From the NCBI GenBank assembly GCA_034670405.1, contig JAXDDX010000087.1:2035001-2099000 (forward strand): a stretch of DNA of 64,000 nt, read 5' to 3'. The notes below the pieces were generated by a model, which searched no databases, was not told where the DNA came from, and saw only the letters and a list, made by a program, of their open reading frames with translations. Below are positions 1-64,000 of this stretch, one piece after another. The translations under genes were made by a program, and so were the position numbers. Each line of letters starts with the position of its first letter. Position 1 is the first letter of the stretch. The DNA comes from Hoplostethus atlanticus. Its lineage: Eukaryota; Chordata; Actinopteri; Trachichthyiformes; Trachichthyidae.

Positions 1-349
1 GTCGGTGATCAATTGCGTCTCTACTTGGGGGTCCTTGACATGGAAAAGTGCGGGGGAACCTCGGGCTACTCTCCACTTCAACAGCTAATCACTGTTGGTT
101 AATTATACACACAACACAGATAAAGAGATCAGTCTGGGAGAGAAATCACTGCGTTACGCTAATCCAGTTGGTTCACACCAAACTAATTACAGGCAAAAAA
201 AAGAAGCTCATAATTTCACAGGATGAAATACTACCTTTACTAGGTAGCAGTAGCAGAAAGCAGCAGCATTCTCCAAGAATGCTGCTGCTTTCCACCTCGC
301 ACGCAGTCATTCTCTAGTGAGTTAAATAATAGTGAAATGAAAATGTTAC

Positions 350-620
350 ACATTAGGCCCCGGACCTTCATTTGATAAGGCGTTCTCCCAGGGACCCGTG
401 TGGGAAGATTTTACTCGTTGTTGATTTAGTATTGAATTATATAACCGTCTGCACTTTAAGTGGGGAGATACTGAAACCTACAATAGTGCTTCTTAAAAAT
501 CATCTAATTGGAATCATTCCTAATTAATTTAATTATTTTCTGCTGCTTTGGGACCCCTCGGAACCCCCTCAAGGACCCCTGGGGGTCCCTGGACCTGGCA
601 ACCACTGGCCCAAACCACTG
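350..620. repeat. Dispersed repeat fragment, related to about 9970-10205
   Basis: Both places have a CCCCGGnCC-type start, a GTTGTTGATTTAGTA-like middle part and an end of the form GGGACCCxTxGGAAxCCCCxTCAAGG. The shared order of blocks suggests two degraded copies of one non-autonomous DNA element. The ends and target duplications are not clear. Confidence 0.4.
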
Positions 621-829
621 GTCCTCGTGTTTATTTTGAGTTGGTTTTTTTTTTTGACAAACGCAAACAAAGGATGGGCCAAGGCAACGTCTCTGTCTCA
701 GTTGACGCGCACAAGATAATAAAGCATTTGCTCTGCACCTGCTCCTCCCCCTCCCCTCCTGCCTTATTTTCCACCGACTCCATCGCCGCCAAGTGATGCT
801 CCTCAGCGGCACACATTGGTAGGCAGGCT

Positions 830-1095
830 ACTAGGATTTGGCCAATATATGGGGCCGATATTGGCCTTTTATTAAAAATGAGATCTGGTCCAGTGAGTGT
901 CGTCTACCTCTGATATGATGCAGTTTGTTTGATGATTACCATTATTATCGCTGTTGTTGTTGTTATTATTATTATTCTGGGTTTCAGTGGAGAGTTTTAC
1001 TTAGTTTTAATTTAAAAACATTTGAATACTGGCAGAAAATATCAGCAGCTTAAATCCAAAAATATCAGTATTGGTATCAAGCTTCATATCGGTTG
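830..1095 (-). repeat. Partial copy of dispersed repeat family A
   Basis: The minus strand contains the block 'GGTATCAA...ATATCAGTATTTTTGG...TTAAGCTGCTGATATTTTC', which recurs on the plus strand near 11490-11580 and 19360-19440. A palindrome (GGCCAATAT...ATATTGGCC type) sits at about 840-870. This is a family of unknown class. Confidence 0.4.
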
Positions 1096-1974
1096 ATTCA
1101 GATATGCATACACAGAGTGCATAGAATACAGTGCAGAGAGAGAGATAGAGAGTGAATGTGTAAGGGTAGAAAAATAACAATGGAAAAGATGTGTGTGTGT
1201 GTGTGTGTGCACGTGTGCATGCCCATTTCAGGCTATGAAGGAAGCAGTGGTATAACCCTGAGGGCACCTTACTGTCATCCCTTTAAATGCAGCAGAGCGA
1301 GATGGAGAAAAAAAAGCAAGTGAAGGCATCGCGGCCAGGAAAACAGAAAAAAAGAGCTGGAAAGAGCAAGAACGAATGAAAGAAAGAGAGAAGAAGTGAG
1401 TGAAAAAGAGAGAACAAACGATTGACAGAAAGAAAGCACAAAGAGCGGAAAGAGGGAGGGAAGAAGAACGGGGGGGCAGGGATAAAGATTGATGTTTACT
1501 GGTAGAGAAACATCCTGCAGTGTTTGGAGTCAGACCAGCTGCAGAAATGCCACGGCCAACTAAGTGGAGCACCGCGGCCCCGATGTGCACATAAACCGCA
1601 GCTGAAAATACAATTATATGATAATTCGCAGTTCAATTCAATTTGGCGGGACAATTCGGATCCGCAAAAAAATGGCGACCCGATCGCCACACATTTGTCA
1701 ACACCATTAGCATAGAAATAAGTTTTCTTGACCAGCACTTTATGGTGATTGGTGGCTGAGTTGATACGTTCTCAGCGGGTATGAAGAAGTCATTGCCGGT
1801 TTGCGTTTAACGGCATCGCCACTGTCAAAAGCGGCATAAAACAGGTCAAGACCCCGCTGGGTATTAGAGGGGTTCGTTTTACTCCCAGCATTCTCCGGCA
1901 CTGATTTTGCTCTTAAAAGTGAAACAGCAAGAATAGACCTTTTTTTTTCCTAAAACATGTTTCTGACTGAGAAC

Positions 1975-2240
1975 CAAATTTGACCTTCTAACAATGTATA
2001 AGATAATGTATACGATTTATTGGGTATCTTTTATATTTGACCATTTTTATGCAAAATATTCAGTGTTTCCCCAGAATATTATTCTTGTCAGGTGGAAAAG
2101 CCTCTGAAATGGGACACTAAAACTCTCCACTGAAACCCAGGATCATAATAAAAATAAAAGTCTTTATTAGAATCATCTATTAGAATCAATTCAGGTTAAG
2201 GGCTTCTTATAGACAAGCAGTGTAAGATTGATCAATTCAA
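1975..2240 (+). repeat. Partial copy of dispersed repeat family A
   Basis: Shared blocks are 'CACTGAAACCCAGGAT', 'AGAATCAATTCAGGTTAAGG' and 'AGACAA...GATTGATCAATT'. They recur in the same order at about 11640-11810 and 19590-19720. Confidence 0.45.
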
Positions 2241-3098
2241 CATATATATATATATATTCAATATATACATTCATATCCATCATTTGGATTTTGGGTTTCA
2301 AACCACCAGTTAAGAAGTTCTGCACCAAAGCAAATTGTATTTATCTCATTTTTATCATCATTTACATCACCGGGGTGCTGGAAAGAGCCCAGTATGTGTT
2401 TAATGTTCAATATACCGGTTCAAGTTATGTTAAAAAGCATTTACTAAGACTGCTGTTCTTCAAATGGTTTTCAACAGGCACACAGTATCAGCAGGAGCCA
2501 TAGCTAGGACGTCCCCAGGCAGTTGTTTTTTTTGCGCTGCAGGCTAAAACAAAACAACATCACTATTCATGAGCCTTCTCATTCAAGCGCTTGCATTTTA
2601 AAGGGCGATTCCGCCAAATGTTGAAAAATATTTTATGGCCAATTCTGTACCAATAGTACATCTGGAAAAAAAAATTGCAAATTGCCTCCTCTGTGTTCAT
2701 AGCACAGAGCAGAACCCGGCAGTGTATTTAATTTGCTCTCTGCCTCTGATCAAATCAGCAAAATGACTGGAATTCTGAAAAGAATAGAAAAGAATAACTC
2801 CATTTTTGTGCCTCCTCATAATAAAAGATTCCCTCTCACTGTATTTTCAAGCTTATTAATCTGTGTCTGTTTCAATCTCTGGATTGTCTTTTTTTCTGTT
2901 TCACCATCTGTCTCTCTTTCTGTCTTTCTGTCTCCCTCTATTTTGTCTTTTTTTCTCAGTTTCTATCCCTCTCTTTTTTTAACCACTTCCTTTATTCCAT
3001 TCTGCATTAATCTCTTATCTTCTCTCTTTCTCTTTCTGAAGGCACCGAAGCAATCTAAGCTGATTTGTTTGAGGGGAGCAGTACATTGGAGTGATTTG

Positions 3099-3112
<14 letters not shown>

Positions 3113-3152
<40 letters not shown>
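3113..3152. repeat. (CA)n microsatellite
   Basis: About 20 perfect CA units. A shorter CA run follows at about 3352-3368. The 162-residue frame spanning it is a repeat artefact. Confidence 0.95.
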
Positions 3153-3153
<1 letters not shown>

Positions 3154-3724
3154 GTAGTCAATTAAGACTCATCCCAAAAGGGCCCATCTGCAGCTCTGAG
3201 GACGTCGATTTGGACGATTGACATTGACAGATTGTCTATCAAGGGCCTTTAAATGTACGTATCTAAGCCCTGCACGTAAGGATGGAAATATCTCGCTCTC
3301 TCTTTCCTCTCTCCTTTCTCACGCACACACCATTCCTGTCACACACGTGCACGCACACACACACACACATGGAGCTATACACACCGTACTTTTTGCCTTT
3401 GACTGCGTTGTCTGGCTCACCGCCTGGCTTTTATTGTACACAACACAAGGCTGGATTGCAAAACAAATGCTCTACCTAGCGCTGTCTGCGCGATGACATT
3501 GACGGCTGTAGCCCTGCCAGCGTGCTGTCGAGCCAAGACAGGAAGCTCTCTGGAGCATGCCCAGCAACCAAACACACAGCTGTTTGGCTAACCGTGAATT
3601 GGTGGCAATATCTGGCCTGATTAGCATGACAGAGGAGACCTTCCCCTTAACAACCCTGCGTCAGTGTAAACTCTTTGCAGTGTGCGTGCATGTGATGTTA
3701 ATTACAGTGTTAAGAGTTGAGTGA

Positions 3725-3900
3725 GTGTGTGTGTTCAAGTGTTAATTTACATTTTGAAGCATTTGGTTGATGCACTCATCCAGAGAGACTTACAGCGAGG
3801 ACACTTTAACAGGATATGCTGGCTGCTGCAGGGATCAAACCTGTGACCTTCTGGTTTCCCCCTAATTCCACTACAGTCATCGGGCATGGAGGGATTGCTT
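3725..3900. repeat. Short interspersed repeat upstream of the LINE
   Basis: The block 'GCATTTGGTTGATGCACTCATCCAGAGAGACTTACA' followed by 'GGGATCAAACCTGTGACCTTCTGG' matches in style a very common fish interspersed repeat. A fragment of the same block recurs near 16435-16475. The LINE appears to join it at about 3900-3925. Confidence 0.45.
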
Positions 3901-5591
3901 CCTTTGAAATCAATGAAAGCGTCTCCGCAAAGGCCAAGAGGAGGTATAGGGACAGAGTGGAGTCGCAGATGGAGCAGATGGAGCAGCGCGACACCAGACG
4001 CCTATGGCAGGGGCTACAGACTATAACAGACTACCAGGGCAGACCCCCCGCAATTGTGAGTGCCGACGCATCCCTAGCGGAGGACCTGAACTCATTTTAT
4101 GCACGGTTTGAGGCTAGCAACAACAGCGCTAGCTCGCCGGCTAACAACATCACCGTTAGCGCAGCCGGAGTGAGTTCTACCGCTGGGGATGAACACACAC
4201 TCTCTGTGACTGAGCACAGTGTGAGGAGGGCTCTGACGAGGGTGAACACCAGGAAAGCTGCTGGTCCGGATGGCATATCTGGGCGAGTACTGAAGACCTG
4301 TGCTAATCAGCTAGCTCCAGTGTTCACCACTATATTCAACATCTCCCTGGCTGAGTCTGTGGTCCCCGCCTGCTTCAAGAGATCCACTATTGTCCCTGTG
4401 CCCAAGAATGCTTCTCCAGCATGCTTGAATGACTACCGACCGGTGGCCCTCACCTCGGTGGTCATGAAATGCTTCGAGAGGCTGATAAAGGATTACATCT
4501 GCGCCTTCCTCCCTTGCTCCATGGACCCGCTGCAGTTTGCTTATCGTCCAAACAGATCCACGGATGATGCTGTCTCCCAGGTACTGCACACCACACTCTC
4601 TCATCTGGACAGCCGGAAGGGGGGCTATGTGAGACTGCTGTTCATTGATTATAGTTCAGCTTTCAATACCATAGTCCCCACCAGACTGGCTGGCAAGTTG
4701 ATTGAGCTGGGACTGAACACCCCCCTGTGTGCCTGGATCCTGGACTTCCTGACCGCCAGGCCCCAGGTGGTCAGGGTGGGTAGACACACCTCCAACCCCC
4801 TCACCCTGAACACAGGATCCCCCCAGGGTTGCGTCCTCAGCCCCCTACTGTACTCCCTGTACACACATGACTGTGTGGCCAGGTTCAGCTCCAACTCCAT
4901 CATTAAGTTTGCGGATGACACAGTGGTGGTGGGCCTGATCTCCGACAACGACGAGAAGGCCTACCTGGAGGAAGTTGCTGATCTGTCACTCTGGTGCCAG
5001 GACAACAGCCTCCTCTTGAATGTCACCAAAACTAATGGGACTACTGTGGAGAGGGTGAGCAGGTATAAATACCTGGGAGTCCACATCACAGAGGATCTGA
5101 CATGGTCCTCACACACAGACACTCTGGTGAGTAAGGCAAGGCAGCGCCTTTACCACCTCAGGCAACTGAGGAAATTTAAAGTCTCCCGGAGGATCCTTCA
5201 GTCCTTCTACTCTGGAGCTGTAGAGAGCATCCTGACAGGAAGCATCACTGCCTGGTTTGGCAACAGCTCCGCTCAGGATAGGAAGGCTCTGCAGAGAGTA
5301 GTGCGTTCGGCTGAACGCACTATTGGAACTACACTCCCCACCCTGCAGGACTTATACACCAGGAGGTGCAGAACCAGAGCCTGCAGGATCATGAAGGATC
5401 CTCACCACCCTAACAACGGACTGTTTCAGCTGCTGCGGTCAGGCAAGCGCCTCCGTAGTCATGCTGCCAAAACAGAGAGACTGAGACGGAGTTTCTTTCC
5501 TCAGGCCATCAGGACTGTGAACTCTGACCTCACCAGGGCCCCCACCAAGACACACACACTGCCCCTCTTATGCACACACACACTTAGGTAA
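3816..5591 (+). CDS. LINE reverse transcriptase (591-residue frame, truncated ORF2)
   Basis: The protein would copy LINE RNA into DNA at a nicked target. The first about 35 residues come from the upstream repeat, not the LINE. Visible reverse transcriptase landmarks are KAAGPDGI (about residue 147), [31 protein letters not shown], the [19 protein letters not shown] block, and the catalytic FADDT (about residue 368). A C-terminal region with [19 protein letters not shown] follows. There are no internal stops. After 'SLLLNVTKT' the frame jumps directly to '[17 protein letters not shown]', so about 20-25 residues seen in relatives appear deleted in frame. No endonuclease domain is present, so the copy is probably inactive on its own. 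The start codon is an artefact of the longest frame. Confidence 0.8.
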
Positions 5592-5866
5592 AGACTACAC
5601 ATAATTTATAATTTATATTATATTACATACATACAATTTCCCTTTTTTTACTATATTTTTATAAAGTGCTCTTATTGTAAATATTGTGTTTTTTATATAG
5701 AGCTCTTACTGTGACATTGTAAATATTGTGTTGGTTTATTGTAAATAGTGTGAACCTGTTATTTTGCCCTTTGCACATTTCTGCTGAGCATTGCCACTTT
5801 ACATTTCACTGCACACCTCGTGTGTGTATGTGACAAATAAACTTCTTGAATCTTGAATCTTGAATT
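3925..5866 (+). mobile_element. 5'-truncated non-LTR retrotransposon (CR1/L2 superfamily)
   Basis: The element carries a reverse transcriptase frame, a short AT-rich 3' untranslated region and a 3' tail of tandem 8-bp units (about three copies of CTTGAAT-like sequence at 5842-5866). Such a tail is typical of L2/CR1-type LINEs. The apurinic endonuclease domain expected upstream is missing, so the copy is 5'-truncated, the usual result of incomplete target-primed reverse transcription. Confidence 0.85.
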
Positions 5867-8560
5867 GATGGCTGACGCGCATTCCTCATATAGTGCACTG
5901 AAATTGTGAGAAATTAATTTGAAATTGGTGTTATCCGGTGTATTGACTTGCATATTCCAAAAAGCTGACAATAATAACCTACTTCATCTGTCTGGCTGCA
6001 GTTTGTGGCTGTATTGTAATTTGTTTCAGCTCAGCTATTGTATACATTTGTGCACATAGATAAAAATACAAAGCTATACTTCTGCATATTGATGAATATA
6101 GCCCAGGTGCTTTACCCATCTGCTCCTCATTCAAAATAAAAGCGTTCTAAAAGAGTGTTCCTCAAATGTTCGACAAAATCAAAGTAATGGGAATACTTCC
6201 AGCTACTAAATGTAAACATATCCATCTTTGATCCAAACTAGCTAGCTAGCTAGCCGATGTGTGGCCATGGCGTGTCCTGTACTTATGACTAAAATAAATC
6301 TGGGGATAGTGATTGGCTTAGTAAACGTAAATAAGGGATGATAACGAAAGTAACGTTGTAGCCTAGTATTATTACATAACTTGAAATAGTAATTCATTAC
6401 ACTACTCGTTACTGAGGAAAATGTGCATTTAATTAACTGATTGATTCAGTTAATTAATCATTTTCCTCAGTAACTGATTGATTTACCAGCATTTGGGCTG
6501 GTGGCAGATGTTCATTTTCCACCAGGCGGGGTAAACCCAGTGTCGTCTGACGGATGAACGTATTATCATATGGGCAGCATTCACGCCCGCAGCCGTTAGT
6601 GCCTGTAAACAGGTCAACGTGGGCAACAGCCTCATCTGTTACACTGACACTTAGTCGTTAGCCATGAGCCAGACTGTCGGGCTGAGAGATTAGCTGGTAG
6701 CACACGGTTACTTAAAAGCTCTGGGGGAATAGGAAATTCGACGTATTTGGGTGGGACATCAAACAGGTTGAAATGAGCCTCCAGTAGTGCTTGGAGTGAG
6801 TCTTACAGATTCTTACCATTATTTATCCAGAGAAGGTTGACTTTTTCAAACACTTTTTTAGTTTTTTTCAACAATGCTCTGCTTCACACTCACAAAGCAG
6901 ATTAACTTGAGATCAGCAAGGGGTCTTAATTACCGAAGCAGTGAGATAGTGATTTTCCATGAGCTGTAATCTATGCTGATTGCTGATTGTTAATCCTAAT
7001 TGACTTTACACAGTGCACACAGATTGCAATACTCATTTGTGACTGCACCGTGTGATGTTAATGATCCAGGTGTCATTGACACTAACAAAACTGTCCAGCT
7101 TTCGCTTTCACATCTTAGTCTCAAATCCATGAATCCTGTACCTGTCGGCATTAGATAGCCACACAACAAATTGAGGCAATTCAACACCATGCTCTTGACT
7201 AAGACTACGTATGTCTGCAAATATTTCTACAAGATGAGCGAGTTTTTACTGAGTTTAGTTCCATTAGAAGTGCCATTCTCTCTTTCTTTTTCTCTCTCTC
7301 TTTCTCTCTTTTTTGTATGGGAGACAACGTCCTGTCAAACTCAATGCCAAAAAAGTTAGCTTAATGTTAGCTTGCTTATTGGCAAACAGACATTGTTGGC
7401 TATGTATGAATTAAGCATACAACATTTTCTGAATCCAAGTAAATTTGTTTACTCAGATTTTTAAACATGATTCACCAAGCAACACTTATTTCAATACAAT
7501 TTCAACTTTTGTGACTGGGTCCCCTGTTCGTCTTCCGCCGACATTTTATTGAAAACTAGCATACTGCTACTTTGTGAACAAGTCCCAAGCTTAGCATACA
7601 GTTCCCAAAACTATCTACCGCATGAAACACGCAACGGCCAAAGCTAGCTGATAAAGAAACAGACAACATTGCTTTCATGTCCACAATAATACTTGCTTCA
7701 TCAGACTATACACGCTTAGCGTAGCCTATAATTCCCAAAACTATCCACCGCCTGAAACACTAAATCACCCGACGTTTACTCTAGAGCTAAAGGCAAGGAA
7801 CTAGCAGGGCCAATAATATAGCAAGCTAGCTGGTCTTAACAAGCTAAACAGCATTGTTCGTTCTTTTTTTTTCAGTTTTCAATTGGCAAAAGCTATACAA
7901 CTCTATCTGTCTGTCTTCTATGTGCTGTAGCCATGGCTTAGTACCAAATAAGCTCCCCTCTGTCTCTCTTTCTCACACACAAATCCAAAATGGAAAAGGA
8001 GAAAATGTGGCTTCTACAAAAGGTATTGGGGCATAATCCATAACATTTTTATAGAAATAGATTTTCCGTTTTGCTACTCTCTATCAGCGACTGATATAAT
8101 ACAATAGCGATAGCCAGTTCATAAAAGTGATCTCTGGGAAGTGCGGTGTAGAAACACCATAGTAATGAGTGCTTAGCAACAAAGATGGAGACAAAATAAG
8201 AAAAAGAAAAAGAAACAAAGTTTTTCATCTGATTTAGATGCATTTTCTCTACTGTCAAGTTAAAGTGCCTCTCTTTCAGTCTTATCTCCCATTTCCCCAT
8301 CCTTCCTTCATTCACTCTGCCACTCCATCTTGCCATGACAGATAAAGAAATGCCACATCTCTCCACAAAGACACAGCTGCCTGCTCTCCAATCTCTCTCT
8401 CTCTGTCACATACAAACACACACACAGGTTTGGACATAATGGTTGACGGTTGGGTCTTTGGAGTCAGCTCTGGTAATTAACGTGTTGTTAATGGCAGTGT
8501 CTACACCACTGGCACATCCAACTCAATCCCTGCCCAGAGACACATCCATAACAGCTTTTA

Positions 8561-8597
<37 letters not shown>

Positions 8598-8890
8598 CAA
8601 ATTACAAGGCAGGCAGAGAATATTGAACTGCCCATTTCACTTAGAAGCCTTTTCTTTGCTGGAGCCAGAGTACTTTAGCACCAGCCCTACATTATGTGTG
8701 TGTGTGCATGTGTGTGTATGTTCATGTGCTTACTGTATGTGCTTGCATGTGTCTCGTATGTCTGCTGCTTTGACCTGTCAACACTATATATTATAAACCT
8801 CCTCCTTCTCCTCCTCTGGAAATCTGCCCATAAGCATAAATCCCCCCCCCCCCCTCCCCTCACACACACATGCTTGTTGAGATAGCCTGG
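5867..8890. other. Intergenic DNA with no supported gene
   Basis: Nothing gene-like was found. There is a hairpin at 6413-6471, a CT-rich run at about 7270-7310, a short imperfect direct duplication (about 7586-7640 against 7708-7765, both with TTCCCAAAACTATC), CA runs at about 8555-8590 and a C-rich run near 8842-8855. Confidence 0.55.
6413..6471. repeat. Perfect-stem hairpin
   Basis: The arms CTGAGGAAAATG and CATTTTCCTCAG flank a second complementary pair, AATTAACTGA and TCAGTTAATT, around a 5-base loop. The function is unknown. It could be a decayed palindromic MITE. Confidence 0.7.
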
Positions 8891-9099
8891 AAGCTGGTAG
8901 TATTACATAGGAAATACTGCTCCCTGGTGGTGAATATAAGCATAGCAGGACTCACCCTTGGAGGTTCTCACACATTTCTCACCTGAATCCCACAGCCTCC
9001 CCATCCTCATTAGGCCAAGGACCATCAGACTTTGTCTCAGTAGCACCCATCTATGAAGGCTTTTGTTGTTAGCTGTGATTTATAATTTTTCTCTTACTT

Positions 9100-9475
9100 A
9101 CAAAACCCTCCTTGGACTGACACCCCCAGGGAGTTAAAACCTCCCTGGCCACCTCTCGTTCCGGTTTGCTCCCAGTGACTGGAATGAGCTGCAAAGGAAT
9201 TGGACAATTTCATCTCTCTCCGCCTTCAAGGACTCTCACAGACATTCATTGGCACGGATGCAACTGTTTCTCAGCAAAATGACTGCACTATGTCATGCTG
9301 TTCGCTGTCCTTACTATGTGTGTCTGTCCAGCTTATGCCTGCACTACTTCACTGTCTCTTCCAACTGTTTGTATGTTTCCTTCTTTTCTCCCCTCTTTCC
9401 AGGTCATCATTGTAAATAAGAATTTGTTCTGAATTGACTCGCTTGTTCAAATAAGGTGAATAATGAAGGTCAGTT
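9100..9475 (+). mobile_element. LINE 3' end fragment (L2/Nimb-like)
   Basis: Read on the plus strand, the block encodes a peptide like FAPSDWNELQRNW followed by SAFKD, resembling the C-terminal end of fish LINE ORF2. The sequence ends with 'TTGTAAATAAGAATTTGTTC' and 'GTTCAAATAAGGTGAATAA', a familiar 3' end of fish LINEs. It is a short dead copy. Confidence 0.55.
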
Positions 9476-9969
9476 ATTCCTAATTTTGCTGGGGCCCTCT
9501 CATTTCCACCTTGGTACACACTCTTTTCTCAAGTATTAACTAAAATGGAAGACAATGGGAATTAAAGGATAATTACTGTTTTTTTTCATGTGTTAATTCA
9601 ATGCCTCTAGTCTGAAAGTAGTCTAAAAGAAACAAGTAAAACTATGTTCTATCCATGTTAGCACACTTTCCTTGCTACATACATCATGTATGATAGTCAT
9701 TCTTTACCAATACAAAGAATGTGCAGCTTTGGGTCAGCGGAAAGTAGAAACCTAGCTTGGATGTTACAGGAATGAAGGGGTTGGTGATATGTAATCATAT
9801 ACACGGAAGACTGAAAGCAATAAAAATGCCTACTGGCAGCAAACTCCTGGGTGTCAGACACAATATTGGAGCAATAAAGGGATGAGAGTATGTAAACAAA
9901 GAGGCAGTGCTGAACTCACACCATTTATTTTGTGCTCGATGAAACACTCACATCCCCGGTGCTGTAACA

Positions 9970-10205
9970 CAGGCGTCAAACATTTTCATATCCCCGGCCC
10001 CCCATATAGGACAATCTTTGTTGTTGCTGATTTAGTACTTAATTGTAAAGCTTTCTGTGCTGTATAAACCTATGATTGCAAGTCATTCTTATACATTGTT
10101 GGGGTAACTTCTAATAAATGAAATTATAGTGAAATTAAACTGCTCCTGATTTAGCTGGGGACCCTTGGAATCCCCTTCAAGGGCCCCTTTGAGTACCACT
10201 GCGTT
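9970..10205. repeat. Dispersed repeat fragment, related to 350-620
   Basis: Same block order as the copy at 350-620: CCCCGGCCCCCCATATAGG, then GTTGCTGATTTAGTACTTAA, then GGGACCCTTGGAATCCCCTT. It ends near GAGTACCACTGCG. Likely a non-autonomous hAT-type element, but no clean target duplication was found. Confidence 0.4.
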
Positions 10206-10464
10206 AACAGGCTGTTCCTCAAGCCTCAGATTAGGAAACGATTAACCTTCATAGTTCTGTATTACATATTGCCTCATATTTGGTGACCAAGTGTCACTCG
10301 TGATAGCAATGACTATTAGCTTCCATTCCCGCGCTTGCTAGCATGACAGATCAGCCCCACATAGAGCGCAACAGTGTGGTTCCAGAATTGAAAATCCCAT
10401 TCATATTCTGCATAGGGATTTTGATTATTAGCCATAATGTCGTAACCATCCAATGTAGACTCAC

Positions 10465-11040
10465 CACAAGCTAGTAGATTGTGAAACGATAGTGTATGCT
10501 CCTGTAGGAGCCACAAGTCTGTATGATATCAATCTTGTTTTGAGAAAAACATGTTTTATTCGCGATGTCATGGACAAGTACTACACTACCCACAATCCTA
10601 AAGTGTAACAGCGACGTCTCTGATTGGTGGAGCTCGCTGTTACCATGGAAATGTTTACCGCACCCGCAAACATCTTGTCAGCTAACGTTAGCTACTAACG
10701 TAACCTAGCTCGCTGCTTATCCTATGCAGCTGGAACGAATCACTGTACCATGTCGATGACAACATTTTACACTATACTATATGAAACACATTATATACGC
10801 ACACAAAACAACAACAATATCAACACTATACTATTGACAAATGTTAAATTCAAGAAGAAGCGCGCTAAACTATCGTTAGTTTGGAAGTTTTTGGAAAAGT
10901 ATCATTCGCAATGGTTTATGGGATGAGTAGTTCCTTCACTTCATAAAATAATTATGTACACAGTCTTGTACCTTTGCCTTTTCTTCCGTTTTCCGATCTT
11001 TTTTTTGCTCAGAATCAAATGTTTTATGGTCACGATTCAT
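10465..11040 (-). CDS. Possible first two exons of an unidentified minus-strand gene
   Basis: A candidate exon at 11040-10972 starts with ATG (M N R D H K T F D S E Q K K D R K) and ends at an AAG|GTACAA donor. A second candidate at 10501-10465 follows a CTACAG acceptor (E H T L S F H N L L A C) and ends at GTG|GTGAGT. Upstream on the minus strand are TATATAAAG (about 11085), a CCGGAAGT ETS-type site (about 11130) and a GC box (about 11155). I do not recognise the peptide and see no further exons, so this may be a coincidence of splice-like signals or a decayed gene. Confidence 0.25.
10578..10655. promoter_or_regulatory. Promoter-like cluster: ZNF143-like, CCAAT and X-box-like motifs
   Basis: Within about 75 bases there are a ZNF143/STAF-like site (ACTACACTACCCACAATCCT at 10580), an inverted CCAAT box (ATTGG at 10623) and an RFX X-box-like site (GTTACCATGGAAAT at 10639). 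The combination is known from CpG-type and ciliary gene promoters. No gene is clearly attached. Confidence 0.35.
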
Positions 11041-11483
11041 CGTGTAGCTGGTTGGCTTGGTTCCAGCCTTAAAACTCTTTATATAAGGATTTTCTGAAAT
11101 GTCTGTGGAGTAAATGAATGGGAAATTTACTTCCGGAACCAGAGCCGTAAAAAAAGTGGGCGGTCACTGTTGCGCTCTCTTGGCCCAAAAGCAAGCACTT
11201 GATTTAGACATAGGATAGTTTTTCTACCAGAGGAGTGAATTTACCCCAACTCCTCCACCTCCCTTACACTTATCCCACTCAGCTCAATTCACACATGGCA
11301 ACAGCAGCCCCAGCTGGAGGGCTGGAAGCACCTTATGGTCTGAGTCATGACACCAATGTCACAGGTGTCATTCATGCTAGCAAGAACTGTAGATTCCTCT
11401 CTGCTTGAGTCCTCCTCTCAAACCTGTGGGTTCTGTGGTTGCCAGCATGATGGGTTGCCGTCCTATTGATTGAGACAAATCAA

Positions 11484-11880
11484 TAGTGCATACTAGGCTT
11501 AGACTGATTTTGGTTTTGAAGGCCGATAACTGATATGTTTTGGATTGAAGCTGCCAATAATTTATACTTTATATTTCAGCATTTCCATGACCCAGAAATT
11601 CAAATTTTATACAGAATTGTACTCTTCTGAAGCAGCATTTAGACCATGGGACACTAAAACCCAGAATGTTACTAATATTAATACTAATACTAATGCCAAT
11701 TTACATATTCATGCATGCTTGTGTGGAATCTGATCACAATTTCACATGAGAATGAATTCAGGTTAAGGTCTTCCCATAGACAACCTGTGTAATATTGATC
11801 AATTCTACAATAAATATGTAATCAAACAATCCCAGTTTTATCACAAGTCCAATATATCAGCATTATTTTTACTGATATTC
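11484..11880 (+). repeat. Copy of dispersed repeat family A
   Basis: Shares ordered blocks with 19352-19775: TTGGATTGAAGCTGC, ACTAAAACCCAGAATG, ATTCAGGTTAAGG, CCCATAGACAACC and CAATAAATATGTAATCAA. The two copies are clearly related but diverged. Confidence 0.55.
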
Positions 11881-13740
11881 TTTGTCCTGGGCCTTATTTT
11901 GCACTAAGGGAGCCTCATAGAGATGTTCTGACTCTTTGGGGTATGTCAAGTAAATTCTAATGTGAAAATTGGAACCCTAAACTGTAACAAAATCCAACCA
12001 TCTTATTGAACATAGGCTCTAACTTTCATAAAAATTTAAATGTAATTTCTACTTTTGAAAGGAATTTTCTACAGCTGCAAGACTAAAAGCCTAGAGAAAC
12101 TTGAGTGAGAAAAATCCCCATCTCTTCACACTACCTATTTTAATTATATAAATAGACCTACTGTAAAGGTCAAAATTTGTTGATTGAGTAGTCAACTTCT
12201 TATTGTAAGTTCTTAGTTCAAGTGTCATATTTGTCATATGGTGCAGGAACTGAAAAGCTGAATTATACCTAAAAAAAAATCCCACAGAAAGGGCACATGG
12301 CCTGGCCTACAAAATGAAAGCAACAGAAAAAATACTTAATGACTACATTTAACATCTTACAAGCATCAGCATCAGTTAGTCAGTTGGTCAGTCAGTTCAT
12401 TTTTGTCATGTCATTGTAATAATGAATATGAATAAGTCTATTGGCCTATAAGCAAATCACTAAAATGTTTGGAAGAAGCAGCTATTCTCATACGTCATGT
12501 GTTTGGTAAATGACTTAATAGCTGGACATTATTACTAAGTCATGGTTTATTCAAACGGTTTGTTCCTTCCATTTCCCCTTTTCGCTTTGTTCCTTGTGTG
12601 ACATTGATGATCTCAGGGGAGATACCCTAACCTGCTCCTGTCCCGGTGTCACGTGATGCAGCTCGGTCCTGATGCTGCTGTCACCAGGACTGGGTGTATG
12701 GGGGATGATTAATGCCACGGAGGAAAAGCGTCATCAACAATGTAGTGGAAAGTAAACTACTAGTTTGCCAATGCCATCGCCACCATGAGACAGGAAAAAA
12801 GATTTTAAAAAATAAATAAATAACATTAAGGCTTTGTAAAGTGAGTGCTATGGAAAAAGAAAGGTGCAATTTATTGACATATCTCAATTCAAATTGCAGC
12901 CGGCCAGCATTGTGTCTCATCTTGATGGCAGCCGTTGCCGGATGGTAACAGTTGTAAGGATTTTCCTTATGTCTGCCGTTATGTGGTAAACCTCTGGATA
13001 ACCGCTACCATCAGAAGAACATGATGTTGCTATTAAGTGTTGTCACTGTTACTATTAAGCAAAAACGTTGCTCCTTCACTTCCCTCATTTTCAGTATAAA
13101 CACAACTTTTCTACTTGAACCCATATTTTATATTCCACATTTTTTGGGATGTGTTCAATTGGGGCATACTTACCCTCTTTAATTTGCCTATTTCATCCAA
13201 ATATCAGTAATAGTAACTTTCTGTTTCCATATCACTCACTGTCAGGACCAACTGCAGTTATGAACATTAGCCAATCATTTTAATTGGCAATTCCTTTTGC
13301 AGGCTCCACAGCTATGGCTGTTCTTCACTGATAAGTATCTACCAAATAAAATGAGGCAAACAATTATTATTATAAAAAGTTAACTTTAACTATGAATCCT
13401 CACACAAAAAATAGCAAAAGTAGCATAGAAATGTTGGTACTTGTTACTCTGATAGGAGCACACTGGCTGGTGTTATGAACACACCCATGGCAAGCTAGTA
13501 GTTTATTTTAAGCTAGGAACACCTTATCCTGCTTCTCCTCCTCTGATTCTCTGTGGCATTAACCACCCCTCAGATGGAGACGCTCGTCGTCGTCACTGAG
13601 CTGGAAATCCGTCCTTCTCTGCCATTTCAAAAGCTCAGCTCTGAGGGAAGTCGGAGTCCGTCAAACAAAACAGTGTTGTGAGCAAAATTATGTAGTACGT
13701 CGGGGAAAGAAGAGGATAATAAAAGAGTCCGGGCGTTGTG
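11881..13740. other. Upstream region of the OGFRL1-like gene
   Basis: AT-rich DNA with no supported coding region. The last about 180 bases (from about 13570) are more GC-rich and contain CpGs, which fits a 5' untranslated region and promoter of the gene starting at 13750. No clear TATA box was seen. Confidence 0.5.
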
Positions 13741-13749
13741 TGGGTTTAA

Positions 13750-15483
13750 ATGGGAAACCTGATTGGCAGCTGGCGCTACAAGGAGCCGAGCACCGTGGAG
13801 GAATGCGACTCGACGTGGGGGTCGGACTCAGAGAGCGACGAACCGGCAGCCGAAGATGACAGCGGCATCTCCGAGTTCGTCAGCCCGGCGGAGAGCGGCC
13901 GGAGCGCCGCAGAACTCGGAGACATGTCCCCGCAGGTATCGTAGGGGGGGATTTGTGGTGCATTTGGAGACACAGTGAGGGACATAGTCGGCGGTAGGGG
14001 AGTGTGGAGGTGGGGGGTCATTGGGACACGGCATAGTAATATATATGTCACCAGCAGCGCACTACATTGACAAGGCCACAACACAAGTGAGGGCATACCG
14101 GAAGAAAGCCCCGATACATGCTGTATTATACGACTCAAGACCTTGTCTGCATCATCAGGGTCCACTCAGTTCCTGCATACATATAAGCCACCACGCAGCA
14201 CTTACATCAATAAAGTCCCACAATAGTCTTCCACCAAAATATACACCGTGGTGAAGAGGTAGCGAGCAGTGTGAAGCAATTCTAAAAGTGGAGATTTTAC
14301 TGAAATAAAGTGCTGCTTGGTGGATTATATGTGTGCCGAATTAAAAAGTGGCTCCCAATGATTCAGAAATCTTATTTCATGCCATTTGTACCTTTTACAA
14401 TAATCAAGGCCGCATTAAATTGGGAGATTTTTCAATGTAGTTTGTGGTGATGTTTTCTAGACTGTTAGTAAAGCGATCAAAACACGCTATTATAAAGATA
14501 TAAGATAAATAAGACATAGGCTATTGTAGATTTGTTAAAGGGAGTAAAACGCATTTGTATCAGGGTTAAAGAATACAGGCTTAACGTTGACATGGTGTCT
14601 GATTGAATTCAATGAGCAGTTGACTGGATACACAATTACAATTTTATTTATTTATATATATTTTTTAAGTAAAATTACAGTCAAGGAAAAATGGTACTAA
14701 AGTGGCACTAAAGAGATACCAACACAGGACTTTCATAAGGACCTCCCATTAAAAAAAGAGTCCTATATAATAACAGGTGATAATAAGCCTGCTGCATATC
14801 AGAGAAACCTTTTATTAGTATTATTGGTATAGTAGAATGACAAATCCCTGGAGGGACTTGACTATAGGCTCAACATAAACATCAATGTCTTCGTGAACTG
14901 GGCTGAATGAATAATTGACTGGCTGGTTTTCAGACTACTCTGCGATAACCAAAGGAAAGGGTGTGCTGTAGGTTTGTGCACACAGTGAAGCCAAAGCAAG
15001 GACATATATAGCAGGATTAGGTCCGGTGCAACGCTGCACGCTTTTCTAAGTGACCCGTGGATAGATGGCATGACCCAGATTTCTGCAGAGAATCAGATCT
15101 AGTTTCTAACGTCCTTTTGTGCTGATTGCACAGCGGTGCAGATGTGAATTGTCCTCCTTTTTTGGAGAGAATTGGACGACTCAACCTTAAAAGCGGAGTC
15201 AGTGCTCTTCATTTCATTCATCAGTCAGTCAAACCAGGATCCAAATATGTTTGGGTTGTTAGAGTCAAAAGAAATTTTCTTACTTTCTTTTCCTCTCTCT
15301 CTCAGCTGACTGTATCTCCAGAGTCTGCTCCCAAGATGAAGAGGAGTTTCTATGCTGCCAGGGATCTCTACAAATACCGTCACAGCTACCCGGTATACAC
15401 ACACACTCTGAAACACATAGGTTATCTCGCTTTCTGTCACCCACAAATGTATACACAAAGTCTCTCTTTCTCTCACACGGATT

Positions 15484-15524
<41 letters not shown>

Positions 15525-15690
15525 ATTTAGGCACCTGTGTGATCTGTGTGATCTCTGTGATCTGTGTGTGTGTGTGTGTAGAACTACAAAGAGTCCCGGC
15601 AGCCCAATGAGTACCGTAACCTGCGCTTCTACCTGAACAAGATTCCTCTAGTGCCAGATGGTGAGCGTGCGCGTGCACACACGCACACGC

Positions 15691-15747
<57 letters not shown>

Positions 15748-16589
15748 GTATGCAGACCTACTGACCAGTGATGTTGGTTTTTGGCTTTAGTGAGTTTTGA
15801 TTGGCAAAAGGTCATGTTTGACCAGCGGATCAGCGGACTCATTCAGTGTTTAACATGCTCACTTTAACATGAACACACACATACACACACACAAAGGACA
15901 GGATTAGGATAGAAACAACGGCTTTCACCTCTCGTATGTGAAAATAACCTTACTTCCCTAGACTCACTCTCACTCACTCACTCACTCACTCTCTCACTCT
16001 CTCTCATACACACACACACACAGCTAATTTGTGGCGCCTGTCTTCTCTCAGGCATCTATATAGAGGAGATTCTAACTAAGTGGAGAGGAGACTATGACAA
16101 ACTGGAGCACAATCACACCTACATCCAGTGGTGAGACATTTTAGTGTATTGTCTGTCTGTCTCTACCTTTCTCTCTCTTCTGTCTGTCTTTTGTTCTATA
16201 TATGAGCAATTCTACTAAAATGGTTCAAATTGCTTGTGATTGTTCTTGGGTGTCAACTAATGTTGGCCGTATTTCAAATGCAGGGTGGTCTCGTTTGTTT
16301 ACATGGTATTGATTTATTGATGTTAAAATGCTACACGCAGCAACCTTTTAAAGCTGGTCTTGACAGTACAAGCTGCTGGTCTGAGTAGTTAGTTAGTAAA
16401 GTTATGATTTTAGAGATTTAGAGATAGGATTTTTCATTTTAGTCATTTAGTGGACACTCTTATCCAGAGCGAACAAAAATTTAAAGAAACCAAAAATGTG
16501 TGTAAAGGTTAGGGCCTTTGTGGCTTTACAATATCCCTGTGGCCATAGAACAATTATGCTAGGAAAAAGAGAAGAGGAAGAATTTTCAT

Positions 16590-16666
<77 letters not shown>

Positions 16667-19338
16667 CGCGCAGGCTTTTCCCATTAAGAGAACAAGGGCT
16701 CAACTTCTACGCACAAGAACTGACTCAGGACGAGATCAAAGTAAGACACGCACACACACACACAAAATCTCTCAGTAATTTGTAGTCTTTCCACCTGGCA
16801 TTCGCTTGAGCGTCGTATCTGATTATGGCTTGATCCAATTCAGCTAGATTACATTTACACTAGGAAAATGCATCTGCTGTATACACTGAAATTTCACATT
16901 TCTGTTTTCAGACTGGCACAGACGTAACTACACATACTAAGATTTACGTTATTTAACATTGATAGAAAACACCTTGTGTTGCTTGTTCCCCATCCAAGTG
17001 TGCTACTATCTGAGCTGCCTGTTTCAATTGCTCGCACTTCCTCGTTGCAACCTTGCAATAAAGTTCATTTCTGTTGACTAGGGCTGGGCAGTAGTGCACA
17101 TCCTCATGTCAACCAATGAATTGAAACCTTTGAAACCTTTTTTAGATTTTAAATTCTAGTCCTCGCACAAAAAACTGCTGAACGAGTATGATGCGGTAGG
17201 ACTGCTCTTCGATATTTAGAAACTTTTAATTTCATTATCTTTACGGATTATTTTTTACGTGTGCCTAAGACTTTTGCGCAGTACTGTATTCATCCAATAT
17301 GTGTCTCTCACCACCTCCGGAGGTCGTTTGGGTGAGCGGAACTTCCACGCTTTTAGTTTTTTATGTATTTTTTCCTCTGATTATAATCTGATCACCCAGG
17401 ATGCATGTTAATGCCATGGTGGAAAGGTTGTCTCGTATCTCTCTATGGGTTTGTGAGCAGTTCTATGTCGGATCCCGTCAGGAATTCCAAAGCACTCGGG
17501 AAGCCAAGCGGAGATTCCTAGCGGCCTATTCCCTCATGTTGGACTTCTATGGCATCAAGCTTCTGGATAAGAGTGGGAATGTCGCCCGAGCTCTCAACTG
17601 GCAGGACCGTTTCCAGCACCTCAATGAGTAAGTGCATACACACACATACAGACACACACGTACTATGCGGCAGCTTAGGGCTATGAAACTGCGGCCCAAA
17701 TTTGGGTTACTTTATGGCTTAAATTCCAATCAGTGCTGTCGTACCTGGACCACTCCCATCACTTAATTGTCCCCAAACAGATGTGTAAGAGGTCAGGCAA
17801 ACCTCTTCTCTGGATGGTAATTGTCACCATTATCCTAGCCACATGCAAAACAACACATTTTCCATCATAAAACAGATGTTTAATGGAGTTCTTTCCCCCT
17901 ACCTCTCTCAATGTCCCAACAAACATACACAACTACTTTTGCATGGTTTCTAGACTACACTGAAGCATCAGGAAATCACATTCTAGTCAGATGTGTGTGT
18001 CAATTAATGTTTTACTATGGTATTTTAGTACTGCCCTTCGGCAAAGCTTTCAGATATAATCACTTTTCATGTGAGTTCATGTCGCTACTTTTTGTTTTGA
18101 TCTGAAATTGAAACCTGCACTACACACCTTCACATGTTGGCAGCTTCAAATGGCAGCGAGGAGTAGTAGTTTGTAAAAGTTGAACTTCAATACCCAGAAA
18201 TCTGCAGTTTACTGACGTCACGTCAGTGACAGCGCGCTCATATTAACCAACATGGAGGTCTGTGATCATGTGCCATCGGGGGCCGAGAGTATGCAGGTTA
18301 CAGCAGGTGACAGCAGGTGATTTCACTGATTAGTCCCTCCTCTCTGGTTGAAGGTGGGTTAATCAGTGAAATCACCTGGTGTAGTCTTTGGTTGGAGTGA
18401 AAACCTGCATACTCTCAGTCCTCCATGACACATGATTGGACACCACTGCTTTATACCAAGGGATACCAATTGGACAAGAGAGGAAAAGACACCAAAATTT
18501 CATTTTAAGTTTCAATTAATTCGTTCCGGTGGGCAGAGAAGTAAACATACGCAACACCAGAACTTTGTGACTCATTTAGGCAAGTGGGGCCTCCGTACTT
18601 CTTTAAACTACAGTTAAATTGAGAAACAAAATCTGCCCTTCTGCATAATGGGATATCAGACTGCGGAATCAAATCTAAATGTGCTTTTTGTTTGCTTGCT
18701 TGTTTGTTTTCACCCAGCTTTATTTATCATAATTCTCTCCCAATTCTATTGTGAAAGTTACGATTTCTCCTTTGACCATTTTAAGGTCCCAGCACAACTA
18801 CCTACGGATCACTCGCATCCTGAAGTCCTTGGGGGAGCTCGGCTACGAGGCCTTCAAGCCCCCGCTGGTCCGGCTGCTCCTGGAGGAGTCCCTCTACCAC
18901 ACCACCCTTCCCAACATGCAACACAGTGCCCTGGAGTATTACGTCTACACCATCCGCCTACCGGCTAGCCGCAGACGCCTCCTCCGCTACGCCCGCCAGC
19001 ACTACCGGCCCGCTCACGCCTTCCTATGGGGGCCGTCGCCCAAGAGGCGTGGGGCTGGAGGTGGCGGCGGCAGTGGAGGCGCTGGGAGCAGCGGGATCCG
19101 AGCACCAGCACCGACGCCAGAGCAACAGAGGAAGGGGGAGGAGAGCACCGTTCCCACCGCCACAAGTGCCGGGATCATTGTTTCGTCTCGCGGGGCTGTG
19201 ACATGTCAGGACTTTGCTCGAGGAGAGGCGAAGGGCTGTACCGTGCTCAGTTCCAAGATTGCCGGATTGGAGGGAACACTGATGATGGCCGGTGCAAGGG
19301 GGGAAAGGAACGAGTACAACGAGATTGTTCCTTTTTAG
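13750..19338 (+). CDS. ogfrl1: Opioid growth factor receptor-like protein (OGFRL1 type), 7 exons, 398 residues
   Basis: Coding exons: 13750-13935, 15306-15392, 15582-15660, 16052-16130, 16674-16740, 17482-17627, 18786-19338. They sum to 1197 bases and all junctions are in phase with GT-AG ends. The family shares the conserved OGFr domain; OGFR binds met-enkephalin at the nuclear envelope, but the role of OGFRL1 is poorly known. Family landmarks seen are the MGNL start (a likely N-myristoylation signal), the acidic EECDSTWGSDSESDE stretch, KRSFYAARDLYKYRH, LRFYLNKIPLVPDG, KLEHNHTYIQWLFPLREQ, FYGIKLLDKSGNVARALNW, RFQHLNESQHNYLRITRILK and SALEYYVYTIR. The C-terminal tail (from about residue 295) is Gly/Ser-rich and poorly conserved. 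Teleosts carry more than one OGFRL gene, so ogfrl2 is possible. Several introns have CA/GT repeats touching the splice sites. Intron 6 holds a fold-back repeat, and a dispersed repeat begins about 15 bases after the stop. Confidence 0.9.
15489..15744. repeat. CA and TG microsatellites around OGFRL1 exon 3
   Basis: There is a (CA)n run at about 15489-15520, a (TG)n run at 15563-15579 ending at the exon 3 acceptor, and a CA/CG-rich run at about 15667-15744 starting just after the exon 3 donor. Further CA runs lie near 15876-15892 and 16008-16022. Confidence 0.9.
16591..16665. repeat. (GT)n microsatellite abutting the OGFRL1 exon 5 acceptor
   Basis: About 37 uninterrupted GT units. Only GCGCGCAG separates the repeat from exon 5 (16674), so the usual polypyrimidine tract is absent. 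Confidence 0.95.
18250..18430. repeat. Fold-back (hairpin) element in OGFRL1 intron 6
   Basis: The left arm contains CATGGAGG, GAGAGTATGCAGGTT and AGGTGATTTCACTGATTA. The right arm contains their complements in reverse order: TAATCAGTGAAATCACCT, AACCTGCATACTCTC and CCTCCATG. This looks like a small palindromic MITE. Confidence 0.75.
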
Positions 19339-19351
19339 TGAGCCGGCGTAT

Positions 19352-19775
19352 GCAATAGGGTTCGACCGATATGGGTGTTTGAAGACCGATACCAATACCA
19401 GTATTTCTGGATTGAAGCTGCTGATAGAAAATATTTTGTGCCAATATTCAATATCTTTAAATTTGGCCATTTTCATGCCAAAAATCCCACAAAATTGCTA
19501 TTTTATTAGTAGTCAGTGTTTCCAAAATAATTGTAGGAAAGTGTAGAGGGTGGAAAAGCCTCTAAAGCAGCATTTAGGCCATGGGGTGCCAAAACTCTTC
19601 ACTGAAACCCAGGATGAAGATGATACTAAAACATGTTCATTCAAACATATTTCATTAGAATCAATTCAGGTTAAGGGCTTCCCATAGACAACCAGAGTAG
19701 CATTGATCAATTGTACAATAAATATATAATCAACCGCATCGTACATCATGCTGACATGACTTCCAATATATCGGT
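19352..19775 (+). repeat. Copy of dispersed repeat family A in the OGFRL1 3' untranslated region
   Basis: It starts just after the stop codon at 19338 (ATAGGGTTCGACCGATATGG) and shares blocks with 11484-11880. It supplies an AATAAA at about 19728 that could serve as a polyadenylation signal for the gene. Confidence 0.6.
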
Positions 19776-22700
19776 TTAACCCCGGTAGAGGTACTACACG
19801 GTGGGTGGGTGGAGAGTGTCATATGCATAATACTTGCCTGGGGCCAATTTAAGGTCCAAATTTAGGTCCAGGTATAAAACCAGAAGATTGGCTTCTTATA
19901 GAACTACAGTGTTCTTGAGTCCTGCTGACACGTCCTCCGTAGTGGCTGTAACTCTACTGGGTAAGAAGCTGGACTGACTGGGGCTAACTTTGTACAGGCA
20001 CTATAATGTGCAAATTCTAATGTGAAAAATGAGATAGGGGAGAGCAATTTGTTTTCTCCTTTTTGTGAAATCCCGAGAGTGACATTAAGTAAAGGCAAAA
20101 TCGGTAGGGGTAGTTTGTCGTAGCAATACAAAATATTTTCTGAAATCGACTTGAAATCTCTGTTTTGTCGTTGACCTCTGGCAGTAGCTAGCACAAACTA
20201 ATATTTATCTAGTCTGATGGCAGCCAGAACTTTAGAGCCAAGAAGAATTTGCTACCGCAAGCCCCACAGCTTGTTAAGATGTACGCTGTACCGCACAAGT
20301 TGGGTCTGAACTATGGGTGGCGTGTTGCACCTTTTTGACAATCTGTGTCTTCCTGTTCAAAGCGCTGTTGGTTTCTCTGGATCCGGTCTTAAAGCTGCAG
20401 TGTTTAAAGTGGTCAGGAACTTGCCACCTCATGACCACAATTTCTGGGCACATATGGTCTTATCTTGTCACTTCTTTGGGCTAAATGATGTGTGAAATTG
20501 AACATGCATATTCCACGTTAAACATAGTTTCGATGGCATGATGCCACATGCATCAACCAAGCAACATATAGTACACCAATTTGGTGCCTGAGTTCTACAC
20601 AAGATATGGAAAATGTAGCATGGCAATATATTGTAATATGATGACGGGCCTTTCATAGAGGAGCTTCATTTATCAGTCCCTCAGTCATTCATTCCAAGCA
20701 TTTCAGAGGGATTCTGAGGTACAGTACAGAGGTATTTTAATGCGTAGAATCTTACAGACTGCAGCTTGGACCAACTATTAGAGAATAGCAAATGTCTGGC
20801 CCTGGATCAACGCTTTCAGTATTCTGTACTCCATGCAATTGAGCTATAAAGGGGAGAGGTGACAAGATTTCCCTGCTTCCAGAAGTATTTTGACATTCAA
20901 TCGTAGCATACAGACTTCTGGGTTGAACGTGGTTCCCCACATTCAGTCAGTCCCAGGGAAACAGATGGTAAAATGGTGTTAAGTCAATTTAAAAAAAAAA
21001 AAATAAATTAAAAAAAGGTATGACGCCGAGGTCCGTAACTGCTATAGGTAGCAAAAAAAAAGTGGGGTTTCCTCAGTTCTGTATAATTTGAAACCTTAAC
21101 ATTTGTGTTCCTGGTTGCAATAGCTATACTTTGGGCAAGTGTTCTATGAAAACATAAGCCATGCAGGGTTGTAAGATGTTGCAGTGATCCACACTGATGG
21201 GAATTTAGACTCTTTACTTCCTGGTTGCTTGACTGCTGGTCTTCCTGTCGGCTGAGGCCAAGCTCAGCTGACAAGGTCTCCATGTTGCTCCCCGGCCACG
21301 TTTATCTGAAATAATTGTAAAATGAACTTTTCAGGTAAATTGTGTGATAACATGGGCTCACGTATGAAAATTACACTGTATGTTAATGTGTGCGTACGCG
21401 TACGTATGATATTCTTAAGTGCCTCTTTTGTATTTCTTGTCTTTACTTGTATGCAGTAAGATGTGTCTTTCCTGACCAATTTCCTGTACATCCTGTCTTT
21501 TTTGTACAGCGTTTTTGATATATATACATTACTGGTGCATTACGGAATAATATACATGAATATTAGTGTAAGAGCATAGTAATCCTAATCAATACAATCC
21601 AATTTTACTGTTACAGTGGAAAGGTTGATAATATACAGTACTTGAAAAATAGGATTGTTTGTATTCTGCTTATTTAATAAAATGTACTATTGTTCTGTAG
21701 ATAGAGAGCATATGCACTAGTACTACACATGCTTGCCGTACACACCAGTGTATCCCCAGTTTTCATTCAGTATAGATGGGTTTCCTACATGGGTTTGCCA
21801 CCCCAAACACAAATAAAAATAAGAATTTTGTCATATTAAACGAAATTACATTCAATTGAACATCACGTCATTAACTAGACAGTTGCCCCATAAATGATTC
21901 AACCCCTAAATCTTTGCATATTGTGTGTATAATATGATGCTGTGATTATTAAAACGAGGATGCGCTCACAATGTGCTTATAAAGCCTTATGAGCATCACT
22001 TCCTGGAAAGAATTTTTAGCACAACAATTGGTGGGAATTAAAAATTAAATGGACATTTTATTGAAATGATTAAATTTTTGTATAAAAAAGAAACACTCGC
22101 ACACTCAGTGTTGCATTCAGTTGGAATCAATTCTATATAATCACTGTTGCATTCATTCTTTTTGTTCCGATTGTGACGTGGGGGAGTGGTGATGCTTCAC
22201 TCTCGTTCTGTATAAATGTGTTGTAGTTTAGGCATCAAGAGCTTAGCTGAAGGATGGAAAGTGTGTGTGGGAGAGGTTGGAAAATAAAATAAAAGACAAG
22301 CGGGAGGATGGAGATGGTTGGGATGTGTAGTTCTCTTTCCTCTTCATTTCTTTTGCAGACCCATGCCATGCACACACACCATTGTTTTCCCCTCAGATTG
22401 CTGGGTATGCGCGTGCAATCGTGTGGTTGTCATGATGACAGGTCTACAGACATGCAGAGGCACCTGTGTTTATATATGTATGAATATATTTTTTACAAGG
22501 ATGCGCGATGCATTCGCATATAGGCTAACCTGCTGAATTATAAGACGGCAAATTGAAAATAAAAAAATTCATTTCATTTCAGTGTTTCAGTGTCTTTTCC
22601 TCTATCTCTTGCTTTCACATATTTTATTTTATTTATACACCTCGAGGAAGCCCCCCCCCCCCCTACATCATTTGTCTCACTGCCTCTTTCTCAGTCACAC

Positions 22701-23090
22701 CTTGAATGTTGAGGTGGTGTGAATAAATGGATGCATTAATGATGTGACAGTTAATTAAATGTACCTGACAATCTGATGTGAGAGCTATTCACATCTGTAT
22801 TTCTCTGTCTCACTCACACATACTTACAGTTGCGAAAAATACCTGCATAAATGGCGCCTAAAATAAAATATAAAAAAATAAATATGGTCGTGAAACAAAG
22901 TGATAATTGACCTTGACCTCAATGATTCTTTGCAACACAACAACTGTAGCACAGCTACATGGATCAAGTATTTCCCAGACCACGGGTATAAAACTGGCTA
23001 GTGTTGTAAAATAATTCAACAACACACACCCAAAATTCAGTAGTCACGATGGAGACAGACGTCCATGCCGCTCGAGCAAGGGGTGAAAAG
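19776..23090. other. Intergenic DNA with no supported gene
   Basis: AT-rich with short frames only. A/T runs lie near 20990-21015, a small CpG palindrome (GTGCGTACGCGTACGT) at about 21390, and a C-run near 22651-22663. No RNA gene or coding exon was recognised. Confidence 0.5.
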
Positions 23091-23116
23091 AGCTTGGACC
23101 CTGTCTGTGTCTGCGC

Positions 23117-23222
23117 CACCAATCAGATCTCCAAAAACGTTACAATCAAATAGAACGAAGACGTCTTTGAATTACGTGATGGAATTTGTGACGTCAGGTC
23201 CAACTGCAGGCTATAAAAGTCG
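23117..23222 (+). promoter_or_regulatory. Strong-looking core promoter: CCAAT, CRE and TATA box
   Basis: CCAAT lies at 23119-23123, a perfect cyclic-AMP response element TGACGTCA at 23189-23196, and TATAAAAG at 23212-23219. The spacing suits plus-strand transcription starting near 23245. The following GC-richer 200 bases look like a 5' untranslated region. No coding exon follows before the transposon-filled region, so the owner is unknown. Confidence 0.5.
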
Positions 23223-23839
23223 CTGCAGGAGGTGTTCAGTATCTTTGCGGAATGTAGCGACACCCTGACAGAGAAGCTGCACAGCTAAATACCAGACCCA
23301 GTCTGGAGCGACTGCGACCTCGTACAAGGGAGGGAAAGCCGCACACCGAGCTCCAGCTGGATCTGGGGTGCATCAGCAGCTTTTGTAGAGGATCCCCTGG
23401 AGTATCGGCGGGTCCCAGTATAGCGGCACAACCGAAAAAATGGCCAACCTGTTCAATTCAATTCCATTCCATTGTAGAGGTTGGATTAAATTGTTTCCAA
23501 CATGAAATGTCAAGCTGAGGCAATATGTCCTGTGAAAAAAAAACAGTAAAATAAAACTATGGAACTTGTTATTTGAAGTTGGGTGGGATTGAATATTTTA
23601 CAGTGCGTTTGATCCTCGTCCCGTTCCACTCTAATACCAGAGACTCACAATGAGCAAGAACTCGCAACCGAAAAATAAATAAATTAATACATACAATAAA
23701 TTAATGCATTAACAACTTATGATGAATTAAATTGGTGTGAGTTAATAGTAACTCAGGGTAACTCGTTCCTGAAAACTATAAAGCGGCCCTCCGTTCTTGT
23801 CTCGGTCTTTGCTATGGTCCGCTTAGGTCGAAAAGAAGT

Positions 23840-24990
23840 GCTCTTAATTGCATTAAAAATGTACTGGAAATTCATATAGTATGTTTATAGTACATTTGTA
23901 TTCCTAATGTGCTTACTTGAAGTGCATTAAATATATATTCTCTTGCACTTACTAGTCAACATAACATCAAAAGTATACTGTGAATACTTATACACCGTAA
24001 TTAATATGTTTAATTATGCTTTAACAAAACATGATAAAATGTAAGCATATTATTTGCAGCATTTTAGTGTATTTACCCAAAACATATTAATTTCACTCTT
24101 ACTTATAGTACTATTTAGCTTTACTTTGTGTTGAACAAGAACATTGTCAAATAATTCAACTTTTAGTGTGTTATTATACCATTTTTGCTTCAATGTGTAC
24201 CAAAACATACTTTAAATAATTATGTAATGAACATGTGCTTCAGTCTACTTTTGAGAAGTATGACTTTTTTGAGCATTTTTTTTTTTTTTTTTTTAACATA
24301 TTTTTAGTATATTTTATTAAAGCATATTAATTCACTCAAACTTGAATACAGTATAGGTATAATTCATACAAGTTCATTTTTACGATTTCTAATGTATTAT
24401 AAATATAATTATGTCAACTGCGACTTAATGTAGTAAGTGTACTTTAAATCATTATATATTTCAGATATATTTGTTTGTACTTCTAAAAATTATACTAAAA
24501 AAAGCTTATTTTAAATACAAATTTCAGAAATATATGTACTTCACTCTTGAATAAAAGCTGTACTTAGCTGTACTTCCCACAAGCATTTCATTACATCATC
24601 TTTTTTCAAGTGTATCATAAATATGTTTTCAGAAAATATGATTGAAAAACTTATGCAATTAAGACAAGCTTAGTTGTACTTCAGAAAAGTATCCTTTCAA
24701 ACATTAACTACACAGTAAAATACATTTTATTTAGTCTTAATGCAATATCATTTAACATTTCTTTTCACAAGTATGTTAACATTTAACCATCAATAGTGCA
24801 TTTCTTACAATAGTACACTAAATGGGAGGAGTTACATGCAGTTTGAGCACTCCACTAAAAACCTGTAAATATACAGTACCTCAGTACCAGTAATTGCAGA
24901 TCTAAACAATATACTTAATTACAACAGGTACATTTTCAGTTATATACCAAATGAGCATATTTTATTCAGCTTAAACTTCCCTCAAAAACG
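23840..24990. repeat. AT-rich block with dispersed AAGTATACT/GTACTT motifs (CACTA-type subterminal region?)
   Basis: Short related motifs recur in both orientations (for example AAGTATACTG, AGTGTACTTTAAA, TGTACTTCACTC, TGTACTTAGCTGTACTTCCC). Clustered subterminal repeats of this kind are typical of CACTA/EnSpm ends, and a CACTA-like transposase fragment follows directly. The exact terminus was not found. A T20 run lies at about 24277-24297. Confidence 0.4.
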
Positions 24991-25078
24991 TACATAAGAA
25001 GCTCAACATGATACCATGATACCATGATACCATGGTATAAGAAAAATTTCAATTTACAAAGCATTTTCCTCTTTAAAG

Positions 25079-25925
25079 TCAATCATCACACATTTTCTTT
25101 GGAAAGACTGTGCATGCACTGCATAAATTAACCTCATGAATAAACCTGGAAGAAATTCTAAGGTCAGAGTCCCTACAAACTTGCCTTCCAGACCTGCAAA
25201 GCTCCTTAACCAGAACACAGCTCATTTGTGCATTACAATTTATATGGTTAAATGCCACAATGCTCAGGATCTTGCATAATGTGCCATCAGCTAACTCTGA
25301 GCCTTTTGTTATTTTCTGAGTGATAAAGTACACTGTCGACAAGAAAACGATCATAATATAGACATTGCTGTACCCTGACACCAAAAAGATCCTCAATAGC
25401 AAGCATGTGCCGTAATGGTATGTTCACTGGATGCGGATTGACAAAAACCCTAACATTCTCTGACAGTTGTGATGATTTAGCAGTCTCTGAACTGCTGTTC
25501 TGCATATCATAGAATAGTTCTTTGACGGTATTTTTGGCATTTTTCATGTAGTTGTCTGCCTTGTTTTTGAGATCTCTCCATTTGAGGAATCTGTTGACAA
25601 TCAGACCTTAGACATGTGTGGTTCCATTAAAGAACTTCGAGAGGGTGCCATTAAAAGACTCAAATGAAAATGTGGATGTGGCCCACAGAGGTCCCCAGTT
25701 TCTCACACTTGCAGAAATGTGTGTCACCAAGTGCACATTAAAAGTAATGTTTTCCCTGCCATACAACTTCTCAAACTCCATTACAAATTTCTTCAGTGCC
25801 TTCTCTGCATTGTTAATAACTAGTTGGATCTTTTCCTGAAGCAGAGTATAAATACCAAAAGCAAGAAGGAAAAGGATGGTTCCAGTATTTCTTGGAAAGA
25901 ACACCAGACAGCACTGGTAAAGCAT
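25079..25925 (-). pseudogene. CACTA/EnSpm-like transposase C-terminal fragment (DUF4218-like)
   Basis: Read on the minus strand, the frame at 25925-25608 contains NNAEKALKKFVMEFEKLYG, then FNVHLVTHISASVRNWGPLW and FSFESFNGTLSKFFNGT. This is the signature of the DUF4218 region at the C-terminal end of TNP2-type CACTA transposases. Further minus-strand frames at 25547-25287 and 25402-25079 appear to continue it in other frames. The catalytic N-terminal part is absent and the frames are disjointed, so this is a dead fragment. Confidence 0.55.
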
Positions 25926-26616
25926 AGAACAAAAGAAAACATCTTCATTCAGATGCTTTCCAATATTTTCGTTATTTTACAGAACATGGGACTCTAATTA
26001 ACTCTACTGGAGGCTGGATAGCTAGCAACTGCTTATCAATTATTTCAGTTTTTGTGCCAATGTACCATGGTTTATCATGTATAGTATAAAAGTATAAAAG
26101 TTTATTTGTGCATAGGAGATGCAGCCCCACCCGCCGCCATGCAAGTAGACAAGTGAAGGATTATGGCTTTGTCTTGAGCTGACCGGCCACCTAGGGTAGC
26201 TTTTGTTAGTTGGTGTTAATGTTCGTTCAGGTTATTATCTGCTGGCCCATTTTAACAACCTTTTTTAATGCCTTTTCTTTTGTTTGTTTTCCCATATATT
26301 TGTCCTTACAGATGTGTACAAAGATTTAATTGTCAAAAGAGATGCTTTCAAGAGAGGAGAAGACATCTGGAAGACAAATACACGGAGAGGGCAAGAAACT
26401 GCTGAGGCTGTGAAAGTATGTTTTGATTATTTTACCAATTCAGGAGCATCATTAATGCACTATTATTCTTAAAAAGACAAAATTTCACTAATCATGATTT
26501 GCCTGTTTGCTTTATATATAATGTGTTGTTTTCAGATCACAAGTGCATCCCAAAAGGCAGCTGCTATTGCAATGGGAGACAAACTTAAAAGAGTTCTTCA
26601 GACCCTACGCAGAAAA

Positions 26617-27001
26617 CTATGGAAGCCCAGAACCGCCATAATAAAAAATAAATAAATGAATAAATAAATGACTCAATAAATTAATTAATACTTAAATAAA
26701 TAAATATAAATTCAATAAAAATGCAAAAATAAATATATGTACACATAAATAAATAAATGTATAAATGAAATTAATGAATAAATGGGTATTTATGCATTTA
26801 TTTATTTCACTATTTATTTATTTCCTTAATCATTCATTTTTGTACTCATTTATTCCCCTATTTATTCATTTCCTTTAGCATTCATTTCTGTATTTATTCA
26901 TGACCATATTTATTTATTTCTTGATTTATTTTATTTCTGTATATATTTATTTCCAGATTTATTTATTTATTGATTTCTTCGTCCATATGATAATGAGGGG
27001 G
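26617..27001 (+). repeat. Left terminal inverted repeat of the HECT/integrase element
   Basis: The outer end is CTATGGAAGCCC and the inner end is CATATGATAATGAGGGGG. It pairs with 36959-37342. The HECT gene start codon follows 115 bases inside. Confidence 0.9.
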
Positions 27002-27115
27002 TGTGGCTTTCACATTCAGCCACAGCAATCAAGCCCAGAGTGGGTGAATAGGCTGAAGCGCAGCCAGGACAGCTAGCTAGTAGCTAGGCGCGTGCTGAGA
27101 ACACGGTAAGAGAAG

Positions 27116-30100
27116 ATGTCGGACTCGGAACGTCGTTCTGTTTCTCAGTTATTGAGAGAGGCAGCTACTCGTCTCGAAAACATGGAGCCATTGAGTAAGT
27201 ATCTTTGTCTGGAAATATATATCCGAAAGATTATTGCTTGTTGGTTGAAGATGATTTGATTTCTTTTGTATTTGTGGCGCACACAGCATCGAGTTCAACA
27301 GCTAGCAGTAGCAGTAGCAGTTCAGCTTCACGGGGCACACACCCAGTTGATGGTAAGCTAATGCAGGGTGATTGTAGTTTTATTTGTTTCAATTCGTTTT
27401 TATTTATGTTTTATTTACAACGCTACTTTATCTTTTACAACCACCAGATACTTGGGAGCTTCTTCTATTCACAAAAGCGTGGCCTGAATAATCCGCATAT
27501 TGCGAACGTTACCTAGTGGCCATTGCAATTGCTAAAATGAAAAAGGGCGCAAAAATGATTGTGTGCCTCTCTGCAGTTTGAATGAAAGTGGCTGTATTTT
27601 CCTCTTTCTAGCTCAAGTTTCTAGGCTATTTGCTGCTTATCAGCCGAGATCGAGGCGCCACCCACCACAACCCAGACCAAACATGTCCACATATACGCAC
27701 GCATTTTGCTGCCTCGGTCGGAAAGACCGGACTACTGTGCCAAGTAGGGTCGGCAAAGAAGAGCTACAGAGGGTGGGGTTGGGTGACAGGTGCATGACCT
27801 TTCGAGGTATGTCATTGCACAGCGCACATCATACTCAAAGTGTAGTTTAACCTAAGTGGAACATATAGGACATATCGATGATGAAGATCACAGAAATTCA
27901 GCATGTACGAATAAATAGGTTGTTAGAGGCACACAGGATGCCCAAGAGGTCGACGAGGCAAGTCAAGCAGGCGGACGCCTACAGACAAGCATGCACAGGC
28001 AGAGGGCAGCAGCTAAGAAAGTCTGCTACATTGGCTGATTCTAAAACCAGTCCCACCAGGATTTCGCGGAGTTTTTTTCTGATTATTGCGGCCCAAAATG
28101 ATTGAATTTGCAGCGGCTTTTATCAAAAGTTGCGATGCAATTTGTGATATTTTTCGTGTTATCTTGTGGTAAAACAACAGGAATTGATGAAAATTTCGGC
28201 CCCCCCTGTCAGGTCTGTCAGTGCTGCCAGTTTGACACAGACAAGGAGAGAGAGGTCCAGAGCGGAGAACGCACATCTAACTAGTCACCGGCCTGTTAGC
28301 AGCAAATCAACTTGAACAGTTTATAAAATGATTACGCTACACCGCGGCGCGGCCCGTCCAACCGGCCCAAAGACCCACCGGCCCACCGGGATTCGTCACG
28401 GTTGTCCCGATTGGCCACTCCGGCATTGTCCTTGTGTGTGTAACCATATCAAAGGCTCAGGATAACAAGAAAATAAATGGTGCAAATTGCATATTTAAAT
28501 AAAAAACAACCCCCCGAACACGTAGGAGTGTTGATGTGGAAGCATTGTGTCAATTTGACCGTTTTATGCGGAATATTGCGGGGTTTTGGCAAAATTTCAA
28601 GCTCTTGCAAGTATTGGCAATTAGTTGAACTTGCGTTAATTCTTGCGATCGCAACATCCTGGAGGGACTGTAAAACCAGACACTAAAATGCTCAGTCCTC
28701 CTGCCCTCACAAGCGCAGTCTCTTGAGGTTACTTCATAGTTCAGGCTCTGATTTAATGTATTGTTTTATTTTGCACAGGTAACCAAGAAAGTCCTGCAGA
28801 GTTTGTGGAGTTCATCCACAATGCCTTCCCCAAATTGAGAGATGGTGGGGGGTTTGAGCTTTTGAAAATCTCTGGAACCACAAAGAACCGTAACCTCATG
28901 CTCATTCCCTGCCCCAATCATGGTTACACCATAGGCTATTTGAAGGAGCCTGCAACCATGATTAATCATGCAACGCTTTACATCCACCCCCTCCAAAGAA
29001 ACTTGAGTTTCGACCATGTAAGACTAGATTTCTCATTTTATGCATGTTAATTAATATTTTTGGGATCATGTGATAACATTTACTAATCCATCATGTAAAT
29101 ATAGAGAGTGTTGCATTATATCCACAATAATTCCTGTAAAGGTTAACTGATTTGTTATAAATGTTAAATCCACTATTATCCAAATGTAAAGATTCCAATT
29201 TAAGTGTCATCCACCCACCTCCCAGTTGTTTAATTTTTATGTTGTCTTTACGGATAGGTACTGGATGTTGGGCCAAGTGGTCATACTGGACCCCAGGTGC
29301 CATGTCTGATTTGTGGAGAGGAATTTCTTTTTTCACAAATCAGAAGACACAATGAGGCATGTTCAAGGTACTGCTTTTAATGTAAAAACAACTGTTTGGG
29401 AAGTTGTTTCACAGCATGCTGGTTTTATTTATTTTATTAATTGAGAGACAATAATTTCTTCAGTGAGGATCCACTCATAATATATAATTCCTATCTTGCA
29501 AATCAACAGAGGTCTGCAGTAAATTCATAATTTGTATTATTTTTAGATGTGGAAGCCAGAGTGGGTTTTTTTAGAGACGCCAAACAGTTGTTCTGTCGTG
29601 GTTAAATGTTGCTGTATCCCTTTCGTTGTTTTATATAGAAAATCTAATAGACTATATAAGTACAACAATCCATTTAAAAAGAAGCCTGGGTGCTGGGTGT
29701 GGAGAGCCCTGAAATTATTTCCCATTATCAAAAGCCCTGTCCGGATGGGATTAGTATTGTCCGACAATGTTGGTAATGTCTTTTTGATCATAGCATTTCA
29801 GGGTTTTTAATTGTCGATCCTCACGAAATAAGACACTGGTATGACTATGATATTTCTCTGTTTAGATATAACTATAAGTTATAACAACTCTTCTCAAGTC
29901 AATCACAGGGTGAAAGGGAGAGTCAGGGTGCAGCTGTCCCTAGAAACAGTGTCCCAAGTGCCTCCACCTCTCAGCATCCTGTTGTAGATTTGGTGGAGGA
30001 GAGTCTGGAGACAGGTTCAGAAGAGGGTTTGTACTGAACACTAAACACATTAGTTTTAAGGGATGAGTCAGTTTGCACAACTTTTATTAGTATTTCTTCC

Positions 30101-33100
30101 AGTTTCAAATTCAGTAGTGTTTTTACATAATCAAATATTTAATAGAGTTACCTTTCATGACAAATGTCTTAACGGTGAATGCACTAACTCTCATTTGGTG
30201 ACATAAAGCTGTGGACATGTAATGTTGCATGCTGATGATTTTGTATTCTCTTTCAACAGCAAGTACATCTGACAAGGTGGCTCCTGTAGAGGAATGCACA
30301 GTTGATGGTAAGCTAATATGCAAAGAACGAATTATAAAGAGGATAGTAGGACATAGGTCACTTAGATGAAATGGGATCTAAGCATGATAGTGTACACCTC
30401 TGCATTTTGAATGAAAGTGGCAGTTAAGAATTAAGTAGTGCTGTGGCCATGTAATGCAACACTTTGATAATTTGTCTTGCCAATATCAACAGCAAATTCA
30501 TATGGCACTTATTCATCAATGGGTCCAGCATCTAGTTTTAATAGTATATTTTACACATCACAGATGATCCATTGAATGATTCATTTGCATTTTGTTTACA
30601 ACTAAGATGATCTTTTTAAGGTATGAATATATCTCTCTGAGTTATGTATGTTGCCATTCTTTATTTCTATTAAGCGTGGGTTACAGAACCAGACCCGGTC
30701 AAGGCAGCTGAAATCTTCACACAAAAGACACTGCATGCCAACCAGGACAAAGACCAGCTGATGTTCACCCTTAGTTTGAGGGATACCCCTGTAGAGAGGA
30801 ACAGGGCCATCATACAGTTTTATAAGAGGCCACGGGTGGAGTGGGCAAATCCACTGCATTGTAAACTGACCGGTAAAGATCTCAATTACTTCTCAAAATA
30901 CACTGGGCCATAAAGTATACTGATTGAATTCTAACATCTTAGATTTGAATATTGTGCTATTTTAGAATGTGTTAGTTATAGTTTCACTTAGACTCATTGT
31001 AGAGCAGCGTCCTCAGCAATGACATTCAATGGCTAGGTTTGGTAAATCGACTTATTTTAAATATTTAATTTTACAAGGTGACTCTGCCATTGGTGAGGGG
31101 GTGAGCAGACATGTGCTCTCCACAGTGATGGAATGTGTCCAATATGGGTTCCTTCTTGATGACGAGAAAGGTATGCATTTACTACAGGCTTGCCGTTTAT
31201 GTTAAATTGTTTTTGAGTTCTTTTGTTTCTGGCCAATCAAAATTAAATCTATTTCCTCTCAGGAGTGAAGACCTTGCTTTTCGAGGGAGAGCGGGACCAT
31301 CTCGTTCCCTCATCGTCACAGGCACTTGTGGAGAGTGACATGTTTGTGGTTGCTGGGCGCATGATTGGCCACTGTTTTTTAAATGGTGGCCCACGTCTTA
31401 ATGGTCTGAGCCCCGCAATCACACATGTTCTGTTTGGGGGAGAGCCAGAGATGGCAACAATAACAGTGTCCGACTGCGTGGACCAAGATGTCCGGGATGT
31501 CGTCCAATTGGTTTGGAGAAAAATATTTTTTTTATTTTTCTACGTCTTTAACAATATGTGTGTTTTATTGTGCTTTTCTGCATTATATTAACAAAGCTCA
31601 AGCTATTATTAACGACACAATATAATAGTACAATAATAAATACATGCATAACAATCCCTGGAACAATTGGGCAATAATTTACTGCATCAAACAGAGATGG
31701 TCCAGACACATGCGAGATTTACGTAGTCTTGTTTGTCTTCACCTTATGAAATAATTGTGTTTGTATTTGATCTTACTTGCTGTACTACATTCTAAATAAT
31801 TAAAGGTAAATTTACATTGTTGTCTCTGTTGATGTCATTGATCAGTTGGAAGGAACCCAGGACCTTTCTGAGGACCAGAAATCCCAGGTCCTCTCTGTCA
31901 GCCTGCCCTGGGACCTGCCTGGTGTCACATTGGATAACAGGTGGTGGCTGAAGGAGAAAATCCTTCTCTATGCTGTAAGTTTTTCTTTCTTTCTTTCTTC
32001 CTGTATTAGTGTGGAATAATTTATTGTATTGTATATTGTATTTCCATATACCCTGGATGCACGCTTCATTATCTTTACTGTATGGATTGTTAATGGAAGG
32101 CCTGCCTTGTGAAGAGACAGAGGAAAGTCCTTCACCCATGTTCCTGATCAGAAGCCTCTCACACAGAACAGATTGTTCAGACTAGCGGTTAACATGACCT
32201 TGTAGATGTTTAGAAACTAGCCCCCTTGTCCTCCCTTTGTTTTATAATCTCTGTTCAGACATTTCTCAGAGATCTGCAGACCCTACCTTCTGTGTGTACC
32301 TCTCTCCTGAGATCAGCTTTTTAAAAATTAAATATACTTAAGTAAATCACGACTTGACTTGACTGAATCTTCAGTTAAACATTTTTATTCAACAATTAGT
32401 ACAGAACATGTAAGGGAGGGTTTGTTGTGGAAATCAACAATATTGTCAGACTCATCCTCTCAGGGAAGTCAGAATCTGCCTCTGACAGAAACTACCTTCC
32501 CTAGATTGATTTTTGAGTTTGCAAGAATATTAGGCCATGAAAAAAGGGAAATGGGATGTTCCCATGCTTTGTGATTAAATAATTGGTACATAGTGGTTAC
32601 ATGGTTATAGTGATCGCCACTGATTCACCTGGCTTTTTAATGCATAGCTTTTGTTGCCTATCGAAACAAATAATCTGAAAAGTTTAAATCTGTTTGAAAC
32701 CATTACGTTACTTTCGATAGCCCATCAAAGTAGGTGCTTTTCTTTTGTAATATTTCACAGGTGCTCAGAAGGACGAAGATGCAGGTGAAACAAATCAGGA
32801 GAGGCCTGAAAGACACCGGTATCTTGGAGCTTTTCAGCTCCAGGCCTGACACTGCGCCGGTGTTATTTCCAAGGGCCTGTGACACAGAGATAACACCACA
32901 AGTAACTTGACACAGCATTACAGAGGATTATTTTTCTGTTTTATTATATAGCTTAGTATATAAACTTGGCCATGTTTCTAGTTCCAATGTTGATTTTGGT
33001 GACCGACAGCCTGCCCTATTACATTTGCAATGTTTGGCCCCATTTATAACTGTAAGATCATCATTTACACACAGCTCGCTGTACTTATAAAGTATATTGA

Positions 33101-33720
33101 TAACACATATTTAGTAAGAAGCTTAGCTGTTAATGTGAATGCAGGCAACTTAATTAGTGAATCCATTTATTTTCCAGATGATTCTGGACAAGATTATCTG
33201 GCCAAGGGAAGAGGACATTGATGAGGAAGTCCTCACCCTGGCGGACCTATGCAGAGCCCTAAGTTTCCTCCGGAAATTTATAGAAACTGGTATGACTATT
33301 TTTCCTGTGTTTTATGCACTAATAACCTTACCTTGAGTCTTTACAGGAACATAACATTTTTTGCAACAAATTATTTCCAACTTCATGTTTCATTACTCAA
33401 TAGGGGTGTTTTTTGGAGTATGTCTCTATGCAGTGTTCCATGTTGATGTGCTCTGGAGAAACAAGAGTGGCTAAACCCGTTTTTGGTTGGGGTCTTCTTT
33501 AGGTTCTACAGGGGTCCTGAAAAATCTGGTGACATTCTGGACTGGCTGGGATGTCCTTCCCCCACACCTGGAGGTGGAGGTTGTGGACTGTACCCTACCA
33601 CAATCCTCTACATGCTTTTTTACCTTGAGACTCTCCAAAAGTCCAGAAAATTATGAGGAGTTTAAACAAGGTATCATGGCAAGCATCTCCTCCTCCTACT
33701 CTGGGTTTGGGCAGTTGTGA
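27116..33720 (+). CDS. Transposon-encoded HECT-type E3 ubiquitin ligase with a CCHC zinc finger, 14 exons, 667 residues
   Basis: Exons: 27116-27194, 27287-27352, 27612-27806, 28779-29017, 29258-29367, 29899-30026, 30260-30307, 30675-30872, 31078-31170, 31263-31510, 31846-31974, 32761-32901, 33178-33289, 33503-33720. The total is 2004 bases with every phase matching. The N-terminal part is Ser-rich. A CLICGEEF...RRHNEAC segment (Cys209, Cys212, His224, Cys228) looks like a UBZ-type ubiquitin-binding or CCHC finger. From about residue 288 the sequence resembles the degenerate HECT domain of G2E3-like proteins: KDQLMFTLSLRDTPVERNRA, GDSAIGEGVSRHVLS, LFEGERDHLVPS and AGRMIGHC. The likely catalytic cysteine is Cys633 in QSSTCFFTLRLSKSPENYEEF, matching the HECT TCF pattern close to the C-terminus. 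A ligase could modify host or transposase proteins; this role is inference. The exon 6 acceptor was chosen to keep the frame. Confidence 0.75.
28048..28670. mobile_element. Non-autonomous DNA transposon (MITE) nested in HECT gene intron 3
   Basis: The ends CAGTCCCACCAGGATTTCGCG and ATCCTGGAGGGACTG are inverted repeats. The 6-base sequence TAAAAC flanks both sides as a target duplication. The interior has further inverted similarity (GCGG..AAAA type). There is no coding capacity. Confidence 0.75.
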
Positions 33721-33892
33721 GCCAGACAAAGTATGTTTTTTGTGATTTTGTTTTATTTGCTTTTGAGGTAACAATGTTACAGAAACAATTTTGGTAAATA
33801 AAAAAACATATTGGAATATTGCCTGTTTTACATTCACTGTGATGTATAGTGAGTGACCACAAAAATAAATCACATTTCCAGGTCTCTGGCTT

Positions 33893-36800
33893 TTAAAGCT
33901 CTCCTATTAAATCAGTTAATATGGTAACTGTCTCACTGTACACATGTAACACATTTGAAAAAGAACCCCGTGGATCTGGCAATCTCTGCACTTCCACTTC
34001 AGTCAGTGGCCGTGGAAGCTGAACCTCAGGGACTGTGACTCCTTCTTGATGGTGACCATTTGGACCGTCCCAGTCAATGCCATACTCCATGTCAACCTAA
34101 TATGAGATTTAACATTTAAATATGGTGAGCATATCATTTTAAAAGCATATACTAACCAGTAAAATAGAACATTTTTGAAGTATTTTGGTAATAGTGTGCT
34201 CCTACATTATGGCCAGTGAAAGGATATGCATGAAAATTAATAAACTACAACAGGTCATTTGAAATACTCTCTGATGTAACAATGTGATAAGGGGATGTAT
34301 ACACCTCATATAATGATTAGTTGATACATGAAGACAATGCTTGGCACTCTTGATTAGTGCGTCCAGCTATATTTATACTTCTCTAGAAATTTGGTGCGAT
34401 ATCCATTATGTGAGGTTAGAAGTTTACTTCCTACATTGTTTCAAGTACAAACCTGGAGGGGGTCTTGAGAACCCTCACACTGGTTCTGAGTCCACAGCTG
34501 AAGCGGTGACTGATTCCCCTCAGTGCGTAACCGATGGTGGTTCCAGCCATCTTTGAAAAACTGCAAGTGCCTCTGAAGTTGGGGAAGAGCGCTCCAGTGC
34601 AGTGCATACATGTGGATCTCTTCATCTGGGTTGAGAAGACCCTCCCTCTCCAGGTTGCAGAAATACGTATAGAAGAGGTCCAACACTCCCCCAAATACAT
34701 CCCTCCACAATCTTTCTATCCTGGATAGAGAGACAATGAGCATGTAAGCAGGAGGTAGAGTGCTAACAACTCTTTAACAACTCACTTATTTTGGTCCTGA
34801 AGCATGTTTAGTCAATCTTCTATTTAAGCTGCCTACCCCTGGAAACTTCTTTTTAGTTGGATGCTGCCAAGATCAATTGCTTGAGAACATACAAAATGAA
34901 TACAAAGTGATAATACCTCTGGTTGTGAGTACTTCTTCCAGTGAGATGAGAGTTCCTGTCTGGGCCTCTGGTGGACACCATGAAGTGTGCCACTTGAACA
35001 TTTTCTCCCCCTTTGTCAGACCTTACACGTGATGGCACTCCGTAGTTGTTGACGGCTTCAAGGAAGCTGCTCATCACAGTTGAGGCCCGGTTATTGGTAG
35101 CGGCATTAAGGAACACAATTAGACGGCTAAAGCCGTCAATGCCACCATGAACAACAAATCGCCACCTGTAATTTAAGAAATTGTGAAGTGTTAATGCAAT
35201 ATGCATGCCATCTCCTTTGTCTCTCGAATGTAAAAGAAAAAGAAGCTGCACTCTAATCAATGAAAATCTTGATTGATTTAGATTTGGCTTGAAAAGGTTG
35301 GTGACCACTGTGTAATTGTGTGTGCTCAAGTGTAGGTTATGTTTGGTTCTTAGATGGATTAACCACCAAAGTGTGTGAGCAACTAATGATGAGGATTGAT
35401 CTATCAAAATATGCCATTGTGTAATTTTTCATATCATTTTTTGTCTGAAGTGGTGTAGCATAACTTTCATGAAATGTAGGCTATATGTTATTTTCCATGT
35501 GATTATTTTTTGGATCCTGAAGTGGCTTTAGGTCAGGTAAAGAGGGGAAACTGATGAAGCTCCTAGGCCTTTGACATCATGGGCCTGCATACAAACAAAA
35601 GGTATTGTAAGGTTTTTGATTGCATTGAACTATATCGTTCACAAATGCACAGCCTTACCTTATAAGTTTATGGTTGCCATCTATATGCCACAAACTGTTG
35701 GGAGCTGGCACAGAATATCTTCTGCGTCTCAATGTCTGCAGCTGGAGAGTGCGCACCCTTACTCCTTCTGGGTCTATGCGATGCATAGATTCTTGCACTC
35801 TACGTCCTTTATAAAAGCAGGGTAAGCTACGTTTATTGTGGTTACTAAAAAGTTGTTTCAGAAAGAATGCATTTTGATGGACAAGCCTACATTATATAAC
35901 CTATATTATATAAAAGGGCATTGCTCTTCCCCATTGCACATACTAAAACAAAATCTACTAAGTAATGCCTACAGCAGAGCCATTGTCAACTCATTACTTA
36001 AACCACATAGATTACACACAAGTAATTCACTTACTTTGAATCCGTACACCTCGAGCGTTGAGATGGCCCAGCATCATTCGGTATCCTGTATTAGGATGAT
36101 GGCTGAGGATCTCGCGCACCATTGCATCCAACTCTCCATCCCCTATGCTGTTTAAGTCAGACACCCTTTTGAAAAAGATTACAGCAATGTGGTCAGTTGT
36201 AAACAAACTTTGTGAGCACTTCATTAACCAAGGAATGTAATTTATTGGCCCAGACTTGAGTTGTGTGTCACGGGCTGAACTTTTCCTTATGTGTTTATTA
36301 TTACATATTGTGTCGGCTATTTTGATTTACCATGACAGCTTTTATTTTAGGAAAGGAACAGAGGTGAAAGGTTTTGGGACGTAGCTAACTTACTCCGAGT
36401 AAACTAATTTACTCAATAGGTGGCGAGTTGCCAAAAGATCTGACTCACCGTATGCCATGCTCTGCCATTCGACGGTGGACGGTTCTCTCACCAACCCCAA
36501 AAAGAGCAGCAATGTTGCGGACATGCAAACCTGCTAATAAATAACTTTTCACAGCTTCCACGGGGAGTACGACACAGGGGCGTCCAACTAACGTGGCGTT
36601 ATCGGCATTTTGGAGCGAAAGATTCAGGCGATGAGCCACTTCTTCCAAATTGTTCAACACTTCAGGGTCAACCTCTGTGTTCGTTGATGCAAATAAGTGG
36701 AACAAATTGTTTGTCAAAGCATCCACACGAAACAGCAGGTAATCGGAACTGACATTTTCATTTTCAGCTATGTCAGCCAAGAGTCTTAAATCTCTGGCTA

Positions 36801-36939
36801 AATCTTGGCTGTACGCAGCCATTTCCAAATTTACTATACCAACGTAGTTAAACAACAGGTGAAGGTCTAGGAGCAAGGCCTGTGCAGTCGATCTAAGCAC
36901 TCTGGTATCGATCAACCAATGGAAATAAGGTGACACCAT
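33893..36939 (-). CDS. Transposon-encoded DDE integrase (rve-like), 6 exons, 496 residues
   Basis: Exons on the minus strand: 36939-36449, 36165-36035, 35806-35659, 35165-34917, 34720-34453, 34096-33893. They total 1491 bases and all phases agree. The N-terminal part has a helix-turn-helix-like segment, [19 protein letters not shown] (about residues 140-158), suited to binding transposon ends. The core has HIDGNHKLI (Asp250), [12 protein letters not shown] (Asp307) and [14 protein letters not shown] (Glu342), an RNase H-fold DDE triad with 34 residues between the last two. The [15 protein letters not shown] and [13 protein letters not shown] style is that of the fish integrase-core family seen in many uncharacterised proteins. 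The start codon lies only 20 bases inside the right inverted repeat, so the repeat probably holds the promoter. A downstream Met (MAAYSQDL, about residue 40) is an alternative start. Confidence 0.8.
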
Positions 36940-36958
36940 GACATAGTGTGATTGACAG

Positions 36959-37342
36959 CCCCCTCATTATCATATGGACCAAGAAATCAAGAAATAAATA
37001 AATCCGGAAATAAATATATACAGAAATAAATAAATGAATAAATAAAGAAATATGGTCATGAATAAATACAGAAATGAATGCTAAAGGAAATAAATAAATA
37101 GGGGAATAAATTAGTGCAAAAATGAATGATTAAGGAAATAAATAAATAGTGAAATAAATAAATGCATAAATACCCATTTATTCATTAATTTCATTTATAC
37201 ATTTATTTATTTATGTGTACATATATTTATTTTTGCATTTTTATTGAATTTATATTTATTTATTTAAGTATTAATTTATTTATTGAGTCATTTATTTATT
37301 CATTTATTTATTTTTTATTATGGCGGTTCTGGGCTTCCATAG
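36959..37342 (-). repeat. Right terminal inverted repeat of the HECT/integrase element
   Basis: Inverted counterpart of 26617-27001, ending GCGGTTCTGGGCTTCCATAG. A few point differences separate the arms, implying fairly recent insertion. Confidence 0.9.
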
Positions 37343-38799
37343 AAACACACAACTACTCTCACCTCCACTCCAATGTCAGATGATTCAGATAACACTGACA
37401 TTGACTTGTTTGAAAACACAGAGCAGAGACGAGCAAGGAAGAGAGCAGTAAGTAATGCTTTAATATCAATAAATCTCAAAGTAGCCTACATTTCCTAAAA
37501 GTAAGATATAGCACTGAAAAATTCTTATGGTCAAATTAAACACAGTACAAGCAAAGTAGCTTATGTTGCATTTGACCACATAGGTAATGCTTTAGCCTAG
37601 GGAACTACATTACCTGTCATAGACTTTAGTTGTAAACTTGGGAACCTTGAAGACATTACCCAACATTCAGCTAACTCTCATCTTAAATTAAGAGTAGACT
37701 GATAAGATCATGCACATTAACATTGCAGCTAATCATGGGTTATTGAAAATTACTGCAAAAAGAATGCATCATGCAACATACTCTATAACCCTCACAGGGT
37801 TGTTGCTTTATTGCCTCCAAACAATATGAGAGAAAATTACATTGTGTCTGAAACAGCATATGATTGAACTTAGTGTAAGCCATTGTGTTGAGCTTTATAA
37901 ATACACTTTCCCTTGTGAAATACAAAATATGTTTCTTCTAACCTTGTGTTCAGTGTAACATTTGTGTTTACAGGTTGTGCTGGATAGTGTTGATGAACAA
38001 GAGGATCAAAATAGAAATCGAGAAGATGATGAGCCTTTTGCAGAGGACATCCCCCAAAAACATTCATGTCCAGCTTGACGAGGATGTAGTCAAAGCTTTG
38101 AAAGGTAAATGGATAAATGTAATTTAATTTTTAAAATTGTTTTTTTTATAGTTTATCTTAACACAATACTCACATACTCATGTTTACATTGAGGGAGTTA
38201 TTGGTCACTATAATCATTCCTCATGTCCATACCAGTTGTAAAGAGATCCCTTCCTAATGCAATTCCAATGTAAGTCATGGGGGACAAAATTCTGTGTAAA
38301 AATATATTGTAAAGTTCAAGTTAAAGCTAATATGAAGTGTCACCAGTGTGTTAGACTAATCAAGTGGATATCTTCCAAAGTTAGTCTTTTTGAAAAGGTA
38401 TCTCTTCAGGGCCAGCCTGGAGAGGGGAAATGATTACAGCGACCAATAACGCTATAATCACAATAACATCAATGTACATATGGGCATGTGAGTATTGTTT
38501 AAAGACAGACTTGAAAAAATGTGATAATATCCTCTATGGCCTCGCCAAACCATGCAGTTGCAGGTACTTTATTATACTTTTGTCCACATTTACTAACAAC
38601 GGACAAATTTACACTGAAAATTTCTGCTCAACTTTACCATTGTATATTAGCATGGTAGTATTATCTCCTGTATTAAACTTTTTATGGTTGAATCAAACCT
38701 TTACCTACTATACCCAACTTGAACCTTGCCTTGATGTAAGTCTGAATTTGGTGCCTTAGCACAGCAAAATCAAGAAAAGAATAATACTAATGAATATAG

Positions 38800-39190
38800 C
38801 CGCAAGTGGCGATTTGCGGGTTCAAAACATTTTGTTACTGCAAACTGCATGCATAGAAGAAGTGATAGAAGAAGATAAATTCCACAAACAAATATATGCA
38901 CTTAACTTTATGTTTAAGTAAGCAAAATCGTGTTTTTGGGCCTTAATTACAGCGCTACCATCTGGCCGATTGGGCTCATGTTTCTTGGGAAGCATTTGCA
39001 CATCATTTCCAGTTATTGGGCCAAGTTTCATGGATTTAGCTCATTCCAGCTCACGGCAATTTGAGACGCGGCATAAGACAATAAATAATAGGTGGGAAAC
39101 AATATGGTTCTCCCCCTTCGGGGTTTGAACCCTAATAAACCAAGGTGAAAAATAATAGGGTTCTACCCCTTCGAGGTTTGAACCCTAAAT
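38800..39190. repeat. Interspersed repeat ending in tandem GGTTTGAACCCTAATAA units
   Basis: Contains the fish repeat block TGGGCCAAGTTTCATGGATTTAG and then two tail units of the form GTTCT(A/C)CCCCTTCG(G/A)GGTTTGAACCCTAA. The same double tail recurs at about 40738-40825, on the other side of the acidic gene. Confidence 0.6.
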
Positions 39191-39450
39191 ATACAAGTAG
39201 TGCAAGAAATAATAGCTTAGTGCAATTAATTTGTGCAATTTTGCAATTTGGTTTCAAAGTGTCACCTCTTCCAGCAGCATATTGGTGATGGATAGGTTTG
39301 TCAAGCACACTCATCTCAATGTTCAATCATTTTATGAATCAATGTCACACCACATGCAACTTGAGTTTTCATTCATTTACTATAAATAGCAAACATTAAA
39401 AACATCAAATCAAATGGAACACAAAACATCAAATAGATAATGGAAATGAA

Positions 39451-40339
39451 TCAATAGTTAAATATAAAGTCCAATTCAGAATACGTAGTCAGACATGTCC
39501 ATGGAGCGGTGTCTCTTAGAGAAGCGTTGTTTTCATCCTCCTCCTCCTCCTCCTCCTCCTCCTCCTCCCTGCTCCTCTTTCCACAGACTCTGGCCAGTCC
39601 AGAGCAGATGCTTCTGCTGGGTCCAGTCATGAGACTGGGGGACTTCCAGCTCACAACAGGGTTGTATGACTCCATGTCAGAGTCCAGATCAGACTCTAGG
39701 GGAGCTGGCTCCTCATCCTCATCTTCATTATCAGCATCATAGTTGAGGTAGAGAGGTGAAGAGGTGAAGATGGTATGATGGCAACTTGATGGAGCAACAG
39801 CCCCTAGCACATCTTCCTCCTCCTCCTCACTATTATCCTCCTCCTCCTCCTCACTGTAAGATGGTAAGATGATGTCAGGTGGGGTCAAACATTTTTCCAC
39901 TATCTCCTCCTCCTCCTCCTCCTCCTCACTGTAAGATGGTAAGATGATGTCAGGTGGGGTCAGATGTTTCTCCACTATCTCCTCCTCCTCCTCCTCTATT
40001 GTTGTTGACTCTGAGGATGAGTTTGATGGAGGGTTATCTTCATCGGCCACCTCAGGAGATTCATCTTCTACCTCATTATCAATCAATATGATCTGTACAT
40101 GGATGGTCACCACGGGACGTTCAACGTACCAGACTAAAAGAACAAAAAGAGAGTTAGTTCATCACCAGTGAAGACGTGGCTAGAGAGATTTTTCTGATAA
40201 ATGTCAGATAAACATCATCTCTTGATGGGCCACAGACACCCAGTTGTATTCTGATTTGTTTTGCCTCCTTTTGTTGTTAGTTTACTAAAAATGTTGAAAA
40301 CTCACCACACGGTGGATTTAATGAAAGGTTGGGGCTCAT
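39451..40339 (-). CDS. Two-exon acidic protein with internal repeats, 238 residues, unidentified
   Basis: Exon 1 is 40339-40306 (MSPNLSLNPPC, donor GTGAGT). Exon 2 is 40133-39451 after a TTCTTTTAG acceptor. The junction is in phase, making 717 bases. The protein is dominated by Glu/Asp runs and holds two tandem copies of IVEK(H/C)LTPPDIILPSYSEE (about residues 64 and 88). It then has a basic patch near GKRSREEEE and a hydrophobic aromatic tail ending SELDFIFNY. Such acidic proteins are often nuclear, but no family is recognised. The gene sits between two copies of the same repeat tail, so it may be a mobilised or captured gene. The (TCC)n tracts coding for Glu could also have grown by slippage. 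Confidence 0.45.
39537..39567. repeat. (TCC)n microsatellite coding poly-Glu on the minus strand
   Basis: About ten TCC units. Related TCC tracts lie at about 39813-39852, 39905-39928 and 39978-39995 in the same gene. Confidence 0.85.
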
Positions 40340-40737
40340 TTCAACAGTCAGAAAGAAGTATTTCCAGTCAAAGGTAGTTCATGGTAGTTCAATAGTTCAA
40401 GTGTCGCTGTTTCAGGTCTTGTTTGTGATTTTGGCTCTGAGACGAGAAACTCTGCAACACTGGATGGAGTTCTATAGAATGTTCTTTGTGATGACATAAT
40501 GTGAATGTTCAGACTGTCAGGATTGGTGGATTAGATTTCTAATGCCATGATCAGGTTGTTATCATATTGATATAGACCATAATAATATGTGGTATGGCTA
40601 TCCATCTCCATTTGCTTTCTATATCAATGCTACTTTCTGGCCAACCGTACAACTGGGACACTATAGATCCCTCTATGTGAGAAAGTTACTGACCGTGATG
40701 CTTCCAAGTGTGTTTTGAAGTCCAGTTAAATAGATAA

Positions 40738-40825
40738 CCGTGTTCTACCCCTTCGGGGTTTGAACCCTAATAAACCGAGGTGAAAAACAATAGGGTTCTA
40801 CCCCTTCAGGGTTTGAACCCTAATA
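40738..40825. repeat. Second double-tail repeat GGTTTGAACCCTAATAA
   Basis: Two units joined by AACC(A/G)AGGTGAAAAA, matching about 39104-39187. Confidence 0.65.
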
Positions 40826-40879
40826 ATGATAGTAATGACAACAACAAAAATGCTGGAAGAGAGGGATAGATTAGAGGGG

Positions 40880-42465
40880 ACGTAGGGTGGGGGTCTGAAT
40901 GTGTGTATGTTTGTTGGGTGTATGTGAGTGATGCTTGTGTATGTGTATGTCAGATTAAAAATTTGTAGGGATCACGGTGTATGAGTAATGGCAGATATGT
41001 GTGTGTGAATGACAGCATGCATGTTTATTGTGGGTGGTAGACAGGCAAAAAAAGGTGTGATGAGTGACATCGGTGTGCAAATTAGGAATTAGGAGTATTG
41101 ATGAATGGATTCCAGATTACGTCAAAATCAACGGTTTGGTATTTGATGGAGGCAGATCATTTTTCCATTGATATGTATTCGATTAGTAGATTTTTCCAAA
41201 GTGTAATATTGAATGTGTTCCTTGATTTCCAGTTCATGAGGATAGTTTTCTTGGTGATGGTTAGGGCTATGAAGAGTATTCTACTGGATGTGTTGTTTAG
41301 GTTGATGATGTCTCCTAGTAAGCAGAGTGGAGGGGATAGTGGGATGTGGCAGCCCAGAAGAAGAGAGAGGTTGTCAGTGATGTCCTGCCAGAATTGTTTA
41401 ATGGGTGTGCAGTCCCATGTGGCATGCATGTAGCTGTCTGTAGTGTTTTGTGTGCAGTGCGGACAAATTTCGGAGTCTATAAAACCCATTTTAAACATCC
41501 TTTTCCCCGTGTAGTGAATAATCTTGTATTGTATGAGTTGTATGTTTGTGTTGGTGGACATAGAGAAGATGTTTTTGCAGATTTGGGCCCATAAGTCGGC
41601 ATTAGGGATGAGCTGTAGGTCTTGTTCCCATATTTTTGAAGGGATGGATATTGTTAGGTTGGACATAGAAATTATTATTAGATTTGGGATAGAAGTTGTT
41701 TTTTTTGTAGTGATATTGATCAGGTTTGATGTTAATGGGGGAACATCTAAGTTAGATGTTTTAATGTTAATTTTGGGCTGAATAGATGATTTGATCTGGA
41801 GAAATTCTAAAGTGATGCCAATGCCATACTTCTGGACTAAATGAGGGAATGAGACCAGAGTGTTATTATGGAAGATGTGGTTGAGTTGCGTGTTACCTTT
41901 ACTAATCCATGTTGAAAAGTTTAGTGGTTTTCTGTTCATTAAGAAGTCAGCATTGTTCCAGATAGGAGTGTGTTTGGTAGGTGAGATTGTGAGATTGAGA
42001 TTGTGTGTTAGTTATGATATTTCCACCAGGTTGTCAGATTTGTAGCTATGGTAGGGTTCTTGAAACAAGGATGGTGTGCAATGGAGCGGCTTATGAATGG
42101 TAAGTCTGAAATATGGATTTCTTTGCATAATGTTTGTTCTATATCTGTCCAGGAGTTGTCGGATTGATTGGGATTGGTCCATTTGTGAATGTATTGTAGT
42201 TGGTGGGCAAAGAAGTAATCGAGAAAGTTCGGTGCTTCCAGACCTCCTTCGGTTTTGGATTTTTGCAAAGTGGCTAGTTTGATTCTAGGTGTCTTGTTTT
42301 TCCAGTAGAATTTTGAGATGATGGAGTCTAGGGATTTGGCCCAGGATGGTGGGGGCTGGAGTGTAGTCTGAGATTTTAGAGAAAGTGTTTATGAGGCGGA
42401 TCATTTCGGGTAATGAAAAGGAAGGATTTTGCAGGTAAAGTAAAATGTCATCTGCATAAAGGCTG
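40880..42465 (-). mobile_element. 5'-truncated L1-type LINE (minus strand), degraded
   Basis: The minus strand begins in the catalytic motif region (SLYADDILLYLQNP at about 42460), then passes through frames at 42285, 42268-42008 (GGLEAPNFLDYFFAHQLQYI...W) and 41939-41157. The last contains the typical L1 C-terminal block MGFIDSEICPHCTQNTTDSY followed by HATWDCTPIKQFW. The order YADD, GGL..PN..Y and CPHC..D..H..W.C is that of L1/Tx1 ORF2 C-termini. Frame breaks and missing upstream domains show it is dead. Confidence 0.8.
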
Positions 42466-43073
42466 GTCTTGGCAAGGTCCTTGTCCTGTCCATGTCGCAG
42501 GAACACCTTCATAGCTCTGTGTATGTGGGGGATCCATCGAGTTCCCTTGACACTGCTGGGACTGCAGATGTCCACTCCAAGTTCTTGTCCGAGAACGTAG
42601 AGCTCTCGTTTCGACTTGCCACTGAAATGGTAGGTTTTCCAAATTCGATGCAGGAGATTGTAGACGACCGACACCTTAGGTTCCGTCTTCTGTAGGGTGA
42701 GTAGCCACAGCCCTTTGGTGCAACTTGCAAAGTGTATGGCAGAGGAGTGTGCACAAAAATGCGAAACAGAAGCATAAGCCACTGCAGCCAGGGACAGCTG
42801 CTTTTTGCTCAGGGATGACAGTGTAGCATTCATGACTGAGAAAAGACCAGATGGCAAATTGGTTTGCAGCGTCATTCCAGATTGTCGAACCTCCAACCTC
42901 TTTGAGAAGCCTTGCCAGTCAAAACTCCTGAACATTGCTTTTGTTGGCAGTGTCCACAGCATGGCTAAAACACAGCTACTACAAAGCCAGGACTTGAAAA
43001 GGAAAGCTGTTTGTCTACCACATAGTGGAGGATATGCCATCTTCCCTTTATTGCACGAAATAGAGTGAATCAC
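42466..43073 (-). pseudogene. hAT-type transposase-like fragment (ZNF862-like) joined to the L1 copy
   Basis: On the minus strand, the frame contains VVYNLLHRIWKTYHFSGKSK, then LGQELGVDICSPSSVKGTRW and IPHIHRAMKVFLRHG. These resemble the central part of hAT-derived ZNF862/KIAA1586-type proteins (a GTRW..H..RA motif). The upstream part of the 262-residue frame has no clear match. The frame then reads straight into the L1 YADD region at about 42465, so the L1 inserted here and created a chimeric frame. The hAT part is a fragment. Confidence 0.5.
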
Positions 43074-43196
43074 ATAATAATTTTTTTAATTATTATTTTA
43101 TTTTATTATTTTTTAGTGCAAATACAGTATAAAAGGGCAACTTAAAAAACAACAACAAACACTCTGGGCAGTGGGCTTGTTGTATTTTTTCAGACA

Positions 43197-44265
43197 ATGG
43201 TTTTTGCAAGGGCTGTTTGGATTGAGGGTGACAAACATTTTGAAGATGTCATCCCACAAAACTGGATCCAGGAAGACAAAAATGTTGTGCGATGGCCAAA
43301 GACCCAGTTGCAGTCAGCCCATAAAAAAAAGATAGACCCAGCGGAGGACTGGCTCACTTTCCAGCTGGTAAAGATAAAAATGGCGTCAGGTAGGATGGCT
43401 GTCTTGATATATTTGTTTTTATGTTTGGTTTGGGGATCATAGGTTACTTTATATTAGTATTTAACTTGGTGACCTCTTTTCTAGAAAATGAGAAAGCTTG
43501 TGAACATTATGACTACACGTCATCAGCCCAAACTGACCATGACAGTACCACCACCGTGCCAAAAGAAAACAGGAAGAGAGTTGTAAAAAAGAGAAGATTA
43601 TATGGAAGGTAAGTGCATAAATGTTCTCCATTTAAAATATTTTATACATTGTTTTACTTGCAAAAAGTAGGCTAATTTATGTAACAATTTCAGGACCATT
43701 TCTGTCAGAATGTCCCAACACTTAAGAAAAGACAAGTGATTGGGAATACATTCCTTGAACCTATTAGACATCAGATTTTTCTAAGGTTTTTGCAAATAAC
43801 CAGTTTATCACAAAATATTGTGTGGAGTGACATATGAATACCCTTTTGACTGTTTTATATCTAGATAAGAATACAGGTCTGCAGGCATTTCCAAAGCCTC
43901 CTGAAATCCTGAAGAACAAAGCCCCAGCTACCATTGTTCAAACCACTCCTGAAGGTAAGTCGAGTGGGCTACCTTAATAGACTATTTGCCAGGATAACTA
44001 CACTATGCAAGTTAAAGTTTTAATAATTAGTAACCCCTTCACCGACTGATTACATTTTAGAAGTTTCCTATAATTCTGCTTACAAGGTTTGACTAGTGCA
44101 AAGCTTGAATACAAATCAAGTCATCTGAATTGGTGTCAAAGGTAAGTTTCATACATTGCGTTTGAAATTTGATTGCAGAATCATCCACAGATCATAATGA
44201 CCAGTTGGCCTGGAGTAGAAAGCTGCCAGATTCATCCTCTGAGGACTCTGAATGCAAAATACCTG
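43197..44265 (+). pseudogene. N-terminal exons of a BEN-protein-like transposon accessory gene
   Basis: Exon-like segments: 43197-43389 (MVFARAVWIEGDKHFEDVIP, then WIQEDKNVVRWPKTQ), 43485-43608 (acidic then basic, RKRVVKKRRLYG), about 43865-43954 and 44179-44265. A Met-led domain with a hydrophobic strand followed by a WP pair is usual at the N-terminus of fish transposon-linked BEN proteins; this is a family-level inference. The exon 2 to exon 3 junction does not keep phase in the simplest model, suggesting an indel. No BEN domain follows on this strand. Confidence 0.35.
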
Positions 44266-44559
44266 GTAAACATGTTAATATATGTTGTGTAGCAATCATT
44301 ACACTATTGCACTATTCTGAAGGGATAAGCCGTGGAGGTTACTTAAGCAATAACACAGGAGAGGGAGTGCTGTTATATTTATTTATTTATTTTCAATTAC
44401 AGTATTTACCATGAATAGGCTCATCTGTGGCATGCTGCCACAATATCAGTAGAGATACCACAAGTAGTACCTTTATTGTAATTGAAATGTATTACTTTAA
44501 AATACCCTTTCTGTCGTATTTGTCGTATCTTAAGTTTCATATCAATGTGTTCCATTAAC

Positions 44560-44880
44560 ACGTTCAATAGGATATCATTATTATTGCATTCAAAATGTAC
44601 TACTACTTCAGTACAATAAAAAGCAGTAGAAAATATATTTTAAAACCAACACGCACACACATAGAACACTAGACAACTTTAATGTAGATCTTGTGTACAT
44701 TACAGACAAAAAATAATTCTCTGTGTACATAACAAGTAACAAAATAAGTACAGCATATATCAAATCTTGACCAAAATTAAATTAAAATACATTGATCAGT
44801 GGTATGGCCGAGCTACTTTAAACAGAACAATTTGTAGCACAAATACAGTATACCTCTATTACTGAAATGTAATGTGATGA
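44560..44880. repeat. AT-rich block with GTAC motifs, possible right end of the outer CACTA-like element
   Basis: Contains motifs (AAAATGTACTAC, CTTCAGTACAATAAAA, AAATAAGTACAGC) resembling the inverted set at 23840-24990. No precise terminus or target duplication was found. Confidence 0.25.
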
Positions 44881-46150
44881 ATATCCAGGGATGTGATTTT
44901 TCCAGATTAATCTGGAATTCCGGATTTTCCGACCTGAAAATGTGACCCACGTGAATCATGCAGATCCATTACAAAAAAATTTAGCGTTATGAGCTACCCG
45001 AGTGAAATGGAGAGGATTTGAGGACATCTATAGGCTGAAGTGCGTGAAGATTTCTTTTCCTTTCCAAGTATCCACGAGGATGTTTGTTAGCGTTCAGTTT
45101 AGCTCGAGCTCAACATGCCCAATTCCACACCTGGTACCCCACACCTGGTATGGGTGACGGACGGATCTCCTTAACAATTCCTACAGTGTATTTCTGTCAG
45201 CTCATATGAGTGAACTGCATTGAGCAAAACATTCTACTCAACTGTCAGGACCTGCTCTTAAGCAACAGCAGAGCAGACAATCTGCTTCCTGTTTACACCG
45301 GCACGCGCATGTCCAGTGTAGGTGAATGGTTACGTTATATGCGTTTTCAGGTGTATTAGCATGGACTGGAAAACTCAGTTTTAAAACGAAAACGTATTAG
45401 TGTGGATGTAGCCTGACACAGCAGCAAACGCTTGTCTGTGAACACACCACTCTCTCCCTGCACTGTATGGCTCATTTTGAGTGAGTGGCGAGATCACCTG
45501 AGGCTAAGGAGATTCGATTTTTTTAAGTTGGCTGACTATTTTATATGGTTTTGACTAATATCATTAGCTCTGTAGGTTATGTATGTTATGTGTTTTTAGC
45601 TAACATTATTGTACTCCGTGTCAGAGCAGCTTCTCTTATGCTAGATTTCCACTTGTAAAATAAACTTGACGGATCCCATTCATGTATGAGTAAAAGAGTG
45701 CCATCTAGTGGTGGAAAGAGGCCAGGTTACCCTAACAAAAAAACTGTCATAGTAGTTTGATGGTAATTTTAGTTTTACCATGGTACCATGGTAATTATTG
45801 TATAAATAATTTACCATGGTACAGGCCCGATTTAAACATTGTTGATGTTGACTAGTACAGGCCATAATTTCACTGATAGCTTTAGTATTGAGAAACTTAG
45901 CACTGTGCTGCATCCATGAAACCTTAAAGGGGAATTCTGCTATTTTTAAACCTCTGGCTCTATATGTACATATTTGTCATTTATACCCCAAAATAGGTAC
46001 AAAAAGTTTTGGAATTGCCCGGGATTGCCTCAGCCGGCAGTTGAGAAACGGGCTGCTATGACTGCAGCGTAATCCGTTGGGGCAACTGCGCCCAATCAAA
46101 GTACGCTAGACATAAAGAGTAAAGTGTGACAGTGTTTAATTTAGTAAGAC
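44881..46150. other. Intergenic DNA with small repeats, no supported gene
   Basis: Short palindromic pieces include CCAGATTAATCTGG (about 44905), TACCATGGTACCATGGTAA (about 45777) and TTACCATGGTA (about 45821). The block from about 45925 (AAAGGGGAATTCTGCTATTTTTAAAC) looks like the edge of a common fish MITE. Confidence 0.45.
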
Positions 46151-46189
46151 CTCACTTAGGCAGCCTGAGGGTGTTTTAAGGAGAGGACA

Positions 46190-46809
46190 TTGTTGGACAT
46201 TGACGACTGTGGCAAGCTCGCCACAATACCGGGGTCCGTGACAGACAGAGACATAGGCAGGGGAGAGTTAAGTGACCAGCAGGGCCGTTTTATTCACTGC
46301 ACCACAACACCAGCAGTAATAAACCCGGCCCGGGTCTTGACGGCAGCTGATCGTCGGCGCCGTCTCCCTCTGCCGGCGTCCTCCCTCGGTCCCGGTGGGC
46401 CAGCCGCGGAGCCCCAAGGCTTGCCCCAGCCTGCCAGGCTTCTAGGGGCATCCTGCCCCAACCCCGATTGGTCAGCCCTTGCAGGCGGCTCCCGACTGCG
46501 CCTCAGCGGACCTCTGCTGGGCGCCGCGGCAGGAGACGGCCCGCTCCCGCTCCGTCTCCCGCTGGTGCTCCGCTCCACTCACACACAGCCGACCGGATCC
46601 ACCATCCCTGCCGGCTCCTTGGTCACACAGCCAGTCTCTCACCCTGGCGTGCACACACTCACGCATTCACACACACGTTAAAAAGGCCCCAGCTGCAATC
46701 AGGCTCAACTGGCTGCAGCTGGTACCGAATCCAGGAAAGAAGCAGTCCAACAACTCACCTCTCTCCTGGATCCAATTAAGCCTCCCCCACCCTTCCTCCA
46801 GTCCGCCAC
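46190..46809. mobile_element. GC-rich non-autonomous element, longer relative of the fold-back at 51869-52419
   Basis: It shares long blocks with the fold-back in opposite orientation: the CTCTCTCCTGGATCCAATTA end, CCAGTCCGCCAC terminus, CTGCAGCTGGTACC, GCCCCAGCTGCAATC and GGCGGCTCCCGACTGC. The left end is not clear. The 163- and 113-residue frames inside are products of GC-rich repeat sequence, not genes. Confidence 0.6.
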
Positions 46810-46994
46810 GACATAATTGAACTAGTTCTGAAAATAAAAAAACTTAATTTACTACTTAACATCTGTCTGTCTCATTGATCTGAGTATATTAAATAGAATT
46901 TCCTATATATTTAAGCATATACCACAGGCCTTCGTCACATGGTTATATGATATTATGCTGTCGCATTTTTTTTTTTTCGACTTCGGGTAGCTCT

Positions 46995-47027
46995 CTTTTT
47001 GTGTGTGTGTGTGTGTGTGTGTGCGCG
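46995..47027. repeat. (GT)n microsatellite
   Basis: About 12 GT units followed by GCGCGCCGCG. Confidence 0.9.
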
Positions 47028-47819
47028 CCGCGCCATGCTCTGCGCTCTGTATATTTTCCTGCTTTTTTGTCCTTTGCTAATCACATGCCTGATATCGCAT
47101 CATTAATGCAAAACAAGAATGATTTTCTTAGAGGCATGCCTCACATTGCAATGTCCTGCACCAAAAATATAAGAATGGGAAACAATAATGAAAAAGTGCA
47201 GAAAAACTTAAATGTCACCATCTTCATCCTTCCAGTGGACGGTCGGTTTTATTTGAGTAGGACTCATTGTTGCATTTTCTGGGAATGAGGGCTCAACTTC
47301 AGACACTGAGGTATCCAGAAACTGCTTTATCACGGTGTCTGTGAAAGGGACAAAGAGACTTTTTTATATATATATATATATATAAAAGCAAAATGAACCA
47401 CTGAAATCAGTGTACCCTTATTTTATGTGCCGTCTACAAGAGGAACATTTTTTCATTTTGCTTAAAAGTTGCTGTAACACAATATGGCACCACGACCTGG
47501 TGTCCTTTTGAAAGGTAACCATTTGTACGTAGAAACCTATATTTTCAAGTTACAGCAGCCTTTCTTAATTTTTTGAAATGGCATCCTTTCAGAGTGAAAT
47601 GCTTGTCCACATGGCAGCCAACCCATTTAATGATTAGTTGTTTTATGTTAACATGAATGGAAATGTAATACAAAAACGTTGTTAATGTAAATTCAGCCTA
47701 AGAGTTCATATATGATGAAATGTTATTAAATAGGTACAATGAATAATCAAGTCTACATGGCATTCCAGTACCACATCAACCAATTTGTGAATTAGTTTAA
47801 CTATGTTTAAGTACAAAGG

Positions 47820-48468
47820 TATCAAGCCAATGATTACCCATACGGAAATGTAATATATGTACATATAGTAAATTTCCATATATAAATGTATGTACATATG
47901 AAGGAAAAACATATATGTACATGTATGTACAAACTATATATGAAACCTATTAGAAATTGGAACAATTTCATATATGACATATATGTCTAGCCCATACAAA
48001 TATGTTTATGTATGTATAATGCATTTTGTGACATATATGTCACGTATATAATTATTTATACATATAACATATATGTATTTGTATAAATGTATAATATACA
48101 AATTACACATATATGCATAGCATATTATGTACATATATGTGACATATATGTCACTAATATATGTGACATATACTCAACATTGATTATATATACAAATTTT
48201 ACATATATATAGGTTTTTGCTACATATGTGGGATATATACATTCCATTTATGAAATATATGGAAGTTGAATATATGTTACATTAGGAACCTCATATATGT
48301 TCTTGCATTGATATTATGTATATGAATTGCAAATACAAAATATTTTTGCATTGATGTAGGATATACATTACACAAATATATGAAACATATGGTTTATGTA
48401 CATTTAACATGTATTCACTTATCTATGTTACATATATGATCTTTTAATACAGGTTATATACATATGTA
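47820..48468. repeat. Cluster of ATATGT/ACATAT palindromic motifs
   Basis: Over about 650 bases the words ACATATATGT, TGACATATATGTCA, ATATATGTAC and close variants occur dozens of times with irregular spacing. Many copies are self-complementary. This is cryptic simple sequence rather than a fixed-period satellite. The hAT-type element at 48470 has inserted at its right edge. Confidence 0.65.
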
Positions 48469-48596
48469 CCAGTGATGGCCGATTCGCGAACGAATCGTTC
48501 AAAAGAACCGAATCAGTTAAGTGAGTGAGCCAGAAAAAAATAATTTATTAAAAAAATCGATAATCTAATAATCGAATCAAACAACATCATAAACAT

Positions 48597-49055
48597 TACA
48601 AAAACTGTTGTCAATGTATATAGAATGTAATACATTGCTACATTATTACATTGGCCTTTTTCACAATCCAGTATGGCTCCTTGATCCGGCGGGTACGCGG
48701 AAGTAGTCTCTCTCGTTCATCAGACGTGAACCGCTCGGACATCTCGGACATCTGCTCTCTCGGCTCGCGAGATGTCCGATGTGCTCTCTCGGTTCGCAAG
48801 ATGTCCAATGTCCGATAGAGACTGAGCGATTCGCGAACCGTTCAGTCTCTCTCGGACTTCTCGGACAGCTGCTGTCTCGGTTCGCAGGATGACTGAATGA
48901 TTCGCGAACCGTTAAGTCTCTATCGGACTTCTCGTCTGATGAACGAGAGAGACTACTTCCGCGTACCTGCCGGATCAAGGACCCATATTGGATCGTGAAA
49001 AAGGCCAATGTAATAATGTAGCAATCTATTCTGCACACGTTGACAGTTTTTGTTG
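48597..49055. repeat. Large fold-back nested inside the hAT-type element
   Basis: The left arm includes ATTACATTGGCCTTTTTCAC and GAAGTAGTCTCTCTCGTTCA. The right arm has TGAACGAGAGAGACTACTTC and GTGAAAAAGGCCAATGTAAT. The loop region repeats TCTCGGTTCGC(A/G)AGATGTCCGA-like units. The 125-residue frame across it is an artefact. Confidence 0.8.
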
Positions 49056-49304
49056 TTTAATAAATTAACTGGTAATTGGGTAAACAATAAGTCATTTAAC
49101 ATTTAACATTGGTCAACAAAACTGTCTATTAGAAAAAGAAAGTCAAGAGTCTAAATAAAATGAAATGAATAGCAATACTCTGTGTAAATACTATAAATAT
49201 TATTATTGTCATTAACCTCTGGGTTAGTTGGTGTTTTACAGTTATGGTATATGTGGTTATTTGCACGTCTAGTTTGACAGGGGTGGCGCTCATGTGATGC
49301 CATT

Positions 49305-49377
49305 ACCAGTTTAGCTCAGTTAGTAGAGCATCAGATTCTCAGGCTGAGGATTGTAGGTTTAAACCTCACATGGTGTG
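49305..49377 (+). pseudogene. tRNA-like sequence (decayed tRNA or tRNA-derived SINE head)
   Basis: The A box is nearly perfect (TAGCTCAGTTAGTAGAGC) and there is a B-box-like GGTTTAAACCTC at the right distance. The anticodon stem TCAGA/GCTGA around loop TTCTCAG mostly pairs, but the acceptor stem and T-stem have several mismatches. Not a functional tRNA as it stands. Confidence 0.6.
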
Positions 49378-49712
49378 GTTTTTTGTTGGTGAATCATAAT
49401 GAATCGATTCAGAATTGATTCACTTCTATCGGACGGCTCGAAGGAATCGAGTTAGTTAAAAGAGTCGGTCTTCCCATCACTAATATGTACCTACAGTGTT
49501 GCAGTGCACATGCACATGGCATGCCTTAAGCTTTAAATGTTAAACGTTGCAGTTAGCTAAAAAAAAAAGTAATACATCTTTATTTAAACAGTCTTTATTT
49601 AAAGAGAAAAAATGTATTACATTTTTATTGAGCTGCACTATCAGATATTTAACTACACAGAATAAGCAAAAGAAACACAACAAAAAGAAATTCACCAACG
49701 GTAATGGTGGAG

Positions 49713-51186
49713 CTAAGTCTTAATGGTGGACACCCGCAGCTCGGTTACTTTTTGGTTTAATGCCACCCCCAATTGGCCCCTGGTGGTGCCAGGAAATTTC
49801 TGGATCACTGCATCTGTAAGAGAAAAAGAGAAAGATTGCATTTCAGTTTTTAGAATTATATTTAACTATAAGGACAAACTAGATTATGACATCACCCACT
49901 CTAGCAGAGCTGAGTGAAAATGAATGGAATTAATAGGGCCAAAAATGACTTTTAAACTTAAACTCTTAAAACTATAAATCATCTGAAATCTGCATGCAAC
50001 AGGCTTTTTAGACATCTAAAACATAATGAATTCACCCAGGAAGTATTTTTTTAGTTAGATGACAAGCATTTGTGAATTAAAACTGAGGAGGACGATAACA
50101 ATTTTACTGAAATGTAGGCATTATTCAGATTGTTGAAAGGGTACGCTCAAATCTACACCACGTCTTACCCAGGTGTGAGTCTGGTCACACTGATACACCA
50201 AATATGAAATTGATAAATACTGATGGTATCAGTGAAATGATCTTACACTTGTTTTTACGGTCACATTTGATTTAACACAACTTTAACAAATGAGGCCCAT
50301 TGAATCATGAAACTTGTGTGATACATAATCTGTTGCTACATTCTTGACAATATACAGGCACCTTAGCTGTGCTTGGGGACAGCAACACAAGACATACAGT
50401 AAGTAACATACTTACTCATTATGGCATCAACTTTGATGCTGTCCAGGGCCTCTCTTGCCTCACCAGGGCTTGCCGTTTTGGACTTGCCACCTAAGAAACA
50501 GCAACATTTTAGAGATTAGAATAAGATCAAAATGAACTCCCATCCCATGTAATTACGCAACCATGCACTTCCCTTTTTAAACCTAAATGTTAGCCACAAG
50601 TTTTAGCCTAAATCTCTGCCTTTAGATTGAGAATACTGTCATTTTGCTTAGTTGTAATACAGACAGGACAATCTCCGATACTGATAATGCAATTGAGAAT
50701 CTGTGTCTAATGGTCAAATATTATATTTGTTAATCAAGAGTGATTCAATAGGGTGTATCTACCATTTCTATGCAAAACTTAGAAATCCCTTTTTAGAAAA
50801 ATGAAACTATAAAATAATATATTTTTTAATTTATTCTGTTTATTTCTTGGGAGTGTGCATATTACTACACATGTAAATATGCCAGAATTAGCCAAAAGGC
50901 TAGTTTTCAAATGTGTTTTATTCCCTTGCCTGATTTTACCCAAAGAGATAAAAAATGAAGTCCAATCTACATAATTAACTACAAAATAATTAAAAGTAAA
51001 CAAACACAGAAACATACACACATTTCTACGACCAATGACATACCTCAGAAATTGATTCAAAAGGGTCTCAATATTGAACACTCCAAGCAGGAGCACCCGT
51101 GCCATGGTTGTGGGGCTGTTTGCGTGGCTGGCTGACCACCACACATTTTTTGGCACATAGACTCCTGACCCTGGGTGAATTTCAAG
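49713..51186 (-). pseudogene. BEN-domain protein, C-terminal exons (fragment)
   Basis: Minus-strand exon-like segments: 51186-51044 (EIHPGSGVYVPKNVWWSASH, then PTTMARVLLLGVFNIETLL), 50490-50416 (GKSKTASPGEAREALDSIKV) and 49813-49713 (AVIQKFPGTTRGQLGVALNQ, then KVTELRVSTIKT and stop). The order and the GSGV...ARVLL..VF motif are those of the DNA-binding BEN domain, found in host regulators and in fish transposon accessory proteins. The first-to-second junction does not keep phase with the obvious splice sites, and a LINE fragment directly abuts the 5' side, so it is probably dead. Confidence 0.55.
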
Positions 51187-51480
51187 CTATTGGGGGGGCA
51201 AACATACAATGAAACTTACAAACAAAATCTTGAAAGAAAAACAATAGGAAAGAAAAACAATAGATGAGCAAAGGACAGAAGAGGCAGCAGAGCGAAGTGG
51301 TCGGTCGGTGGTGTAAGACTTGACCATAGCCTGGAGGTAAGAAGGAGCTGTTCCTTTCACTGCCCTATAGGCTAGCACCAGGGTCTTGAACTGGATGTGA
51401 GCTGCTACAGGGAGCCAGTGTAGCGTGTTGTGCTTCGTTATGAACGATGAGACTATTTGGTCAATTCTGAAAATTGACAA
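51187..51480 (-). mobile_element. LINE ORF2 C-terminal fragment (L2-like)
   Basis: The minus-strand peptide HNTLHWLPVAAHIQFKTLVL, then AYRAVKGTAPSYLQAMVKSY and RPLRSA, is the hallmark of the region after the reverse transcriptase in fish L2-like LINEs. Only about 200 bases remain. Confidence 0.75.
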
Positions 51481-51868
51481 TTATTGAAATTATTCTTAGT
51501 AATTAATATCTTATTAATTAACACTTGCGGGGCACCACCAGTTTACACTGGAATAGTCTCTTTATAATGATATCAGTCTAATAATCAAAAGAAGTGAGCT
51601 CTAGATTTCAGTGATTTTCTACCTTGATGTCCAGGATATATCAATAACACACAATAGTCAGTCCTTTATAAATGCAAAGATTTATTAACTGATTAAACAC
51701 AACGAATAATGATAGATACATGTATGTACAATATGTACAACAAAGTTAAATGAAATGAGGGCAGGTAATATTGGCAAATGGTATGGCAAGTAACAGTGGC
51801 AGAGAATATGGCAAATAGCAATTGCAAGGAAGTTGGCACCGACAAAACGACCTGAGCTGTAATACGTC

Positions 51869-52419
51869 TGTGGCGGACTGGAGGCTTAATTAGATCCAGG
51901 AGAGAGGTGAGTTAGTGGACTGCTTCTTCCCTGGATCCGGTACCAGCTGCAGCCAGTTGGGACTGATTGCAGCTGGGGCCTTTTTAATGTGTGTGTGAAT
52001 GCGTGAGGGGGTGCGCGCCAGGGTGAGAGACTGGCAGTGTGACCGTGGAGCCGACAGGGATGGTGGATCCGGTCGGCTGTCTGTGTGAGCGGAGCGGAGA
52101 GACGGGGCCAGCACCAGTGGGAGAGACGGAGCGGGAGCGGGTCGTCTCCTGCCGCGGCGTCCAGCGGAGGTCCGCGGAGGACGCAGTCGGGAGCCGCCTG
52201 CAAGGGCTGACCAGTCGGGGTTGGGGCAGGATGCCCCTGGAAGCCTGGCAGGCTGGGGCAGCCTTTGCAGGCGGCTCCCGACTGCATCCTCCGCGGACCT
52301 CCGCTGGACGCCGCGGCAAGAGACGGCAAGGAGACGATCCAGGGAAGAAGCAGTCCACTAACTCACCTCTCTCCTGGATCCAATTAAGCCTCCCCCCACC
52401 CTCCCTCCAGTCCGCCACA
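51869..52419. mobile_element. Fold-back DNA element with a 5-bp target duplication
   Basis: The ends TGTGGCGGACTGGAGG and CCTCCAGTCCGCCACA are inverted. ACGTC flanks both sides (51864-51868 and 52420-52424). The outer arms (about 70 and 84 bases) and an inner pair (about 52138-52210 against 52264-52336, GGCGGCTCCCGACTGC) make most of the element self-complementary. The frames of 144 and 187 residues here are artefacts of the inverted GC-rich sequence. Confidence 0.8.
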
Positions 52420-52650
52420 ACGTCTAATTGCGGCAATGTGGCAACAGCAAAAGATGGCTTGGAGGACAGCTGACAGTTTCCGGGAGACTTGGGACAGAAG
52501 GACAGAGAATAGTGGATAGAGAGAGAGTATTCTAACCTCACTTTCACAGTTCAACACTGCCTTTGCATCACCCGTGCATCAACAAGAGTAGTTAATATGG
52601 GATGCCTCCTGTCAAAATTTGATTGATGACCTTTGACCCCATTTGATTGA

Positions 52651-52735
52651 TTGACAGCTTGTCAAAGTTGACAGTTTTGATTGACAGCTTGTCAAAGTTG
52701 ACAGTTTTGATTGACAGCTTGTCAGTATTTGACAG
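52651..52735. repeat. 30-bp tandem repeat with embedded palindrome TTGACAGCTTGTCAA
   Basis: About 2.5 units at 52651, 52681 and 52711. Each holds TTGACA, a 3-base spacer, then TGTCAA. Diverged copies extend to about 52800. Confidence 0.8.
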
Positions 52736-52834
52736 GTTTGATGGATGACCTATTGACCTCCTTTTGATTGACAGCCTGTCAGTAATTTGTCAGCTTTGAA
52801 TGATGCCCTGTGTGATGTGTCATGTTGTGACCTT

Positions 52835-53660
52835 TTAATTATTTAATGATCCTAATGATGAGGTATTTCCGGGTGTGTGGGCGGAGGCGTCATTCATTTG
52901 TTGTTTTGATCCTGAACGGGGGTATTGACCACCCGTGGGGCATTGGGGGTTGTGTGACATCTGGAGGGCTATGGGAATGTGTTTTTGTTTTATACTCATT
53001 AACTGAACATATGGCAAACAAAGAACAATGGGGAAATCTGAGACCTTATAATTATTTAATGATCCTAATGAGGAGGTATTCCTGAGGATGTGGGCGGATG
53101 TGTCATTCAATTGCTCTTGTGATCCTGAACGGGGGTATTGACCAACTGAGGGGCATTGGGGGTTGTGGGACACCTGGAGGGCTATGGGAATGTGTTTTAG
53201 TTTTATTCTCATTAACTGACCGGGTTCAAACAATGGGGAGCTGTGTGTCACAAGGGACACTATGGACTGTTCTAGTTTTATGCTCCCATTGTTCAGAAGT
53301 GTGTTGATCTATGTCAGACATGCTTCTTCGGGATGGTGGGATGTCACATGAGACTGTTTTTTGTTTTATAATCCTTAAGGAAGTCTATTGAGCAGTGTCA
53401 ATCAATGGTCAATGGGGATCTGTGTGTTACAAGGGGCACTATGGACTGTTTTAATTTTATGCTCATTAACTGATCAGTGTCAAACAATGGGCAATGGGGA
53501 TCTATGTGTTACAAGTGGCACTATGGACTGTTTTAGTTTTATGTTCATTAACTGACCAGTGTCAAACATGTGTCATTGGGGAGCTGTATTTGTTTTATAA
53601 TCCTTAAGGAAGTCTATTGATCTATGGCAAATGCGGTTCTTTGGGTGTTTAACCCTGATT
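52835..53660. repeat. Diverged tandem repeats: about 213-bp unit, then shorter units
   Basis: ATTTAATGATCCTAATGA at 52841 recurs at 53054, each followed by GATCCTGAACGGGGGTATTG and GGAGGGCTATGGGAATGTG. From about 53230 a different unit repeats: ACTATGGACTGTT(C/T)TA at about 53258, 53447 and 53519, with ATTAACTGA and AAACAATGGG. A weaker relative (ATTTAATGCTCCTATTGACGAG) lies at about 54078. The short frames reflect repetition. Confidence 0.7.
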
Positions 53661-53922
53661 TGTTCTTTACTAAATAATGAAATTGTCCCTATGACTATCA
53701 ACCTTTATAATACCGTTGATATACGTAGTGGGTATAGGAAGGCTATTTGGCCATGTTATAATATGACCAAATATATTAGGACATCTAAATTAGACTAATA
53801 TATAGAGCAGGGCTATATTTCAGCTAGACACAACCAACAACATAAGAATCTAATGTGAAAAGATAGCTACATTAAACAAGGTTTTGGTGTTTTTATAATA
53901 ATGATTTTGTCACATATGTGCG

Positions 53923-53945
53923 CACACACACACACACACACACAC
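53923..53945. repeat. (CA)n microsatellite
   Basis: About 11 CA units. Confidence 0.9.
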
Positions 53946-54304
53946 AGTCCATCGATACGGCCGGCCATCAGAGCGATTGTCTGATGATACCTTAGGACGC
54001 ACACAGATAGTTATTGACACTGTGTGAGAGACGTCCTTGGGATGGTGGAGCTGTCACGTTATGATTTTAAATTATTTAATGCTCCTATTGACGAGAAGCT
54101 ATTTCTGAGTGATAAATGAAGTGTATTTGTCCTGAACAAATTGCGACGCTCGGGGGGTCTAAGTCTGGATTGTGCGCAAGGCGGGGGGGCGAGACGTCAA
54201 TCATTTGGTTTTACGATAGTAATTGAGGATTACCGCCCAGATCACACGTGACATTTTGGAGCGCTAAATTTGAATGTGCGCAAGTCTGAATTGTGAGAGT
54301 CGTC

Positions 54305-54345
54305 TTTGGGGATATAAGGCGCACGGAGCCGATGTATTTTGACCA
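54305..54345 (+). promoter_or_regulatory. TATA-type promoter of the six-exon gene
   Basis: GATATAAGGCGC at about 54311, roughly 125 bases before the ATG at 54438. The upstream DNA is the tandem-repeat block. Confidence 0.4.
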
Positions 54346-54437
54346 GCCGTAGCGTATCCCACGTTGCATAGACGCTGCACGGCCCCATTTTCGCAAGACA
54401 GGCTTCAACGCTGCGGAATCGAACTAACCTAGACAAG

Positions 54438-55711
54438 ATGTTTGTTTACTGTAAGTATTCTATTTAACTATGTCATATTCTATTCAAACGATAGCCCATA
54501 GTTGGATAAAAACTAATACGATATGTTTTTCTTTTTGATTTGGTGAAGATTAGGGGGGGAAAGCAACACAATTGAGGATCTTACAGAGGCCTCTACAAGC
54601 CACGGTAAGTCCGTTGTATTCTATGCAGGTGTCTTATTAGATTGAGTTGCATTACCACGTATTTAAAACTATGTATCACCTATACATGATTGTCTATGTT
54701 TTGTTTCTATTTCTCTCTAGAATCACAAAATATATTAGATCAGACCAGGAACAGAAAATTTGATACCAGTGTGGGTACCGGTCGGACACGTATGGACAAA
54801 GAAAATAAATACCCTAACAAAAGTAGGTTTTTATTCTACATTCGGGCGCATATTTTTAAAACCAGGGTTCTTTCTAATGAGTTGAATTTTCTAATGAGTT
54901 GTACGTTTCATTTTTGCTCCTGCATTTCTTAGGTCTTCTAGGAAAAAACCGCGCACCACTTAAAGAACGGGTTCCTCAAAACACCAGTAAGTATTTGATA
55001 TAAATTAAAATTGAAATGAAAAAATAAACGGCAAATCTCATATTGTGTTCTTTCTTTTGTTTTTACTGAACATCAAGGCGATGCGTTAAACAAGCTTGAA
55101 CAATATGTGAATAACGTTTCAAAGTCGTCTGTTGAGGGAGAACCTGAGACACAGGAGCCAAAGGCAAAACGCACAAGATCTGAAAACGGTATAGTATTAA
55201 CATCTGATACATCATATGTTTAAAACTATATTATCCCTTTTATAATAATCACCGACTAATGGACTATACCATCTAATGTGTCTTGTTTTTAGTAAGCGGT
55301 GAGGAGGAGACGAGCACATCCGCGGGGATAGTTTTAAATCTTCAGTCGGACAGCTGGACTGATGAAGACATTGCACTCTGGGATCGCTTTGACTTTGGGC
55401 TGACACAGATGTGCAGCGAAGAAAATTCCGTCCAAGACCCGGAAAACAGCGCCATACCGACACCGTCGTCATCTGCAAGGGTGAGCGATCGAGATGTCAT
55501 TGTGTTGATCAAATCCGTGATTCGCAGCATAGAGGCATTATCCAAATCTAATTTAAAAAATAATGATGATTTTATGAGACAGCTCAACGAGTTTTCCCGA
55601 AAATTTGATAGCATAGAACAAGCCATTAAGAGACAAAACTCGCTGATACGCGCATCACACACAGAGCTTCTTGCTGAGATAAGAACTCTTCGACAAATTA
55701 GGAGATTTTAG
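54438..55711 (+). CDS. Six-exon gene, 249 residues, unidentified, C-terminal coiled coil
   Basis: Exons: 54438-54450, 54554-54604, 54721-54822, 54933-54986, 55078-55188, 55293-55711. They total 750 bases and every internal junction is phase 1 with GT-AG ends. Regular single-phase small exons argue for a real gene rather than chance. The N-terminal half is hydrophilic and rich in Asn/Ser/Thr/Lys with a basic KAKRTRSEN stretch. The middle has an acidic-aromatic part (SWTDEDIALWDRFDFGLTQM). The last about 70 residues have heptad-like spacing (DVIVLIKSVIRSIEAL, then FSRKFDSIEQAIKRQNSLIR), suggesting a coiled-coil dimer. No family is recognised. It lies 110 bases upstream of the polymerase-like frame in the same orientation, so both may belong to one element. 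Confidence 0.6.
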
Positions 55712-55821
55712 TAGTGCATATACCAACAGCGTGTCATCAGTGCTTTTTATGGGTTTATGTTTTGTTGGAGAGTACTTTAATTGCAAATGTTTTTTCTTTT
55801 TTCTTTTTGCTGTTGTAAACC

Positions 55822-57237
55822 ATGAAAAGATCGTACAAATCAGTGACCGGTCGTAGAAATGCAGAGAGAAGCCAGTATGACTTATCCACTAATGATGATG
55901 ATGATGGTGAGGAGCAAGACTGTGGTCTTCAGGCTAGAAACCGGTTTGAGGATGACAGTGTAGATGATGACTTGCCGCAAGACTTTGATGAATTAGACAC
56001 AGCCACACAATGTAGCTTGTTGATAAAGTTGGTGCAGTATCGGACTAAAAAGTATAGTGAGATGTTTGATACACCCATCCTTTACAGCAAAGTACATGGA
56101 ACAGGGCTTGATTTTGATGATGAGGAAGAGGAGGACGATGAGCAGCTATCAGCTGAGAGCATGGACTATTGTACAGTACACACCCCGAATCAGTCAGGAC
56201 ATGTTTTTGAGCATAATAGCTTATCCGGCCAAACACCGAATGTGGCTCAAGAGATGACAGGGGGGAGTGGACCTTTTCAAACACGAAATATCCCACGGTT
56301 TAATGCTGTGGAAGTTAGACAGCCGATAGATTTGAGAAGCATATCTCTTGATAATTTAGAAGAAGTTCCAAATCTGATGAGACACAAGCTAACGGATGTG
56401 ATAACGCACTGTACAGAGAATGCTCCTGCAGGCAGTCTGTTAAATGTAGTGTTGCGTGGTCCCTCTCTCGCTAGCGATGTTCAAACAGTTTTAAAATCTG
56501 ACGATGACTATAATGCAGACTTGTTTTTAGAGCAGATAGCACAGGTGATGCAGAGTAATGACACATCCATGACAGATGACGAATTAGAATTTGTCGTTAC
56601 AGTCGCCCAGAACAAAAGTGGTGGAGGATATCGTTTGAAATTAGGGGCCATACCTTATGATGAGATAATACGTAAGAAAAGACCTTGTCTTTACAGCCCT
56701 CAAAACATAGGTAACAATCTGTGCTTCTCCACGTGTATTGCTCACCATCTAAGCTCAATGCGTGCGATACAAGCGAACGATATCATTGCAGAAATAATGT
56801 ACGAAGAGTTAGGGATTGTGGCTAGTACAAATGCCCGTGAGGAGATGGCTTATGCAGAGAAAATGCACAGAGAGTTGGGGTATACACCTGATCGAAAGAT
56901 TGGCTTTTCTGATGTCTCTAGATTCGAGAGGCATCTGAACGTGAAAATTCTAATATTCCACCACGTCCAATCAAGCAAAAAGCGGGAGTTGTATCAAACG
57001 AGCGACAAGCCCCACCCAGACACTATATGGTTGTATCTACACAATGAACACTACCACCTTATTGTGAATAAGACAAGATTTTTCGGGGCAAAGTATCTCT
57101 GCGAATACTGTTACACACCATGCAATTCAGTACTGGATCACAAATGTAAATTCCACTGTAACGTATGTCTAACAGGCTGTTACACACACCCAGGTCCAAC
57201 GATAAAATGTGACCAGTGTAGCCGTATATGTAGATAA
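55822..57237 (+). pseudogene. Polinton/adintovirus-type DNA polymerase B, N-terminal region, truncated (471 residues)
   Basis: One uninterrupted exon. An acidic N-terminal part (about residues 1-130) is followed by a globular region with NNLCFSTCIAHHLSS (about residue 294) and EHYHLIV (about residue 412). These could be the Cys and His of an OTU-like cysteine protease fold. A Cys/His-rich zinc region follows: YLCEYCYTPCNSVLDHKCKF, CNVCLTGC and IKCDQCSRIC. Alternating CxxC and HxC pairs of this kind precede the polymerase domain in Polinton/adintovirus-type PolB; the assignment is by pattern and not verified. The frame stops with TAA inside the zinc region. No exonuclease or polymerase motifs follow, and the downstream DNA is an inverted duplication then the tRNA array. 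It is therefore an inactive fragment of a virus-like element. Confidence 0.5.
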
Positions 57238-57534
57238 GAGCACTGTTATAAAACACATTGCCAATTTTCACAAACACATGGATTTACTCCGTGTAAACGT
57301 TCAAAATATTGCGACTTGCGACTTGCGACTTGCGTTCCACAGAAAGTGTAGACACTTTCTCTCTGAGCATGTGTGGAACGGTATATCGCTACCGTCAGCG
57401 GCCTTTTTGGGGTTTTTCGGTACAATATATAATCTACCGCACAAGTCGCAATATTTTGAACGTTTACACAGAGTAAATCCATGTGTTTGTGAAAATTGGC
57501 AATGTGTTTTATAACAGTGCTCTGATCTACATAT
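57225..57534. repeat. Inverted duplication of the polymerase-like zinc region
   Basis: The left arm (57225-57318) and right arm (57442-57534) are near-identical reverse complements of about 94 bases. The spacer and right arm together read on the minus strand as a continuing Cys-rich peptide, so an extra inverted piece of the same gene was joined here. The motif GCGACTT is repeated three times at the junction (about 57311-57333). The tRNA array begins immediately after. Confidence 0.85.
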
Positions 57535-57808
57535 AACGCTTCCCCAACTCTCGCTAAACGGCATATTCAGATGGCGTCCAAGTACATCAAACGTTATCAG
57601 CTTGAGAAATCATCAATTTGCACATGGATGAAAACTTCAACCGTCCTGGGGTTGCCTTCACCGTCGACAACCAAGTTGTTCTTCTGTACAGCTCTCCAAT
57701 CCTGAGTGATTGTGTCATTCATGGCACCTTCTTCCCACTTTTCAAAAACCGCACCGCTGTTGGCTCTACGGCTCGTGCTTCAGGTAAACCGGACGTTTGA
57801 AAGATGAC

Positions 57809-57879
57809 TGCATTGGCCGGGAATCGAACCCGGGCCTCCCGCGTGGCAGGCGAGAATTCTTCCACTGAACCACCAATGC
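57809..57879 (-). tRNA. tRNA-Gly (anticodon GCC), unit 1
   Basis: 71 bases beginning GCATTGGTGGTTCAGTGG, with anticodon loop CTGCCAC and T-loop GGTTCGATTCC. All stems pair, as in a canonical vertebrate tRNA-Gly-GCC. CCA is not encoded. Confidence 0.97.
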
Positions 57880-58528
57880 TGGGTCAAAGGGCACGTCTAC
57901 CCCTCAAAACGTGACTGAAAGGCGGTAGACACATTGCGACTTTTGAGCTGAGGCAGTAGCGCACACAAGAATGGTGATAAAAGACCCACGGAATTCCTGT
58001 AGTTGACTCTATCTCATTTGTTTTACTGTGTACAGTTGATCTAGTTGAGCAAATAATGCCGTTAAAGAATGTGCAGCAAAGGACCAGGGTACAATAGCCA
58101 CCTGCGTGGATCTGCATACAGCAATACCATTGACCATGCAGAGCGGTTAGGGAAGAGAGGACGCAGGAGGACGGGTTGCAGAGGACGTAGGAGGTCAAGG
58201 TGCACTCCACTGACGTCAGGGCGCAGAGGACTCATAAATATTGCAGAAGTTTACTTGTTGATGGAGAATACAACAGTCTACAGTGCACAGGCAGTTGGAA
58301 AAATCATCAGCTGCGCATCTTAACTGGTCAAGGCCAACCACACAGGCCATTTCAAATTGCAAGCGTGAGTCTCACTGTTCACTTTCAGATTGGGTCTCTT
58401 CAAGATGGCTTGGGAAGAAGGTTCTCCACCAGCACTCTTGTGACATCACGGCCCTTCCGGAACTCTGGTTACACGGTATATTCAAATGGTGTCCAAGTAC
58501 ACCGAAGGTTATAAGTTCAAGAAAGCAA

Positions 58529-58611
58529 TGTCAGAAGTGGGATTTGAACCCACGCCTCCAGGGGAGACTGCGACCTTAACGCAGCGCCTTAGACCGCTCG
58601 GCCATCCTGAC
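58529..58611 (-). tRNA. tRNA-Leu (anticodon AAG), unit 1
   Basis: 83 bases beginning GTCAGGATGGCCGAGCGG, with a long variable arm as in class II tRNAs and T-loop GGTTCAAATCC. The anticodon loop is TTAAGGT, giving AAG (read as IAG), on a body otherwise like tRNA-Leu-CAG. Confidence 0.95.
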
Positions 58612-58890
58612 TTAATAACGCTTCCCCAACTCTCGCTAAACGGCACATTCAGATGGCGTCCAAGTACATCAAAGGTTATCAGCTTGAGAAATCATCAATT
58701 TGCACATGGATGAAAACTTCAACCGTCCTGGGGTTGCCTTCACCGTCGACAACCAAGTTGTTCTTCTGTACAGCTCTCCAATCCTGAGTGATTGTGTCAT
58801 TCATGGCACCTTCTTACCACTTTTCAAAAACCGCACCGCTGTTGGCTCTACGGCTCGTGCTTCAGGTAAACCGGACGTTTGAAAGATGAC

Positions 58891-58961
58891 TGCATTGGCC
58901 GGGAATCGAACCCGGGCCTCCCGCGTGGCAGGCGAGAATTCTTCCACTGAACCACCAATGC
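58891..58961 (-). tRNA. tRNA-Gly (anticodon GCC), unit 2
   Basis: Identical to the unit 1 copy. Confidence 0.97.
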
Positions 58962-59610
58962 TGGGTCAAAGGGCACGTCTACCCCTCAAAACGTGACTGA
59001 AAGGCGGTAGACACATTGCGACTTTTGAGCTGAGGCAGTAGCGCACACAAGAATGGTGATAAAAGACCCACGGAATTCCTGTAGTTGACTCTATCTCATT
59101 TGTTTTACTGTGTACAGTTGATCTAGTTGAGCAAATAATGCCGTTAAAGAATGTGCAGCAAAGGACCAGGGTACAATAGCCACCTGCGTGGATCTGCATA
59201 CAGCAATACCATTGACCATGCAGAGCGGTTAGGGAAGAGAGGACGCAGGAGGACGGGTTGCAGAGGACGTAGGAGGTCAAGGTGCACTCCACTGACGTCA
59301 GGGCGCAGAGGACTCATAAATATTGCAGAAGTTTACTTGTTGATGGAGAATACAACAGTCTACAGTGCACAGGCAGTTGGAAAAATCATCAGCTGCGCAT
59401 CTTAACTGGTCAAGGCCAACCACACAGGCCATTTCAAATTGCAAGCGTGAGTCTCACTGTTCACTTTCAGATTGGGTCTCTTCAAGATGGCTTGGGAAGA
59501 AGGTTCTCCACCAGCACTCTTGTGACATCACGGCCCTTCCGGAACTCTGGTTACACGGTATATTCAAATGGTGTCCAAGTACACCGAAGGTTATAAGTTC
59601 AAGAAAGCAA

Positions 59611-59693
59611 TGTCAGAAGTGGGATTTGAACCCACGCCTCCAGGGGAGACTGCGACCTGAACGCAGCGCCTTAGACCGCTCGGCCATCCTGAC
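59611..59693 (-). tRNA. tRNA-Leu (anticodon CAG), unit 2
   Basis: Same body as unit 1 but the anticodon loop is TTCAGGT, giving CAG. Confidence 0.97.
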
Positions 59694-59972
59694 TTAATCA
59701 CGCTTCCGCAACTCTCGCTAAACGGCACATTCAGATGGCGTCCAAGTACATCAAAGGTTATCAGCTTGAGAAATCATCAATTTGCACATGGATGAAAACT
59801 TCAACCGTCCTGGGGTTGCCTTCACCGTCGACAACCAAGTTGTTCTTCTGTACAGCTCTCCAATCCTGAGTGATTGTGTCATTCATGGCACCTTCTTACC
59901 ACTTTTCAAAAACCGCACCGCTGTTGGCTCTACGGCTCGTGCTTCAGGTAAACCGGACGTTTGAAAGATGAC

Positions 59973-60043
59973 TGCATTGGCCGGGAATCGAACCCGGGCC
60001 TCCCGCGTGGCAGGCGAGAATTCTTCCACTGAACCACCAATGC
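59973..60043 (-). tRNA. tRNA-Gly (anticodon GCC), unit 3
   Basis: Identical to the unit 1 copy, one period further on. Confidence 0.97.
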
Positions 60044-60692
60044 TGGGTCAAAGGGCACGTCTACCCCTCAAAACGTGACTGAAAGGCGGTAGACACATTG
60101 CGACTTTTGAGCTGAGGCAGTAGCGCACACAAGAATGGTGATAAAAGACCCACGGAATTCCTGTAGTTGACTCTATCTCATTTGTTTTACTGTGTACAGT
60201 TGATCTAGTTGAGCAAATAATGCCGTTAAAGAATGTGCAGCAAAGGACCAGGGTACAATAGCCACCTGCGTGGATCTGCATACAGCAATACCATTGACCA
60301 TGCAGAGCGGTTAGGGAAGAGAGGACGCAGGAGGACGGGTTGCAGAGGACGTAGGAGGTCAAGGTGCACTCCACTGACGTCAGGGCGCAGAGGACTCATA
60401 AATATTGCAGAAGTTTACTTGTTGATGGAGAATACAACAGTCTACAGTGCACAGGCAGTTGGAAAAATCATCAGCTGCGCATCTTAACTGGTCAAGGCCA
60501 ACCACACAGGCCATTTCAAATTGCAAGCGTGAGTCTCACTGTTCACTTTCAGATTGGGTCTCTTCAAGATGGCTTGGGAAGAAGGTTCTCCACCAGCACT
60601 CTTGTGACATCACGGCCCTTCCGGAACTCTGGTTACACGGTATATTCAAATGGTGTCCAAGTACACCGAAGGTTATAAGTTCAAGAAAGCAA

Positions 60693-60775
60693 TGTCAGAA
60701 GTGGGATTTGAACCCACGCCTCCAGGGGAGACTGCGACCTGAACGCAGCGCCTTAGACCGCTCGGCCATCCTGAC
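60693..60775 (-). tRNA. tRNA-Leu (anticodon CAG), unit 3
   Basis: Same as the unit 2 copy; anticodon loop TTCAGGT. Confidence 0.97.
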
Positions 60776-61054
60776 TTAATCACGCTTCCGCAACTCTCGC
60801 TAAACGGCACATTCAGATGGCGTCCAAGTACATCAAAGGTTATCAGCTTGAGAAATCATCAATTTGCACATGGATGAAAACTTCAACCGTCCTGGGGTTG
60901 CCTTCACCGTCGACAACCAAGTTGTTCTTCTGTACAGCTCTCCAATCCTGAGTGATTGTGTCATTCATGGCACCTTCTTACCACTTTTCAAAAACCGCAC
61001 CGCTGTTGGCTCTACGGCTCGTGCTTCAGGTAAACCGGACGTTTGAAAGATGAC

Positions 61055-61125
61055 TGCATTGGCCGGGAATCGAACCCGGGCCTCCCGCGTGGCAGGCGAG
61101 AATTCTTCCACTGAACCACCAATGC
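61055..61125 (-). tRNA. tRNA-Gly (anticodon GCC), unit 4
   Basis: Identical to the other Gly copies. Confidence 0.97.
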
Positions 61126-61774
61126 TGGGTCAAAGGGCACGTCTACCCCTCAAAACGTGACTGAAAGGCGGTAGACACATTGCGACTTTTGAGCTGAGGC
61201 AGTAGCGCACACAAGAATGGTGATAAAAGACCCACGGAATTCCTGTAGTTGACTCTATCTCATTTGTTTTACTGTGTACAGTTGATCTAGTTGAGCAAAT
61301 AATGCCGTTAAAGAATGTGCAGCAAAGGACCAGGGTACAATAGCCACCTGCGTGGATCTGCATACAGCAATACCATTGACCATGCAGAGCGGTTAGGGAA
61401 GAGAGGACGCAGGAGGACGGGTTGCAGAGGACGTAGGAGGTCAAGGTGCACTCCACTGACGTCAGGGCGCAGAGGACTCATAAATATTGCAGAAGTTTAC
61501 TTGTTGATGGAGAATACAACAGTCTACAGTGCACAGGCAGTTGGAAAAATCATCAGCTGCGCATCTTAACTGGTCAAGGCCAACCACACAGGCCATTTCA
61601 AATTGCAAGCGTGAGTCTCACTGTTCACTTTCAGATTGGGTCTCTTCAAGATGGCTTGGGAAGAAGGTTCTCCACCAGCACTCTTGTGACATCACGGCCC
61701 TTCCGGAACTCTGGTTACACGGTATATTCAAATGGTGTCCAAGTACACCGAAGGTTATAAGTTCAAGAAAGCAA

Positions 61775-61857
61775 TGTCAGAAGTGGGATTTGAACCCACG
61801 CCTCCAGGGGAGACTGCGACCTGAACGCAGCGCCTTAGACCGCTCGGCCATCCTGAC
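61775..61857 (-). tRNA. tRNA-Leu (anticodon CAG), unit 4
   Basis: Same as the unit 2 copy; anticodon loop TTCAGGT. Confidence 0.97.
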
Positions 61858-62136
61858 TTAATCACGCTTCCGCAACTCTCGCTAAACGGCACATTCAGAT
61901 GGCGTCCAAGTACATCAAAGGTTATCAGCTTGAGAAATCATCAATTTGCACATGGATGAAAACTTCAACCGTCCTGGGGTTGCCTTCACCGTCGACAACC
62001 AAGTTGTTCTTCTGTACAGCTCTCCAATCCTGAGTGATTGTGTCATTCATGGCACCTTCTTACCACTTTTCAAAAACCGCACCGCTGTTGGCTCTACGGC
62101 TCGTGCTTCAGGTAAACCGGACGTTTGAAAGATGAC

Positions 62137-62207
62137 TGCATTGGCCGGGAATCGAACCCGGGCCTCCCGCGTGGCAGGCGAGAATTCTTCCACTGAACCA
62201 CCAATGC
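62137..62207 (-). tRNA. tRNA-Gly (anticodon GCC), unit 5
   Basis: Identical to the other Gly copies. Confidence 0.97.
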
Positions 62208-62856
62208 TGGGTCAAAGGGCACGTCTACCCCTCAAAACGTGACTGAAAGGCGGTAGACACATTGCGACTTTTGAGCTGAGGCAGTAGCGCACACAAGAAT
62301 GGTGATAAAAGACCCACGGAATTCCTGTAGTTGACTCTATCTCATTTGTTTTACTGTGTACAGTTGATCTAGTTGAGCAAATAATGCCGTTAAAGAATGT
62401 GCAGCAAAGGACCAGGGTACAATAGCCACCTGCGTGGATCTGCATACAGCAATACCATTGACCATGCAGAGCGGTTAGGGAAGAGAGGACGCAGGAGGAC
62501 GGGTTGCAGAGGACGTAGGAGGTCAAGGTGCACTCCACTGACGTCAGGGCGCAGAGGACTCATAAATATTGCAGAAGTTTACTTGTTGATGGAGAATACA
62601 ACAGTCTACAGTGCACAGGCAGTTGGAAAAATCATCAGCTGCGCATCTTAACTGGTCAAGGCCAACCACACAGGCCATTTCAAATTGCAAGCGTGAGTCT
62701 CACTGTTCACTTTCAGATTGGGTCTCTTCAAGATGGCTTGGGAAGAAGGTTCTCCACCAGCACTCTTGTGACATCACGGCCCTTCCGGAACTCTGGTTAC
62801 ACGGTATATTCAAATGGTGTCCAAGTACACCGAAGGTTATAAGTTCAAGAAAGCAA

Positions 62857-62939
62857 TGTCAGAAGTGGGATTTGAACCCACGCCTCCAGGGGAGACTGCG
62901 ACCTGAACGCAGCGCCTTAGACCGCTCGGCCATCCTGAC
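62857..62939 (-). tRNA. tRNA-Leu (anticodon CAG), unit 5
   Basis: Same as the unit 2 copy; anticodon loop TTCAGGT. Confidence 0.97.
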
Positions 62940-63218
62940 TTAATAACGCTTCCGCAACTCTCGCTAAACGGCACATTCAGATGGCGTCCAAGTACATCAA
63001 AGGTTATCAGCTTGAGAAATCATCAATTTGCACATGGATGAAAACTTCAACCGTCCTGGGGTTGCCTTCACCGTCGACAACCAAGTTGTTCTTCTGTACA
63101 GCTCTCCAATCCTGAGTGATTGTGTCATTCATGGCACCTTCTTACCACTTTTCAAAAACCGCACCGCTGTTGGCTCTACGGCTCGTGCTTCAGGTAAACC
63201 GGACGTTTGAAAGATGAC

Positions 63219-63289
63219 TGCATTGGCCGGGAATCGAACCCGGGCCTCCCGCGTGGCAGGCGAGAATTCTTCCACTGAACCACCAATGC
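63219..63289 (-). tRNA. tRNA-Gly (anticodon GCC), unit 6
   Basis: Identical to the other Gly copies, although the later part of this unit has several indels. Confidence 0.97.
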
Positions 63290-63940
63290 TGGGTCAAAGG
63301 GCACGTCTACCCCTCAAAACGTGACTGAAAGGCGGTAGACACATTGCGACTTTTGAGCTGAGGCAGTAGCGCACACAAGAATGGTGATAAAAGACCCACG
63401 GAATTCCTGTAGTTGACTCTATCTCATTTGTTTTACTGTGTACAGTTGATCTAGTTGAGCAAATAATGCCGTTAAAGAATGTGCAGCAAAGGACCAGGGT
63501 ACAATAGCCACCTGCGTGGATCTGCATACAGCAATACCATTGACCATGCAGAGCGGTTAGGGAAGAGAGGACGCAGGAGGACGGGTTGCAGAGGACGTAG
63601 GAGGTCAAGGTGCACTCCACTGACGTCAGGGCGCAGAGGACTCATAAATATTGCAGAAGTTTACTTGTTGATGGAGAATACAACAGTCTACAGTGCACAG
63701 GCAGTTGAAAAATCATCAGCTGCGCATCTTAACTGGTCAAGGCAACCACTACAGGCCATTTCACACAATTGCAAGCGTGAGTCTCACTGTTTCACTTTCA
63801 GATTGGGTCTCTTCAAGATGGCTTGGGAAGAAGGTTCATCCCAAGCACTCTTGTGACATCACGGCCCTCCGGAACTCTGGTTACACGGTATATTCAAATG
63901 GTGTCCAAGTACACCGAAGGTTATAAGTTCAAGAAAGCAA

Positions 63941-64000
63941 TGTCAGAAGTGGGATTTGAACCCACGCCTCCAGGGGAGACTGCGACCTTAACGCAGCGCC
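63941..64000 (-). tRNA. tRNA-Leu (anticodon AAG), unit 6, cut by the window end
   Basis: 60 of 83 bases are visible, from the 3' end through the anticodon arm. The loop reads TTAAGGT (AAG), as in unit 1. The 5' acceptor half lies outside the window. Confidence 0.9.

Follow-up and report, generated by a model that had tools for sequence, protein, structure and literature searches.

We found that a 10.7-kb segment of the 64-kb stretch of DNA analysed here (hereafter, the window), lying between the outer ends of two inverted repeats (26617..37342, given without strand), is likely to be a full-length, autonomous-looking IS3EU/GingerRoot DNA transposon in which a second gene encodes a HECT-type E3 ubiquitin ligase. 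This one unit combines long inverted repeats and TATGG..CCATA tips with two reading frames, one of the DDE transposase type and the other of the HECT/CCHC type. The HECT gene is what looks new in this element, whereas the transposon superfamily itself is published.

Results

Inverted Repeats and Insertion Site

The left terminal inverted repeat (26617..27001, + strand, 385 bp) carries the tip (C)TATGG, and the right one (36959..37342, − strand, 384 bp) carries CCATA(G), so that TATGG..CCATA tips are found at both ends of the element. In the alignment of the two arms, 374 of 385 columns were identical, 10 were mismatched and one was a gap. Both repeats contain an A/T-rich array with a period of about 16 and 48 bp. 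A search for the 18 tip bases, allowing three mismatches at most, returned two places in the 64-kb window, namely both ends of the element, as compared with a mean of 0.02 in 100 shuffles. As single-stranded DNA, the left repeat surpassed 99 out of 100 shuffles in predicted folding (z = −2.43), a modest effect. We also considered an inner element enclosing just the HECT gene and, as allowed for in the preliminary description, a smaller element whose repeats merely flank a captured region. Neither was supported within the window, where seven inner inverted repeats were detected between the arms, the longest being 28 nt at 71% complementarity, with none longer to bound a smaller element.

At the borders of the element, ..CGCAGAAAAC is followed by TATGG at the left, and CCATA is followed by GAAACACACAACT.. 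at the right. If the tips are read as TATGG..CCATA, the candidate target duplication is GAAAAC at the left (26612..26617), and its right-hand copy would have lost one A (GAAAC, 37342..37346). If the tips are read as CTATGG..CCATAG, the duplication is a perfect 3-bp AAA (26614-26616 and 37343-37345), which is as possible as the imperfect 6-bp duplication. Both readings yield an identical empty site, in which the left frame (..DKLKRVLQTLRRK) continues into the right frame (HTTTLTSTPMSDDSDNTDIDLFENTEQRRARKRA), and the element therefore seems to have interrupted an exon that belongs to a different gene or transposon.

Arrangement and Structure of the Two Genes

The HECT gene (27116..33720, + strand, 14 exons, 667 aa) and the DDE transposase gene (33893..36939, − strand, six exons, 496 aa) lie tail to tail with 172 bp between their stop codons, and their start codons are located 114 and 19 bases inward of the repeats, respectively. 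Facing AATAAA signals, whose actual use is predicted, lie at 33752..33802 (+ strand at 33797 and − strand at 33757-33752), and the 3′ tails of both transcripts would therefore overlap. Since the starts lie close to the repeats, the stops are 172 bp apart and the 3′ tails would overlap, the two genes fill the element.

The exons of the HECT gene, joined into an open frame, are 27116-27194, 27287-27352, 27612-27806, 28779-29017, 29258-29367, 29899-30026, 30260-30307 (exons 1-7), 30675-30872, 31078-31170, 31263-31510, 31846-31974, 32761-32901, 33178-33289 and 33503-33720 (exons 8-14), all on the + strand. Those of the transposase gene, joined likewise, are 36939-36449, 36165-36035, 35806-35659, 35165-34917, 34720-34453 and 34096-33893 in reading order on the − strand. 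The exons of both genes were chosen to keep the frames open, and splicing was predicted from the sequence. All 18 introns have GT..AG borders, 13 of 13 in the HECT gene and 5 of 5 in the transposase gene. The HECT frame has no in-frame stop, whereas its two alternative frames on that strand contain 33 and 34, and the transposase frame has none, as compared with 30 and 28, a contrast that overstates the case because the exons were selected for open frames. In 1000 dinucleotide shuffles, the HECT coding sequence gave a mean of 27.9 stops (minimum 14) and the transposase coding sequence a mean of 24.0 stops (minimum 10); these shuffles bound chance and are no proof of splicing. The length, domain content and splice signals of both predicted gene models are in accord.

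The preliminary description had claimed 385-bp near-identical inverted repeats, two convergent genes with 14 and 6 exons forming complete frames of 667 and 496 residues, a HECT TCF cysteine, a CCHC finger and a D250/D307/E342 triad. The arms of 385 and 384 bp, the two stop-free frames and the 18 GT..AG introns bear out the first two of these claims, and the three motifs were all found again, as detailed below.

Transposase Protein

The Pfam integrase core rva_4 matched residues 238-421 of the transposase at 7.3e-87, above the Pfam cut-off, whereas rve and HTH_21 remained below their cut-offs. The NCBIfam models of the IS481 transposase (61.9 bits, 6.8e-17) and the IS3 transposase (51.8 bits, 7e-14) scored far under their cut-offs of 224 and 160, respectively. 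The predicted catalytic triad consists of D250, D307 and E342, with 56 and 34 residues between them, and is the triad named in the preliminary description. The transposase lacks an HHCC finger, since its only cysteines are at positions 122, 361 and 421, and one of them (Cys122) lies ahead of D250. Against PDB sequences, the transposase gave five matches up to E 1, the best at 0.0027, and four of the five are named integrase or Pol.

Searches of viral, phage and prokaryote collections gave the following results. In viral_contigs, the transposase and the HECT protein each gave one pattern match, none confirmed, and a 20-base tip of the element had no match; in genome_contigs, the transposase gave 23 pattern matches, none of which was confirmed; and the transposase region had no match in phages. 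These misses say little about fish, because the collections hold viruses, phages and prokaryotes.

HECT Protein

The HECT protein matched the Pfam HECT family at 8.8e-08, its score of 32.6 bits exceeding the cut-off of 23.9. Residues 592-665, corresponding to the C-lobe only, gave the best stretch, and a second stretch was counted, without position. The predicted catalytic cysteine is Cys633, within S-T-C-F (Thr-Cys-Phe), in agreement with the TCF cysteine reported earlier, and exon 14 (33503..33720, + strand) bears most of the C-lobe including this residue. The CCHC motif, C209-x2-C212-x11-H224-x3-C228, is encoded by exon 5 (29258..29367, + strand); the finger is thus present as claimed, though its score against Pfam zf-C2HC_2 was 15.1 bits, under the cut-off of 27. 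Its spacing corresponds to that of UBZ4 (ubiquitin-binding UBZ) fingers, which serves as a lead only.

When residues 289-558, the expected N-lobe, were scanned alone, no Pfam family matched, and E2 binding by the HECT protein is therefore uncertain. The whole HECT protein had no match to PDB sequences up to E 1. The HECT part alone gave one match, to the AREL1 HECT domain at E 1.2, and the alignment places Cys633 on the T-C-F cysteine of AREL1. Structure prediction was carried out on two single-exon pieces, without alignment, giving mean pLDDT values of 55.8 and 54.2 (low confidence). With a limit of E 10, the folded C-lobe exon gave 81 matches to PDB structures, all of them above 0.001, and no HECT protein was found among the best 50 of the 81. 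This low-confidence model carries little weight, yet it lends no support to the HECT call. The predicted protein, as judged from its sequence, may be assigned to the HECT-type E3 ubiquitin ligases, with a predicted activity.

A duplication of exon 2 and exon 7 of the HECT gene, suspected from similar exon ends, was dropped, as only intronic similarity aligned, extending over 41 bp by alignment (64 nt at 75% in the repeat scan).

Relation to Known Transposons and HECT Ligases

Passages of PMC10045372 describe complete IS3EU families as always ending in TA..TA, with target duplications that are usually 6 bp long, and IS3EU and GingerRoot as having no HHCC motif and a first catalytic D located 100-300 residues from the N-terminus. 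The present element is alike in its TA..TA tips, its IS3/IS481-like DDE core and the absence of an HHCC finger, and D250 falls within the 100-300 residue range. It differs in that a HECT second gene is unmentioned in those passages of PMC10045372 and that its target duplication is not a clean 6 bp. According to excerpts of PMC12730594, TET-bearing IS3EU elements of rust fungi have TAYGG..CCRTA ends, and all TET-bearing IS3EU carry a TET/JBP gene between transposase and alpha-kinase genes of opposite orientation. The fungal elements described in these excerpts (PMC12730594) and the one described here share the tips, and in both a second gene is oriented against the transposase gene, but here this gene encodes a HECT protein and not an alpha-kinase. 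No TET/JBP gene was detected when both predicted proteins of the element were scanned with Pfam.

In the portions of PMC2836005 used here, OTU and Ulp1 domains are reported in Ginger1 and other transposons, and the ubiquitin pathway is suggested to be involved in transposition. Ginger1, as presented in those portions (PMC2836005), and the element both link an integrase-like transposase with the ubiquitin/SUMO pathway; in Ginger1, however, there is an HHCC-type finger, and OTU or Ulp1 proteases are fused to the transposase, whereas in the element the ligase has a gene of its own and HHCC is absent. Membership of the element in Ginger1 was rejected, as its transposase has no HHCC (H2C2) finger ahead of the DDE core. 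In comparison with cellular HECT E3 ligases, of which AREL1 is the nearest PDB sequence, the T-C-F cysteine of the C-lobe and a C-terminal G-F-G motif are common to both, while the N-lobe here is not recognised by Pfam alone and the gene lies inside a transposon.

On account of the TATGG..CCATA tips, the IS3/IS481-like core with D250, the absence of HHCC and the opposite second gene, we file the element under IS3EU/GingerRoot, a placement by features compared with published descriptions. In our view, the element very likely represents an IS3EU-type transposon to which both genes belong.

Other Features of the Window

The flanks of the element at 26536-26616 and 37343-37447 (+ strand) resemble the two parts of a single exon that the element has interrupted; there is an acceptor-like site at the left and a donor-like site at the right. 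About 0.6 kb to the left of the element, a piece at 25611-25976 (− strand) shows weak similarity to DUF4218 (E 0.0037, below the cut-off); this piece presumably hints at a CACTA-type element, possibly the tail of its transposase.

A tandem array of 11 tRNA genes, repeating every 1082 bp, is located at 57809-63289 (− strand), in which tRNA-Gly(GCC) alternates with tRNA-Leu (four CAG and one AAG). A lone weak Rfam tRNA match (49305-49375, + strand; 31.3 against 29 bits) was absent from the ARAGORN output. A 593-codon frame at 3810-5591 (+ strand) matched RVT_1 (2.8e-29) and then ALKBH8_N, as in a LINE-like element, and frames of 284 and 266 codons at 41160-43085 (− strand), the first with sub-threshold zf-RVT, possibly represent a decayed LINE. 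Two further frames had no Pfam match: one of 472 codons with a Cys-rich end (55819-57237, + strand; searched up to E 0.1) and one of 235 codons that is Ser-rich as well as very acidic and contains a 75-bp tandem duplication (39454-40158, − strand). A 96-bp repeat built of two similar halves occurs at 39107-39202 and 40742-40837, its copies being 89% identical.

Discussion

The assignment to IS3EU is supported by the uniqueness of the repeats in the window, the open frames, the rva_4 and HECT matches and the agreement with published traits, and also by the lack of a smaller long inverted repeat inside and the continuation of the left frame into the right one in the empty site. It is weakened by the single copy, the imperfect 6-bp duplication and the IS481 and IS3 scores far below the cut-offs. 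The HECT assignment, in turn, is weakened because the N-lobe was unrecognised alone, the whole protein had no PDB match up to E 1 and the C-lobe model gave no HECT match among the best 50 of 81. The preliminary view that one mobile element carries both genes remains the best reading, given the starts near the repeats, the tail-to-tail genes and the lack of a smaller bounding repeat. Its description as apparently intact holds in the sense of open frames and both ends, while activity is predicted only. The element is known from a single copy, in the 64-kb window, and it is from this copy that we infer that the element would be mobile, that its two genes would be lastingly paired and that the HECT protein would act as a ligase.

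By analogy with the family, the N-terminal part of the transposase would bind the repeated A/T-rich units in the ends, and the enzyme would cut at the tips and insert the element into a staggered cut. Less surely, the HECT protein may serve the element as an accessory factor. The CCHC finger could recruit it to ubiquitinated proteins at the break, where its HECT lobe might tag either host proteins of repair or restriction or, for turnover, the transposase. We lean towards the HECT gene being a regular working gene of the element, whereas it is doubtful that its protein does the proposed tagging job at the break.

A less favoured but serious alternative is that the HECT gene was captured by chance in one or a few copies and has no role in transposition. 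HECT genes of such a kind are said to be scattered in fish, which would fit a capture, as would the single copy from which the element is known. Capture would also fit the fungal IS3EU elements with other second genes, since second genes may be exchanged if alpha-kinase and TET/JBP genes are held instead, as excerpts of PMC12730594 describe. However, the HECT frame is open across 14 exons, and the gene has no insert borders of its own; because its start is 114 bases away from the left repeat and its end is turned towards that of the transposase gene, with 172 bp between the stops, it is not an added insert with such borders.

Arm-to-arm differences are no clock in DNA transposons. For this reason, the 10 differing sites and one gap between the repeat arms argue little for the idea that the element is an old dead copy, intact only in appearance, which we consider unlikely; the single copy and the possible loss of one base from the target duplication would agree with it, but two long stop-free frames and 18 of 18 GT..AG introns would be unexpected after long decay. 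It is highly improbable that the arms belong to an A/T-rich repeat of another, unrelated kind, with the two genes being either host neighbours or pieces from different elements. Although the repeats are mostly simple A/T-rich arrays, their tips are complex sequence unique to both ends and match the IS3EU pattern TAYGG..CCRTA given in excerpts of PMC12730594, around a transposase of the matching kind.

The element is thus probably an IS3EU transposon whose passenger gene encodes an E3 ligase. The preliminary description knew of no described two-gene element with these ends; as regards the HECT passenger, the literature covered here does not contradict this, but the ends, the core and the lack of HHCC fit the published IS3EU/GingerRoot. 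Among the matches listed from open-licence literature (titles and abstract beginnings), there was no transposon with a HECT ligase, although Repbase may hold such elements. The word HECT had no match in the transposon papers PMC10045372, PMC12730594, PMC9587614 and PMC2836005; PMC4255032 and PMC8550402 are, by their excerpts, on subjects other than HECT-bearing transposons; and a 2010 paper on animal HECT proteins (PMC2837046) gave no match for the terms asked.

A HECT ligase has the opposite activity to the ubiquitin/SUMO proteases of Ginger1, and a transposon-borne E3 ligase would make the role of the ubiquitin pathway in transposition, as suggested in portions of PMC2836005, directly testable. 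It is conceivable, at somewhat less than even chances, that a lineage of IS3EU transposons has kept a HECT ligase as a regular second gene, writing ubiquitin marks where its elements jump, and that it is a possible source of the multi-copy HECT genes of fish. The element might also explain some uncharacterised fish HECT proteins as transposon genes.
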